From: Sabellastarte sp. h YS-2021 | Taxonomy: Eukaryota; Annelida; Polychaeta; Sabellida; Sabellidae | Reading direction: 5' to 3' | Length of the DNA stretch: 64,000 bases | Assembly: GCA_964017235.1 (NCBI GenBank) | Contig: OZ024936.1 | Location: 10,764,496 to 10,828,495, forward strand | In this document: positions 1 to 64,000 of the stretch, piece after piece | How the letters are laid out: each line of letters opens with the position of its first letter | How positions within the stretch are numbered: the stretch's first letter is position 1 | Position numbers and translations under genes: made by a program | The notes under the pieces: generated by a model | Told to the model about the DNA's origin: nothing | Database searches by the model: none | Seen by the model: only the letters and a program-made list of their open reading frames with translations

Positions 1-2939
1 GGGTTCATTTAAGTCATTGTATGTTATTTTAGTACAACTGGTTCACTTTTAGTATTTCCTATATGGGACCTTTTTCATACAGCTTTACCATGTTTTATTA
101 TAAAATTGTCTAAGTTATAAACAAACTATGGGTTATGTTCACACTGGCTAGAAAGGGTTCAAACTAGAAAGGCCTTCAATGGAGTCTCTCGCATTTCACG
201 GGTTGACATGGCTAGGGAGCTGTCTATTGTTGGTGTGACCTATCGCCTTGTCTTAGGGTTAGAGCTGTCATGGTGAATCTGGTGTTTCTGACCTTTGACA
301 CCCTTCCTCCTGGAATTGAATTCACATCTCCTAGTTGGACTGGGCTGACCTTGTGCTGAAATTTTGCCTGATGACCTTGCACCTTAGGTTAAGGCATCTT
401 TGAGTCCGCTGGAGACAGGTTTGACCTTGCTGGACCTAGGTTATAATATGTAGTATATTGTAAATATTCCTTTTAATAATCTACACATGTATGTAACATG
501 TATTCTAATACAAATAACAATAGAAAACATATAGTAGTCATATTTATATACAGACTGTAATAATAACAATAATAATCCCATAATTGCATTTTATTGTCAT
601 GAGAACCTTGTTTTCACATGTTGAGGCTCCAGAACCAATATTAAGGAGATATAAGTATAATAATCCAGCGTGACCTTGAAGTATGGGTCAAAGGTCAAAG
701 GTTTACAAAGTTGATGAGGCGTTAATCACAAAATTATACAGACTCACTTATAGGCCAGTCCAGATTGTTGTAAAAAGTTTCCAGAAAAAGACTCAAAGTA
801 AACCCGGCATGCTGTGTTGGCTGGCCACAAGCATATTGTAGTGCACTTCATCTTCATCCTGCTCTGTACTTCATCTTCTTGACATTCAATTGGTCTGCAA
901 ACTGATGGCGTGAGTGACTAACAATTACTAAATCCACTTTTCCAGGCCTCACAAAAGTGTTTTTCCTGTCTTCATTCCTCAACATCTAGACGTGGACATT
1001 CCAGAGTACGGGTGCTTAGATTGGGGGTCTGATGGATGAATATCATCTGGTTTTCTGCAGGGCATTGTACACTGCAGCCAGAACCAGTCACACATGTGCT
1101 GTCAAATTGCCCCACAAGTGACTTTTCCCTTCTGGAGTACAGACTTTCCGGTCATCCATTGAGTTACATCAGTCAGTGGCAGGAAAGCCAGGTTATCCGA
1201 TATCACAAAATAGCTTGAGTCAGTCATCTGTGTGCTTTTGCTCTTGCATACCCTGTGTCATCCTCCAGGTAGATTAGGTTGTTATTATAGAAACACCCTA
1301 TCGCATTGACCTGATCTCTAAATGTGTTGGTCCCTGCCTTGTAACCCTGTGTTCAAAGTCCAGGTCGATGTGCAAAGGATCAAGAAAAAACTCAACCGTG
1401 TACATGTGATAATGGCCCTAACATATCTTAATATAAAACCTGGGATTTGACTGACATCACAGGTGACAAGATTCTCTCCCATGGTGACCAAATTTTTGGA
1501 CAGTGTTTTGGCATGTAGATTTCCTTTTGTTGGCACACAGTCATTCGATTAATGGCTTCCTCAGACTTCTTGGTGTAAAGAAGATATCAAAACAAGGTTT
1601 GGTTGCTGTTCTTGTACTTCCTACTCTTGTACTTACTGACAGCAACTCATTCAATATTGAACAGAAGATAAATAATCTAATCTGATCTGATGTGGATTTT
1701 ATGGCACTTAATCTCCATTAATGACAGGCTCTAAGGCGCACCTGAACATATGCTGTTAATCCAGTCACATAGCCAGGTCATACCAAGAAGACCGGGGTGA
1801 CAGAGGAGGCTATCTATAGGCTATCTGAAATAATCTATTTTCAGGTTCCACAGGAACAACACCAGATGACTGAGTAACTGTCATGGAAACACTCAGTCAC
1901 AAGGCCAAGATTTTAACCCATATCTACGTAGAAAGGGAGGCTTGTGTAATACCACCTGTACCACAGAAGCTTCTGAATGTATACATATAATACGATGATG
2001 TAGAAGCCAAGGGGTGCTGTGTCTACTATACTCGATTCTTGTCTGTCTCCCAGGACTGACCTCATGTACAGAAATGCTCATCAATGCCCAAAGTTTGTCT
2101 ACGTAGAATCTGGGCTCCTACTTGTATGTAAGTTGAAAGTAATGTTAAACCCAAACCAATACATTAAATTTAAAGGTCAACACCGCAAACATTGTGGGTT
2201 TTAGTATCACCTAGTATACAAAACAAGATTTGATGGTTTGGGTTTTTCTTTTGTTTTGATTATTTCGAAGACATTGAGTCTTCATACTTGTATCACATGA
2301 CATACAGTCACCATTTTGTAGGATAGGGAGTGTAAAATTGCCCAAATTTGACATTGTTACTTTAAAGCTCAAATGTTGCCAATGACAACTAGACCTTGTC
2401 AGCTAGCTTCTTTGGAGGGCAAACAGAATCTAGAAGCAACATCAGTCTTTTGATAATGAAATAAACTGACACAGTTTAACATCAATGAACTGAATCAAAC
2501 ATGTAAGAAGGAAAACATAAGGGCTCTCCGGAGTGCATTTTGAAAGTTTGCTTGAAGGAGAAAGAAATTGACATGAAATGTAGATGTGTGTGTGATATAC
2601 AAAGATACACGTGGACAAGACCTAATTGTAGTGATGTGTTTACATATCATATGAAGGCGTAAAAACTGCAATTCAGTAAACTTCTCTTCATCAAAATTCG
2701 AGTGCAGGAAAATTTCTCTCCATATCTTGACAGTTCTAGTTATTTTTTAATATTTTTAGGAAGGAAAAAGTAACTTTTGAAAAGTAAACTTAAGAATGAC
2801 ATATGGATAACAGTTTTCCTATCCTTCTTATTTAATTAGGGTCAGTTGTTTGTGCATATATTCTTACCCTTGAAAGAACCCTTGAACATTTGGCCCAATT
2901 AAACACATTTCAAGTAATCATTTACTCGATTTTGTCCCA
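1..2939. other. non-coding stretch, no gene recognised
   Basis: No open frame here resembles a protein family I know; all frames are short and lack codon structure. The only recognisable item is a diverged single monomer of the 147-bp satellite near 610-740, listed separately. The stretch could be intergenic or intronic. No exon with convincing splice sites was identified. Confidence 0.5.
610..740 (+). repeat. solitary diverged monomer of the 147-bp satellite
   Basis: This segment keeps the order of landmarks found in the array at 7.4-8.2 kb: a block like CCAATATTAAGGAGATATAAG followed by TGACCTTGAAG and GGGTCAAAGGTCAAAGG. The match is imperfect, so it is an old copy. It shows that the monomer also occurs outside the array. 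Confidence 0.45.
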
Positions 2940-3149
2940 TTTAATGTTGTGTGCTTTTTGTGTGTGCGTGTGTTGTTTTCAGTTTGATCGTGTCGCCAAT
3001 TAAATATCTATTGCCAAAATTTAGGTTCATTACTACATGGCCCCACAAGCCACTGTTATCTCAGTTCTTCTATAAACAAACATTAACTCATACATCACAT
3101 GGTAGTCACTATACATCTCTGTGTCTTGTGTGTCTGTTTTTTTCTCATG

Positions 3150-3290
3150 ACCTCATTTTCCCAAGAAACGGCTGCCCTGGATCTGCAAAAGTCCGGTTTT
3201 ACCAAAAATGAAAGTGATGCGTCTGTTTTTGTTTAGACCTGTCTTTATAGTTAGGTTACACTGGACGTATTCGGTATAATAACTTACTTT
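3150..3290 (+). repeat. dispersed repeat, partner at 15540-15670
   Basis: A block containing CAAAAGTCCGGTTTTACC and the following TGTCTTTATAGTT is repeated with about 75-80% identity by eye near 15540-15670. Neither copy shows terminal repeats or coding capacity. The short frames that cover both copies end at equivalent places and are not evidence of a gene. Confidence 0.45.
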
Positions 3291-3508
3291 GAAAACTAAG
3301 TTTTGTGATGATATATTTTCTGTTGTATAAATTAATTTGCAGAATATACTATGCCCTGTAATATTCTGTGTGAACACTTTATTTGTATAAGATATTATCC
3401 CTTTTCCCAGTGTGCATCATTTAAAACAACACAGTAATATTTAATGAGTCATTTCAGAAGTACTAGAAATGTAGTTGTCTAAAACCTCTTTTGTATAAAT
3501 TTCCCCAA

Positions 3509-4118
3509 TGCCATTCATACTACAGACTGTATCCCCCACGGTAGTCCGCATTTGGTAAAACGTCCCTGTCTTTGGATCACCACCTGACGTTAATTGCAAA
3601 CTTGCTAGACAGTCACCCACAATCCTAATCCTTGTGCATCTTATTAAGGTTTTAAAATGTTTAAAATTTCAGCCTCTGAATTTAGTACTGTGAGCATGCA
3701 CAGACAAATGCAAGCATGTGCAGATGGATTTCTTGTTACAGTAACTGATGGTGTGGTCCACGGTGTATATAAGGTTGTGACTTGGTAGTCTCTCGGTGTA
3801 ACATGGCGATAAAAGGCAAGTGATTTATTTATTTATTTATTTGGGGTTTTACGTCGCTTTCAACACTGTACAGGTCATATCACGACGGGTAAAAGGCAAG
3901 TGAAGGTAAATGGATGTTTCACCACTGTGTCACAAGGTCGTATCATAACCTTGGATAGTAGTTGAAGGACAGGAGCATTTTCTCCAGTGCCTAATAACCT
4001 TGGGTTATACCAACTATAGTCTGAATGATGCATCGAATCTTGAGAGGCATCCTAGGATGCAGTTCTGCCAAGTAAAGCCTCTAGCCATGGGACACACACA
4101 TGTAGTGTCAATAGGGCA
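3509..4118. mobile_element. MITE-like element, copy 1 (interrupted by SINE tail)
   Basis: The left end reads TGCCATTCATACTACAG. The right end, read on the minus strand, starts TGCCCTATTGACACTACA, giving imperfect terminal inverted repeats. The interior shares a block around GCATGCACAGACAAATG and a later AAGGCAAGTG with copy 2 at 6005-6494. A 66-bp SINE tail with its own target duplication lies at 3824-3889. No transposase frame is present, so this is a non-autonomous DNA transposon in appearance. The superfamily is not determined. Confidence 0.5.
3824..3889 (-). mobile_element. 5'-truncated SINE insertion
   Basis: The segment matches the 3' end of the full SINE at 42473-42688: on the minus strand it reads GTTGAAAGCGACGTAAAACC followed by CCAAATAAATAAATAAATA. 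It is bounded by a perfect 14-bp direct repeat, TAAAAGGCAAGTGA, at 3810-3823 and 3890-3903. The target is the interior of the copy-1 MITE-like element, whose other copies lack the insert. Confidence 0.75.
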
Positions 4119-6004
4119 TTAGATGAGTCAGCAAAGCAGTCACATCCAGTAACTTATTGCATCATGTATGAGTTTCACAATCAGCATTCAAGTTTCTAAA
4201 ATTTATGAATATGAATCTCTCTTGTGATATTGTATATTGTATGTTGTATATTACCCCGTAAGGCATTAACTTGTCAAAATGTCAGAATTCACAGATATTT
4301 TGTCATGAACATAAATATGCAGCAAATTGATTCTGTAATAGAAAATAAACAAAAATGAGATGTCACCTGGTTGTTGCTTTAAACATACAATTTCACAACT
4401 TAAGTTCAGTGAGATACTTCAGAATGTATGTTATACCTCAGTCACACCACAGGCATTTTGCAACTCCTGATTCCTCTGTGTACTGCCAGACTTCTGTCAG
4501 TAAAGTTTGGATACTGTGGTATTCCCTTCTTTTCATGGCAAACCAGGTGGAGTTTTACACTGTTCAAAATACCATAGACCGTATCACACTCTGGTAGTAA
4601 CTGCAGTGTGTCCTCTCATTTATGGAACGCTATTACTGCCTTCCCACCAATCTCTGTGCCACAATATCGCTTCCTCTGCATGTCGTGAAGTTACATACTT
4701 TGCCGTAATCTTCCACTCTTTATAGTACCTTTTCTGTAACATTTCTGTGTCAAACTGTGACCATTGACTTGCACAGTTTCCACTTGGCTATGAGGGACTT
4801 TGGGGAATGTGATTGGTTTAGTATTTTTGCACAAGGTTATATCTAGCATAAAATTAGAGAAATAAATTTTAGCACAAAGACCTATGATTGAAATATACTA
4901 GTATATTATTGATGACTGGTTGCAGGCCTATTATGGTAGCTATAAATTATGTTATCGTCCACTTAAAAATTGTGCACATCAGAAGCACCATAAATAGTTA
5001 ATTTAGTTGATATTTTATGTTAAATGTATGCTTATAATATGCACTTGTGGGAATGTATACCTTTATCAAAGAAACATTTCATATGCATATGGTTTCTCTT
5101 TAGGTAGGTCCGGGGTCACCAACCTTATCCGGATAAAGCATATAAAAACAGAAATCTGTGATTTAAAAGTTTGTAATGACCACACCCCCTTGTCTTGTGT
5201 TTGGATCTCTGACTGGACCTAAAGTGACAGTTGACAGTGCAGAGTTTTGACCAAATAGGATGCATTACGTCCTTCTATCCAGAGGTCTACCTTGGAGTAG
5301 TGGTTGAGCAACTTTGGCATCTAACCATTGTCAATCTATGTGGGCCTGTCCCCATTTGACCCTGCTTGTTGAATGGGCAAGATAACTTTAAACTTGCCTC
5401 CATTTACTCACCTTCCTGTCCTGATGTGACCTTTTGGTTTCATGATTACTTTAACTACAAACAAGCAATGACCAAGAACTCACCAACCCTTGTACGAGTG
5501 CTGAAAGAAAAATCATCTTGCCTCAGATGTATGCTTGGTGGAGTTGTTTGGAATTTAAATAGAGGATCCCACTACAATCTTTATTTCGTCTTCTCATTTC
5601 TCCCCTTTACTTGTTTTGTACTTAATGGCCCACTACTTACAATCCTTGTCTTTTCAGTTAAATTACCTGAATTTCGTATTAGAAGGACTGATCCATGGAT
5701 GAAGACCACCTTGTGCAAAAATATAACCCATATCCGATGTACAGTTTTCCAGTTACGCACACAGAGAAATAGAGATAACAGAAGGCCCTGCGACAGGCAA
5801 AACCCCAGCTTGCAGGTACAACTAAATGGGCATCAATGTTGACATTTTGGTAAAATCTAAGGAGCGACATCAATTGTGAGAATTATACAGAACCAACAAT
5901 ATACTATCAGGTGTAACAAGTTTCAAACATAAGTTATACCATGGCAGAAAAAAAATATCAAAATTCAACGGAGAGTCATAAAATGTGCACTTTATTGTAT
6001 GTTA
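4119..6004. other. non-coding stretch with segmental-duplication blocks
   Basis: No protein-coding gene is supported. Blocks at about 4436-4560 and 5230-5400 recur in the same order at 38590-38730 and 38800-38960, as part of the larger duplication described in the findings. A 158-codon open frame at 5366-5842 has no recognisable domain and was rejected. Confidence 0.45.
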
Positions 6005-6494
6005 TGCTCATTCACACTACAGTAGGTACGTCCCACAGTTAGACGCGATTGGTGAAACACCCCTGCTTTTCAACTATCAACAAGGTGTCTATGTGACCTT
6101 GTCACACAGTGTTAAACAATCCATTACCTTGCATATCCTACAGAAGTTTTGAAATGTTCAAAATTTCTGGCTCTGATTTTTGTACCTTGGACATGCACAG
6201 ATGAATACCAGCATGCACAGATGAATTTCTTGCTTGTGATTCGGTCGTCTTGCAGTATAACACGGTGACATAAGGCAAGTGGAGGTAGATTGATGTTTCA
6301 CCACTAAGTTACAAGGTTGCATACAAGCATTGCACAGTACTTAAGAGACAGGTGTGTTTTTGCTGAGCACCTATAACTGAGGGTAAAAGCACTTGTAGTG
6401 TGAATGACCAAATTTTGGAAGGTATGTGGCGTCTTTTGATGTGGTTCCACTACCAATTCCCACAGGACATATGGTCTATAGTGTGAATGGGGCA
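6005..6494. mobile_element. MITE-like element, copy 2
   Basis: The 490-bp element has terminal inverted repeats: TGCTCATTCACACTACAG on the left and, on the minus strand, TGCCCCATTCACACTATAG on the right. The interior has the same landmarks as copy 1, including ACATGCACAGATGAAT and GTTTCACCACT. No coding capacity is seen. It lacks the SINE present in copy 1. Confidence 0.6.
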
Positions 6495-6714
6495 TTAGAT
6501 TTCTACTTTTAAAATTTTAACTAAAATGATAATGGTGTGACTTGCCCATGTTTTTGACAAGAAATAAATGTATAACTAAAATTGACACCTAAGGACATTG
6601 TGAAGATCACTTTACATTCATGACTTAATTATTGAATTATAAAGTAGTTAAGATTTCATAAGTATGACTCCTAATGTAATCTTTGCAACTTATTGAATCA
6701 TGCTTTTTAAATCA

Positions 6715-7007
6715 TACCCCAGTCACACTACAAGCAGTATAACCTGTGGTTATAGACATTAGACAAAAAGCCTTTGTTGTTCAACTACTGTCTGATGCTA
6801 TGTGTTAAAACTTGTGACTCTGAGCTGAAGCTGTGCTGAAATGTCCAATTTGTTTGGCATTTTACGGAAGTTTTAAACTGCTGTAAATTTCCACCTCTGG
6901 TGGCCTCACCATGAGCATGCGAACAGGTACAGATAAATCTTTGGAGGCGTATATTTAGAGTAAATTCTCTAACCGTAGGGCGTACTGCCTGTAGTGTGAC
7001 CAGGGCA
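6715..7007. mobile_element. MITE-like element, copy 3 (short)
   Basis: The left end is TACCCCAGTCACACTAC. The right end on the minus strand is TGCCCTGGTCACACTACAGG, again an inverted pair of the same family. At 293 bp it is an internally shortened version and keeps only a weak match to the GAGCATGCGAACAGG block. It is non-coding. Confidence 0.5.
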
Positions 7008-7448
7008 TGACCAAAAGATATGAGAAGCAGAACAAAATAAGAAAATGAATATTCATGTGAATATTCTAATTGGACTCCTACACACAACTGACCTTTTTAC
7101 AATATCTCCATGTTTGTGATACATTAAACAAGAGGAGAGTGCCCGTGAACAGGCACTGTGTAAGCTGACTGAGTGATTTTGATATGTAAAGGTAATAATG
7201 AGAGGAAAGCATAATTATCAGGGAAAATGCTGTACAGAAGTACTGTAAATGGTAATTGAACAGCATGTTCGAAAGAAATTCTGAAGCTGACAGAAGAAAA
7301 GGACAAAAAAGTTGTGCCCTGCAAATGGTATTATGAAGGAGAGTAACAAGGTAACTGTTTAACTGTAAAAAGTAGGTTAAAACATATTTAAAGAAATACT
7401 GCAAATGCAGTATCCTCGTACGACCTTGAAAAAGTTTGGCTGTCCTTA

Positions 7449-8168
7449 TTTGACCTTGAAGGAGGGGTCCAAAGGCAAATCTGATCATACCAAAAGATTC
7501 CAGGCCCATGATTTCCTACAGGATGGTTTACCATCCCAAACCTCTAGAACCAATAATAAGCGAGTTATAGGCACTTTTAAGTTTCGCTATCCTTGTTTGA
7601 CCTTGAAGGAGGGGTCCAAAGGTCAAATCCGACCACACCAAATCATTCCAAGTCCATAATTTCCTGTAGGTTGGTTTACCATCCCAAACCTGTAGGACCA
7701 ATAATAAGCAAGTTATAAGCACTTTTAAGTTTGGCTATCCTCAACTGACCTTGACGGAGGGGTCCAAGGTCAAATCTGACCACAGCAACAGATTCCCAGC
7801 CCATAATTTCCTATATGTTGGTTTATCATCCCAAAAATCTAAGACCAATAATAAGCGAGTTATAAGCACTTTCAAGTTTGGCTATCCTCGTTTGACCTTG
7901 AAGGAGGGGTCCAAGGTCAAATTGGACCACATCAACAGATTCCCAGCCCATGATTTCCTATACGTCTGTTTACCATCCCAAACCTCTAGGACCAATAATA
8001 AGCGAGTTAGAAGCACTTTTAAGTTTGGCTATCCTCGTTTAATCTTGAAGGAGGGGTCAAAGGTCAAATCTGACCACATCAAAAGATTCCTGGCCCATGA
8101 TTTCCTGCAGGTTGATTTACCATCCCAAACCTCTAGGACCAATAATAAGGGAGATATAAGCACTTTTC
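7449..8168 (+). repeat. satellite array, about 5 monomers of 147 bp
   Basis: The landmark TTTGACCTTGAAGGAGGGGT or a close variant begins at 7449, 7596, about 7744, 7891 and 8038, giving steps of 147, 148, 147 and 147 bp. Each monomer also carries ATCCCAAACCTCTAGGACC and ACCAATAATAAGCGAG. Because 147 is divisible by three, one frame stays open across the array and gives a repetitive peptide, but this is a by-product of the period. A partial monomer precedes the array at about 7405. The 270 bp after it, up to the next array, hold nothing recognisable. Confidence 0.9.
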
Positions 8169-8439
8169 ATGACTGACAAAGAAACGCCTGTGGCGGCCAT
8201 CTTGTTTTTCAATGAGGAATATATCCTGCGAATTTGAGATCTCTACCTATAATACCCTTTCCTCTAGAGGGTGAACAAAAGTCCTTCTTTAAAGTCAAAT
8301 AAACGTCCCTGGTGGCCATCTTGTTTTTCAAAATGAGGCCAAAAATATTCCCAGGCAACATTTTATGGTTACTAATATATCCTGCAAGCTTGAGAAGGCT
8401 AGCTATATTTTTTTTTTCGCTAGAGCGGTAATGGCGAAA

Positions 8440-9535
8440 TCTCTCTACACACTGCGGCTATCCAGTGGACACAATGATTTACTCAACAGTGAGAGCCTGA
8501 AAGTAGCTATTGCTCAGCTATGCCATGACATAGAGGTCTGCAATTTCACTATGTTAAACTGACCAAAAATTATGTGATTAACATACTTAAACAAAGTACT
8601 CTAAATGTAATAGTTTTCAAGTTACAACTGATTTACTCAACAGTGATAACCTCAAAGTAGCTATTACTCAGCTATGCAATGAGCTACATGTCTGAATTTT
8701 TACTATGTTATAGCTGACCCAAAAGTAGGTGAACAACATATTTAAGCAAAATACTGTAAATGCAATAGTTTTCAAGTTACAACTGATTTACTCAACAGTC
8801 AGTACCTGAAAATAGCTATTGCTCAGTTGTGCCATGAGCTACAGGTTTGAAATTTTCTATGTTATAGCTGACCCCAAAATAGGTGAATAACATATTGAAA
8901 CAAAATACTCTAAATGCAATGGTTTTCAAGTTATAAGTGATTTGCTCAACAGTGATAACCTAAAAGTAGCTATTACTCAACTATGCCATGAGCTACAGGT
9001 CTGAAATTTTACTATGTTATGGCTGAACCAAAAGTAGCTGAATAACAGTGAGAACTACAAAGTAGCTATTACTCAGCTATGCAATGAGCCACAGGTCTGG
9101 AACTTCACTATGTTATAGCTGACCCCAAAATAGGTGAATAACATAGTGAAACAAAATAGTCTAAATGCAACAGGTTTCAAGTTATAAGTGATTTACTCAA
9201 CAGTGATACCCTAAAAGTAGCTATTACTCAGCTATGCCATGAGCTACAGGTCTGAAATTTTACTATGTTATAGCTGACCCAAAAGTAGCTGAATGACATA
9301 TTTATACAAAATTCTCTAAATGCAACATTTTTCAAGTTACAAGTGATTTTACTCATGATGGAAGTTACGGAAAAGACCAAAAGTAGCTATTACTCACTTA
9401 GCTATTGAGACAGACACCCAAGTTACTCACCATATTGTAGCTATGAAAAATGTAGCTGAATAACATATTTTAAAAAAATGCTCTAAATGCAACATTTGTC
9501 AAGTTATAAGTGATTTAGTGCATGATTTCATGAAT
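8440..9535 (+). repeat. second satellite array, about 154-bp period
   Basis: The landmark GATTTACTCAACAGTG or a close variant occurs at 8476, 8630, 8785, 8939, 9190, 9344 and, diverged, about 9511. The usual step is 154-155 bp. The 251-bp step contains a shortened monomer near 9043, so the array has seven full or partial copies. Other landmarks in each monomer are GTAGCTATTACTCAGCTATG and TATGTTATAGCTGACC. It is unrelated in sequence to the adjacent 147-bp satellite. Confidence 0.88.
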
Positions 9536-9540
9536 TTTAA

Positions 9541-12500
9541 TGCATTAAAAATTATTAAAAAAATTTATTAAAAAAATAAGACAGATCCAGGTCTCATACG
9601 CATACAAGAGAATCTACTACTGGCTCAGTACATATATGCAAGATATGAGAGAAATCCCTGCAATAGTCACTGAAGAAATTGTGATAAAGTGTTGAAATGT
9701 TCACACTTTTGGTGGGGGTACCCCCCTTGTAATGTCTCTAGCAAACAGACGAACAGACAGATTTGCATGCCTTGAGCAATTTTTCATCCTCGATCGATAA
9801 GGTATCTTTTTAAAAAAAACAGCATGTCTCTAGGCCTTGCACTTTTGGAGGAGAAGTTGTTCACATGGACGTGGACGCCCACGCTGCAGAGTGACGACAT
9901 AATGTCAGCTGACTGACAAGTCAGCTGACATAAAAAGTCTTTTTATAGTGATACTATCATTCACTGTTCACACGAGCAATGCCTCATACATTTACATAAA
10001 CCACACATGTCTATCTTCTAGCTGCTCCTCTCCCACCCGTTTTGAAAGTAATTTAAGCATTGAGATTGTTACATAGCCTGTCAAAGTCCCTTTTCTTTAA
10101 TTTTCTTTGGATTGATTGATTAATTGATTGTGGTTTCACATTGCTCCTTGTGTTTCTTGTCAACACACTACATTGTAGTATTTGTAGAATTGGAGGGCAT
10201 TTATGCATATTGTGAGGTACTCAAGCACATGCAGTAGCTACCAACATACCCACTTCATGTGAAGACAGGGATTTGAACTGACAACCAGACAGTTTGGAGG
10301 TGTGTTAGCTGTGAAGACTTCAATGCCTGAGAGCTTTATCAAATTAGACACATAGTCACTCGCCTCCCAACTGGGTAGTCTTGGTTTCAATTCCAACTTT
10401 AAAGAAACTGCAGTTAACACTATGAAACACCCAGCCTTCATGAAAAAGAAAAGTGGGACTTACATGTACACATGTTAGTACAAAATTTTAGCCAACATAA
10501 GTGTTTTGGCACAAGGTAATTGCTAAACTCTAATTGTTTGTGCTTGTTTTAGGGACATCATATGCCCTTTAACTTCTTGACTGTTTTGATTAGTACCACA
10601 ATATCATTTTGGAATTCTATTGACATCTGCAAAATTTCAACTCTGTGGAAAATTATTTATATAATAAATTCTATAAAACTAGGACTGAAAAGAATGTCAG
10701 TGTATATGATGTATTAACTGAGTTTTCTTTGAAACACTTTTATGAAAGATTATGAATATCTTAAAACAAAATTAATATTTGACCCCAAGACACCCAGGAA
10801 ACTGTTGTGGGGTTTGGGGTATGCTTTGAATAGTCAGTAAAATGGGACCTAAAATTATCCTTCCCCCATCCTCCAGAAAGAAAAACATACAAATCTAAAA
10901 AATATATATGCCTGTGTATTATACGTAGAAGTCATTATTAATTATCGGTGAATTTTAAGTTATTTTCAAAGACAGAAGTGAAAATTTTGTATTGCAACAA
11001 TTGCCGCTTGTACAGTATTCGCGGACACAACTGTCACAAGTATATACACATGATAAACATAAGTCAGCCTTTAAAAAAAATCCAGGTTTGTTTAAAATAT
11101 ATAAAAAACAAATATCCAGTACATAGTATGTATGTACCCAATATGAAAATACCTTGATCAAATAAACAACATGAGACAAGGGACACATCAAATAATAGTT
11201 GTAATGTTTACTGCGGTTGGAATAGTTAAGCCATATTAAGTAAATGGAAGATTTTAGATAAGTTAAAAAAAGAAAATTGTTTGGGGCAAGTTTTAAATAA
11301 GTAGAATATTTTTATAGTTTAACTGTAGTTGTATATGTATATACAGTAAGGATGATAAAAAATTCAGAGTCATTTGGATTTTCAAGGAGTGAAAAGTTGT
11401 TTGAAAATAACTTACTGTGTTTTAAGGAGTGAAAAGTTGTTTGAAAATAATTTACTGTGTTGCAGCATTTAAATTCATAAATATTTGAACCACAGGATAA
11501 CCCATATTGCCAAAATCACAGTAATAGAAATATTAATATATTCAGCATTAAACTCTGGTGAGTGAACCATCTTTTTTCTAAACTGATTTTAATCAGACAT
11601 TTCATTCTTCTATCAGAACTATTTGATGTTTAACCTAACAGCCTACATGAGAAGAATTTAGCAAAAGCTCAACTGATTTGAAATAAAATTTTGGTGAAAT
11701 AACTGGTGATACATGTTAGTGTAATAAAACCCAATCACCGCACACTCCGGAGTGACATAAAGTGAGAAAGTTGGTAGTTGCATTCCAATACCCCATAGTT
11801 GTCAGTGGAGAAATCTGAACCAGCTAGATAGCACGGATTTCCTTTATCATAGCAACTGCAATATAACCCAAAACAATGTGCTGAAGGCAACGCTAAAAAG
11901 GTAAATAAAACAATCTAAAATCATTGTTACTTTGTATGAAAACCTCTAGAGTTTTCATTTACCTTTAACGTGATTGTTTTATACTGTGTTATGCTAAATA
12001 TATATATTTTTGTTTGTTTCATTATCTATGTTTGACCAAAATATAGGGACATCCAAACAAAGTTCCTCAGTGCCACTTACTATGGATAATTAGTAGCAAT
12101 AAATAGTCTTACAAATTCATCAATGATTGATATCAGTTTTTGTTAACATTTCAGAACTTTTAATACCTATGAATGTTACATGTGTCATCAGAAAGGTATT
12201 TCACAAAGCTCCTGCTCATTTTTGTTGCATTGAAACCCATGGAAAAATGGTAGAAAATCTCAAACTAAAATTTAAAATTTTTATATTCACTTATGTCTCT
12301 GTATATGACAGCATTTTTGCTTTAAATATGGACTTAATTTGCCTATTTATATACAAAATAATGGATAATAAATGTAAGACATCCCTTACTAGACATATAC
12401 AAACCATACAACATTCATATAGATGGACAATACTCCTGCTGTGTAACCATATTGTATAGACATCATCAAATATTTTTCTGATCCCCACTTGTCATAAGGG

Positions 12501-12575
12501 ATTTCTCTTATTGCCTTTGTCAATTTTAAATAAAAACACCATGTAATGACATAAAAGTCCATTGAAATTTTATTT
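9541..12575. other. non-coding stretch upstream of the ART-like gene; duplication copy A
   Basis: No coding exon is recognised. Two blocks recur downstream: 9960-10440 (including a tRNA-like SINE relic with GTTCAAATCCC on the minus strand) matches 40200-40580, and about 10780-11200 matches about 46600-46990. A 38-bp stretch containing GGAGTGAAAAGTTGTTTG is tandemly repeated near 11384-11460. The last part probably contains 5' untranslated sequence and an intron of the gene that follows, because TTTCTTTTCAG, an acceptor-like tract, ends at 12582 just before its ATG. Confidence 0.5.
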
Positions 12576-12589
12576 CTTTTCAGTCCGTC

Positions 12590-13594
12590 ATGATGAGAAC
12601 AGTATGTGGAGTGGTTCTGTTTGTGGTCCTCTTGATAGCTGTTTTGGACCATGCCCAGGGCTATGGTAGGAAGAAACAGACTGAGGATTGTAACCCTACC
12701 CTTTGGGATGCAACCTATCGAGCATGTCACACTAAACTCTTTGTGAAGCGAGATGTTGCAAATATTGCTGAAGAAGGTGAAGCTGTGTTTTTATATCACT
12801 TTAATTAGCTGCACACTATGTGTTTTACTTTATGGTTGCTCAGACAAAATTATTAAAAAATAAATTAAAAAAATTAAAATTAGAAAAATCAAAAATAAAG
12901 CAAAGGACCATTGCCATATGCATTTCTTTGCATCCTGAAAATGTGTCATGTCATCTGCAAATATAGTACTGACAAATTGGACCTGTTTGTAAAAATGTGT
13001 TACCTGCTAGGCCACAGTGGCAGATTTTTTACAATTGCCAACAAAAAATAAAGAGTAAACAATCAGTCTTTAGTGGGCCACCTGACTGAAATTATAAATT
13101 TGATTTTAAACAATTAAAAAATTCTTATCACTTTTATGTCAGCAGTTCAACAAGAGAAGACACGCATCTTACAACTTGCCCACATCAGTAATGAGGGTCG
13201 TGTGAAGAGGCATAATGACCTGCCAACTTATGTCTACCGCGTCATCCGTGACGATGAAGACCCAAATCAAGGCCTTGTCGCCAAAGATCCCAGTAAGAAT
13301 TACAAGCCATCATTCCACATTTGTCGTGGCAGCACGTATCCCTCTCAGTTTATTTCCACTACCGCTGATATTAATGTTGCTCTAAACTACGCATTAAGAA
13401 CCAACAATCGTGTGGTATCTATCAACCTGAGAGTGGCCAGGATGGCAGGCATTCAGATTGGTGACTACAGAGATGGAGGTGACCTCACCTTTTCGATGGC
13501 TCGTAACTTTGCAAGAAAATCCCAGGAGATCTTGCTGTGGGGTGGTGTGATACCACCTAATGCCATTCAGATTGTGTATGGCCCAAATTGTTAA
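12590..13594 (+). CDS. secreted ADP-ribosyltransferase-like protein, two coding exons
   Basis: Coding exon 1 is 12590-12776 (ATG at 12590 or 12593) and coding exon 2 is 13143-13594, joined in phase 1 by a 366-bp GT-AG intron. The donor is AAG|GTGAAG and the acceptor is a tandem TCAG|CAG (NAGNAG), so the product is about 211-212 residues. The N-terminus is a clear signal peptide: a hydrophobic run VVLFVVLLIAV ending near AQG. Exon 2 has the layout of an ADP-ribosyltransferase fold: Arg in VYRVIRDDEDP, the STT motif in QFISTTAD, and a Glu in SQEILLWGGVIPPNAI. This suggests an R-S-E class enzyme that transfers ADP-ribose from NAD. Four cysteines could form disulfides. An acceptor-like tract before the ATG implies an upstream non-coding exon. 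Such proteins serve as toxins or immune effectors in several animal and microbial groups; the target here is unknown. Signal peptide, splice sites and motifs are seen; enzymatic activity is inferred. Confidence 0.75.
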
Positions 13595-15891
13595 ATAGAA
13601 GACTGGGAATGATAGACATAAATACAAAAATTAAAACTGTACACAATAATGGTCAACAAAAAGGATTGAAACCAGACAAAGTAAAAGTGACACAATATTG
13701 CAAATTAGGTAAACCTAAAATGTACAGATTCTGATAAAATACAAAGTACATTATCTTATAGTTTCTTGAGGTGACACATTTCAAATTTTTGAGCCAGTTC
13801 AGACTTTTAGAGCTATTCAGCATATGTTTACTTTTTTCATGTTTGTTATTAATCATGTAGCTTCATAGTTTCTTAAGGTTGCATATTTCAAATTTTCAGA
13901 CAAATTTAGATTGGTAGAGCTATTAAGATTGTGTATACACTTTGCGTGATGTTGGTTATGATGCAGCTTATGTTAATCAAAATTTCTGTCAAATATTTTT
14001 CGATAATGGAGAATCAAAAATACAAAACAGCGAACACAATTGAAAGGCTGTTATGCTGTATAAAGATTTTCTGAAAAAGACCTTGCCATAAAAAATGTTG
14101 GGGGGTTGGTACCAAATAACATGTATACATTTTTCTGGATATAACTCAAAAACTATAAATTTTATCTAGCTGTAGCTCGGTTGTCCTTAGAATTGTTTTT
14201 CCTTATGTTACATGAATATTTTGTATTTATTGTCCAAATGACCGTACCCCAAGACGCACAAAAACAAGGAAGGAGTGCAGTCATTATCAGTGCAAATCAA
14301 TTAAAAGTGAAAAAAATGAGAACAAAGATCGTCAAAGTGGCATCCTCTTTTTAAATTAAAAACAAATACAACCCAGGATGCATCTGTGGCGAGATTCAGT
14401 ATGTGTTTATAGGCACTACTCATGGGCAACAGTGGTTTTCCAGGCACTAATTGTTTTTTTTTGCATGTAAATAATTATAATACATGAGTCTTGTTTGTTC
14501 TTAAATCAGAAAAGACCAAATAACTGCCACTTGCTTGATTAGTATGAATTCTTCTTGTTCTTAGAACCACAGAGTATGCTTATCGAATGAGAGTAAATAA
14601 GTAAATTTTTAAAAAATTAAACCAAAGTGACTTGTGTGTAAGAAAAACATCATGCGATACATAATTGCAAGATCTGAGATCTTTTTTTGTATCGTCACAA
14701 TTAAAGTCTTCTGTAACTTATCCTACTTACCTGTAAACTGGGCATTTTCATGAAGTCAGACGTGCATCAATGTCAATGCCAGGTTGTGTTTGAATAAGTT
14801 GTCACAATACCTTCTAAGGGATTGGCATCACATTCAATGAAAACACTGTTGAAAACTTCCAAGCAAAAGACATCAATTCAATTCAGAAACACTCCTGAAA
14901 TCATAATGTCAACATGTATGGTGGCTACAACTGAAATGGATTTTCTTCAAGGTCCAACATTCAGTAGGCAACTGTTGATGCCATCCGGCATCAAAGCAAT
15001 GTTCAATTTGTATGAGGGTTTAAACGCTAATATATTTAACAACATCTGCAAATGCATCTGCATGTATAACTAATGATATGCTGATGAAATGCAAACCTCA
15101 TTATGATGTTTTTCCTGACATTTTTCCCTGCACAAATCATTGATTTATAATTGAAATTAAGATTTTGGTGAACTGTGTGTGAATTTAAAGATACAGAAAC
15201 AGACCCTACGTACGGCATATAACATGTCCAAAGTAGGCACTGATAAATATCTTAAATTTTAACAGTGCAATTCAATTAGTAAGGTCTAAATCCTACGATT
15301 TGGTTGGCTAGTGGTTTAGAATAGATGGGCGGAATGTATTTTTGATTTATTTACATAGGTTATGGTATTAAAACCGTGACACTTTTTCCTCACATTTCAA
15401 ATAAGTGTTTTCTCAACTTACTGCATTTGATTTATTCCATTTTGTGTGTGTTTTTATATTATAGGTATACAAAGTCTTCTAAATACGTGCCAGCCACAAA
15501 ACATCACTGTATTATGTCTATATTTTCCCAGGGACCTTATTTTCATCTAATTCTGCCCTCGATCTACAAAAATCCGGTTTTACCAAAACTGAAAGTGTAA
15601 GGAATGTCTTTATGGTTCTCTTACATGTGACGAATTCGCCAAAATTGTTTCATTTCAAAAATAAGCTCTGTAAGTTTTCCTTTGTTTGATTATTTTGAGA
15701 CTATAATTTTGAAGTGTTTGGTTGACAAGAGCTTTGTATATTATGCCTTATTGTAGTTTTACATTTTATCTTTATTATCTATCAGCTTTTCTCAATCTGC
15801 ACCACTTGAAAAAGTTTATTTGAAAAAGAAACATTTCTGCAATGAGGAATAATAAGTGTTATTTTTCAGAATTTCTATACTTTTGTGTGGT
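13595..15891. other. non-coding stretch, 3' side of the ART-like gene
   Basis: It presumably begins with the 3' untranslated region, but no clear AATAAA was found close to the stop. Two related blocks, at 13750-13860 and 13862-13935 (both with TAGTTTCTTRAGGT...CATTTCAAATTTT), form a short tandem duplication. The block at 15540-15670 is the partner of the dispersed repeat at 3150-3290. No open frame here resembles a known family. Confidence 0.45.
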
Positions 15892-16176
15892 TGCATTTGG
15901 GTGCAACCGGACTCCTTCCTGGACATTTGCTTCATACCTTAAAAATTTCTATTCTATCAAATGGTTTCATATGTTACCTGTTCTCTCATTGGTTGTAGTG
16001 GGCTGACCACTGAAACTGACCAGTACCTCGTCCATTTCAAATCTGGTGGCCAGAGGGGGAATATCATTTTGCACACAGCAACAACAGCACCACATTCATA
16101 GCACGTGGTTGTGTTTTTCTTTTACATTTATATTGCATACTGTTTTAGTATTTTAGTATTTTAATACTTATATGGT
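15892..16176 (+). repeat. left arm of fold-back element, outer segment
   Basis: Read forward, it matches the reverse complement of 37583-37871 almost base for base, starting at TGCATTTGGGTGCAACCGG and ending at AATACTTATATGGT. It corresponds to the leader upstream of gag. Its continuation was displaced to 35019 by the Ngaro-like insertion. Confidence 0.88.
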
Positions 16177-16223
16177 CAGTTGAGGGAGACCAAATAGATA
16201 AGACAGAATTAAAATTATAATAT

Positions 16224-16422
16224 TGAAGTGAAGCTGCCGGGTAGTTTCGAATGGAAGTCCGTTCGCCTACCGTTTGAGTTTTAGCATCTCCCCACTGGAA
16301 GTGAAGAACAGGAAATGAACTAAGCACATTCAGTTATCTGTGCATATCCAAAGAGAAAGGACCTGAAAAGGAAATCCAACTACATCATTACAGATAACTA
16401 CTGGTGAGTCTGGTATTTTACA
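16224..16422 (+). repeat. 5' LTR of the Gypsy element
   Basis: The LTR starts TGAAGTGAAGCTGCC and ends TATTTTACA, matching 28413-28611. The TG...CA ends are typical. It contains a strong splice-donor-like CTG|GTGAGT at 16404-16409 close to its end. The right boundary could extend up to three bases further, because ATA follows in both copies. Confidence 0.92.
16404..16409 (+). promoter_or_regulatory. candidate 5' splice site near the LTR end
   Basis: GTGAGT, preceded by ACTACTG, fits the U1-binding consensus well. Located near the end of the 5' LTR, it would lie in the leader of the genomic RNA if transcription starts upstream in the LTR. Paired with the acceptor at 25371 it would give a short RNA for ORF3. 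Function is inferred. Confidence 0.4.
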
Positions 16423-16426
16423 ATAC

Positions 16427-16441
16427 TGGTACCAGAAGTGT
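16427..16441 (+). promoter_or_regulatory. primer-binding-site-like sequence
   Basis: TGGTACCAGAAGTGTG begins 2-4 bases after the LTR. A TGG start is required to pair with the CCA tail of a tRNA primer, and TGGTANCAGA resembles the 3' end complement of initiator tRNA. The exact primer is not determined. Confidence 0.55.
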
Positions 16442-18003
16442 GTGATTTTATCACCCACTACATTCTGGTATTGGTTTTGTAGGTATTTCTGTTTATTTGT
16501 GATGAATCTTTAATTTTCGTTCACCACGTGAATTTGAACTTTGTTTGAATTTGCTTGGTGTTTTGTGGTGAATAAAACAGGTATTTCTTCGATTCATTGA
16601 TATTTTTACTTTGTTTATGTATAATATGTTGTAATTTAGTGTTTTGAAATTCACCTATCGGCAATTCTTAGCGTGAATTATCGGCAAATTTTAGCGTGAA
16701 TTTTCGTTTTTGTAGTGTGTTAATCGGCGATCTTAGCGTGATTTCCGGTAAACTTCTATAAAATATACACTATTTTACTTCATATTTGTAGGTATTTTGT
16801 TTTAAATTATTGTCACAAATATATTTGCTTTATAACAGTGTACGATTTCGGTACATTGATTTTGTAAATCTCATATTTGTGTGTGTGTGGCAGTATAAAT
16901 TTCTTTTTTCTACTGCTCTTTATTGCTTTTCTTGTATTATTTGTCATTTCATCGATTTGGTTGTCAGTTGTTTGTTACAACTCTGTGAGTGTATCGATCG
17001 ATTGGGTACTTTTTGTTTGCAAATAATTGGTCGGTCGTCGGCACCGTTATTTGGTAAATAAAATACCTGTATTGTTCCACACAACTGTATTTTTCCAAAG
17101 CAAAGTAGTGTTATTGGTACTGTGTATGTAGTACATTTTTTCTAGTGTGTGCATAGTACTTATTTTGAGGAAATTTGAAGTAAATATAGTATTTTTGACA
17201 GTAATTGTAGTAAAATATTTGTCTTTATAGTAAATTAGTAGCACATTTGCAAGTAAATTAAATTTTCTCTTGTAGAATTTTGTGGTAATTTTCTAGTGAT
17301 TTGAATTAAATTTTGAATAGTATTCTGAATATTATTTTAAATTATTTTTATATTGAACTTTGAAAGAAATTGCCCTTACTAACAGTAATTAAGACCCATT
17401 ATTTTTCATTTATGTGCATGATTTTATGTATTAGTTAAAAGTTGTAATAAAATTTTTATTGCGAAGATTTTTCAATAGGGGGAAAAAAACCTTTTTTATT
17501 GCATTACAATAAAGTAATTTTTTATTGCGTAAAAATTTATTTAACCTTGTTTAAAATTTATTGAGTTTCAATAACAAAATTAAATCCAGTCTGAATTACT
17601 TGTAGTGTAAATTGTATATTATTTATTTTTGGGACAAAAAATTAAGCTAGAGCATTTTCAGTAAATGTGAAAATTTTTGAACAGTATTTCAAATTTTCTT
17701 CATTTCATTTGTACCTTTTGTGATTTTTGCTAAATAACTTTTGCTTTGTCTTGCAAGTTATTTATTGTACTTTGACCTATATCTTTGCATTGTCGTGCAG
17801 ATTGGTTTTGATTTAATTCGGTTTAACTTTGCTCCGCCTTGCAAGTTAGATTATCGGATTTGTGTGTTATTTGTGTACAATTTCATTAATTGACTTGGCA
17901 TTGTTTTGCTAGTTGGTTATTGAATTTACAGTGTTTGTCAGTTTGTCGTTTGTCAGGTTTTTTGTTGGTTGAATTGAGTAAATTCACTTGAAAAAAACTG
18001 GAA
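16442..18003 (+). other. untranslated leader of the Gypsy element
   Basis: About 1.56 kb of AT-rich sequence with no open frame of note separates the primer-binding site from gag. It would hold packaging and translation-control signals, but none is recognisable by eye. Scattered upstream ATGs argue for a re-initiation, IRES or splicing route to the gag ATG at 18004. Confidence 0.6.
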
Positions 18004-21000
18004 ATGGCTACCGGTGGAAAAAAACCAGTCCACATTGCAGATGTAACCAAGGCTGATTTATTGTCCATAAAAAGCATTGGTGAAGCAAAGGCAGACAGGA
18101 TATTGAACCTGAGGGAAGAAAATGGTGGTACGCTGACCTTGCATGACCTTCAGAAGTCAAAAGTAGTCAGCAATTCGGTGATCAAGAAACTCCAACACTC
18201 AGGTTTCATCATATTCAGTGACAAAAATGTGTCGCCTGATAACAAGGTTTGCTCCAGTCAGGAACATCTTGTAGTTCAGGTTGGCGCGGAAGATTCCCGT
18301 GAGGTGGAGGAGATGGACGATGAAGATTTGGATGACCAGTATGCTTTCCCTGACAAAGAATCTTTGCATTTGTCGGGAACATCAACTGATCAGCAGAAGT
18401 TGCAGTCGCCAAAAGTAGAGTTGTCGGGCTCATCCTATCAGGTTTTTCCCAGTCAGGGAACTGCAGGACTTGAACCCGAGACTTCGGACTCTATTCCAAT
18501 ACTTACTGGAAAGCCAGGACTTGATGATATTTGGTCAGTTCTGATCGCAATCAAGGGAAACACATCGAAAACAGAGAACACTGTGAAGAAACTGGAATCT
18601 ACCCAGGTTGAAACCAGCAATAAAGTGACAAAGTTGTTCCGCACAGTGGAAGAATTGAACCATTCAGTTCATTCAACCCGTACGGCTCAACTTGAGCTTA
18701 AGTCCAGAGTAGATGGCTTGGATCAAAGAGTGACTGATGTCGAGGCAAAACATCAACAACTTGACAGAGTGGAAAGTGACACCACAATGTTGAAGAGTGA
18801 TGTGTCCGGTTTGACGTCTTCTCAGCAGGAAGTTATGTTCAACTGCTATAGGGATGTCTCGAACCTTAGTCAGCAGTTACAGTCCAAGATGCAAGAAACA
18901 AAGTCTAGGTTTTCAAGACTTGATTCTCGCTTGGATCGACAAGTTGAAGAGTACGACCAGCAGAAAACTGAGTTTTCTTCCTTGAAGTCCAGGGTGACAC
19001 AACATCAAGTGATGTTGGACCGGGAACTGGAGTCGGTCAAAGAAACTCAGAGATCCCAAGAGGAAGCGATAACTTCTCTCCAACAACTTGAGATTGCTGA
19101 AAACCAACGTCAACAGGAAGTCTCTTTGCTGCATCAAGATCTAGATGGTCTAGCTCAACAGGTGCAGGTTGTCAAAGAGGAAGTGCAGAATCTTAAGCAT
19201 GCTCCCTGTGACCACAACCCTTCGATCAGTAAACATCGAACTGGTGTGGAGCAGGATGTAGCTTTTCAAGCTTTACAGAAGGACTTGGAAAATTCCTTTA
19301 CAGAGTTATCCAAGCTTGTGACCGAGAACGAAGCTGCATTACAGAAGCATGAACAGATTTTAGTCCAGCAAAAGCAACAACTGGAAGGTGTGGCTGATGA
19401 GAATTGTCTTGATGACATTGAAAAAGCTTTCGAGCGAAATGTCAATGTCCAGACCAAGATATTTGAAGCCAAGCGTAAGCCTACATTGGAGAAAGTGAAC
19501 CGCCAGCTCAGAACCATGCGAGATACATTTAATTTGGAATATGAGCTTCCGTCCAATTTACCAGGTCTTCAGTGGACAGGATTGGACTTGAGGCCAGTTT
19601 CAGAGTTTAATTACCCAGGGTCTTCAGAAGAACAAACTATTGCGAAGGTTCCTCAGAAGCAGGTCAGGATGTCTCAGCCATTGTATACTCCTGTACCTAG
19701 CTATCTTAGGACAACTAGTAGATGTTCAACACCAAGGATTGAAGATCAGGATGAGTGTATTCAGCGTGTATCAGCTGCTATTCGTGAAAAAAGCCCAAAC
19801 GGGGTTTACAACAACAAGACACCACGTGTCAGTGTAGTCAGTCAGGTGAATGACAATGTCCATGTCTCATCTGACAGCTCTGAAGATGAAGTTCAGAAGA
19901 AAACCGTGACCCATAAAGACAAGACGAAGAGCAAGATTCACGTACCAAAGCTGTCCTTTGAAGGTGAACATTGGAATGTATACATTTCTCAGTTTGAGCT
20001 TGTGGCTAAGACCTTAGCCTGGACTGAGTCTGAGAAGATCCATAACTTTGCCATGTCCCTGAAGAAAGGAGCAGCAGAGTATTATGGAATCCTGCCAAAC
20101 CGTAAAGAAACGGACTTTGATTGGCTGAAGAAGAGATTCCAGGATCACTTTGGGAAGACAGAATCCCCTGCCGCCTTCAGATGGGAACTTTTACAAACTG
20201 AACAGCGTGAGGATGAAAATCTTGAAAAGTACTTGGCCAGAATGCAAGGAATGATAGTCTCCCTATTCCCAGATGAGCAGAAACAAGAGGCATGCAGTCC
20301 ATTTTTCGTGGATGCTTTCATGAAGGGCTGCCGTGACAAAGCAGCAGTGCTTGCAGCTGCTGGTAAACATCCCACCACCCTTGAAGATGCTTATAAATTT
20401 GTTCAGGATGCTATGCAACTACACAAAGCTATCCTTGGGAAGAAGGCTTCTGTGAGGAGTGTCAAATATGTTGAGTCTGACTCGTCAAGTCCCTCAACTG
20501 ATTCTGATACTTCTACCACATCAGAGGAAACTGTGGCTAAGACATTACAAGCCCGGGGCCATGCATCTAGAAGAGATGGTCGTCACCACAAGAAGTTTCA
20601 CAAGGTCATCTCGGGTCTACACAAAGTGTTGAAAGAAAATAAGAAGAGACAGGATGTACTGAGATGCTATAACTGTGGTGAACCAGGACATTTTGCACAA
20701 AATTGTCCCAGGAGGCGATATGATGGTTACGACAGAAAACAATGGTCATCAACCAGGAGCGATCAACTCAACTGGAGAGATCATCAGGGTTATGACCCAA
20801 CATGGAACTTACCTGGTTATCAGCATAATGGTCCCAGACGTGATAGGTACACACCACCGGGTACCCCTGAAAGGTTTCCTTCATCCAGTCAAGGATATCA
20901 GAGGAATATCTATGGCAGTCCCCGTTCTGGACAGTACCATCCATCACAAAACAGAGACTACAGAAGAAGTCCACAGCGGAGTGATGATTCAAACTGGAGG

Positions 21001-21159
21001 ACCAGCCCAAGAAGGGATAACCAATGCTACCATAGTCCACCACCACCACCTAGGACTACACAGGGTTTTAAAGGTAGTTCTGACTCCACCATGCGACCTA
21101 GCTCCATGGGTGAGAAGTCCAACGTAACCTTTTCTGACTCTGTAAAGTCTTTAAACTAA
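18004..21159 (+). CDS. gag: Gag polyprotein with N-terminal HhH-like domain, coiled coil, capsid and CCHC knuckle
   Basis: This is an intact frame of 1051 residues, far longer than typical Gypsy Gag. Residues about 9-75 resemble a ComEA-type helix-hairpin-helix unit (ADVTKADLLSIKSIGEAKA, then ILNLREENGG), a DNA-binding fold unusual in Gag. Residues about 150-475 are heptad-rich and Gln/Glu/Lys-rich, a long predicted coiled coil. Residues about 645-800 match retrotransposon Gag capsid (PKLSFEGEHWNVYISQFEL onwards). A zinc knuckle CX2CX4HX4C lies at C888, C891, H896, C901. The tail is basic and Arg/Ser/Pro/Tyr-rich, suited to RNA binding. Gag assembles the cytoplasmic particle around the genomic RNA. 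The frame ends in TCT TTA AAC TAA, which forms the frameshift site into pol. The ATG at 18004 is the first in frame, preceded by GAAA. Confidence 0.9.
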   Translation: MATGGKKPVHIADVTKADLLSIKSIGEAKADRILNLREENGGTLTLHDLQKSKVVSNSVIKKLQHSGFIIFSDKNVSPDNKVCSSQEHLVVQVGAEDSREVEEMDDEDLDDQYAFPDKESLHLSGTSTDQQKLQSPKVELSGSSYQVFPSQGTAGLEPETSDSIPILTGKPGLDDIWSVLIAIKGNTSKTENTVKKLESTQVETSNKVTKLFRTVEELNHSVHSTRTAQLELKSRVDGLDQRVTDVEAKHQQLDRVESDTTMLKSDVSGLTSSQQEVMFNCYRDVSNLSQQLQSKMQETKSRFSRLDSRLDRQVEEYDQQKTEFSSLKSRVTQHQVMLDRELESVKETQRSQEEAITSLQQLEIAENQRQQEVSLLHQDLDGLAQQVQVVKEEVQNLKHAPCDHNPSISKHRTGVEQDVAFQALQKDLENSFTELSKLVTENEAALQKHEQILVQQKQQLEGVADENCLDDIEKAFERNVNVQTKIFEAKRKPTLEKVNRQLRTMRDTFNLEYELPSNLPGLQWTGLDLRPVSEFNYPGSSEEQTIAKVPQKQVRMSQPLYTPVPSYLRTTSRCSTPRIEDQDECIQRVSAAIREKSPNGVYNNKTPRVSVVSQVNDNVHVSSDSSEDEVQKKTVTHKDKTKSKIHVPKLSFEGEHWNVYISQFELVAKTLAWTESEKIHNFAMSLKKGAAEYYGILPNRKETDFDWLKKRFQDHFGKTESPAAFRWELLQTEQREDENLEKYLARMQGMIVSLFPDEQKQEACSPFFVDAFMKGCRDKAAVLAAAGKHPTTLEDAYKFVQDAMQLHKAILGKKASVRSVKYVESDSSSPSTDSDTSTTSEETVAKTLQARGHASRRDGRHHKKFHKVISGLHKVLKENKKRQDVLRCYNCGEPGHFAQNCPRRRYDGYDRKQWSSTRSDQLNWRDHQGYDPTWNLPGYQHNGPRRDRYTPPGTPERFPSSSQGYQRNIYGSPRSGQYHPSQNRDYRRSPQRSDDSNWRTSPRRDNQCYHSPPPPPRTTQGFKGSSDSTMRPSSMGEKSNVTFSDSVKSLN

Positions 21160-24100
21160 CAGGGAGGGGTAATTCACCCATTGCCCCGACCCTCAACATG
21201 AATAATTGGGTGAATCACAAGACATGTAAGAGAGTTTGGTGTAGAAAAACACTAGAAAGTAACAAGGATAACCTTAGCGCTGTAGTAGATTGCACTGTTC
21301 AGGGTGTTAAAACCAAAGCACTACTAGATACCGGCGCTCAGATTTCCTTGATGAGTAGTAAACTGTATGAACAGATTGAAAACAAACCTGATTTAAAGGG
21401 AATGCTTAAATTGGAAGGAATTATTCAAGATGTGAAAATTGATGCAAAACTGTTCGAAGGAGTAACAGTCTCTTTCAGTGAGTCGCAATCATTCACATGG
21501 AAATTCTATGTAGCTAATATAGCTGAACCTTTAATTATTGGTTTAGATTTTCTTTGTCATTTCAAAGCTGTTTTGAATTTGGATAAAGGTACTCTCATGT
21601 TGAATAGGTATTCACTGAGGTTGAATCAATTCAAAACTAGCGAGGGGAATCAATACTCTTGTGTCCCAGTTATTGCCCATGAAAAATTATACCTACCACC
21701 TAGCAGTGTTTTAAGAACTAGTGCTCGGTTAGCAAAAACTTTGTCCGGTGAAATAGTTGTTTCACCATCCGGTAAAAACAAAGGTGTTATTCTACCCAAC
21801 ACTATTGTTCAAGCTGCAGAGATGATCCCACTCCAATTAGTCAATGACACAAATGTTCCAATCCTAATTCATGTTGGTCATGTGTTAGGATATGCGACGG
21901 AATGTGATGTTGTCCTGACTGAAAATTCCAAGAAGATCAACACTAGCAGTCTTGAAAAACATTCTAGCGATCTTGAGAAACCTTCTACCAGTCTTGAACT
22001 TCATACTAGTCTTCCAGATCATCTTGAAGGATTGTTCCAGCGTTCCAAGAAGTTCTTGAATGAAGAGGAAGCAACCATCTTGAGATCTTTACTACTGAAG
22101 TATCAGGATATATTTTCCAAGGGGAGTCATGATATAGGATGTTTCAAGGAAATCAAACACACCATAGACACTGGTACAGAACGTCCAGTCAAACATCCTA
22201 TGCGGCGTACACCTATGGGCTTTGAAGGTGAAGAAGAGGAGAACCTGAAGCAGATGTTGGATATCGGGGTGATCTCAGAGTCTTCCTCAGACTGGGCCTC
22301 TGCACCAGTTCTTGTGAGGAAGAGAGATGGCTCTGTCCGATACTGTGTGGATTACCGTTCCTTGAATGCCAAAACAGTCAAAGACTTATTTCCATTACCA
22401 TCCATATCACAATGTTTGGATCAGCTATCTGGTAATAGATACTTTTCCACACTTGATATGGCGAGTGGTTATTGGCAAATAGAAATTGATGAAAAAGATC
22501 AGCACAAAACAGCCTTTATTACTAAGTACGGCCTATTTGAACACAAACGGATGGCGTTTGGGCTTTGTAATGCTCCCGCCACATTCCAAAGAGTGATTCA
22601 ATTTGTCCTAAGAGGGTTAACATGGACCAAAACATTGGCATACATTGACGATGTGATTGTCTTAGGCAAAGACTTCACAGATCATGTTGCTAACCTTGAG
22701 TTGACATTTCAAAGGTTTCGTCAGCACAATCTGAAACTTAAGCCCAAAAAGTGTAGTCTGTTCCATACTGAAACTACATTTTTAGGACATGTGGTTAGTT
22801 TTGAAGGGGTTGCTGTGAATCCAGACAACATTACCAAAGTAAAGAAATGGCCAATTCCACAGTCCGTGAAGGATGTAGAGAAATTCCTAGGATTTGTGAA
22901 TTACCATCGTGATCATATCCAGGATTACGCAGGTCTTACTTCCATACTTTACAAACTGACGGGAAGTAAAGCAACTTTTGAATGGCAGGAGAGTCACCAA
23001 GAAGCATTTGACGCTGTCAAGGAGAAGTTGGTCATTGCGCCCATTTTGGCTTATCCGAATGCAACAGACATTTTCATTCTGGATACGGATGCTTCAGGAA
23101 CAGCAATAGGTGCTGTGCTATCACAACTGCAAGATGGTGATGAAAAAGTTGATTAGCTACAGAAGTTATGTTCTGACCACAGAACAACGCAAATATTGTG
23201 TGACCAGAAGAGAGCTCCTAGCTGTAATCAGATTCACAAGACAGTTCACTATCACTATCTTTTAGGCCGAAAATTCTACCTGAGGACAGACCACAATAGC
23301 CTAACTTGGCTTCTTCGTTTCAAGTACATAGAGAGTCAACTAGCCAGATGGTTAGAAGAACTGAGTCAATTCGACATGACCGTCCAACATCGACCTGGAA
23401 ACAGACATGGAAACGCTGATGGATTGTCCAGAATCCCAGAAGAAACAAGTTTCTGCAACTGTTACCAAGCTGGTGTTGACCTGGCAGATTTACCTTGTCA
23501 AGGTTGTAAATTCTGTACCAGGGCCCATCAGCAGTGGTCTAGGTTTGAATCTGATGTCGATGATGTCGTTCCTCTAGCCGTTAGAACAGCTTCTGTCTCG
23601 CCAGATGAGCCAGATGTCCAGTGGATTCTCTCTTATACAGAAGAAGAGTTGTCAAAACTTCAGCAGAATGATCCTTGTTTGAAAAAACTAATTGTTTGGC
23701 TGCAAACTGACATAACCCCTAGTCAAAGGGAGTTGTCCTTATGCAGCCCAGCAGTTAAGTATTTCTACCTCAATAGAAGTCGTTTAAGTTACCAAAACAA
23801 CTTATTATGGTACTCCTGGAAGAATGTCCTTGGGGAAAAACAATTATTAGTAGTTTCAGAAAGCCTGAAACAGGAAGTTTTATCCATTAATCATGATATA
23901 CCATTAACTGGACACATGGGTATCGCAAAGACGCTCTTGCGTATCCGAAAGTCTTTTATTTGGTATAAGATGTCCAGGGATGTTGAACTTTTCGTGAAAT
24001 CCTGTCAGGTGTGCAACAGGAGTAAAAAAGCCAAAACCAAAGCCAAAGCAGGACTTGGACAGTACCACGTAGGATCTCCATTAGAACGTGTGCATGTGGA

Positions 24101-25220
24101 TATTCTAGGTCCCTTCACTCCAAGCACCAAAGGTAACCAATATGTCTTGATGATTGTGGATCAGTTCACTAAGTGGCTTGAATGTTTTCCATTACCACAT
24201 CAGAATGCAGAAGAAACCGCCCGATGTATGGTTAATGGATTCATCTCGCGTTTAGGATGCCCAGTGGAGATTCACACTGACCAAGGAAAGAATTTTGATG
24301 GCAAACTGTTCGCAACTGTCTGTGATTTGCTCCAGATTACCAAAACAAGGACTACACCCTATAGACCATGCTCCAATGGTCAGGTAGAGCGTTATAACCG
24401 CACCCTGCTGCAGTTAATTCGGTGTTTCCTGAAAAGCAATCAGAAGTCCTGGGATGAACACCTACAGCAACTAGCAGGTGCTATTCGCTCAACCGTCAAT
24501 AGACACACTGGATTTACCCCGAACATGATGATGCTTGGCAGAGAAGTCATGTTGCCAGTTGATTTGATGTTCGGCTCTATCGGTCAAGAAGAAACAACTT
24601 CTGCGGAATATGTCACAAAGCTACAGCAAATTCTTCGTCAAGTCCATACCCTTGCAAGGGAGTCCTTGCAGTCCAGTCAAGAAAGACAGAAAAGGGACTA
24701 TGACCTCAAGTTGAAAGTGACTACGTATGAGATTGGTGATCTCGTGTATATCCTTGATTGAGCTGGAAAAATTGGCATAAGTCCTAAGTTACAGCCGGTA
24801 TGGAAAGGCCCATATGTCATCTCCAAGGTTATTTCACCTATTATTTTTGAGGTAGCTGACAAGAGGAAGTCATTTGTGCTACATCATGATAGGTTAAAGC
24901 CTTGTAAAGATCGTGCCATTCCTTTGTGGATTCGCAGAAAACGAAGTAAAATTTTGAACGACCTTGACCAAGAGGATCCTCAAAATGAAGATGATTTCTG
25001 TTTGGATTGGCTATTCGAAAATGAGCCAGATGATACAGATGTCAGTCTGCCAGGATACTGTCAGAAGAAAGTACAATTGTTTCCAGATGACCCAGTTTCG
25101 CCAGAATCTACGCTCGAGATTGAACAACATCTTGATTCTGGAGATCAGCTACCTGAATTACAGCCCAGCAGAAGTGGTCGTGAAAGGAGGAGACCGCGTC
25201 ATTTGCAGGACTATATTTAA
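21138..25220 (+). pseudogene. pol: Pol polyprotein (protease, RT, RNase H, integrase), broken
   Basis: Pol is read by -1 frameshift from gag; its first ATG is at 21198. The protease has DTG at 21327. RT contains YCVDYRSLN, LDMASGYWQI and the catalytic YIDD at 22641-22652. RNase H starts near FILDTDASG (about 23075) and resumes with RTDHNSLTWL. Integrase has an HHCC zinc region (about 23888-24030) and the D,D35E triad at 24099, 24279 and 24387, then a GPY/F-like segment (WKGPYVI, then VLHHDRLKP) and an acidic tail to 25217. Lesions: a one-base shift at about 23151 that brings the stop at 23154-23156, a compensating shift near 23247, and an in-frame TGA at 24759-24761 before the GPY/F part. All catalytic residues I looked for are otherwise present, so the decay is recent. 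A sequencing error cannot be excluded for the shifts. Confidence 0.9.
21150..21193 (+). promoter_or_regulatory. -1 ribosomal frameshift signal, gag to pol
   Basis: The heptamer T TTA AAC sits at 21150-21156 in the correct gag phase, directly before the gag stop TAA. Slippage by -1 enters a frame open from 21138 that runs into pol. Four bases after the heptamer AGGG-A-GGGG (21161-21169) can pair with CCCC-GA-CCCT (21184-21193), a two-part stem with a 14-base loop. TTTAAAC is an established slippery heptamer. Confidence 0.8.
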
Positions 25221-25379
25221 GTAGTTAAGACTTAGATAAGATTTGGTGGAATTTCCTAGTTAAGTGCATGAGGGTTTGGTGTTGGTATGACTAGTTAAAG
25301 TCCACTAACTGCTATTACCCATTGAAATGTATGGATTCCACAGTGCTTATCTTGATTTTTCCTTTCTACAGGAATTAAA
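25221..25379 (+). promoter_or_regulatory. pol-ORF3 spacer with candidate 3' splice site
   Basis: The spacer ends in TTGATTTTTCCTTTCTACAG (AG at 25370-25371), a strong polypyrimidine tract and acceptor, only eight bases before the ORF3 ATG at 25380. In retroviruses and envelope-carrying Gypsy elements the third ORF is expressed from a spliced RNA. The matching donor candidate is GTGAGT at 16404. Splicing is inferred. Confidence 0.5.
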
Positions 25380-27951
25380 ATGGCAGACAAGAAAGAAGTC
25401 ACTTCAAAAAATCACTCAAACCAGAGATCAAGTTCACATACTGACACGGATAGATCTAGCCACAGATCTACTTCCACAAGTCGAAGATCAGGATCTCATA
25501 ACCGCGAAAGATCTGATCAGAGATCTTCAACTGTCACAAGTCAACCAGACCAGGGTAGATCTAGTTCAAGATCTGCTCAATCTTCTACTTCATACAGATC
25601 TAGACCAAGATCTGTGGTAACCAGAACTGAAGGAGGCCCTACTGAGCAAACCAGGTCAGAACGTAGGGTTACATTTGATGTACCGCCAAGACGAAGAAGG
25701 CATTCTGTCTCTTGTTCTAGACGTACAGTTTACTCTCGTTCAGAGTCTACTCAGTCTTCAAGAGCACGGGTACATGAACATTCACCTGCATCTTCAACTC
25801 GTTCACTCAACGAGCAGGTGATAAGGATGCTGAAAGAATTGTACAGTTTTGTGGATTTCAACACCATTAAGCGCGTTGTTGAAACTACAGCATCAAGCAT
25901 GGAAGTCTACAGCCAAGGACTGTTGTTGGAAACTAGCAGTAGGAAAGTTAGGGAGATGATGGCAGCAGCTTGTGGTCTCAGCGGCGCCTGCCTCATCCGC
26001 ATCTGTTCCTGTAGTATCTGCTCCTCGTGCAACAGTCGTCACCCAGCCAAAGGAGGTTGTAGAGAGTACCAAACCAAAGGTCACCATTCCTAAAGAACTG
26101 AAACCAAAGGTCACCATACCTAAAGAAAAAAGCGACAAGGAACCACCAAAGAAGGTAACTTCATCTACTAAACTGGTTAGGGAAGTTACTATTAAAGATG
26201 TGAATAACAACCATGCCAACACTTTAAAAAGATCATCCCCTGAAACGTTGGAAGTGATTGTTCCTAAGAAAAAGCAGAAGAGGCATGCTTGTTACATGAC
26301 CAACTGTGGCCAACCATCGCCCAGTATTAAAAAACATGTCGTTGGGAAGCATCTGTCAATTGCCTTCGCCACTTGGAAGGAGATGCCCAATGAAGAAAGA
26401 ATGGTCCGTTATAACCAATCTTTGATGTCTCTGGAAGCAGAACTTGGTTTGTCCAACCATGATGAGTTACTGCAGCTTGTTGTAAAAAATAAGTGGTTTC
26501 CTGTTGACACCAGGTTCACTATTCCTGAGGAAGATGCCAAGTTTGTGAAAGCTTTTCACCAGTGGCTGACCGGGAATCAACTGACGTCCAAACCAATTGT
26601 GGACCCCCCCAATTGCGTTGCTGTCCTTACGAACTGTAGAGTTTTTTCCACTGTTCTCAATTGCATTGGGGAGAAGGTAACATTACCTAGGCAGTCTTTC
26701 GAAACAACAAATCTCGAGGCTGAAAACCAGGATGTCCAGTCTATTTCAACTGTGGATACACCAGTTCAGGATGTTCCAACAGATGTCCAGGTTGTTCAAC
26801 CAGTCCAGGTTGCTCAACCAGAAGTTGAAGGAACCAAGGATGTACCAGTGGAAGAGCAGCCAATGGAGGTGGATCAGGGTAACCAGTGTGAATCTGGGGA
26901 TTTAGCAAGTAGTCTTGCTCCCTCAGAGGAAGCTGTTTTACTGGGTTCACCTTCTGAGGATGTGAGGAGTGTTAGCTCTTCAATACTAGAGAGTCCGCCT
27001 AAACCCAAGGTTGTGAAGGATATTGGTACCCCTTACGAAGAGGCAGAATGGGTGCAAAGAAGGACCAGTTTCCTGAAGGTGAAAAGCAGGGACAGAGTGA
27101 GCTTCATCGACTCTCATATGCACTTGGATAAACTGAGGTGGATCAGTCATTGTCGCGATATTGATACTATCCTAGACAGAGGTCCAATGCCGGCAACTCC
27201 AGTGTATCTTGAAGCCGTTGTTGCAAACTTTTGTCATGAAGCGCCAAGTAAGGAACTGAGAGAGATGTGGAAAAGAGACTCCAGAATTTTCCACACGCAC
27301 GGTCTGCACCCCAAACTCGCCCATACTGCCACTGACGAGGATTTCGAGAGGGTTAGAACAAGCGTCATCAAGGATCCACGTTGTGTTGGCCTTGGTGAGA
27401 TTAGATTTGACTTCAGTGGCCACTTTGGAAAATTTAAAACTCAACAAACCCTGCTTTGTAGGAAGTTCCTACAGATGTTTGTTAGGGAAGAATTGTACCA
27501 CCACAAAGCCATTGTGATTCACTGCAGGGACAAGGGAAATCGTATGGATGCTTATGGAACCTGTCTCAAGGTCTTTGAGGAGGAGATACCTGCATTCCAT
27601 AGAGAGGATATAAACCTTCATTTCCACTGTTTTAACGGGGGTATGTCCACGCTTCGCGACTGGTTGGCAAGGTTTCGTAGAATAAGGATTGGAGTCACTG
27701 GTTTGCTTTTGCGAAAGGACCGAAATCCAGAACTTGAAGCTGTCGTGGAGCACTTGGATTTAGATCAGATCCTGTTAGAAACAGACTCTCCATACTTGAC
27801 ACCCCCAGTTCATGGAAACTGTGCCTACAATACCCCTTATGGTCTTGAGGAAGTAGCTCGACGTGTAGCTCAACTGAAAGACACAACTATCAGGGCAGTG
27901 CTGACCACTACCAGAAAGAACGCTGCAGATCTCTACGGTCTAAAGGTTTGA
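25380..27951 (+). CDS. third ORF: Arg/Ser-rich region, zinc-finger-like motif and TatD-type DNase domain
   Basis: The frame from ATG 25380 encodes an Arg/Ser-dipeptide-rich, highly basic region followed by a helical stretch (SLNEQVIRMLKELYSFVDF), then shifts by +1 at about 25960-25975. The second frame runs to 27951. Counting from 25972, a C-x4-C-x9-H-x4-H motif lies at C107, C112, H122, H127, followed by an acidic Pro/Val-rich linker. A complete TatD-family metal-dependent hydrolase spans about residues 377-656: H382 and H384 (SHMHLDK), E476 (GLGEIRF), H517 (VIHCRD), H552 (HFHCFNGG) and D605 (LLETDSPYL). TatD enzymes are 3'-5' exonucleases or DNases; the closest layout I know is a long N-terminal region plus TatD, as in animal TATDN2. 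It lies inside the element, between pol and the polypurine tract, in the envelope position. No signal peptide or membrane segment is seen. Without an ATG in the second frame before about 26299, the +1 shift is either a mutation or a recoding site. A role in clearing cDNA ends or competing DNA is speculative. Confidence 0.85.
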
Positions 27952-27991
27952 GGGTATTGTGTGTACGAATGAGTAAGACAGAGGGAGTATT

Positions 27992-28330
27992 AACATTGTT
28001 CTACATGGTGAAATGAACTGTTGTAAAATTCATCAACATTGTTCTATGTAAAGGACTGTTGGATATCTCACAACATTGTCCCGGTTACCAGACAGTTGGA
28101 GGGAATACAGCAACATTGTTCATCATACTGAACTGTTAAGCATCGTCTAAAAACAGAGGAATTCTCAACATTGTTCTACAGGTTCCTGAACTGTTGAGGA
28201 GACTCAAGAGAAACCAGAAGGATTATAAACATTGTTCTACATGTCAAGAACATGTTGTAAGTTCTCTGGAAAGAAACAAACGGATAGGCAACACTGTTCT
28301 ATATGTCAAGGACTGTTGCAAGTGTGCTAA
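27992..28330 (+). repeat. seven degenerate hairpin-like repeats in the Gypsy 3' region
   Basis: AACATTGTTCTACATG-type blocks start at 27992, 28035, 28072, 28112, 28167, 28228 and 28290. Most are followed 15-25 bases later by GAACTGTTG or a variant. CAACA near the start can pair with TGTTG at the end of each unit, so the RNA could form a row of small hairpins. The array sits between the ORF3 stop and the polypurine tract. Its function is unknown. Confidence 0.75.
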
Positions 28331-28399
28331 AAACCCTGGTCTGGTCTGGCAACCACCCACCTAGGCAACCTCAGATGACTGATGGACCTGTTCTAAACA

Positions 28400-28412
28400 A
28401 AACCGGGAGGAA
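28400..28412 (+). promoter_or_regulatory. polypurine tract of the Gypsy element
   Basis: AAACCGGGAGGAA lies directly against the start of the 3' LTR, where plus-strand synthesis is primed in LTR retrotransposons. It is short and interrupted by CC. Confidence 0.7.
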
Positions 28413-28611
28413 TGAAGTGAAGCTGCCGGGTATTTTCGAATGGAAGTCCGTTCGCCTACCGTTTGAGTTTTAGCATCTCCCCACTGGAAGTGAAGAACAG
28501 GAAATGAACTAAGCACATTCAGTTATCTGTGCATATCCAAAGAGAAAGGACCTGAAAAGGAAATCCAACTACATCATTACAGATAACTACTGGTGAGTCT
28601 GGTATTTTACA
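28413..28611 (+). repeat. 3' LTR of the Gypsy element
   Basis: It is nearly identical to 16224-16422, with one difference seen near the start (GTATTTTC here, GTAGTTTC in the 5' copy). It also carries the GTGAGT donor-like motif at 28593. The following bases are the AT-rich target repeat and the resumed B2 sequence. Confidence 0.92.
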
Positions 28612-29012
28612 ATAATATACATAACCAGTTTGGAGTTTATTATCATACATAATATTAGCACATTAGTTAACGCAATTAGTCTTGTTATAACATATGTTAA
28701 TCCACTACTGTTGTCCATAATTACAACTTTAACATGTACATCAGCCTAGAGCAATCATATGGCAACAACTACTACTATGTTATTACTAACAGTTTATTTA
28801 CACTAGTTACAAATATAGCTTGTGAAAAAGCGTTTCAAGTTGTTCAAACTGTTATAGTTTACTGACTTTAAGGTGAAATCTTAAAGTGTTTTACAAACAT
28901 AGACTAAAAGAGTTAAGAATAACACTTAAGAGTGGATAGTGTCATTTAATAATGAAACATTAGTAGGATATAGTATTAACCCCACATATAAAAGAGAAAG
29001 AAAAAGCCCAAA
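28612..29012 (-). repeat. repeat B2 of the Ngaro-like element (main part)
   Basis: It matches B1 (about 29459-29854) with a few substitutions, from ATAACCAGTTTGGAGTTTAT to AAAGAAAAAGCCC. The remaining 47 bp of B2 lie at 16177-16223 on the other side of the Gypsy element. About 50 bp of unmatched sequence separates it from A2. Confidence 0.88.
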
Positions 29013-29066
29013 GAATAAAGGCCTTTTTATAAACTAATAAATGATAATTGGGTGAGGAGGGGGAAA

Positions 29067-29413
29067 ATGTTTAATGTTCACTGCCCTGACATTAGGCCCC
29101 ACAACAACTTTTCAATGCTGGGAGGTGAATATATAGTAGAATTTGGCGGGAATAAAGCCATGTGGCCAGACAGCAGTTCACTCAAACACCTGATATTTTT
29201 GACAAAAATAGATTTCCCGCCAATTCACAGAACACTCTGTACTTTATTCTTGACCTTAGTTAAAAATCAGGACAGTATAAACAAGGCCAACTACCATCAA
29301 TTTTTTGATTTCCACCCATATAGTTCAGGCAAAACTATCACATACTTCATAAAATTTTTCAAATACGTTCCCATCAACTGAAGAGGTGTGCTACTTCACC
29401 GCATCACCTACTA
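29067..29413 (-). repeat. repeat A2 of the Ngaro-like element
   Basis: Nearly identical to A1 (34672-35018); it ends at CATCACCTACTA, where it joins B1 directly. The joint CACCTACTA|CAGTTGAAGG links the two outer ends of the element, as expected for the internal junction of a split direct repeat. Confidence 0.9.
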
Positions 29414-29854
29414 CAGTTGAAGGAGACCAAATAGATAAGACAAAATTAAAATTATAATATATATAACCAGTTTGGAGTTTATTATCATACATAATATTAG
29501 CACATTAGTTAACACAATTAGTCTTGTTATAACATATGTTAATCCACTACTGTTGTCCATAATTATAACTTTAACATGTACATCAGCCTAGAGCAATCAT
29601 ATGGCAACAACTACTACTATGTTATTACTAACAGTTTATTTACACTAGTTACAAATATAGCTTTTGAAAAAGCGTTTCAAGTTGTTTAAACTATTATAGT
29701 TTACTGACTTTAAGGTTCAATCTTAAAGTGTTTTACAAACATAGACTAAAAGAGTTAAGAATAACACTTAAGAGTGGATAGTGTCATTTAATAATGAAAC
29801 ATTAGTAGGATATAGTATTAACCCCACATATAAATGACAAAGAAAAAGCCCCAA
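29414..29854 (-). repeat. repeat B1 of the Ngaro-like element
   Basis: It starts CAGTTGAAGGAGACC and is the uninterrupted counterpart of B2. It therefore records the empty target of the Gypsy insertion: AATTATAATATATATAACC near 29450-29475. Confidence 0.9.
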
Positions 29855-29863
29855 ACTCCAAAC

Positions 29864-30874
29864 TTAGGTTGTAGAAATTAATTTAGCAAAGGTAGTTGGT
29901 ATGGTACTAGCCGCTTTTGGTGTGTTTCTCAAGTATGACCATATAGCATCACTCTTCCAATTTCCATGCTGCTTAATCTTATTTAAGTCAACATCATGAT
30001 TAAATGCTAAAGAAGCACCGCTCCTTCTAAAAGAGTGGAATGTGTAAACTTTAGGATCTAAGCCAATAGAAGTAGCGGCTAGTTTTAGAAAGGAACGAGC
30101 TTTGAATGCAGTAAGATGTTGCCATTCATGCTTAATGAAAATTTAGAATAAGGGGAAATTTTTATCAGCTGGTACAGAGGCCAAATATTGCTTAAAAGCT
30201 GACACTGGGCACAACAATGGATCACTAAGTTGAGGAAGCTGTACCACTTGAACATGGCCTGAAGTTTGCATAGTCTTGGCACAAGTCATAATAAGATGTA
30301 AACCTGGGGGACCAAAAACTAAGTCATTCTGAATAAAATGACGGGTTTTGTCAAATTGGGCAACAGCATTTGGAAGAAGGGAAGCCAGCCTAAAGAAGCC
30401 AAAAAAGGCTGTTAGAAACAACGCTGTATACAGTTTAGCATGAGTATACCTTCGAATAGCACACATCAATTTTCGAAGCATAGGTACTGAGAAAACACCT
30501 GTGATTCTAACATTCAAAGGGGCATTATTCTGCACAGATTTTACAAATAAATATACTTTTCTAGTATGAAATACATAAGTTGGCCACTCATATAAAGAAA
30601 AGAAATGTTTTAATGTACTTAAATGATTTCTCAAAGAAGCAGCTCTTAAACTATTCTGTACCAAATACTCTAGATATGACAATACAGTCCTTGAAGTACA
30701 GGGAAGCTCCAACTTCAACACAATAACAAATGCCAGAAATTGTCGAAAGGCAGCCATGTAAGCAGTTCTTGTCCTAGGTCGAAGGCCTTCCTCTAGTCGA
30801 GTAACCGCTTGACTGTGGAGCCAGGTGGCCGCGCCAGAACCTGCAGCAGAAGGAACAGGGCAGCAACACGGCAA
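29864..30874 (-). pseudogene. tyrosine recombinase of the Ngaro-like element, one nonsense codon
   Basis: The first part (30874-30146) has the SAM-like N-terminal half and the catalytic Arg in FFRLASLLP. An in-frame TAA at 30143-30145 interrupts it. The frame then continues to a TAA at 29864-29866 with the rest of the catalytic set: HSFRRSG (HxxR), HGNW and Tyr in IWSYL. Enzymes of this kind integrate the circular cDNA of DIRS/Ngaro elements. Just upstream on the minus strand, TGTTCCTTCTGCTGCAG looks like a splice acceptor. The only lesion seen in this gene is the single nonsense codon. Confidence 0.88.
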
Positions 30875-31016
30875 ATTTGATTAAATTACATGTAATTATA
30901 CTGTAAGCCAAACTGCACTGCAGATATAATATGTTAAAGTTCATTTCATCATAAGCATGGCCACAATTTTAAATCTGAAAATTCGGAATTAACATATCTT
31001 CAGTAATATTTTTCCA

Positions 31017-31457
31017 TCAACATTTCTTCAAGTATTGCACTACTGGACCATTCTGCGGCTCGTAGATTCCCCACCTAGACAAGGTATCAGCATTTACATA
31101 ATGTATACCATATATATGCTTTACGTGTATATCAATGTTATATGCTGCAGTATAGTACCATAAAGTCCTAGTACAGGCCATTAGCCAAGGATCCCTGATA
31201 CGATTATTCTGAAAAGCATTTACTACTGCCATGTTGTCACAGTAAACCGTAACATCAGCATTCTTCCATTTATGACACCAAACCCTTACTGCCAGGACAA
31301 TATTGGCTGCTTCTAAATGAACAATAGAAGTAATATTTTTAATACTTTGTAATACATTACAAACGTAAACTTCTTGATCAGCATATGCACCAACCTGTTG
31401 TAAAGATGCATCTACAAAAACCTGAAATTTAGGAGAATTTTTTGTATGAATTTCCAC
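31017..31457 (-). CDS. RNase H portion of pol, Ngaro-like element
   Basis: The segment contains FQVFVDASLQQ (first catalytic Asp), HLEAANIVLAVRVW (Glu), YCDNMAVVNAF (Asp) and NADTLSRWG, the pattern of the RNase H domain of YR retrotransposons. It is the continuation of the RT frame at 31475-32722, from which it is separated by a one-base loss in a T run near 31478. It degrades the RNA strand of the RNA-DNA hybrid. Confidence 0.85.
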   Translation of the reverse strand: MEIHTKNSPKFQVFVDASLQQVGAYADQEVYVCNVLQSIKNITSIVHLEAANIVLAVRVWCHKWKNADVTVYCDNMAVVNAFQNNRIRDPWLMACTRTLWYYTAAYNIDIHVKHIYGIHYVNADTLSRWGIYEPQNGPVVQYLKKC

Positions 31458-31474
31458 ACTGCCATTAAATATAT

Positions 31475-32722
31475 CTAAAAAGCATTAAACCATGATAAAT
31501 CTTTAAAGAAAGACAGTGGCAAAGGTGTATAACCTTTCATTGGTGTATTATGTAAAACTTGAAGTATTCTGTTTAAAAATATATGAAATGGTTTAACACA
31601 TCTGTGTATGTAAAGTAGTTTACCCGTACGTTTTTGGAGCTGATTTCTGGTAGCCTGCACTTGGGTGCTCCAATATCTACATAAATTTTTTATATTTTCC
31701 AACTTATCATTTGGAATGGAAATAACACCATCTTTAGCATTAATCTGAATACCAAGACAGGTAACCACGTGATTAGGTGGTTCCAATTTTTTCGAATTTA
31801 TAGGTAAGCCTAAATCAGCTAAAATATTTTTAACCGACATAAAATGACTATGTGCCAGGTCAGGGGGAGCTACCCCAAGGTAATCATCCAAATAATTTAT
31901 AATCCATATATTTTGGGAACGTAACGCATGCGTAATTACGTCAGTTGTCATCTGGCATGCCGCGGCTCCACTTTTCATTCCGAATGGAACCGATAAATCT
32001 ATGTAATTTTCTGATCCCCAACGTAATCCCAATACAGGATAGTCCAATGGATCCATACATAGATTACGGAAAGCTCGTTCCAGATCAATTTTAAAGAGCA
32101 AGGCTTCAGGACCCAATTTTCTAATTTTTTGTATTATCATATCAATACTAGGATACTTGAGTATAAAGTTAATATCTTCGAACATGTTATCAGGTATACA
32201 ACTGTTAACACTTTGGCCCATAGGCCAGGATAAATCCACAATTACACGAACCCCCCCATCTGGCTTATTTCTGGCCATTAATGGTAAAAAGTGTGTATTA
32301 GTAAAGGGCTTGCTGTCGAAAGGACCAGCCATTGCTTGTTTCTGAACTTCTGTTGCAAAGTATTTTGCCACACCATTGGGATTTTGTAAGGCAGATTTAT
32401 GATTATCTACAGTTTCATTATATTGGAATAGCTTATAATCCAAATTCAAAGGGAAGCCATATTCCAAATATTGACCCAATATTTTGAGGTCATAATTTTT
32501 AAGAATATATTTCCAGTTTTCAATTTTCAAACCAGATGGAACCCTAATCTGGGCTCCTAGATAATTGGGTTTTTTAAACTTAGCCACTTTTGTATGCATT
32601 TCGTTAACCCATGCAATAGTATTGGAAAATTGTATAACACTAGATTGAGCAGCAGGGATGAACCTTGGTATATTACTTGGTATAAACCCCAATTCACGGC
32701 TAGTAGGCCACACCATGGCCAT
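31475..32722 (-). CDS. reverse transcriptase of the Ngaro-like element
   Basis: This 415-residue frame holds the RT palm and fingers: LPLMARNKPDGGVRVIVDLS, LFKIDLERAFRN (first catalytic Asp), VPFGMKSGAAACQ and the YLDD box in INYLDDYLGV, then thumb-like segments ending DLSWFNAF. The order and wording are those of DIRS/Ngaro RT. The coding sequence continues upstream in another frame (see 32727-33399) and downstream into RNase H after a one-base shift. Confidence 0.9.
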   Translation of the reverse strand: MAMVWPTSRELGFIPSNIPRFIPAAQSSVIQFSNTIAWVNEMHTKVAKFKKPNYLGAQIRVPSGLKIENWKYILKNYDLKILGQYLEYGFPLNLDYKLFQYNETVDNHKSALQNPNGVAKYFATEVQKQAMAGPFDSKPFTNTHFLPLMARNKPDGGVRVIVDLSWPMGQSVNSCIPDNMFEDINFILKYPSIDMIIQKIRKLGPEALLFKIDLERAFRNLCMDPLDYPVLGLRWGSENYIDLSVPFGMKSGAAACQMTTDVITHALRSQNIWIINYLDDYLGVAPPDLAHSHFMSVKNILADLGLPINSKKLEPPNHVVTCLGIQINAKDGVISIPNDKLENIKNLCRYWSTQVQATRNQLQKRTGKLLYIHRCVKPFHIFLNRILQVLHNTPMKGYTPLPLSFFKDLSWFNAF

Positions 32723-32726
32723 ATTT

Positions 32727-33399
32727 CCCCCCCCTCGACCAAAGTATCCAGTTTTAAAATACTATGTGAACTTGCATCCATTGCAGACGAATTATCGTGC
32801 GCAGTATCATAACTATTATCATACAATGTAAAACTATCATTGAAACTAAAATAACTAGCTGAGCTACTAGAATAATGCATATATTTAACGCCACTACCAT
32901 AACCCATAATACTAAGTACTTGACTACAAGAGTTGTGGGGACCAATGCCAGGTCCTGAACACATAAATCCATGACTTTCAACCAAGCAACTAGCCTGATA
33001 CTGTCGGCTACAAGTGCCAATTTCCTGACCAATGTTAATACAAACCAATTTTGATGCAAGATCTAGTAAGTTGGTGTTGACAGTTCCAGCACTCACCTGG
33101 CACAAACTTAGCACATACTCAGGTGAGTACAAGGCATACAGATTAGTAAATGAATTGACACTTGCAAACAGCTTAGTGTGATCAAAAATACAACTGTATT
33201 TATGTAACCATGAACTGTTATTTGTCTGATAACCTTCTGCATTCTGTATTTCAATACATTTAACATTTTTGGTCCTGGTCAGGACCTCACCGTCAGTACT
33301 GTTAACCATAACCAGACTGACAGAACTTGGGAGTGCTACTGCATGACAATTATGGTTGTTACTATTGTGCCAAGACAGGGCATCTATTGAACTATTCAA
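32727..33399 (-). CDS. N-terminal part of pol, Ngaro-like element
   Basis: An open frame from an ATG at 33399, rich in Ser, Asn and His with many Cys, shows no recognisable domain. Its useful part ends at a run of eight G on the minus strand (32734-32727). A -1 step there, G GGG GGG in phase, enters the RT frame. This may be a recoding site or a simple length change in the run. Its position between gag and RT matches the unstructured pol N-terminus in the related plus-strand element at 52032. Envelope was considered and rejected: there is no signal peptide or membrane anchor. Confidence 0.55.
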
Positions 33400-33595
33400 T
33401 ATTGAATAACAAATACTACTGTTATTATAAAATTCTGCAATAAATTTTTTTGTCGTTTATGTGGTTCATTAACTGAGCTTGTAAGAAAACGTAAGTTCCA
33501 CATTTAGAGAGATATTCAAAACTATTAAACCCGCTGATCTTGTTGTTTAGGTTTTGTACTGTCTGATTTTGTGTTTGTTGATTGATTTTTGGCCC

Positions 33596-34558
33596 TCAAG
33601 CATTTAACAGAGGGATGATCAAGTTTTTGTGAGTTTCACACATACAAAATGAGCAGTAATGTTGATACAATACACTGCCTACTGTATGATCACTTTCATA
33701 ACGACAATAACCTTTATTATAATGACTACACACTTGCATTTGAATGCCAGATACTGAGCTAGGTTTACTTTGTTGCACCATTCTCTGTGTATAACGATTT
33801 TTGATTTTTTCTATGAGATCTAATCTTGACCAGTCAACCCTACCTTTTTCAACCTCTTGCAGGACTGCTGCATGAGCTCGCCTTGCAGTACCACTAGAGA
33901 GTTCAACTGCATCTTGCAGTAACAATGTCAAATAGTACAACATATTTTCTCTAGTTGTGTTACTATCTTGCTCAATTACACAGTACAACAATCCTTGAAA
34001 CCATTGCTCTAACAAAAGCTCATCATAAGTAGGTTGCTTTTGACCAACAAGTACAGAGCAGTAATCTTGGGGCCAACTTATGGGACCTTTAACTTTAGAC
34101 ACACCAGATCTAAATCTACCTGACTTAAGTGCAGTATTTGGCTTACCTTGACTATCCCCCCTTGACATATGCTGATATTCTCGAAGCCTCCTGTCAACTT
34201 CCGCCTGTACTCTCGAATCACTCTTCAGATCTTCGAAGCTTGGCAACTTGGCTGAATCTTTGGCTTCTGAATTCTTGGCTACTTTAGGGGAGCTCTGTGC
34301 AGAAGGAAGTGCTGAAATCTCATTCAAACTGACACGTTCCTCCTGTTTCTGTAAGCGAAGTTCCTGTTCCTTCAACTTGCCATCCATATCTTTAACCACT
34401 TCCAATAATTTGTCCAACTTGTTAGCAATGGACATATCAGGCTGCGTCAGCACCTCCTCGGAAGTAATATCTATGGAAGGGTTGTCATCCCCAACTTTAC
34501 TTTTATTACTGTTTTTTCCAGCTTTCTTCTTGTCTTTAGTAACAGATTTAGTAGCCAT
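33596..34558 (-). CDS. Gag-like protein of the Ngaro-like element
   Basis: A 320-residue frame starting ATG at 34558. The N-terminus is Lys-rich, followed by a coiled-coil segment (LDKLLEVVKDMDGKLKEQE). The core has the signature shared by all YR elements in this window: ISWPQDYCSVLVGQ, then ENMLYYLTLLLQDAVELSSG and RAHAAVLQEVEKGRVDWSRL. A CCCH-like zinc region follows (CSHYNKGYCRYESDH, then HYCSFC). The last conserved residues (HPSVKC) are displaced to the -1 frame at an A5 run near 33620, probably a mutation. It would be the particle protein of the element. Confidence 0.75.
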   Translation of the reverse strand: MATKSVTKDKKKAGKNSNKSKVGDDNPSIDITSEEVLTQPDMSIANKLDKLLEVVKDMDGKLKEQELRLQKQEERVSLNEISALPSAQSSPKVAKNSEAKDSAKLPSFEDLKSDSRVQAEVDRRLREYQHMSRGDSQGKPNTALKSGRFRSGVSKVKGPISWPQDYCSVLVGQKQPTYDELLLEQWFQGLLYCVIEQDSNTTRENMLYYLTLLLQDAVELSSGTARRAHAAVLQEVEKGRVDWSRLDLIEKIKNRYTQRMVQQSKPSSVSGIQMQVCSHYNKGYCRYESDHTVGSVLYQHYCSFCMCETHKNLIIPLLNA

Positions 34559-34671
34559 AATGAAACTGTATTTGAACCAGGAAAACAGCCAGCGTTAAAC
34601 TAAAATGTCTTTATAAAATCATAAACGCAGACTATTTCTCTCGTCAAACAGAGTTCCAGTAAAAAAAATAA

Positions 34672-35018
34672 ATTTTTAATGGTCACTACCCTGACATTAG
34701 GCCCCACAACAACTTTTTAATGCTGGGAGGTGAATATATAGTAGAATTTGGCGGGAATAAAGCCATGTGGCCAGACAGCAGTTCACTCAAACACCTGATA
34801 TTTTTGACAAAAATAGATTTCCCGCCAATTCACAGAACACTCTGTACTTTATTCTTGACCTAAGTTAAAAATCAGGACAGTATAAACAAGGCCAACTACC
34901 ATCAATTTTTTGATTTCCACCCATATAGTTCAGGCAAAACTATCACATACTTCATAAAATTTTTCAAATACGTTCCCATCAACTGAAGAGGTGTGCTACT
35001 TCACCGCATCACCTACTA
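34672..35018 (-). repeat. repeat A1, 5' terminus of the Ngaro-like element
   Basis: It matches A2 (29067-29413) closely and ends at CACCTACTA, beyond which the fold-back host sequence GAGTGCG resumes. It contains leader and probably promoter sequence for the minus-strand genes. Confidence 0.9.
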
Positions 35019-35939
35019 GAGTGCGTTTATTAATTAATGGAGAACAGGCAATATTACCTCCGTTCGGCCAGCTGTGACACAATACAAGTACCAGTTCAAC
35101 TTCAAGTTCGAAATACTGATTTTATGTCTACAGTTTGGAACCAAAATAATGATTCACATTCGGATTCTATCAGCGATTCAAATGATTCCCAGAGTGATTT
35201 GAATTGGTCCGGACTGCTGAATTTGTCCAATGATGAAGGAAATTCAAAATTATCCGGTGAAAATTCCACAAAAAGTGATGAAACTGGAAATCATATGCAG
35301 GCTTCTAGAAGCAGTGCTGATTTCAATCCACAATTACTGATTAATCAACAAATCTTGGATCAGTTACAAACTATTGGTCGTAGATTTGACAAATTGGAGC
35401 AAAAACCGGTGAAAAAATCCTCGGATCCGAAAAAAGTAAAAAATAAAATAAAAAGCAAACAAACTTTGGTTTTGAAAGAGCACACCCCCCATGCTATCAA
35501 ATGATAGTGGTGTGGTAAAAAATACTGATCTGATGGATCAATCAATCCCAAACCTGGCTTCCCTTAGGCAAGATATTCAAATTCAGCAACAAGTCCAACA
35601 ACATCTCGCAACACTTGCACAACAACAAGTCTGAGATATGGATCATAAAATTAAATCTCAAAGGGGAGGTCCAGATGTCTTTGTAAAAAATAGGGTATGT
35701 TGGCCCCATGAATATGTCTTATCGGGATCTACAAAAGAAAGGGTCACCTATGATCAATCAACTGTCGTTCAGTGGGTTTCCAGCTTTTGTCGCAACATGC
35801 AGGAAGAAAAAAATTCAAAAATGAGAGAACATATGTTAGACTATTTAGTTTCTTTGATGGATGATGCTACAGATTTTTCCTGGGGTGTGGCAAAGGCCAG
35901 TCACGCCGTGCTTCTGTGCAGAATGGAGCAAGGTGAAAT
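35019..35939 (+). repeat. left arm of fold-back element, inner segment
   Basis: It is an inverted copy of 36663-37582 at roughly 97-98% identity by eye. Similarity stops abruptly after GGAGCAAGGTGAAAT. It continues the outer segment 15892-16176. Confidence 0.88.
35037..35939 (+). pseudogene. truncated gag copy in the left arm
   Basis: The first open part (35037-35504) starts MENRQYYLRSASCD and includes a coiled-coil segment. A shift at a C run near 35487 and a stop near 35634 break the frame, and 35638-35939 then encodes the conserved core (WPHEYVLSG, MREHMLDYLVSLMDDATDFSWG, AVLLCRMEQGE). The copy ends where the inverted arm ends. The same breaks occur in the right-arm copy. Confidence 0.8.
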
Positions 35940-36124
35940 GCTGTACAAGAGCATCACTGCTTTCATTGTTCATTTGTGATTGGATTTTTTGAATATTTTT
36001 GATACCACTAGAACCTTTGTCGTGCGTAAGAACATTTGTGTTGAACAGAATTTGACCTATGACCTTGCAGGTTCTTGATATCGTTATTTCTCCGAATGGA
36101 ACAGTTTGCTACATATTTTTGAAG
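35940..36124. other. single-copy centre of the fold-back element
   Basis: About 185 bp with no match to either arm and no open frame of note. It lies between the truncated left gag and the 3' end of the right gag, so it marks the breakpoint of the inverted duplication. Confidence 0.6.
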
Positions 36125-37564
36125 TCACTGTTCCGGACTAATTTTTTGGATGGTTTGACCAACAATTTTTTTGCTTGTGTGACATTTTGGAATTTGATTT
36201 CCTACAACCACTAGAGCATAAGATCTGCCATTGCATTTATTATTGAACGCATTGGCAGTGTGAAGCCATTTTTGCCAAACATTTGGTTTTGGTAGAAAAC
36301 CTTCAGAGTTTCTGACAGACGACCAAAACACCATGCGTTTCTGGAGGGTATGGTTTTGACCAGTAACCATACCCTTATTCACTCGTTTTTTATTCCTACA
36401 TTCACTCTCAGGGTGGGCAAATCTCTTGCCAGATGTGGCAAAACATGAAGAACATACGTGTTTGTATGACACACCCTTTGTCTCATGTGTTTTTTGGTGT
36501 GTACATGAGTTCTGGTTGTAATACAAACATGGCATGGACTTGCTAATTTTTGTGAAAGATTTGTTATTATTCTGGGCATTTTTAGGACCTGCAGGTTGCA
36601 CGTGCTTCTGTGCATTTGCTCTTCTAATTCTATCAATTTTTTCAATCTGGCTATAATCTTGGATTTCACCTTGCTCCATTCTGCACAGAAGCACGGCGTG
36701 ACTGGCGTTTGCCACACCCCAGGAAAAATCTGTAGCATCATCTATCAAAGAAACTAAATAGTCTAACATATGTTCTCTCATTTTTGAATTTTGTTCTTCC
36801 TGCATGGTGCGACAAAAGCCGGAAACCCACTGAATGACAGTTGATTGATCATAGGTGACCCTTTCTTTTGTAGATCCCGATAAGACATATTCATGGGGCC
36901 AACGTACCCTATTTTTTACAAAGACATCTGGACCTCCCCTTTGAGATTAATTTTATGATCCATATCTCAGACTTGTTGTTGTGCAAGTGTTGCGAGACAT
37001 TGTTGGACTTGTTGCTGAATTTGAATATCTTGCCTAAGGGAAGCCAGGTTTGGGATTGATTGATCCATCAGATCAGTATTTTTTACCACACCACTACCAT
37101 TTGATAGCATGGGGGCTGTGCTCTTTCAAAACCAAAGTTTGTTTGCTTTTTATTTTACTTTTTACTTTTTTCGGATCCGAGGATTTTTTCACCGGTTTTT
37201 GCTCCAATTTGTCAAATCTACGACCAATAGTTTGTAACTGATCCAAGATTTGTTGATTAATCAGTAATTGTGGATTGAAATCAGCACTGCTTCTAGAAGC
37301 CTGCATATGATTTCCAGTTTCATCACTTTTTGTGGAATTTTCACCGGATAATTTTGAATTTCCTTCATCATTGGACAAATTCAGCAGTCCGGACCAATTC
37401 AAATCACTCTGGGAATCATTTGAATCGCTGATAGAATCCGAATGTGAATCATTATTTTGGTTCAAAACTGTCGACATAAAATTAGTATTTCTAATTTGAA
37501 GTTGAACTGGTACTTGTATTGTGTCACGGCTGGCCGAACGGAGGTAATATTGCCTGTTCTCCAT
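36125..37564 (-). pseudogene. longer gag copy in the right arm
   Basis: From the ATG at 37564 it matches the left copy, including the C-run shift (about 37110) and the stop after CAAGTC (about 36968). Beyond the arm limit it continues to 36125 with the CCCH-like zinc region (CLYYNQNSCTHQKTHETKG, HVCSSC) and AHPESECRNKKR, which closes gag in related elements, then about 80 residues that may be the start of pol. The fold-back element therefore derives from an already damaged gag. Confidence 0.8.
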
Positions 37565-37871
37565 TAATTTACAAACGCACTCACCATATAAGTATTAAAA
37601 TACTAAAACAGTATGCAATAACATATAAAATATAAATGTAAAAGAAAAACACAACCACGTGCTATGAAGGTAGTTCTGTTGTTGCTGTGTGCAAAATGAG
37701 GTTCCCCCTCTGGCCACCAGATTTGAAATGGACGAGGTACTGGTCAGTTTCAGTGGTCAGCCCACTCCAACCAATGAAAGAACAGGTAACATATGAAACC
37801 ATTTGATAGAATAGAAATTTTTAAGGTATGAAGCAAATGTCCAGGAATGAGTCCGGTTGCACCCAAATGCA
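36663..37871 (-). repeat. right arm of fold-back element, uninterrupted
   Basis: This arm preserves the original order leader-gag without the Ngaro-like insertion. The junction AATACTTATATGGTGAGTG at about 37580-37598 (minus strand) is the empty target site. It ends at TGCATTTGGG, and the DNA beyond (37872 onwards) does not match the other side. Confidence 0.88.
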
Positions 37872-38003
37872 CTGATTACTCATACTGGCCCCTGGTTACT
37901 CATACTCATACGAAACTCATGGATGTGTATAATGTCAAAGTGTATCTCTCAGTTGTATCTTGTCCTCCAAGGCAGTAAATTGGCAGCAAGTAAGATTTTC
38001 GGG

Positions 38004-38150
38004 CCATGCTGGTGAAGTGGTAACACACTTGCTTCCCACCTCTGAGGTCAGGTTTTCAAACCCAGACCTTATGTGGGAAAGTTGGTAGTTGTTTATGGAG
38101 GGTCGACAGTTTACAGTACAGGGTTTGACCAGGTGTATGTACCTAATAAA
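38004..38150 (+). mobile_element. tRNA-derived SINE
   Basis: The head has polymerase III promoter-like boxes, TGGTGAAGTGGTAACAC (A box region) and AGGTTTTCAAACCC (B box region). The body matches the SINE at 42473-42688 (GTGGGAAAGTTGGTAGTTG, TTTACAGTACAG). The usual 3' tail is diverged or lost; AATAAATAAAA follows at about 38145. Confidence 0.65.
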
Positions 38151-40200
38151 TAAAATAGCAACTACAATTTTACAGTTTATGTGGAAAAACATAAAACATA
38201 GAGGTGGTGCACAAATTCACGCCCAAGTACCTATTCATGCCCACCCTTAATTTTCTTAAAGACTTGTATTTTTTAATAGAAAAAGGATTACAGCACAAGG
38301 GATAATTATAAAAATGATCATATACATTGGTCATTTATTGTGTAACAGTAATTGTTTTCAATTAATTTAGGGGTGGGCATATATAGCTACACGGGTGTGA
38401 ACTGGTCCACCATCACTATGTGTGCAGTAGATTGCTTCAGTAAGATAAAAAATTAAATAAATAAAAAAAACTAGATGTCCTCTGGTGAATCACAATGAAC
38501 ATGTAATTTTTATGTTGTAAACACAAGGTTTTCGCAACCTGAAACTTAAATGTGATGATTCAATACACAAATAAAGCCCAAGTCACAGTACAGGCGAAAG
38601 TGCTTACTTTTACATAAGTGTATCATATAACTCCTTATTCCTCTGTGTACTGTCAGATTTCTGTCAGTAAAATTGCATACTGTGGCATTACCTGCTTTCA
38701 ACGGTTACCCACACATGGGGGAAACTGTTTTTTAAACTACATTTAATGCATTGTATGTTTAAACTGGAGGGAACATCGCCTTCACTGCAGGACTGTTGGT
38801 ATTGCAGATTTTTGACCAAGTGGTATGCATCATTTTACTAGTTAGCAATGTTGACATCTAATCGTAGGCTGTCATCTCCACTACCACAAGTGACAAATGC
38901 TGAGGACCTGTTCAAACATGACCCTGGCTGTTGAACAGGACGTAAAACCCCAAATTTGAACCACCATCTACTCAATTCCATGTGTAATATATGTTGAAGA
39001 TGACTTCAAAGACAAAACAGTCCAAAAGGTTCAGAAAAAAAATACAAGAGATTTTTGCAATTCAAAGGAATGTAATGTAGATGTCATGCCAGCAAAATCT
39101 AATGTAATCCAATCTACTCCTTTGTAAGTGCAATATCTTCCCCATAATGGGAAACTCAGAGTGTTTAGCTGACAAAAATAATTATCATTAAGACAGTGGT
39201 GCAGTAGTCTAGGACAATATTGCAATGTCTCAGTTGTGACCAAAAGGAACAAAGACACATTCCCCGAGGAGTCACGAATGCACATTGTACAATATGATGT
39301 CCAGTTTTAATATTTAAAGTAGAATTATAATGCTTAGCAAACAGTATGCTTCTCTGTCTGAGATTAATCCAGGACATGGCATCCCGATATTGTTTAACAG
39401 TCTGACGACAAACAATCCCAACATTGTTCAGGATTCAATCGGAAGGTTTTATGACACAATAGTAACATCGATTGGAAATCTATCAGGAACTTTGGCTAAA
39501 TCCATCTTGGATCATGAATATTTCTATTTTTTTTCTAATTGGGAGGTAGGTTTACAATTATCTCACCAATATGAAACAGTCCTCTAAGTGTACTTGTATA
39601 TCATTGTTTGTTGTTTCAATGAAGTGGAAAATCCCTTCTAAGCCACAATGTTTGGTCACAAATGACTGTTTTGTATTCATTTCTGGGTGAATTTGATACA
39701 CACAGAAGCCACTTACGACGGAAACCCTTATAAGAATAATATCATTATTTCTATCTTGTGCCAAGTTGGGATCTCAAGAGTCTTCTATATTTGAGATTTA
39801 ATGACTGCATTGTACTATTGTTAACACCAGAATATTTAAGTGAGCATGACTACTTTTGTAGCCCCTGAAACTTGTAACATTGTGATCACCACATACTAGT
39901 TACTAAATCACAGTGACCAAATGAGATCATAATCATAACAGGATAAGTGGTTATCAGGACACAATCTGATGATCAGGGCTTGCTAAAATGACTAAAATAT
40001 ATATAAATGTATTCAAATTTAAAGAGAATGATCTAACAGAACTCCCTAAATACATACTAGACACAAACATTTTTATATTATTTTGTCAATATGCTTATGA
40101 GAGATTTAAAAATGGCCTTTTTAAATAAAATTATGATTTCATTCATTTTGGTCACGTGATCACAGCCTGATGAATATTACATACCATCACGTATGACTAT
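38151..40200. other. non-coding stretch, duplication copy B
   Basis: Blocks at 38590-38730 and 38800-38960 match 4436-4560 and 5230-5400. A SINE tail (GACCCTGGCTGTTGAACAGG followed by ACGTAAAACCCCAAA) lies at 38920-38955. Frames at 39031-39285 and 39330-39587 have no recognisable domain and no matching frame in copy A. No gene is supported. Confidence 0.45.
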
Positions 40201-40580
40201 CTTCTACTTTTAGCTGGACTACTGCATCCCGCCTACTGTGTTTTGAAAGTGATTTTATTATTCCAGGTGTTTCAACCTGTGTATAGCCTGAACCAGGCCC
40301 CTTTTCCTAAAAAACGATTGATTTTAGTTGAACTTGTCAACACACTGTATGAGTTGTATCAGAGCAGACATTTTCAGTGATTGAGGAAAGTTGTGTAGAG
40401 TGGGTGTTCAACATTCAGACAAACAACTACCAACTTCCATGCTTCAGGGGACTTGAAACCAGAACTCATCAGTGTTGGGACAAGTAGTACAGTCTGAGTC
40501 ACCATGCAAGCATTACAGACCACATTGTGAAAAGAGTGGTCAGTCCCCAGTACGTCCCCCAAGACAATAAAATCCAGCAA
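40200..40580 (-). repeat. duplicated block with old SINE relic (partner 9960-10440)
   Basis: The order of landmarks GACTATCTTCTA, then TTTTGAAAGTGATTT, then TATAGCCTG and CCCCTTTTC matches copy A (TGTCTATCTTCTAG, TTTTGAAAGTAATTT, CATAGCCTG, CCCTTTTC). Both contain a tRNA-like segment on the minus strand with TTCAAGTCCC or TTCAAATCCC. The two blocks are diverged, so the duplication is old. Confidence 0.6.
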
Positions 40581-40865
40581 TGGGTTAAATATCTATTCAA
40601 TCTACCATATCTATATGCACATTACAAATATGACTTCTAGTTTATGTTCTACTACATTATTAATTTAACTGAATTTGCTTTACAACACCACTGGTTGCAG
40701 GAACATACAAGGACCCGAATGTGAAAGCAAGGTGAATGAATTTAGTTCAAGATCCACCAATTTGACTTGACCTTGACAAAGCCAAAGGTCACCACAATCT
40801 AATGTGAAATAAAGGTGAAATTTAGTTACAAGGTCAAGCAATATCCTTGACCCCGAAATGAATGA

Positions 40866-41003
40866 GAGGTGGCCAACAGGATGGCATAGCCCTAAGGCAA
40901 TGGGTTCAAACCCATGGCAAGAGTGAGAACATACAACCAGTGGAAACAGTGTATCTGAGGCAACTAGTACATACGTATGCATAAAACCCCACACCACAAA
41001 AGG
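40866..41003 (+). mobile_element. diverged SINE
   Basis: GTGGCCAACAGGATGGCATAG followed by GGGTTCAAACCC resembles a tRNA-like head, and GCATAAAACCCCACACC resembles the conserved SINE tail (GTAAAACCCCA). The middle is diverged. Confidence 0.5.
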
Positions 41004-41359
41004 AACCTAACATGTAAAAATGTGTGGGAGGTATTATATTGAATTTACTCCAAGGTAGAGGAGAGCCATACTACATGAGTGTAAAACAAACATTAAAGGA
41101 GTATGGCTAATGGTTAACTGAATATATGTTGTTTGTACTAAATGGAGGAAAGCAATGCCACATGTAAGTAAGCCAAATGCGAAAAGTGGCTGGCAAATGG
41201 TGAATTTTAGAGATAGAGAAGCATTTAGGTACCAAGCAGTGACTAGTAGTAGGAACTAAGAGTAGAGAGAGGCAGCAAAAGCCTGAGACACTGGGGAGGA
41301 TAAGGAGGGGTAGGATACTAAATATGTATGAATGGCATCTGACTTCCAAGTGAGATGTT

Positions 41360-42100
41360 TTTTTGATAAATTCGAGTGGAACACCATTATGAAAAGCCCG
41401 GGAAGCTCCAGCCCTGCAGAACGCATGGAAAGTTAAAGGGGGGCAATTTTTAGGACAAGGGATATGGCTTTCAGGTGTTTCCTAGCCATCAAATCTGTGA
41501 GTGGAACTAAGTCAGACTTGTGAGGTAGCAGAAACAGTGGGTCATTAGGTTCTGCTGGAAAGGTCTGTGCCATTACTGGGAGTGCGGTTGTAGGGCATGA
41601 TAGAGAGATACCTAGGTAAGGGAGAGGCAATGTAACAGTATCTCTACGGTTTTGAATTGTTTTAGACCATTTTATAAGTAGCACACCTCCCTGTTCTTGT
41701 TTTGTAAAATCTCCCCTAGCCAATTGTCCGGTGTAATCGAAAGAATTGACAGTGTGTGGTAAAATATTGGATAATCTAAGAAATGAGAAAAACAAGCCAA
41801 ATACAAAGCCCTGAAAACAAGAGGGGTTTCCATGTAATTACATTGTTGAACTATGGTATGTAGCATGTCAGTGTCAATCAGGGATTGAATCTTGGGTATT
41901 AGAGGTGCCGAATTCTGAATGAACTTTAAGAAAACGGACAGACACTCGTCAGTGGGAAAGCCATATATGATATGGAAAGTCCTGATGGTAGCCATATAGT
42001 TTGACATATTGGATTTTAATTGAGAATTTGCATGTAAATACTCCATGAAAGCAAGCAAGATGACTTATATTTACCTGTGAGGTAAGCAGCCCAGCTGCCA
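41360..42100 (-). pseudogene. tyrosine recombinase of the decayed element
   Basis: The N-terminal half (YLHANSQLKSNMSNYMATIR, ALYLACFS) and the catalytic-half start (FFSFLRLSNILPH, with the Arg) are in different frames, with a shift at about 41775. The C-terminal remnant near 41410-41360 reads like FHAFCRAGAS: the HxxR motif appears to have lost its Arg. Upstream on the minus strand CTGCTTACCTCACAG looks like a splice acceptor, as in the two better preserved YR genes. Confidence 0.75.
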
Positions 42101-42472
42101 CCTTAAAACCTGGAAGTCAGACCACATACAAGTGTATTGCCTGAGGGTAGCCGCCTAAGGTCCTGTACAATTCTGTCTGCCGCTGAGGTGGCCAGTTGAG
42201 CTGCTGGACCATGTAATTCTGAAAATATAGAATATCTGGTGAAGCATTACATTACGTAGTTCAATAGAGTAAGGTCAATATGAGTATCCACCCAAATAGG
42301 TTGTTCCACTAATTTTTCCAATTTTTATCTATGCGATAGGTCATTTTTCCAACGAGATCAGGTATGGTGTTTTGGACACCAGGAATGTGAGAGAAAATAA
42401 AAGTAATATTGAATAAGGCTCCAATAAGCCAGAAATTCCTTGAGCATGTGGCTAGTATTGTGTCTCTAGTTT

Positions 42473-42688
42473 ATTTATTTATTTGGGGTTTTACGTTGCT
42501 TTCAACACTGTACAGGTCATATGAGGAAAGGGCAGAGGAAACCAGTACATACAGTTCGTCAGGGTTCTGTACTGTAAACTGCTGACCAACGGTAAGCAAC
42601 TACCAGCTTTCCCACTTGAGGCTGGGAATTGAACCCCGGCCTCAGAGGTGGGAGGTGAGAGTGTTACCACTCTGCCACCGTGGCCCCC
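42473..42688 (-). mobile_element. full-length tRNA-derived SINE with target duplication
   Basis: It is 216 bp long, flanked by a perfect 14-bp direct repeat TGTGTCTCTAGTTT (42459-42472 and 42689-42702). On the minus strand it starts GGGGGCCACGGTGGCAGAGT, with A box TGGCAGAGTGG and B box GGTTCAATTCC. The 3' end is ACGTAAAACCCCAAATAAAT. It lies in the RNase H coding region, just after the remnant of CDNMAVVEVL. Confidence 0.92.
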
Positions 42689-42702
42689 TGTGTCTCTAGT
42701 TT

Positions 42703-44300
42703 TACCGGTTGTTAGTACCTCTACCACGGCCATATTGTCACAAAATATTTTGTTTGGACCAATAACTTGCCCATATCTTGGCAGCTACTATATTTCAAAA
42801 TGTACAATGGTGTAATTCATAAATCCTAATGGCATGGGAAGTGCATAGACTATAGAACCGAAGTAGCTCCCTAGTCCTGTGAGTTAGGCATCTAAATGTA
42901 TGGGAATTCATGAAAATTTTTGATCATAATATGTAACTCCATTATAGTGGGAGGGACATTCATTAAACCAAGCCAGATCTTTGAAAAACTCTGGGCTAAG
43001 TATAATTTTATTATTATCAAAATTTTCTCGCAGAAGTTGGAGTATTCTGTTGAGAAATATTCTGGCAGGTTTTACACATTTAGTGATTTTCACCAGGCTG
43101 CGCAGAAGGGATTGGAGCTGATTTTTGCTACAGTATGTGTTGGTTGATCAATTCCTACACATGTTGTGATTTTTTAGGCAGAATGGAAATAGTTTTGTCT
43201 ACGGTATCGATCAGTATGCCAAGGCACACCACAGAAGACCTGGCGGTATCAATTTCTTGTAGCTAATATTCAGCCCAAACTCTGAAAATATGTCTTGTAA
43301 AAATTGATATGCTAGCTGTATTTTTGAAAGCAATCCAGTAAAAATCAGATCGTCAATATAATTGTACAGACCTGGAAAGCCATGCTTAACCATAATGTGG
43401 TGGATTGAGTTGGTACAATGCTGAAAGATTTTTGATCTGTGACGGTATTGATAAATCGATGAAGTAATTATTGTCAAATTGTATGCGTCATAGATCAATA
43501 TCCCAAGGGTCCACTTTCATTTGTTGAAAGCTCTGCTTATATCAATTTTAAACAGCTGTGCTGCTGGATCCAGTTCACAAAGAGAAGCAGAGATATTTTC
43601 TATTAAAGAGTAATTGAAAAGATTAGGAGTGTCCAGACATTTGTCTATGTCAACTCCATTGTTGACTGACAAACCTTTAGGCCAACTAAGGTGCATAATG
43701 GTCCTTTTTTGCAGGGAATCTTGTTTATCTCTTGTCATTAGAAGGGAAATGTGAATCGGAAAAGGTGGTTTGACAAAAAGACCCATTATTGCCTGATGTT
43801 GAAGTTCCTCAATTAAATAATTATAGACATGTTCAGCATCTGCAAAGCAGAGGTCTGGTTGTCACAAGTAGACAGTAATGAGGAATTTCGATCAAAGTCA
43901 ATGGGAAAACTATATTCCAGAAGATCTGGAAGCTCTGATCCCAGTAATCGAGTAAATGAAAACACCATCTGTCAACATTCAATTTGGATTTAACTGGAAT
44001 GCGACATTGCAAAAAATTTCGAAAACCACTTTCCCTGTGCATCAAATGTGTTGATATAATATCTGAAATAGTTTGATAATATACTAGATCTCTAGTATAT
44101 AACTGAAGTGTATCTGAAGGCAAAAAACCAAATTGTTGATTATGTGTGACAGATGTACCATGTTTGCTTTCATTTTCAACACCCACCATACAGTGAATGC
44201 GACTAATATTGTCACAACTATTAAAGAAGCAGTTTTGTCAAATGCCTCATCTAAATCACTAATATGCGTACAATTTTTCTCTTCAGTCAATACATTTCGT
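42703..44300 (-). pseudogene. RT and RNase H remnants of the decayed element
   Basis: From the 5' side: RVKSKLNVDRWCFHLLDYWDQS-type palm-upstream sequence (about 44000-43930), HISLLMTRDKQDS with LSWPKGLSVN (about 43740-43670), LFKIDISRAFNK (about 43550), the YIDD box in YNYIDDLIFTG (about 43350), thumb remnants KPARIFLNRILQLL (about 43060-43010), and the RNase H piece FCDNMAVVEVLTTG (about 42745). At least six shifts or stops separate these pieces. It is useful as a reference because its RT fingers are complete, unlike the element at 52032-54404. Confidence 0.8.
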
Positions 44301-44689
44301 ATTACAGGACGTGTATTCCTACATACATTATTAACAGCACTGGCAATCTTGGTATCAGTACGATCCCCAGTGAAAAACCAATTTTTGTTTTTTTTCCCAC
44401 CGTTTTGGACTTACCATCTAAGCCAAGATCTAAATGGACACCAAGCTGTGATTCCACACCCATTGTAGATCTACTGACAATATCTCTGCCACAATCCGTA
44501 TTCTGTTCAGAAATGCAGTGAGTATCAACAATTTCATTTGTATGAATATGATGGAATACTTCAAAACGGTTATGCAAGTTGATATTCTCGTTTATGGATC
44601 TTGGTAAAGTGCTTGGTTGCATTGACCAGACTGGCTGGTGTTTCAGATGTACCAGTTTGGATCCATTTTTGAACAACATTAAATCTGGC

Positions 44690-44835
44690 CGGGCGCTTCA
44701 TGTTGGAAAGTTGGTAGTTACTTGCCGATGCCCGGTGGTTTACAGTGCAGTATGCACTGGTTTCCTCCACCTGTAAACTACCCGTCGCAATATGACCCTG
44801 GCTGTTGAACACGATGTAAAACACCAAATAAACAA
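44690..44835 (+). mobile_element. SINE copy, 5' part diverged
   Basis: The body GTTGGAAAGTTGGTAGTTAC and the tail GACCCTGGCTGTTGAACACG, GATGTAAAACACCAAATAAA match the window's SINE family on the plus strand. It lies between the gag and pol remnants of the decayed YR element. Confidence 0.65.
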
Positions 44836-44839
44836 ATGA

Positions 44840-45855
44840 ACAACATTAGAATGTTTTGTTCTCTGATACTGTGGAGTACTAGACTTGAAGTTAACAGGTA
44901 TAGTTCTGCCAAACTTCAAAGCGTCTGCACATGATTTCTGTTTAACTGTTTTCTGATATGCTTTGTGTTTGGAAAAATATAGGAAAGCTGACACGCCTAA
45001 TTTGGTCTATTTTTCAGTTTGAATATAGTCCTTGACTTCCCCTGCTCCATTCTACATAGAAGCACTGCGTGACTGGCTTTTGCTGCATCGCAGGAAAAAT
45101 CATTAGCATCATCAAACAAAGCAATGAAATAATCCAACATATTTTCCCTAAGACTTAAATTTTTTTCCTCCTTCATGATGCGACAAAAGCCAGCCACCCA
45201 CTGTATACCTGATAGTATGACACAGGTTCTTTACTCAAACCAGATAAAACATACTCATGTGGCCACTTCATACGGTTGGGAACCAGAACCTCTACAGAAC
45301 CCCCATGTAATGATTTGACTTTTGTACTTGATTTTTCAGCATCCGCCAGCTGCCTAAGGCGCTGTTCAACCAATGCTTGCACTGACGTGTCTTGTCTGAG
45401 AACATTTAAATCTGAATGGGCTTGACCACTAGGTGACACTGTTGCCAAGGAGTCAACTTTCCTCTTGGCCTTTTTACATTTTCTTTTGACCACACTTTGT
45501 TTACCCATACTGTTTTTAATACTATTATATCTCCTGCCAAGTTTTTCAATTTGCAAAAGAATTTTAACATTGATAGCCTCTTGGGTTACATCACTACTTT
45601 CTATGTTAGAACTAGCCACTTTCCCTTTAGGAGAACTACTTTTAACATATTCAACATACAAATCTTGTTCTGATGTAATCAAGGCCTCACAATCTGCCTT
45701 ACTGATCGAAGTTTCAGAATCTGACACTTGCCCATTCCGTTGTTTCAGGAGTTCTGTCAGGAACTTGCCATCTTCTAACTGCAGTTGTACTGGAAATTGA
45801 AGTGATTCCTGCTTCCCTATCTTAAATTATATTGTCGAGCGGATGTGCTAGCCAT
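44840..45855 (-). pseudogene. gag of the decayed element
   Basis: It starts at an ATG at 45855 (MASTSARQYNLR) and shifts within about 15 codons. The main piece (45727-45173) has a Lys-rich stretch and the core start WPHEYVLSGLSKEPVSYYQ. The next piece (45197-44997) has MAGFCRIMKEEKN, LRENMLDYFIALFDDANDFS and AVLLCRMEQGK. The order equals that of the intact gag at 51037-52014. Confidence 0.78.
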
Positions 45856-48680
45856 GTCTACAAAAAACAGTGTGAAAAACTAAAAACCTAAGATTAAATG
45901 ATATAATAAAATAAAATTTCTATTTCTCAATGTCACCTTCTTGCCCTTAGATTTGAAATGGCAAAAGGAAGGTCTATCTCCTATGTGATCAATCATTAGC
46001 CAATACAAACACAGCTGACAGAACCCATGCTGGTAAACACTTAATTTTGGTTTAATCGATAATAGGACTCCCCTAGGACTGATTTACCCGGCACCTAGAT
46101 GCAGGACCGAAATATCAGTTTTGTCAGGAAATTGAAGAAATCTAACAAAGTGAAGTCCATGTACCCTTGGCATGGTAAAGACTATTCTTCTCCTAACTGT
46201 AACTTTGCACAACCAGGACCCAAACCATTGTTTTTGTTAGTTTTGTGAGCAGTTACTTGGATTTCTTTCGATTAAAATATGTAATGATACAGGCAAAATC
46301 TTCATACAGAAGTTTTTTTTATATATTTCTGTTGTCACTGCAACCTCCTTATTTGGTATGATAAACTGCACAAATTGTTCAGATAACAACCACATGTTAT
46401 TAAATATTCCATCTTTCAGTTTGTGTCAAAATGACGTTTGTGCCATGATACGGTGCCATGCAGTAAATATTTTAATGAAAAAAAAATTGCGCTCCCCCCA
46501 ATGCATGTGAAATTGATAGGTTATATGATCTGAATAGTTGACCAAACTGAAGTTTAAATTATGAACATAAAAGTGCTGAAGAGAGCATACAGTTGACTGT
46601 AAAAGACTGAAGGTAGCCCATAAGAACACATTCAAACCCTCCCCTATCCTCCAAAAATGCAAATATAATAATAAGTTTTATCTATACATAATAAAAACTT
46701 TGTGAATTCTTCACAACAGTGATACTAAATTAACCATGGATTTTAAGTTATTTTCGTATTTTGACAATCAAGTCAAAATGTATTGTCGCTGAAAGTACAA
46801 ATGGTATATTACTCCCAGATACAACTTATGTACCATGATTTAATTTAAGTCTTTTTTCCTCAATCCAGGTCCTACTTAAAGTGCATGAAAACAAATATCT
46901 ACTAGAAATTATATATGTACCTCACTTAAAAGAAGTTTTATAAAATAAATAACATAAGACAAGAAGCCCATCAAATATGATGCAATGTTTATGTTAAGAT
47001 TTTAGAGCATTCTAGACATATAAAAAAGACAGTTTTGCAGATTTGAATACTTCAAATGGGCGATGTTAGAATGCTGGCACATTTTTAGTTTTAACTGTAG
47101 TTACATGTAAATAGGGCTGTGTACACTCAAACAATTCAAAATCATTTGGATTCAGGGGCAGATCCAGCTTTTAAGTAAGATGGGGGTTCACATCAGAGTA
47201 AGGTGGGGGTTCACATCAGACATCAGTTGTAAAATGTAAGAAATCAACTAGATAGATTTTAATTCTTGGTAAAGTTTGTTATGAAGGGTGAATATTTACT
47301 AACATTTTCACCGATGATTATATGTGCAGTGTAGTCATGTAAAACAACTTTTTTTTTATTTGAGCTGTCATTAACATGTACAAAAATGGTATACAGTTGG
47401 TGTTAGACCAAACTGTAGATAACACTTTTAAATATGAAAGGAAAAACTAACACATATCATCATCAGATTAACATAAATGAATGAGTAGCTTTGCAAAGAA
47501 CATATTTTAGAACATATTTTATACACAATGAATAAAGAGTTTAGCTTTTAAGACTCCATTAAAAGGCATTTACAGATAATTCATCACCACCTTACAAAGT
47601 GTTTCAGGTGGGGTGTGCACACAAATCCTCACAAAGACTAATAAAGTTTTCTTCTTGTAAAAATATATTAGAACATTTAAAAGATACCACTTCTGTTTTG
47701 ATTCTATTTTTAAGTATAAGAGAAAGGCATTTAAAGGTTATAATATTATTTCCTTTCTTTGTCTAATATATATAACATTTTACATATAAAAAGATAAAAT
47801 TGATCAAATGCAATGCAGTATATTCCTCACGTGGAATGCCTAGCAACACCTCAAGAAAAGTGAATTTTATGTTAATTTGAAAGCATTGTACAATTAACCT
47901 CTTTATGCAATTCCATATGTTATGAACATTCACAGTAAAAGAGAAAATGTTCTATATTGTCTACAACATGACAATAGTCACAATCAAGAGAGTCCACTAA
48001 CTGCCACAAATGTAGATTGTACAATAAAAGTATCTGTGTAGGATAGAATATTGCAAACTCTGCAGTTTGTACTCATTACAGGCTATACCTGGCAGTTTAA
48101 ATATTTTTTTCCAATCAAGATTAATAAGGAATGGGTAATATTCTACCCACTTATCAACTACACTTGGCATAGAGCATAACTCCATGTAAAACATCTTTTT
48201 AAAAACACTAACATCAGGCAATCCATTGTCCTGCAAGAAATATTTGTTGTTTAACCTAATAAAGTAAGAAGTAAAAATTCTCGAGAAACTGAATCCCATT
48301 TAATTTAAAGTAGCATTTTTTGCGAACTAATTGGGGGGTTGGAGGTATAGTGGCGTAGCAGATGAAACATTGGCCCTCTACTCATCGGGTTATATGTTCA
48401 TTTCCCTGCCTGACCTGAATGGCAGTTGAATGAACTGTCCCTCTGGTAAACCTTTAAACATGGATTTATTTAAATTATTAATCATATAAAACAGTGGATA
48501 GGAAAGGAGTAGAACCTTCCTCATTTGACATACCTGAAAATACATATCATTAAGATAACCAATATAATACTAATATTACACATTCATGTAATACATTGAA
48601 CATCCTTTTGCATAAGTCATTCGGGAGTTTTTCCTGTTCGCCATCTTTCTATAACTCACAATGCTGTGAAACATTAATTC
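45856..48680. other. non-coding stretch, duplication copy B before the orphan exon
   Basis: About 46600-46990 matches about 10780-11200 (shared landmarks TTTTAAGTTATTTTC, ATCCAGGT, AAACAAATATC, AAATAAATAACATAAGACAAG). A LINE fragment is at 47905-48299. A tRNA-like segment (GTGGCGTAGCAGATG, GGTTATATGTTCATTTCCC) near 48350-48420 may be another SINE. No other gene is seen. Confidence 0.5.
47905..48299 (-). pseudogene. LINE ORF2 C-terminal fragment
   Basis: On the minus strand LDWKKIFKLPGIACNEYKLQ, then SLQYSILHRYFYC, is the pattern before the C-terminal zinc region of LINE proteins. After a shift near 48000 the frame continues CDYCHVVDNIEHFLFYC, a CCHC-type motif like CSFCHNQLETITHLFVEC in the LINE at 58563-60940. 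No RT part is present nearby. It is a 3' remnant of a different copy. Confidence 0.6.
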
Positions 48681-48704
48681 ATGAAATTTTTTCTGTCCGC
48701 CAAG

Positions 48705-48900
48705 ATGAGATCTGTATGTGGAGTGACTTTATGCATGGGTCTCTTGGTAGCTGTTTTTCACCATGATCAGGGTTGCGGTAGGAAAAATAACAAAAATAAC
48801 CAGGCTGAAGATTGTAACCCTAAATTGTGGGATGCCACCCATCGAACATGCCATAATGAACTTTTTGTGAAGCGAGATGTTGCAGATTTTGTTGAAGAAG
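48705..48900 (+). pseudogene. orphan first coding exon, paralogue of the ART-like gene
   Basis: It is a close paralogue of 12590-12776: signal peptide (CGVTLCMGLLVAV), the pair of cysteines in EDCNPKLWDATHRTCHNELF and the exon end GAAGAAG|GTGAAA with the same phase 1. A short Asn/Lys insertion (NNKNNQ) is new. No counterpart of coding exon 2 is found in the remaining 15 kb, which is filled with transposons. The acceptor-like CAG upstream of the first copy's ATG is missing here (TTTTTTCTGTCCGCC). It may be a pseudogene, or its second exon may lie beyond the window. Its frame is intact, so loss of function is inferred from context only. Confidence 0.65.
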
Positions 48901-48932
48901 GTGAAATGTTTTTACCTTACCCTTTACCTTAA

Positions 48933-49411
48933 ATATCTATGCATCAATAGACAATTGCAATTATCATTTCTTTGCACATGAATCTGAAACTTCATTTTAA
49001 AACAATATGGACCACTTGCACATGCTCGATATATAGTAAGGGTTATAATATATAGTACTATATAATAATATCTTAATGTATGTAGTAATAATTACAATAA
49101 GGAGTGTAATATATAGTAAGTATTAACTATACATGCTTAAAAAACAGGGACAAAAACTTTGACGGCCCTGCTGGGGCAGTTGGTCCTTCACTTAATATTC
49201 ATCCTACCTTAATCCTCTAGGTATGGCCCCCACTTCTGGAGACCAATAATTCTAGGAACCAATCAAAGGGGGGGGGGGGCGTCTGATGCTTTTGAATTTG
49301 CCTCCATCTTTACAGGCTCACTTTTATGTTTGCTACGGACATGAAAACACTGAATTTTGAAGCATCAGTTTACATCAATTTTAGATTTTAGTTTGTATTT
49401 TAACTTTAAAC
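48933..49411. other. non-coding stretch before the outer plus-strand YR element
   Basis: AT-rich sequence with TATAGTA-type short repeats at 49030-49110, then a ten-G run at about 49268. The later part (about 49140-49411) is probably the 5' leader of the YR element that follows. Its exact left end was not found. Confidence 0.45.
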
Positions 49412-50604
49412 ATGGTAAAAAGAGGAAAGAAGAACTCAAAGGACACTCCTAAGAAGAAATCAGCGAAATTATCAGTGCCATTTAACGATGATCAAGGGGA
49501 ACTTAATGTTAGTTCGGACATAGCTGGTTCTCTCCTCCAGTCACCACAGAACATACAAACTGTAAGCAACAGTACCTCCTCAGTACTCAACGGTTCCCCT
49601 GCTCATACATCTGATACCATATCTGAATCTGCCACCATTCTGGCGTATCTGAGAAAGATTGATGCGTCCAATGAGGCATTATCTAAGCGTGTCCAGGATT
49701 TAGAGGCAAGTAGACTCCAGTCCAATCCCAATCCAACAGCATCAGTTGTCTCAATGGGTGCACACATGAACCTGGGTCCGAAGTACCAGAACCAGCATCA
49801 GTAACGCCTCTGACTCAGAACCAACCCACTGCCATAGTATCTGGCAATCAGGCTACAGCAAGTCACAACCACATAAATGCAGGTATCCAGTAGATTCCAG
49901 ATGCACGGGACATCAACCAACCGTCGGCAATGCATCAGACATACAGTCAACTTGCTGCTATGGCATCAAACAACCAAGCCGCTGCCACTGGTGGTTCTCA
50001 GGCGACTATCCAACAGTTTTCAAATGACGGTATACTCCCAGATCTCCATGTGTTACGTCACAATCCACATATATCCCAATTATAATGACAGATATTATCA
50101 GCTTAAGATGCACAGGCACGTCAGGAATCACTCCAAGGTAAGCCTGCCCAAGTTAAGAAGTCAGGTAGATTTAATACAACAGACACTGTAACTGCAGCCC
50201 CAGAGGCAAGATGGCCCAATGAGGGCTATCTTGGAGTTAATGGAAAGAAAAGAGTTGCATATGATGAGGTATTGTTGCCCGAATGGGCAGTGGGGCAGTT
50301 ATATAATGTTTTTCACATTCAAGATCCAACCACTGCTGGACATGTTAGATGTTACAGGTCATACTGGCACTTAAGGATGCCACATCCTTACCTTGGGAAG
50401 CAGTGAGATCCGCGTGGGGGAATTCTATGCACGAGGTGGAGCTAGGTACTCTTACTTGGGAGGACAATGTTCAATGGTCGCTTAACAGATTATCGGCTTT
50501 CATGTATTCAAACCATGGCAATTTTCGACATCACTGTTTATATTGTGCCAAATTGGGGGTGGGGTACAAGAAGTACCACACAGTTCATTGCTCCAGTTCC
50601 TTAG
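49412..50604 (+). pseudogene. gag of the decayed host element, first part
   Basis: It starts MVKRGKKNSKDTPKKKSAKL, Lys-rich as in other gags here, with a coiled-coil segment (ILAYLRKIDASNEALSKRVQ). The frame breaks at 49804, and later pieces give WPNEGYLGVNGKKRVAYDEV (the core start) and LALKDATSLPWEAVRSAWGN with HEVELGTLTWEDN. It ends in the zinc region near HHCLYCAK and YHTVHCSS, where the younger element is inserted. The C-terminal remnant at 55884-55992 (ILAHPETKCNAKLRSQ) resumes the same gene. Confidence 0.7.
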
Positions 50605-51036
50605 TAAAGGTACTTCTTGTTTGTCCTACTTTTATACTATTGGATAACCTTCAACCTTTCATTAAAAATTTCCCGCCTAAAGTAGTAATTCTTCACTCTT
50701 GAGAGGGAAGTCGAACTAACAGGATGCCATTTTTACAGTATTAAGTATCAGTAAAAAATTTTATGTTGTAAACTGTGGTTGTTTGTAAAGTATTTTTAAC
50801 AATTTCATTTAGTATTTTAGTTTATTTTATTATTTGGCGTCATATGGTGTATATAATGCAGAGTTTCTCTGTTTATGTTTTAGTGGTTCGCATTTAAGTG
50901 AGTTGACGGGTTATATTGTTGTCATATGTATTGGTTTATCAGAAAAATTTTTAACGTTAGTGGGTAATACTGTATTGTGGTGTATTTATGCCCGTCAACT
51001 CGCTCTAGTGGTTTAAAGTGTTGTGAAACTGTAAAG

Positions 51037-52014
51037 ATGCCTAAAGTATTTCACTGTAATGGTCAACACAAACGGCCCGTTGGCACTAAATGTCAGATAA
51101 TGGAACAAAGTACTTCAAGTACTTCGGCTACCTTTTCTGATCAGTCCAAAGATGAAAATTCACAGATTCTTAACGCACTTAATGCTGTTAGTTCTAGGTT
51201 GTCTGCAATTGAGCAGAGGATTGACAGGACTGAGGAACAGCTTCAGGTACAGTCAGCTGTGACTACAAGCAGCCCCCTGAACGTGAGCAGCACACCCTCT
51301 CAAGATGGTGATGAGGACAGTGACGCTGGAGACGACGCCGTCATACCCACCGTCAAATACTTGAAGTCATCAAAACACATACAAGAGGCTGTTGACCTCA
51401 GACTTCAGGATCTCACAAAAATCAATGAACAAGGTAAGTTCAAGTCACAAAGGGCCAATAATGATAATATTACAGTCAACCAACAAATTCCTTGGCCTCA
51501 AAATCATGTATTGGCAGGTACCTCCAAAGCAAGAATAACTTACGATAGTTTGACAACTTTCCAATGGATGGCTGGTTTTTGTGCCATCATTAGGGAGGAA
51601 AAAAGCACTAAGGTCAAAAATGCAATGCTGGATTATATGTCTGACTTAATGGAAGACGCCCAAGATTTTGGTTGGGCCTCAGCAAAAGGGGCACATGCTC
51701 TAATCCTCTGTAGAATGGAGGAAGGCAAGCTAGATTGGTTAAACTCTGATAAACTTGACCGTCTTAGAAGAGCACATGCTCAAAAAGTACTTACCAATAA
51801 TCCAAGCACAGGTCAAAACATTAGAACAAAAAATGAATCCCAAGGTGTCATGTGTAAGTACTTCCAATCCGGCAAATGCAGCCACAAAACTGATCACACT
51901 ACAAATGGCCAACTTTACAAACATTGGTGCTCTTACTGCTATAGTTTGGGAAAACAATTCTCTCATGCATTGAAAGATTGTAGGAACAAGCGTCAGGATT
52001 CAAAAAACGAATAG
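51037..52014 (+). CDS. Gag-like protein of the young YR element
   Basis: The ATG at 51037 (MPKVFHCNGQ) is a likely start; an in-frame ATG at 50977 and a later one at 51100 (MEQSTSSTS) are alternatives. Features in order: a Ser/Thr-rich head, a short coiled coil (ILNALNAVSSRLSAIEQRI), an acidic stretch, and the conserved core IPWPQNHVLAGTSKARITYD, NAMLDYMSDLMEDAQDFGW and ALILCRMEEGKLDWL. It ends in a CCCH-like finger (CKYFQSGKCSHKTDH) plus HWCSYC. It is a nucleic-acid-binding particle protein by analogy. The gene ends GAT TCA AAA AAC GAA TAG, which includes the frameshift heptamer. Confidence 0.85.
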   Translation: MPKVFHCNGQHKRPVGTKCQIMEQSTSSTSATFSDQSKDENSQILNALNAVSSRLSAIEQRIDRTEEQLQVQSAVTTSSPLNVSSTPSQDGDEDSDAGDDAVIPTVKYLKSSKHIQEAVDLRLQDLTKINEQGKFKSQRANNDNITVNQQIPWPQNHVLAGTSKARITYDSLTTFQWMAGFCAIIREEKSTKVKNAMLDYMSDLMEDAQDFGWASAKGAHALILCRMEEGKLDWLNSDKLDRLRRAHAQKVLTNNPSTGQNIRTKNESQGVMCKYFQSGKCSHKTDHTTNGQLYKHWCSYCYSLGKQFSHALKDCRNKRQDSKNE

Positions 52015-52036
52015 GGCACTGCAGATTTGCAGTGCC
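52002..52036 (+). promoter_or_regulatory. -1 ribosomal frameshift signal, gag to pol of the young YR element
   Basis: The heptamer A AAA AAC (52002-52008) is in phase with gag. After a six-base spacer that contains the gag stop comes a perfect 9-bp stem, GGCACTGCA (52015-52023) with TGCAGTGCC (52028-52036), and a four-base loop GATT. The -1 frame is open through the site into pol. All three elements of a eukaryotic -1 frameshift signal are present. Confidence 0.85.
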
Positions 52037-54404
52037 TAACAATTCCCATATTAGCAGGGCTTTATGTAATGAAATTACTGCCCAGGCAATTGGATCCAAG
52101 TTTAAGGATAGAATTGTATATAGCTCAAGTAAAGTAGCCAACCCCAGCAGCAACTGGAGAGCAGACTATTATAGATTTACTGATCTCTCCTATGCTGAGG
52201 TCCTCAAAAGAGGTAAAGCTAAAACAGATATGGTAATTCAACACAAAAGTCAACCAAAAATCAGTGCCCAAGTCCATGCACACAATGAAAACATCACTGA
52301 TAAGGAAGTAAAAAGTACTCAAAAAGTACCCCAAGATAAACGTACTTTTACAAAGCAAAAGTGTGGCATAGTTAAAGGCAATAAGGCACACAGCAAGGTA
52401 AGTCACCATAAAGATGACACAAGTGTTGTCTCTAAAAACTTTTATGACGTTCTGTCTATCGACGCCGTCGTTCTTGATGAGGATGTTGAAGCACTTTCTT
52501 CTAATGCTGACAGTGCCAGCTCTCATAGCCATGATAGGGTTAAGCTAACCCACAGGGTAGTCAAATCAAGGGCCCCAGGAAAGGTTACACAGGAAGTTGA
52601 TCAGATGGCTCAACAAAGTATACCAAAGGTCACCCCTTGCTGTAAATATGACCTTCCCTTGCGTATAAAGGACAAGTCCATAACTTACAAACATGTCCTA
52701 CCCCAGTGCCCAACACTTCAACTTTGGGATGCCCAAAATAAGTTTAAGTTTGGCTTCATCCCTCTGGGTAAGCAGCTTATGCCAAACTTAGTGAATCCTA
52801 TCCAAAGTGAAGATGACCCCATAACATTGCACACTAAAGTACGAGAGTCTAAGAAATACAATTTCTTGCAAAGTCAAATCACTCTTAGGTCACAATTGAA
52901 ACCTGACGCTTGGGACCACTATCTTGAAGACTATTGGGACAAACAGCTCCCACTTCTCATAAGATTTGGTTTTCCTCTGGATTATGATAGAGCAGCTTTG
53001 CTACAGAGTCAAGAACTTAATCACCCTTCAGCTGTAGATTATCCTGAGGACATCAAAACTTATCTTACTGAAGAAATCCAACATGAGGCCATTTTAGGTC
53101 CCTATAATATCAAACCTATTCAAAGTTTGCATATATCACCCATTGACCTTAGCTTCCCCCATGGTCAATCTGTCAATGCAGGTATACCAAAGGATCAATA
53201 TTTGACCACACCTTTTGTCCTTAAGTTACCCACAGTGGATACTATTATAGATCAAGTCAAGGCATTAGGTAGAGGTTGCAAGCTATATAAAGTTGACATC
53301 AGTCGCGCATTTCGCCATGTCAAGTTAGACCCCTTTGAATATGACCTCTTAGGTTTACGTCACGACCGTTATTACGTTGATACGTGCCTGCCGTTCGGGT
53401 ATCGGAATGGCAGTGCGTTATTTCAATGTTTAAGCGATGCTGTGCGTCATATTATGCGTCAACGTAATTATGACGTCATAAATTATATTGATGATATGCT
53501 TGGGATTGACCTTCCGAGTAAAATTGATGCTTCGTTTGACGCTCTATGTCATCTCTTACCAGAACTGGGTTTCCAGATTTCTGAGAAAAAATTGGAACCA
53601 CCCACCACGGCCTTAAATTGCTTGGGTATTATGATAGATACCAAAACCTTCACAATGTCTATACCCCCAGCAAAACTCATACAAATCATTAATATATGTT
53701 CTCAATGGACCAATAAAAAGTATTGTTCAAAGCGTCAGTTACAGTCCTTACTAGGTAGTTTACTGTATATAAGTAAATGTGTTAAGGCCTCTCGATTTTA
53801 TCTTAATAGACTCCTGGATGTGCTTAGATCCATAGAGGATAAACAAACAGTTCCTGTTACTAGAGAAGCTCAAAGGGACATTAATTGGTTCCAAAAATTT
53901 ATCCCAAAATATAATGGCATCACATTTTTTGACCAAAAACCCATAGACCATTCAATTGAACTGGATGCAAGTCTGGAGGGTATGGGGGCATGTTGGGGAT
54001 CACAGGTGTATGCCCTTCAAATTCCATTAGGTTATATGGATATGTCAATAGTCCATCTTGAAATGCTGAATATCCTAGCAGCCTTAAGAGTCTGGGGTAA
54101 AGCATGGAGGAATAGCAAGGTGGCCATAGCCTGTGATAACCTAGCTGTAGTTCAGGTCCTAAACTCAGGAAAAACTAGGGACTTAACACTGGCGGCCATT
54201 GCCCGTAATATTCAGTTCCAAGTGGCCACTATGAATATTAATCTTAAAGTTAGCCATATTCCAGGCAAAGTTAATGTAATTGCAGACCTCTTGTCTAGGT
54301 GGGGTAGTAGGCCCATGGCAAATGTAACCCTGTGTCATCTGCTACCTGCCCACACATGGACTAACGTTGATGAGAGTCATATTGTTATAGATTGGTCCAT
54401 TTAA
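52009..54404 (+). CDS. Pol (RT and RNase H) of the young YR element
   Basis: About 800 residues, entered by -1 frameshift; no ATG is needed. The N-terminal about 250 residues are Lys/Ser-rich without a known domain. RT has LYKVDISRAFRHV, LPFGYRNGSALFQ, the YIDD box in VINYIDDMLGI and thumb segments (KASRFYLNRLLDVL). RNase H has HSIELDASLEGMG, VHLEMLNILAALRVWG, ACDNLAVVQVL and VIADLLSRWG. The text jumps from LHISP straight to IDLSFPHGQ at about 53138-53145: relatives have about 16 more residues there, including the basic fingers motif (LMARNKPDGGVRVIV in the minus-strand element at 31475). This in-frame deletion probably cripples RT. No methyltransferase domain follows RNase H. Confidence 0.88.
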
Positions 54405-55415
54405 TGTTACCTTTATTCTGTAGGCCTCCATCCATCAATTGTCAAATTACTACACCTCGGCCTTCAGAAGACCCATATGGCCTTCAGACCGGCAACAGAT
54501 AGGAACTATACTAGCATGTTCAGGCTGTTTGTAGCATTCACAGTCTTCATGAAGCTAAGTATCTTCCACCTCACTCCATTGATTCTAATAGCATACTTAC
54601 AGTTCCTGGAATGTAACCAATTTTCACCATCTGCCATGGCAAATCATATGTCAGCCATCAAAGCGAAATTATCTTTGTCTGGCATTTCCATAAGAATTTT
54701 TGATGACCATAGAATTAAGTATTTTCATAAAGCCACGATTCTCCATCAACCTTTCAAAGTAAAATTGAAAAAGATCATTGATATCGATACCTTACAGTTA
54801 ATTGTCAGAGCCTGTGACTCTATGTACATGGGTCAAGTCTTTAAAGCAGTTTACACTCTAGCTTATTTTTCCTTTCTACGCCTATCTAACCTAGTGCCTC
54901 ACACCACTGCCCAGTTTTCTCCATTGTACCATCTGGCAAGGGCTGATATCATTTTTGCACATCCTGGCATTCAGGTCCTTATAAAATGGTCCAAAACATT
55001 GCAGGCCAGAAATGTTGTAAAAATGTTAAAAATTCCTCATCTAGACTACAATCCCATTTGCCCAGTTACAGCAGTTAAGAATTTGCTGGCCATCACTCCA
55101 GGAAATAACAATTCTCCCCTATTTCAGTACAAAACCTCCAAGGGTTGGGTCCCACTAACAGATACACAGGTCAGGCGCCATTTTGGCCTAGTCCTGAAAA
55201 AACTTAATTTGGCCACTTCCAAGCTCACCTTCCACGCCTTCCGGCGTTCAGGTGCCACCTACGCCTTCAATGCTAATGTAGATTTACAGCATATCCAAAG
55301 CCATGGCACCTGGACGTCGGAATGCGTTTGGAGATACATCACCCTAGATCATCAGGGTGCAGACCAGGTGGCCTCCGCTTTCAAGAAACAACTATACATC
55401 CCTACTCCTTCCTAG
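54405..55415 (+). CDS. tyrosine recombinase of the young YR element
   Basis: An open frame continues from 54405 in the pol phase after the pol stop; the first ATG is 54477 (312 residues from there). It has the catalytic Arg in FLRLSNLVPH, the HxxR box in FHAFRRSGATY, HGTW and the nucleophile Tyr in CVWRYITL. The SAM-like N-terminal half is complete. It would integrate a circular cDNA without target duplication. TTACCTTTATTCTGTAG at about 54411-54425 resembles a splice acceptor, so expression from a spliced RNA is possible. No lesion is seen. Confidence 0.9.
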   Translation, partial: CYLYSVGLHPSIVKLLHLGLQKTHMAFRPATDRNYTSMFRLFVAFTVFMKLSIFHLTPLILIAYLQFLECNQFSPSAMANHMSAIKAKLSLSGISIRIFDDHRIKYFHKATILHQPFKVKLKKIIDIDTLQLIVRACDSMYMGQVFKAVYTLAYFSFLRLSNLVPHTTAQFSPLYHLARADIIFAHPGIQVLIKWSKTLQARNVVKMLKIPHLDYNPICPVTAVKNLLAITPGNNNSPLFQYKTSKGWVPLTDTQVRRHFGLVLKKLNLATSKLTFHAFRRSGATYAFNANVDLQHIQSHGTWTSECVWRYITLDHQGADQVASAFKKQLYIPTPS

Positions 55416-55883
55416 TTGGTGTTTGGGGACTTTTCTCATTTTCAAATATTTCTTGTTAGTAGTATTTTGTAACTCACCTAATATCTTACAAATTAACCCT
55501 TTCAAACATTTTACAACTATTTTCACTTGTAAATCAACTTAAATCACTATTAAGGCCACCTCAAACTCATCCTAACCTATGGTGACCTTAGGGTCACATC
55601 TTTTATTCTTGTAAACATTAGGGTGACCTTAGCTTCGCCCTGTCACTAGTAGATTGTATCCACTTGCTTTAAGGTGGCCTTTGGCTCACACTTGGGCAAG
55701 TGCCAAATTTGGGTTGGCGACTTTGAGGTGCCCTCATATATGCAAATTTAAAATATGAATAATTCCATAAATTAACTTATATGAATATGTAAATGAATGT
55801 CAACAATTGTAAATAAACATTAGATTACTACATATATATATGCTAATCAATTGTAAATAAAATATATATTTTACCCCACCCCT
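55416..55883 (+). other. 3' non-coding region of the young YR element
   Basis: AT-rich with short repeats: CAATTGTAAATAAA occurs at 55803 and 55849, and GTGACCTTAGGGTCAC (55581) is a perfect short palindrome. The inverted pair GGCCACCTCAAA and TTTGAGGTGCCC spans most of it. The right terminus lies near CCCACCCCTGCTTTT. Confidence 0.5.
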
Positions 55884-55992
55884 GCTTTTCACTTGTGTTG
55901 GAACTAGAGGCAATGCAGGACGAATCTTGGCACACCCAGAAACCAAATGTAACGCAAAATTGAGGTCCCAGGAGAGGGCTGCAAATAAATAG
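55884..55992 (+). pseudogene. gag 3' end of the decayed host element
   Basis: The frame TCVGTRGNAGRILAHPETKC ending at a TAG near 55992 matches the last conserved part of gag in relatives (GKRFAHPESECRNKK). Its separation from the first part at 50604 gives the insertion point of the young element. Confidence 0.6.
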
Positions 55993-56055
55993 GATGGCAA
56001 ACTACTTGCACAGCAGCCAAGTGACTTACAGGACAATGAAACATATACTAAAACT

Positions 56056-58480
56056 GTGACTTATAATAAACGTTCCATTGTACATTCAAATAGTGACATA
56101 ATTAAGCATTTATATAGCCAATTTTGTTGCTTGAATGATACATATAATTTGTCCCAGAGCTACTGTATTAACATGAATAGGGAATGTGATAACAACGTTA
56201 ATGACACACCATTGTGTCAGGGACAGATTAGTTGTCAAGATTCGGGTAAGGGGGAACCCACCATCTGTTATTTATACAGTAGCCCTGGAAATGTGTCAAT
56301 CAATTCGTTTACATCCATCCAGATGATGTATGTCATTGCACAGGGTTTTTTCAATGCCGTTTCTGTTATCCAAACATTATAATCATGGAAAAATGTAGTC
56401 CCCGAGGGTACAATGCAGGTACTGGTCACTCAGATGACACAGATTTATTTTTGTTATAAATATCCATCTCATGAAAGTATGTGTCAATCACCTTCTGATG
56501 TGTATGATAATTATGTTAAAGACTGTCTAGCCCATGAAAGATATGGTTTGTCTTACATGGATTACATGCATAACATAATTGATAACCTTATATTACTGAA
56601 TACTTCTGATGAGAATGACACTTATCCAGACCAGCTGGATGAGAACAAAAAGGGACCCAGGGTGGGGGATGTTGCTGGTATGTACAACATTCCCAATGAC
56701 ATTAGTGCTCACATTACTGAATGCGTCAACCCCGACCTCGGCGTCCACTCCGATTCTATCATTTACAAACAAGTGCAGGGGATTCCTTAACCACCAATCA
56801 GCTGACATTTACAGGCCCTGACAGGGACCTCACCCGTATTGAGAGTATACAGCAGTATTTGCATATACCTGATACCATTAGAAATACAGGCCTTCCTAAT
56901 TATAGGCAGGCTGAGATCCCAATTAAATCTGGCCTTAACTTGGAAGCCTGGGAATATAAGTTACGCCAGTACCCAGATAAATTCCTGTTCCAATATTTGA
57001 AGTTTGGTTTCCCTTTGTCCATAATTAAACCTGGACTTCTTAACAATCTGTGAATTAAAAATCACCCATCTGCACTGGCTTATCCATCAGCAGTTCAACA
57101 ATATTTGTAGTAAGAAGTAAACCTGGGAGCTATGTTAGGTCCAATAGATAACATAGATAACAAACATTATCACTATAAGAGGCGAGCAATACTCAACCTC
57201 TCTCATCCATATGGATCTTCTGTAAACGATCAGGTCAACAAGCTTGAGTTTGAGGGTAGGTGTTTTACCCTTAAGTTTCCCAGTGTGGATGATATTGTGG
57301 AAGATATACTTAATACTGATGATCCTGTCATCTTCAAAGTTGATGTGGCCTGTGCCTTTCGAAACTTACGCGTCGACCCTGTTGACGCCATCAAATTTGG
57401 AATATCATGGGATGACAGATTTTACGTCGATTTGAGGGTTGCGTTTGGGTGGACGCACGGCAGCGTGGCATTCCAGATGACGTCTGACGCTAATGCTTTC
57501 ATGATGCAAGACTTAGGCTGTAAGGTCCATGCCTATATTGATGATTATGTGGTAGTTGCCCCTAAAAGTAAAGCTGATAATTTTTTCATGCTTTGGTCAG
57601 CTTATTACAGGACTTGGGCCTTCCCATGAATTTGGATGAAAGACCCCTCCTTCAGAGGTCATTACTTGCTTAGGCATACAGATTGACATACCCAAGGCCA
57701 CCATTAGTATTAATCCTGAAAAATTACGACTTATTTACTTAGTATGTCTTGGTACCCAGCACAAAAAATATTACCAAGAGAGGTCTTATTGGCAAACTGA
57801 TTTACATCCATAAGTGTGTAGCTCCTGCCAGGATGTTCATCAACAGGATCCTTGCTCTCCTCAGAGAATCTACTAACAAAAATAGAATTAAGCTCACCAC
57901 AGAATTGTTTGCTGACCTTCACTGGTTCGTAAAATTTTTACCCCACTTTAATGGTGTTACTATGTTCAAGCAAACTGTCATACCGTATCAAGAGACTCTA
58001 TTTCTTGATTCATGCCTTACGGGCATGGGAGGCATATGATTGAACAGGGTTTATTCTTGTCCAGCATTTACCATTCCAGGTGTGAAGCTACATATAAATC
58101 ACTTAGAAATGCTCAATATCGTGGTAGCACTTAGACTTTGGGGACACTGGTGGGCAAATGCATCTGTTAGCATCAGATGCGACAACTTGGCTGTTGTGCA
58201 GGTAGTTAACAGCCATAAGAATAAAGATGCTATCCTAGGTGTGTGTGTCCATAATATCTGGCTCATATGTGCACTTCATAATATTAGCTTATCTATTGTC
58301 CATATTAAGGGAAACCTGAATGTCAAAGCTGATCTCCTATCTAGGTTATACTCAGATATGCCTGTAGCCTGTTTTATAATATACCTAGTGATTCCATTTA
58401 TAGTCAACTCATCAACTCATCATTTGCACCTACTCATAGGGGCATATTTGACATTCATACTCTATATCCTATCTCAATAG
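56056..58480 (+). pseudogene. pol (RT and RNase H) of the decayed host element
   Basis: Pieces in order: an uncharacterised N-terminal region to about 56800; NTGLPNYRQAEIPIKSG with LEAWEYKLRQYPD (upstream of the palm, 56880-56980); RRAILNLSHPYGSSVND (57181-57235); VIFKVDVACAFRNLRVD (57330-57380); VAFGWTHGSVAFQ; and the YIDD box in HAYIDDYVVVAP (about 57530-57565). The thumb piece KCVAPARMFINRILALL and RNase H pieces FLDSCLTGMG, INHLEMLNIVVALRLWG, RCDNLAVVQVV and VKADLLSRL follow. At least five shifts or stops separate the pieces. Confidence 0.8.
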
Positions 58481-58562
58481 CCTGTGACAAACTTTCGGAT
58501 CCGTTATTGTTCAGGGCATTTTTCTGACAGCTTTTTTCGCATTTTTGTGAATGTCTAACATT

Positions 58563-60940
58563 TTTTTTTTTATTTATCATTTTTTTGCAGCACATACAAG
58601 GTAGGACATAGTACAAAAGGCACAAAACAAAAAAAAACAAAACCAAAAAAAAACAACAAAAAACAATACAAGGAACTACAGAAGCCAAAAAAAAAAAACA
58701 AAAAAAAAACAAAAACAAAAAAAAAACACAAGGAACTACGTAAGACAAATTACAATTAGATAGGTTTTAGTTAACAGTATTTTGCTATCATGTTATATGT
58801 TTTATTCACCCAAGAAAAAGACTGTTGAAAATTCCCCATGTTTTCCTAAACTGTTCCTGTTTAAAATCTAGTTTGGCAATAAATTCTTGTTCTTGATATA
58901 TTTTCTGCAGACAAAAGCAAAAGTCATCAACAGATGAAAATCCTTTCTTGCGTGATGTTTTAAATATATACTTTTTAGCTACTAAATAAATTAAATTATT
59001 AGCAGTGTTTTTTTGCTGTCCTTTCTCAGAACCCAAGATTATACAAGTTGGATTGAGATTTAACCCAATTTGTAACACAAGTTTAAGTTTGTCTTTTAGT
59101 TGAGACCAAAACTGTTTCACAATTTGGCATTCCACAAATAAATGTGTTATGGTTTCCAATTGATTATGACAAAAGCTACACTTTCCATCATCATGTTTAC
59201 TGATTTTCAATAGGAGATCATTTGTACCCAAGATTCTATATAGCACTCTGAACTGAAGCCATATCAAATCATTGTCCATTACTGTTTTAAAACAGATTCC
59301 AAAAATGTTCCTCCATAAGCTTTCATTTGGAGTTTCGTCATAGAGATTCATCCAATATGAAATTGGTGTATTTTCTATACTTAATCCATGATAGTTTAAA
59401 GACCTATAAAAGTCTTGACTTCCCTTTTCGGAATTACATAAGACCTTTATCTGATTAGGATACAATGGCTTCTGAAATATCTTTGGGTCCAGTTTATATT
59501 TTTTTAAATAGATCTTTACAGTCGATGTTATTCTATAGTATTCAAGAAAATTAGTTTTAAATGAGTATGATTGCTCCAATTCCCTTTTTGACAAGAGTTC
59601 CCCGTTTGCACTAAGCAAGTCACCTATTAAGATTATACCTCTCTCAAACCATTTTGGAAAAAACAGTTCTATTTTAGATATATTTGCGTTGCACCATAGC
59701 GACTGGCTCAAAGCATTTAAATTCTTTTCCATCTGAAACGCTTTTAAAAATTTACTCCAGCTTTGTAGAACATCAGTCCAAAACTTGTTTGTTGTTTTCT
59801 TTGCAAGGCTTTCAGAATAGTAATTACCAAGTAGTACCAATTTATGAGTTGACCCAAGATAGCACTTTGCCAAAATGGCCCAAATTGACTGAGGATTCAT
59901 ATACAGTCTACGCACCCAAGTTATTTTTAATGCAGAGAGGAAATGTGAAGTGTCAATCATACTTAATCCACCCTGCATATAAGATTTTGTCAGAGTTTTT
60001 CGCTTTATTTTGTCAGGTTTTCCATTCCAAATGAACTTGAAAAACATATTATCAATTTTTCGCAAAATATCTTGACTAGGGTTTGGTAGGGCCATGAAAA
60101 GGTGATTCAGTTTTGATAATGCCAGAGTTTTGATGACAGCAATTTTTCCTACTGGAGTCAAATATCTTTGATTCCACCTATAAAATAGTTTCTCGATTTG
60201 TTCAAGAACAGGAATGTAATTTAAGTCTATCATATCGTCCAGTTCAATTGAGAATTTAATTCCTAGAAGGTCAAAATTCTTTGTTCCCCACTCAAAGATT
60301 TTCCCCACATCAAACTGACATTTTGAATACCTTTTTTTCCCAATCCAAATTAATTTTGTTTTGTCTGTATTTATCTTCAATCCAGATATTGATCCAAAGG
60401 TCTCCAAGACATTCAAAGCAGCAAGTAAGGATTCTCTGCTTCCATCCAAAATTAAAGTGGTATCATCGGCAAACTGTGTGATCTTGAACTCATTTCCATT
60501 TATTTCTATACCCTTCAGACTTGTTTCATTATTTATAAGTACAAACATTACTTCAGCACAAAGTAAGAATAAGTAAGCTGATATTGGATCCCCCTGTCGA
60601 CAACCTTGTTCAATGGCAAAAAAGTCAGACAATTTACCTGATTGTAAAACAGCTGCTCTTACATTAGTATTTAATATTTTAATCCAATTACAAAATCCTT
60701 CTTTAAAGCCAAAAAGAGTTAAGATGGTCTGTAGGAATTTCCAAGACACCGAATCGAAGGCTTTTTGAAAATCTATAAGCATAAGCATGCCAGGTATGTC
60801 ATTGTACTGGGTATAATACATGATATCATATATTAGTCTAGTACTTTCACCTATAAAGCGGTTGCTCATGAAGCCTGATTGTGTTTTCGAAAGTAGATTG
60901 TGTAAAACCTTTTTAAGCCTGAAAGACAGAGCTGATGAGC
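58563..60940 (-). mobile_element. 5'-truncated LINE with target duplication
   Basis: The insert is bounded by a 13-bp direct repeat AATGTCTAACATT (58550-58562 and 60941-60953). On the minus strand it ends in a short poly-A (T run at 58561-58571). The 5' end is truncated inside ORF2, within RT. The 3' untranslated region (58563-58805) has long T-rich runs on the minus strand and three diverged copies of a unit around ACAAGGAACTACAGAAG. Confidence 0.92.
58806..60940 (-). CDS. LINE ORF2 fragment: RT and C-terminal zinc motif
   Basis: An uninterrupted frame of about 711 codons enters from the truncated 5' end; the open frame extends artificially into the host to 60992. RT motifs: LLIDFQKAFDSVSWKFL (catalytic Asp), QGCRQGDPISAYLFLL and ITQFADDTTLIL (FADD). 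Next come the thumb-like KLNHLFMALPNP and FFKFIWNGKPDKIKRKTL, typical of L1/Tx1-type LINEs. The end has CSFCHNQLETITHLFVEC, a CCHC-type zinc motif. The endonuclease domain is missing because of truncation, so the copy cannot move by itself, but absence of stops shows a recent insertion. Confidence 0.9.
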
Positions 60941-61426
60941 AATGTCTAACATTGCTCCCCATAGTAAGAAAGCTTTTGATCCTTCTAGGCACATCCTTAG
61001 ACAGGATGTTTTATTCACTCCACCTGGAGCTCACCTTATTATCAAGTGGACTAAGACCTTACAAGACCGTAGAGCACATCATATTGTCCAACTTACTTCC
61101 ATTAATAATATGTACTTATGTCCTGTGAGGGCCATTAGGGCTCTCTTGTCTTCTAGGCTTCTTCTTCCTTCTGCACCTCTTTTTGCTGTCAGGCACCCCC
61201 CTTAAATCAAATCATAGATACCCACATTAGGGATGCACTGAAGGAGATGCTTAGACACCTATCTATACCTCCCTTGGGCCATGGATTTCACACATTCAGA
61301 AGGTCTGGTGACACCTTCTGTTTTAACAAGAATGTGTCCCTACAGAACATCATGTCCTATGGCCTTTGGCGCAGCTCTGCTGTATGGTCTTACTTACAGA
61401 ACTCTTATCAAAATCGAGATAGCTAA

Positions 61427-61792
61427 GTCGATTTATCGAGTTACGTTTGACTAAGGGCTAATTTGTCCAGGTCCCTGTTAATGGGTTCTTATAATGCCCT
61501 GTATCTCCTTTCAGATCTGAAAACTTATTGGTAAGCATGTTGCCTGAATCTTTTGGTCGGTTGACATTTGACCTTGGTCCCTTCTTTCAAGCCTGTTTAT
61601 GGTCCTTGATGTATAATGCCTATGGCACCTTAAAATTGGTATCAGAGGTTTTGATGTGAAAACATATATCAAACCACGTTGCATAAATGTCTTAATGGGG
61701 TCATGTTTGACCTTGGAGACTACTCTCAAGGTCTAATGTGGTCCTTCATACTTTGAATGCCCTGTACCACCTTTTTAATTGGCCCTTGACCT
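61427..61792. other. non-coding stretch between recombinase end and tandem array
   Basis: One isolated unit of the 43-bp motif lies at 61412-61444 at the gene end. The rest contains TTTGACCTTGG-type words (61565, 61708) in a loose repeat of about 145 bp, too diverged to delimit. No gene is seen. Confidence 0.4.
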
Positions 61793-62220
61793 AAGTAAAT
61801 TTATTGAGTTAGTAAGTCAATAAATCAAGATAGCTAACCTGATTTATCGAGATGCTAAGTCGATAAATTGAGATACCTAAGTCGATTTGTCGAGATAGTA
61901 AGTCGATAAATTGAGATAACTAAGTCGATTTATCGAGTTAGTAAGACGATAAAATCGAGATATCTAACTTGATTTATTGAGATACTAACTGGATAAATCA
62001 AGATAACTAAGTCGATTTATCAAGTTAGTAAGTCGATAAATTTAGATAACTGACTGAATTTATCGAGATACTAACTAGAACAATATAGATAACTAAGTCG
62101 ATTTATCAATTTACTAACTGGATAAATCAAGATAATTATATCGATGTATCAACTTACTAAGTCGATAAATCGAGATTGTTAAGTCGATTTATCGAGTTAC
62201 TAAGTCGATAAATCGAGATA
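61793..62220. repeat. tandem array of about ten 43-bp palindromic units
   Basis: Each unit holds AAGTCGATAAATCGAGATA and, about 21 bp on, the near-inverse AAGTCGATTTATCGAGTTA. The AAGTCGATAAA landmark recurs at about 61814, 61857, 61900, 61943, 61987, 62030 and on to about 62201, a step of 43 bp. Because CGATAAATCG and CGATTTATCG are complementary, single strands can fold into cruciform or ladder structures. An isolated unit overlaps the end of the recombinase pseudogene. Confidence 0.85.
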
Positions 62221-62577
62221 AAAAGAAAAATTTGTAATGTTGGCCCTTGTACTCTTCCGTACTCCCCGGTGCAGACTTGAATTTTTATTTTGATGAACTG
62301 ATGAAATGACCAAATTCACTAGAAATTTAAATTCTCAAAGGTGTACCAGAAGTAATCATTACCTTTTAATCACCCCATGAAATATATTGTATTTAACAAT
62401 AAGCCAGCTATAACTAAAGAGCGAACTATAATTACAAATTCTCATTATCATAATGACACATATTGCCCCAATTCAAATCAGATGTAAAAATTGAAAGCAA
62501 TAAAAGACCCCAATGGGAAATATATCATTCGATTTTTTATATACAGTTGCAGATGATAAATTGAAGTTACACTACAA

Positions 62578-62719
62578 TTTGAGGCCACCTTAGATTAACA
62601 AAACCATGCTCATTAAGGCATGGAAAATAGGATGGCCCTAGCTACAGTTACAGGGATAATGACACCCTAAGTAAATTCCTTAACTGTTCGTTCTAGACTT
62701 ACATTGAGGTGGCCTCAAA
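62578..62719. repeat. 142-bp segment bounded by 12-bp perfect inverted repeats
   Basis: TTTGAGGCCACC at 62578-62589 and GGTGGCCTCAAA at 62708-62719 are exact inverses. The interior is non-coding. A similar inverted pair lies in the 3' region of the young YR element (55552-55743), so this may be the 3' end region of the decayed YR element rather than a separate MITE. Confidence 0.6.
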
Positions 62720-63690
62720 GTGAATTTAAGTTAAATTAATATTTAAAATACTACTTATGCCAAGGCTGGTTATCAGAATATACAATCTGTGTAATAAAAT
62801 GTAAACATCATAGTATTGACTGGAATTGATAAGTAATGGGTTGCAAAGGTTAATAGAACACAATGTTTTAACAGGAGAGATCCCAACCCCCAAGTTGGAG
62901 GTTATCATAATAACATACAACAAAAAACACCTATACCCATTTATGAATAACAACATGCATTAATTTTGACTGAGGTATGGGTTGACACACCCGCCAGTTT
63001 TACACAGACATTGTCATAGAAAAGCCAAATGAATCAGCCTTTTACACTGCTTTCAGAAAGTGATATGATTGCTACAATCACTGGCTGAAACTGGCTGAAA
63101 ACTTGAAATATGCACATAAAATTTCATGGACACAGACATTTAATCATGGACATTTCAGGCACCATCACATCATGTTGATTCCCTATATTCAAGTGAAGTA
63201 AATGCAAGAAGATTGCCAGTGATTGTCAACTATTGTTTGGCATCCTGTGTAATGCTTTGTGCCAAGTTGAGCCACGTGTCGACACAAAACAGTACATCTT
63301 GTTAGAGACTTATCCCAAAAATAACCTTTTTTGCCAACATGCAGATTATTAACTGACAATGCATGGTTTGCTCCCACCAACCTACATTCTACAAGATCAA
63401 AAATAGCATAAGGAGATGCCTGTACCACACAGTCTGGAAAAATGAACATTGTATTATGTATTTATACTCAGCGCAATATCTCCATATACTACAGAACTCA
63501 AAGCGCTATTTAACCCATCCTACTGCACAGGAACAGCCACAAATCACATGTAACTTACATTCCCCTAACCCAAAGATAGAGGCTCAAAGATGACCATTTA
63601 TTAACATCATTGAGGTTCGTTGCAAACTTACAATGTAGAACCAATATATCAAATAACAATTTCCTTAACCTTCTGGTCCATACAAAAAGT
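62720..63690. other. non-coding stretch, nothing recognised
   Basis: Open frames are short and lack similarity to families I know. No tRNA, splice-bounded exon or terminal repeat stands out. Confidence 0.4.
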
Positions 63691-64000
63691 GGAAAGGTCA
63701 AATCCAAATAATATGACGACTTTCCATACCAACACCAGTGAACCAACACTCCTGCCAAGTATCAAGTTCCTACACTATGCGTTTTCTGAGATATGGTCCA
63801 GACAAAATGTTAATGGTCAGGGTCACTAGAGCAACTTCAAAAGTCAAATCAAGATCACACTATGATGCACACTACACAACTACATCCCAAAACCCAAATC
63901 CCTTGTGGTTTCTGAGATACAATCCCACACAATATTTAAAAGCTGAAAGTTACTATGGCAAGGTGAAAGGTCAAATCAAAGTTACACCTCTTTTCATTGT
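63691..64000 (+). repeat. diverged tandem repeat running off the window
   Basis: GGTCAAATC words recur at 63697, 63843 (AGTCAAATC) and 63970, and TTCTGAGATA at 63784 and 63910. This gives a unit of about 127 bp with one longer step. Composition resembles the satellites at 7.4-8.2 kb (AAGGTCAAATC) but the rest of the unit differs. Confidence 0.55.

Follow-up and report, generated by a model that had tools for sequence, protein, structure and literature searches.

Gag and pol are generally considered sufficient for an LTR retrotransposon, and env is the usual third gene. In the errantiviruses, the env-bearing Gypsy elements, this third ORF follows the integrase and is expressed from a spliced subgenomic message. 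Extra ORFs in Gypsy elements, enzymatic ones included, are already known: in the part of the report on which we draw, Ty3/Gypsy elements of the orchid Phalaenopsis carry an additional ORF for an AlkB-type m6A RNA demethylase, for which the authors propose a link with host surveillance (PMC9289625). Human TATDN2, a TatD protein, has been reported, in the portions of the two studies used here, as an exo- and endonuclease of R-loop RNA (PMC10707325, PMC12709183). In the open literature, among the papers listed and with Repbase outside the scope of the search, we found no report of a TatD gene in an LTR retrotransposon; this negative is a weak one, and it agrees with a first-pass annotation of the locus studied here, which was aware of no standard Ty3/Gypsy layout that includes such a domain. 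Three candidate precedents were rejected on the relevant portions of the papers: in PMC7545183 the word is TaTDP1, which is unrelated, PMC5408686 concerns a retrocopy, and in PMC5840709 TatD is only a gene neighbour. PMC8905726 contains neither the term TatD nor the term nuclease, and PMC10294476 does not contain nuclease. A figure legend in the giant squid genome study places, in the Hox region, a TATDN2-like ORF among transposon-like ORFs (PMC6962438), and, as far as the legend goes, this may be the same phenomenon, unrecognised.

The stretch of DNA analyzed here (the window, 64 kb) contains a Ty3/Gypsy element of about 12.4 kb, all of whose features lie on the + strand. It is flanked by LTRs of 202 bp (16224-16425 and 28413-28614) that differ by 1 mismatch, the 5' LTR (TG...ACAATA) containing a donor-like CTG/GTGAGT at 16401-16409. 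The sequence after this LTR, TGGTACCAGAAGTG (16427-16440), is a candidate primer-binding site that we take to be tRNA-Leu-like. An AT-rich leader of about 1.6 kb (16426-18003) precedes gag; it has, by eye, an acceptor-like TTTGTCGTTTGTCAG near 17957 and may be an intron itself. The gag ORF (18004-21159, 1051 aa) encodes a CCHC knuckle (E 3.5e-7) and gives a weak PNMA match in Pfam, as well as a weak N-terminal helix-hairpin-helix match (HHH_3, 18004-18200, E 2e-4, below the curated cut-off), a feature that to our knowledge is unusual among Gypsy gags. Pol is interrupted in the window copy, as is the third ORF. Its first part (21198-23156) carries the aspartic protease, RT and the start of RNase H, its second part (23196-24761) carries the end of RNase H, H2C2 and the integrase core up to an in-frame stop, and an open stretch of the pol frame past this stop (24876-25220) reaches the end of pol. 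The Pfam matches are thus ordered gag-PR-RT-RNaseH-IN, the order of Ty3/Gypsy. A splice-acceptor-like tract ending in CAG (25353-25371) lies 8 nt 5' of the ATG of the third ORF (ORF3), and a short purine tract, GGGAGGAA (28405-28412), stands directly before the 3' LTR. The element is bordered by a target-site duplication, ATAT or AATAT, whose length depends on the LTR end chosen. An insert-free version of the target site is present at about 29450 as a paralogous repeat copy, the second member of a 300-nt direct repeat (97%; 28612-28911 and 29454-29753). The interrupted frames were analyzed as they stand, without repair.

Other elements share the window. A cluster of DIRS-type-like ORFs, with RT and tyrosine-recombinase-like parts recognized by eye, covers 30143-34558 (-), 35037-37564, 41433-45727, 49412-55415 (+) and 56056-58480, with long ORFs at 52032-55415; the part checked in Pfam, 30143-30874, gave a phage-integrase SAM-like match. 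A non-LTR-type reverse transcriptase with zf-RVT lies at 58806-60992 (-), and a 152-aa ORF with DUF7587 (E 1.3e-7) at 13136-13594 (+).

The first-pass annotation had described, after the integrase and before the 3' LTR, a frame at 25972-27951 with all TatD metal ligands, preceded by a zinc-finger-like CCHH motif and an Arg/Ser-rich head. Coordinates, order, ligands and finger were all reproduced; the head is present (25380-26093, with a helical segment MLKELYSF...REMM) and, in the window copy, lies in another frame than the TatD part. The 659-aa main part comprises a basic cluster, the CCHH finger with a helical domain, a linker and the TatD domain (PF01026, residues 379-656, 27106-27939; E 4.7e-36, 124.9 bits against a curated cut-off of 27), the only domain of ORF3 that exceeds its Pfam cut-off. 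Alignment places HxH, E, H, H and D, which we take to be the TatD metal ligands, at H382, H384, E476, H517, H552 and D605. The finger reads C107-x4-C112-x9-H122-x4-H127, within a finger and helical domain at 26260-26690 that has a PPNC..W motif, and is adjoined by a basic cluster, PKKKQKR, presumably a nuclear signal. Arginine and serine make up 38-48% of the first 130 residues in three copies. No transmembrane-like stretch was seen in seven proteins, where the highest 19-residue Kyte-Doolittle mean, a hydropathy measure and not a dedicated predictor, was 1.19-1.57. Because P0001 (98% identical to the window protein), L018 (a single 858-aa ORF) and others are open across the border between head and TatD part, the frameshift is, judging from these relatives, a lesion of the window copy that splits one gene. 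Undivided ORF3 measures 797-887 aa in several relatives.

A model built from the relative P0005, not from the window copy (pLDDT 64 overall), predicts a TatD barrel. It matched TATDN3 (Foldseek E 1.5e-12, TMt 0.77) and E. coli TatD (E 5.6e-12), with TATDN3, TatD and YcfH in the range 1.5e-12 to 2e-11 and identities of 16-27% among the best 17 structures. The finger and helical domain was modeled from the window sequence, using an alignment of its relatives (pLDDT 86), and here the fold search gave no convincing match. When P0021, P0022, P0023, P0028, P0029 and P0033 are included in the alignment, the C, C, H, H residues and the neighbouring P-P...W motif show little or no variation; these six proteins are 16-22% identical there and likewise carry TatD at the C-terminal end. 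By this alignment, the two-domain design of finger and TatD is one that extends beyond the window family.

Is ORF3 a regular gene of these elements? A public protein search with the window protein returned 38 proteins, the nearest cluster having 70 members. In the 1.786-Gb genome from which the window comes, it gave at least 100 matches, merged by eye into at least 65 copies (67 scored of 1086 candidates). More distant relatives gave at least 84 (P0011), 63 (P0039) and 52 (P0016) matches listed, many of those of P0016 being 99-100% identical; the counts for P0011 and the window family overlap, as P0011 also finds window-family copies at 42-49%. The PF01026 profile gave 147 scored matches of 649 candidates. 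We then took the integrase as the query, and the best 83 of 7246 candidates were scored (71-100% identical). Of these 83, 72, the window's own included, were followed by a TatD match on their own strand at a distance of no more than 7 kb, while the control positions (opposite strand, or same strand upstream) held one among the matches listed. This count rests on the top-scored matches listed, with TatD fragments merged by hand. Among the matches listed, co-location was seen for 37/43 integrases at 85% identity or more, and for 35/40 below. The nearest TatD belonged to the window family in 36 of the 72 listed, to P0016 in 12, to P0011 in 11, to P0039 in 9 and to another PF01026 match in 4. The spacing from the integrase was 562 bp in 6/12 P0016 cases and 573 bp in 5/9 P0039 cases, again among the matches listed. 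The remaining 11 of the 83 integrases, which have no TatD in the lists, may be truncated, carry an unlisted TatD or truly lack one.

We also read the DNA of the best 40 of the 65 copies by score, the window's copy among them. The flanks that the first-pass annotation had proposed as a check were found here, in the window's own genome: an integrase upstream in 30 copies and an LTR downstream in 39. ORF3 is uninterrupted over at least 750 aa in 12 of the 40, and some elements combine an intact ORF3 frame of more than 800 aa with a pol frame of about 1350 aa. Two copies, L017 and L054, have an extra LTR-like stretch upstream of ORF3 (in L017 just before the head) and are probably rearranged or shortened copies that retain ORF3. 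At least four TatD groups, namely those of the window family, P0011, P0016 and P0039, have ORF3 on the 3' side of the integrase. ORF3 is a standing third gene of a Ty3/Gypsy clade and not cargo; of the two possibilities initially considered, cargo or a working part of the element, the second is borne out by the 72 co-locations and by the selection described below.

Further TatD matches were seen away from the listed integrases. Tandem duplications of TatD-bearing units form arrays at G000 C2:3520142-3536350 (five, about 3.85 kb apart) and C19:30984941-31064358 (four, about 26.2 kb apart). Another group, found at 14 places in G000 (for example C7:115294892), has open frames of 676-682 aa and some of the best PF01026 scores; it is not co-located with the 83 scored integrases, and may represent a different type of element or an expansion within the host.

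Among the 40 copies read, the ligands are retained in 39 (H382), 40 (H384), 38 (E476), 37 (H517), 36 (H552) and 39 (D605), and the CCHH residues are intact in all 36 copies that cover the finger. Relatives only 35-40% identical also keep the ligands, though with exceptions: in the P0039 row the first H is replaced by N, and P0019 has K at E476. We estimated dN/dS (Nei-Gojobori) from 8 of the 12 intact ORF3 copies, spanning the subfamilies, with L016, L019, L021 and L027 left out. The TatD domain is under purifying selection. Its dN/dS was 0.08-0.37 within the window family, where changes are few, and 0.12-0.14 against L042 at a dS of 0.32-0.35; the pair L018/L042 has 28 nonsynonymous against 50 synonymous changes (dN/dS about 0.13, dS 0.34, Fisher P 1e-17). 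Against L044 and L045, dS was saturated and dN was 0.22 (L018/L045: pN 0.19 against pS 0.80). Higher values came from L052, which leaves the common frame towards its end (0.59 when compared with L042, 0.25-0.26 with the window family), and from the pair L044/L045 (0.53, few changes). The finger domain gave 0.06-0.08 in deep pairs with estimable dS, and the RS head up to 1.12. From the low dN/dS and the retained ligands and CCHH residues we conclude that something persistent needs the ORF3 protein with its active site; the simplest candidate is the element itself. The conserved finger favours a constant target, and the fast head favours adapting localisation or partners.

ORF3 does not always share the history of the pol gene beside it. 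Between 24700 and about 25300, L045 matches the window at 91-100% identity; through ORF3 its identity drops to 17-78% per 100 bases. Its integrase dS is 0.03 to L020, L022 and L023 and 0.044 to the window, while dS between L045 and L020, L022 and L023 is saturated in both TatD and finger. L042 is about 90% identical to the window through pol to 25200, 39-75% over 25400-26800, and about 90% again to the end. At the protein level, a 12-copy subfamily with an 831-aa ORF3 shows 98-99% identity in the integrase (9/12 listed), 67-68% in the TatD part and 50-52% in the N-terminal part. ORF3 is thus a mosaic whose breakpoints lie either at the border of pol and ORF3 or between the finger and the TatD domain. 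A single evolutionary rate cannot yield a near-identical pol together with a saturated ORF3, whereas recombination or conversion between lineages can, and ORF3 versions appear to have been swapped between element lineages.

How could such a gene be expressed? The donor CTG/GTGAGT is exact in 36 of the 37 3' LTRs that cover it (39 matched), including LTRs only 81-88% identical overall, and it sits in the best-conserved block of the LTR, with 15 of 194 nine-base windows equally or more conserved; other constraints could also explain this conservation. An acceptor-like pyrimidine-rich tract with CAG, 8 bases before the ORF3 ATG, is present in 29/40 copies by patterns defined after the sequences had been inspected. 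These fall in three subfamilies (24, 2 and 3 copies), at an equal distance from the ATG and with different surrounding sequence in each. The pairing of an LTR donor with an acceptor before ORF3 suggests a spliced, env-like ORF3 message. ORF3 resembles the errantiviral third gene in following the integrase and in its presumed spliced message; unlike env, it has no transmembrane-like stretch.

The comparison of retroelement TatD with TATDN2 that had been suggested at the outset gave a tree of 34 TatD domains in which 12 rows of the window's family form one clade (96/100), TATDN2 another (97/93) and bacteria a third (100/99). In this tree, from which TATDN1 and TATDN3 were left out, the window-family TatD is not nested in the TATDN2 clade; the split between the window-family group and bacterial TatD is weak (35/75). 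Thirteen rows had been labelled retroelement by sequence. Those tied to Gypsy are P0001, P0003 and P0005, as kin of read copies, and P0011, P0016 and P0039, by co-location; P0006, P0017, P0018, P0020, P0041 and P0046 carry the label without such a tie, and P0033, labelled in the same way beforehand, groups with P0021, P0023 and P0028 (99/97). Animal TATDN2 shares with ORF3 a long head and a C-terminal TatD domain. It differs in being a host gene, in its separate clade and in that no finger/helical domain was noticed by eye in the sequences compared. Since the TatDs of the retroelements fall outside the TATDN2 clade, the analogy of substrate is a loose one. The single-domain nucleases TatD/YcfH and TATDN1/TATDN3 share the fold and the metal ligands, but their matched chains are about 240-300 residues long and lack both the RS head and the finger. 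As far as the portion of the report used here goes, the orchid AlkB elements resemble the TatD element in that an additional ORF encodes an enzyme acting on nucleic acids and is retained by many members of one lineage; they differ in enzyme and kingdom and are titled a recent acquisition (PMC9289625), whereas between ORF3 subfamilies synonymous sites are saturated and ORF3 has been exchanged.

We consider it fairly probable that ORF3 is a standing third gene, expressed from a spliced mRNA, whose TatD nuclease acts on intermediates in the replication or integration of the element itself. What speaks against this reading is that most LTR elements manage to replicate with no gene of this kind. 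In our model, splicing from the LTR donor to the acceptor directly 5' of the ATG would give the mRNA for ORF3, the RS-rich head together with the basic cluster would bring the protein to the nucleus or to the element RNA, the finger and helical domain would select the target, and the TatD domain would be a metal-dependent nuclease. The most likely substrates would be RNA strands paired with DNA in hybrids, remnants of the primer or the PPT, or cDNA 3' ends. Replication intermediates of the element are the favoured substrate by analogy with TATDN2. Given the RS-rich head, the PKKKQKR cluster and the lack of a membrane-like stretch, the best reading is that ORF3 would be a nuclear or particle-associated nuclease for element hybrids or cDNA ends. 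RNA or RNA:DNA would be at least as likely a substrate as DNA, because of the RS-rich head, the basic cluster by the finger and the RNA-hybrid activity described for TATDN2 in the portions of the reports used (PMC10707325, PMC12709183).

The main rival, to which we give a minor share of the probability, is counter-defence: ORF3 would degrade those nucleic acids or signals of the host (R-loop RNA, piRNA precursors, cytosolic DNA) by which the element is silenced or sensed, and the swapped N-terminal module would provide target recognition in an arms race. Head and finger are indeed the more divergent, exchanged modules in L042 and L052, with TatD more conserved, different ORF3 versions sit on near-identical pol backbones, and the host-surveillance link proposed in the orchid report, in the part drawn on, points the same way (PMC9289625). 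However, the low finger dN/dS in deep pairs is unexpected for an arms-race surface, only the RS head being fast, and no host target of ORF3 is known. A role in RNA handling, with ORF3 exporting or packaging unspliced RNA and the TatD fold retained as a binding module and not as a nuclease, is improbable in our view: it would account for the RS-rich head, and if ORF3 has a spliced message, unspliced RNA would presumably also have to be exported, but each ligand is kept in 36-40 of the 40 copies and in relatives at 35-40% identity, as catalysis requires, P0039 and P0019 being exceptions. That the window copy reflects a one-off capture of a host TatD, with no other copy carrying the ORF, or a separate mobile element nested in it is very improbable and refuted for the window family: the genome is rich in TatD matches (of 649 candidates, 147 were scored), some of them away from listed integrases, and L017 and L054 have their extra LTR-like stretch (2/40), but co-location in 72 of 83 listed integrases, the flanks of the copies read, the equal spacing in many copies and the saturated dS between subfamilies all contradict it. 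Equally implausible is a degenerate envelope gene, which position and possible spliced expression would allow and which the hydropathy values (at most 1.57), the Pfam result and the TatD fold contradict.

What would a third gene acting on the element's own intermediates mean for these elements? Tentatively, we propose an animal Gypsy clade whose third gene is a second nuclease, unrelated to RNase H. This gene would be expressed through a spliced message like that of env, and whole ORF3 versions, or only the RS-head and finger half, would be traded between element lineages at preferred borders, much like env among retroviruses. Since the finger-TatD design recurs in divergent proteins, it may define a class of nucleases of selfish elements that is widespread and as yet unnamed. 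In these elements a nuclease-like protein occupies the place of env, with its active site selected across saturated synonymous divergence and in recently amplified copies. Annotated TATDN-like genes in such genomes may be transposon ORFs, which calls for caution. The elements provide a natural experiment in the modular exchange of accessory genes, and a handle on which step of retrotransposition can be limiting in animal cells, be it the removal of hybrids, the maturation of cDNA ends or evasion of control by the host.
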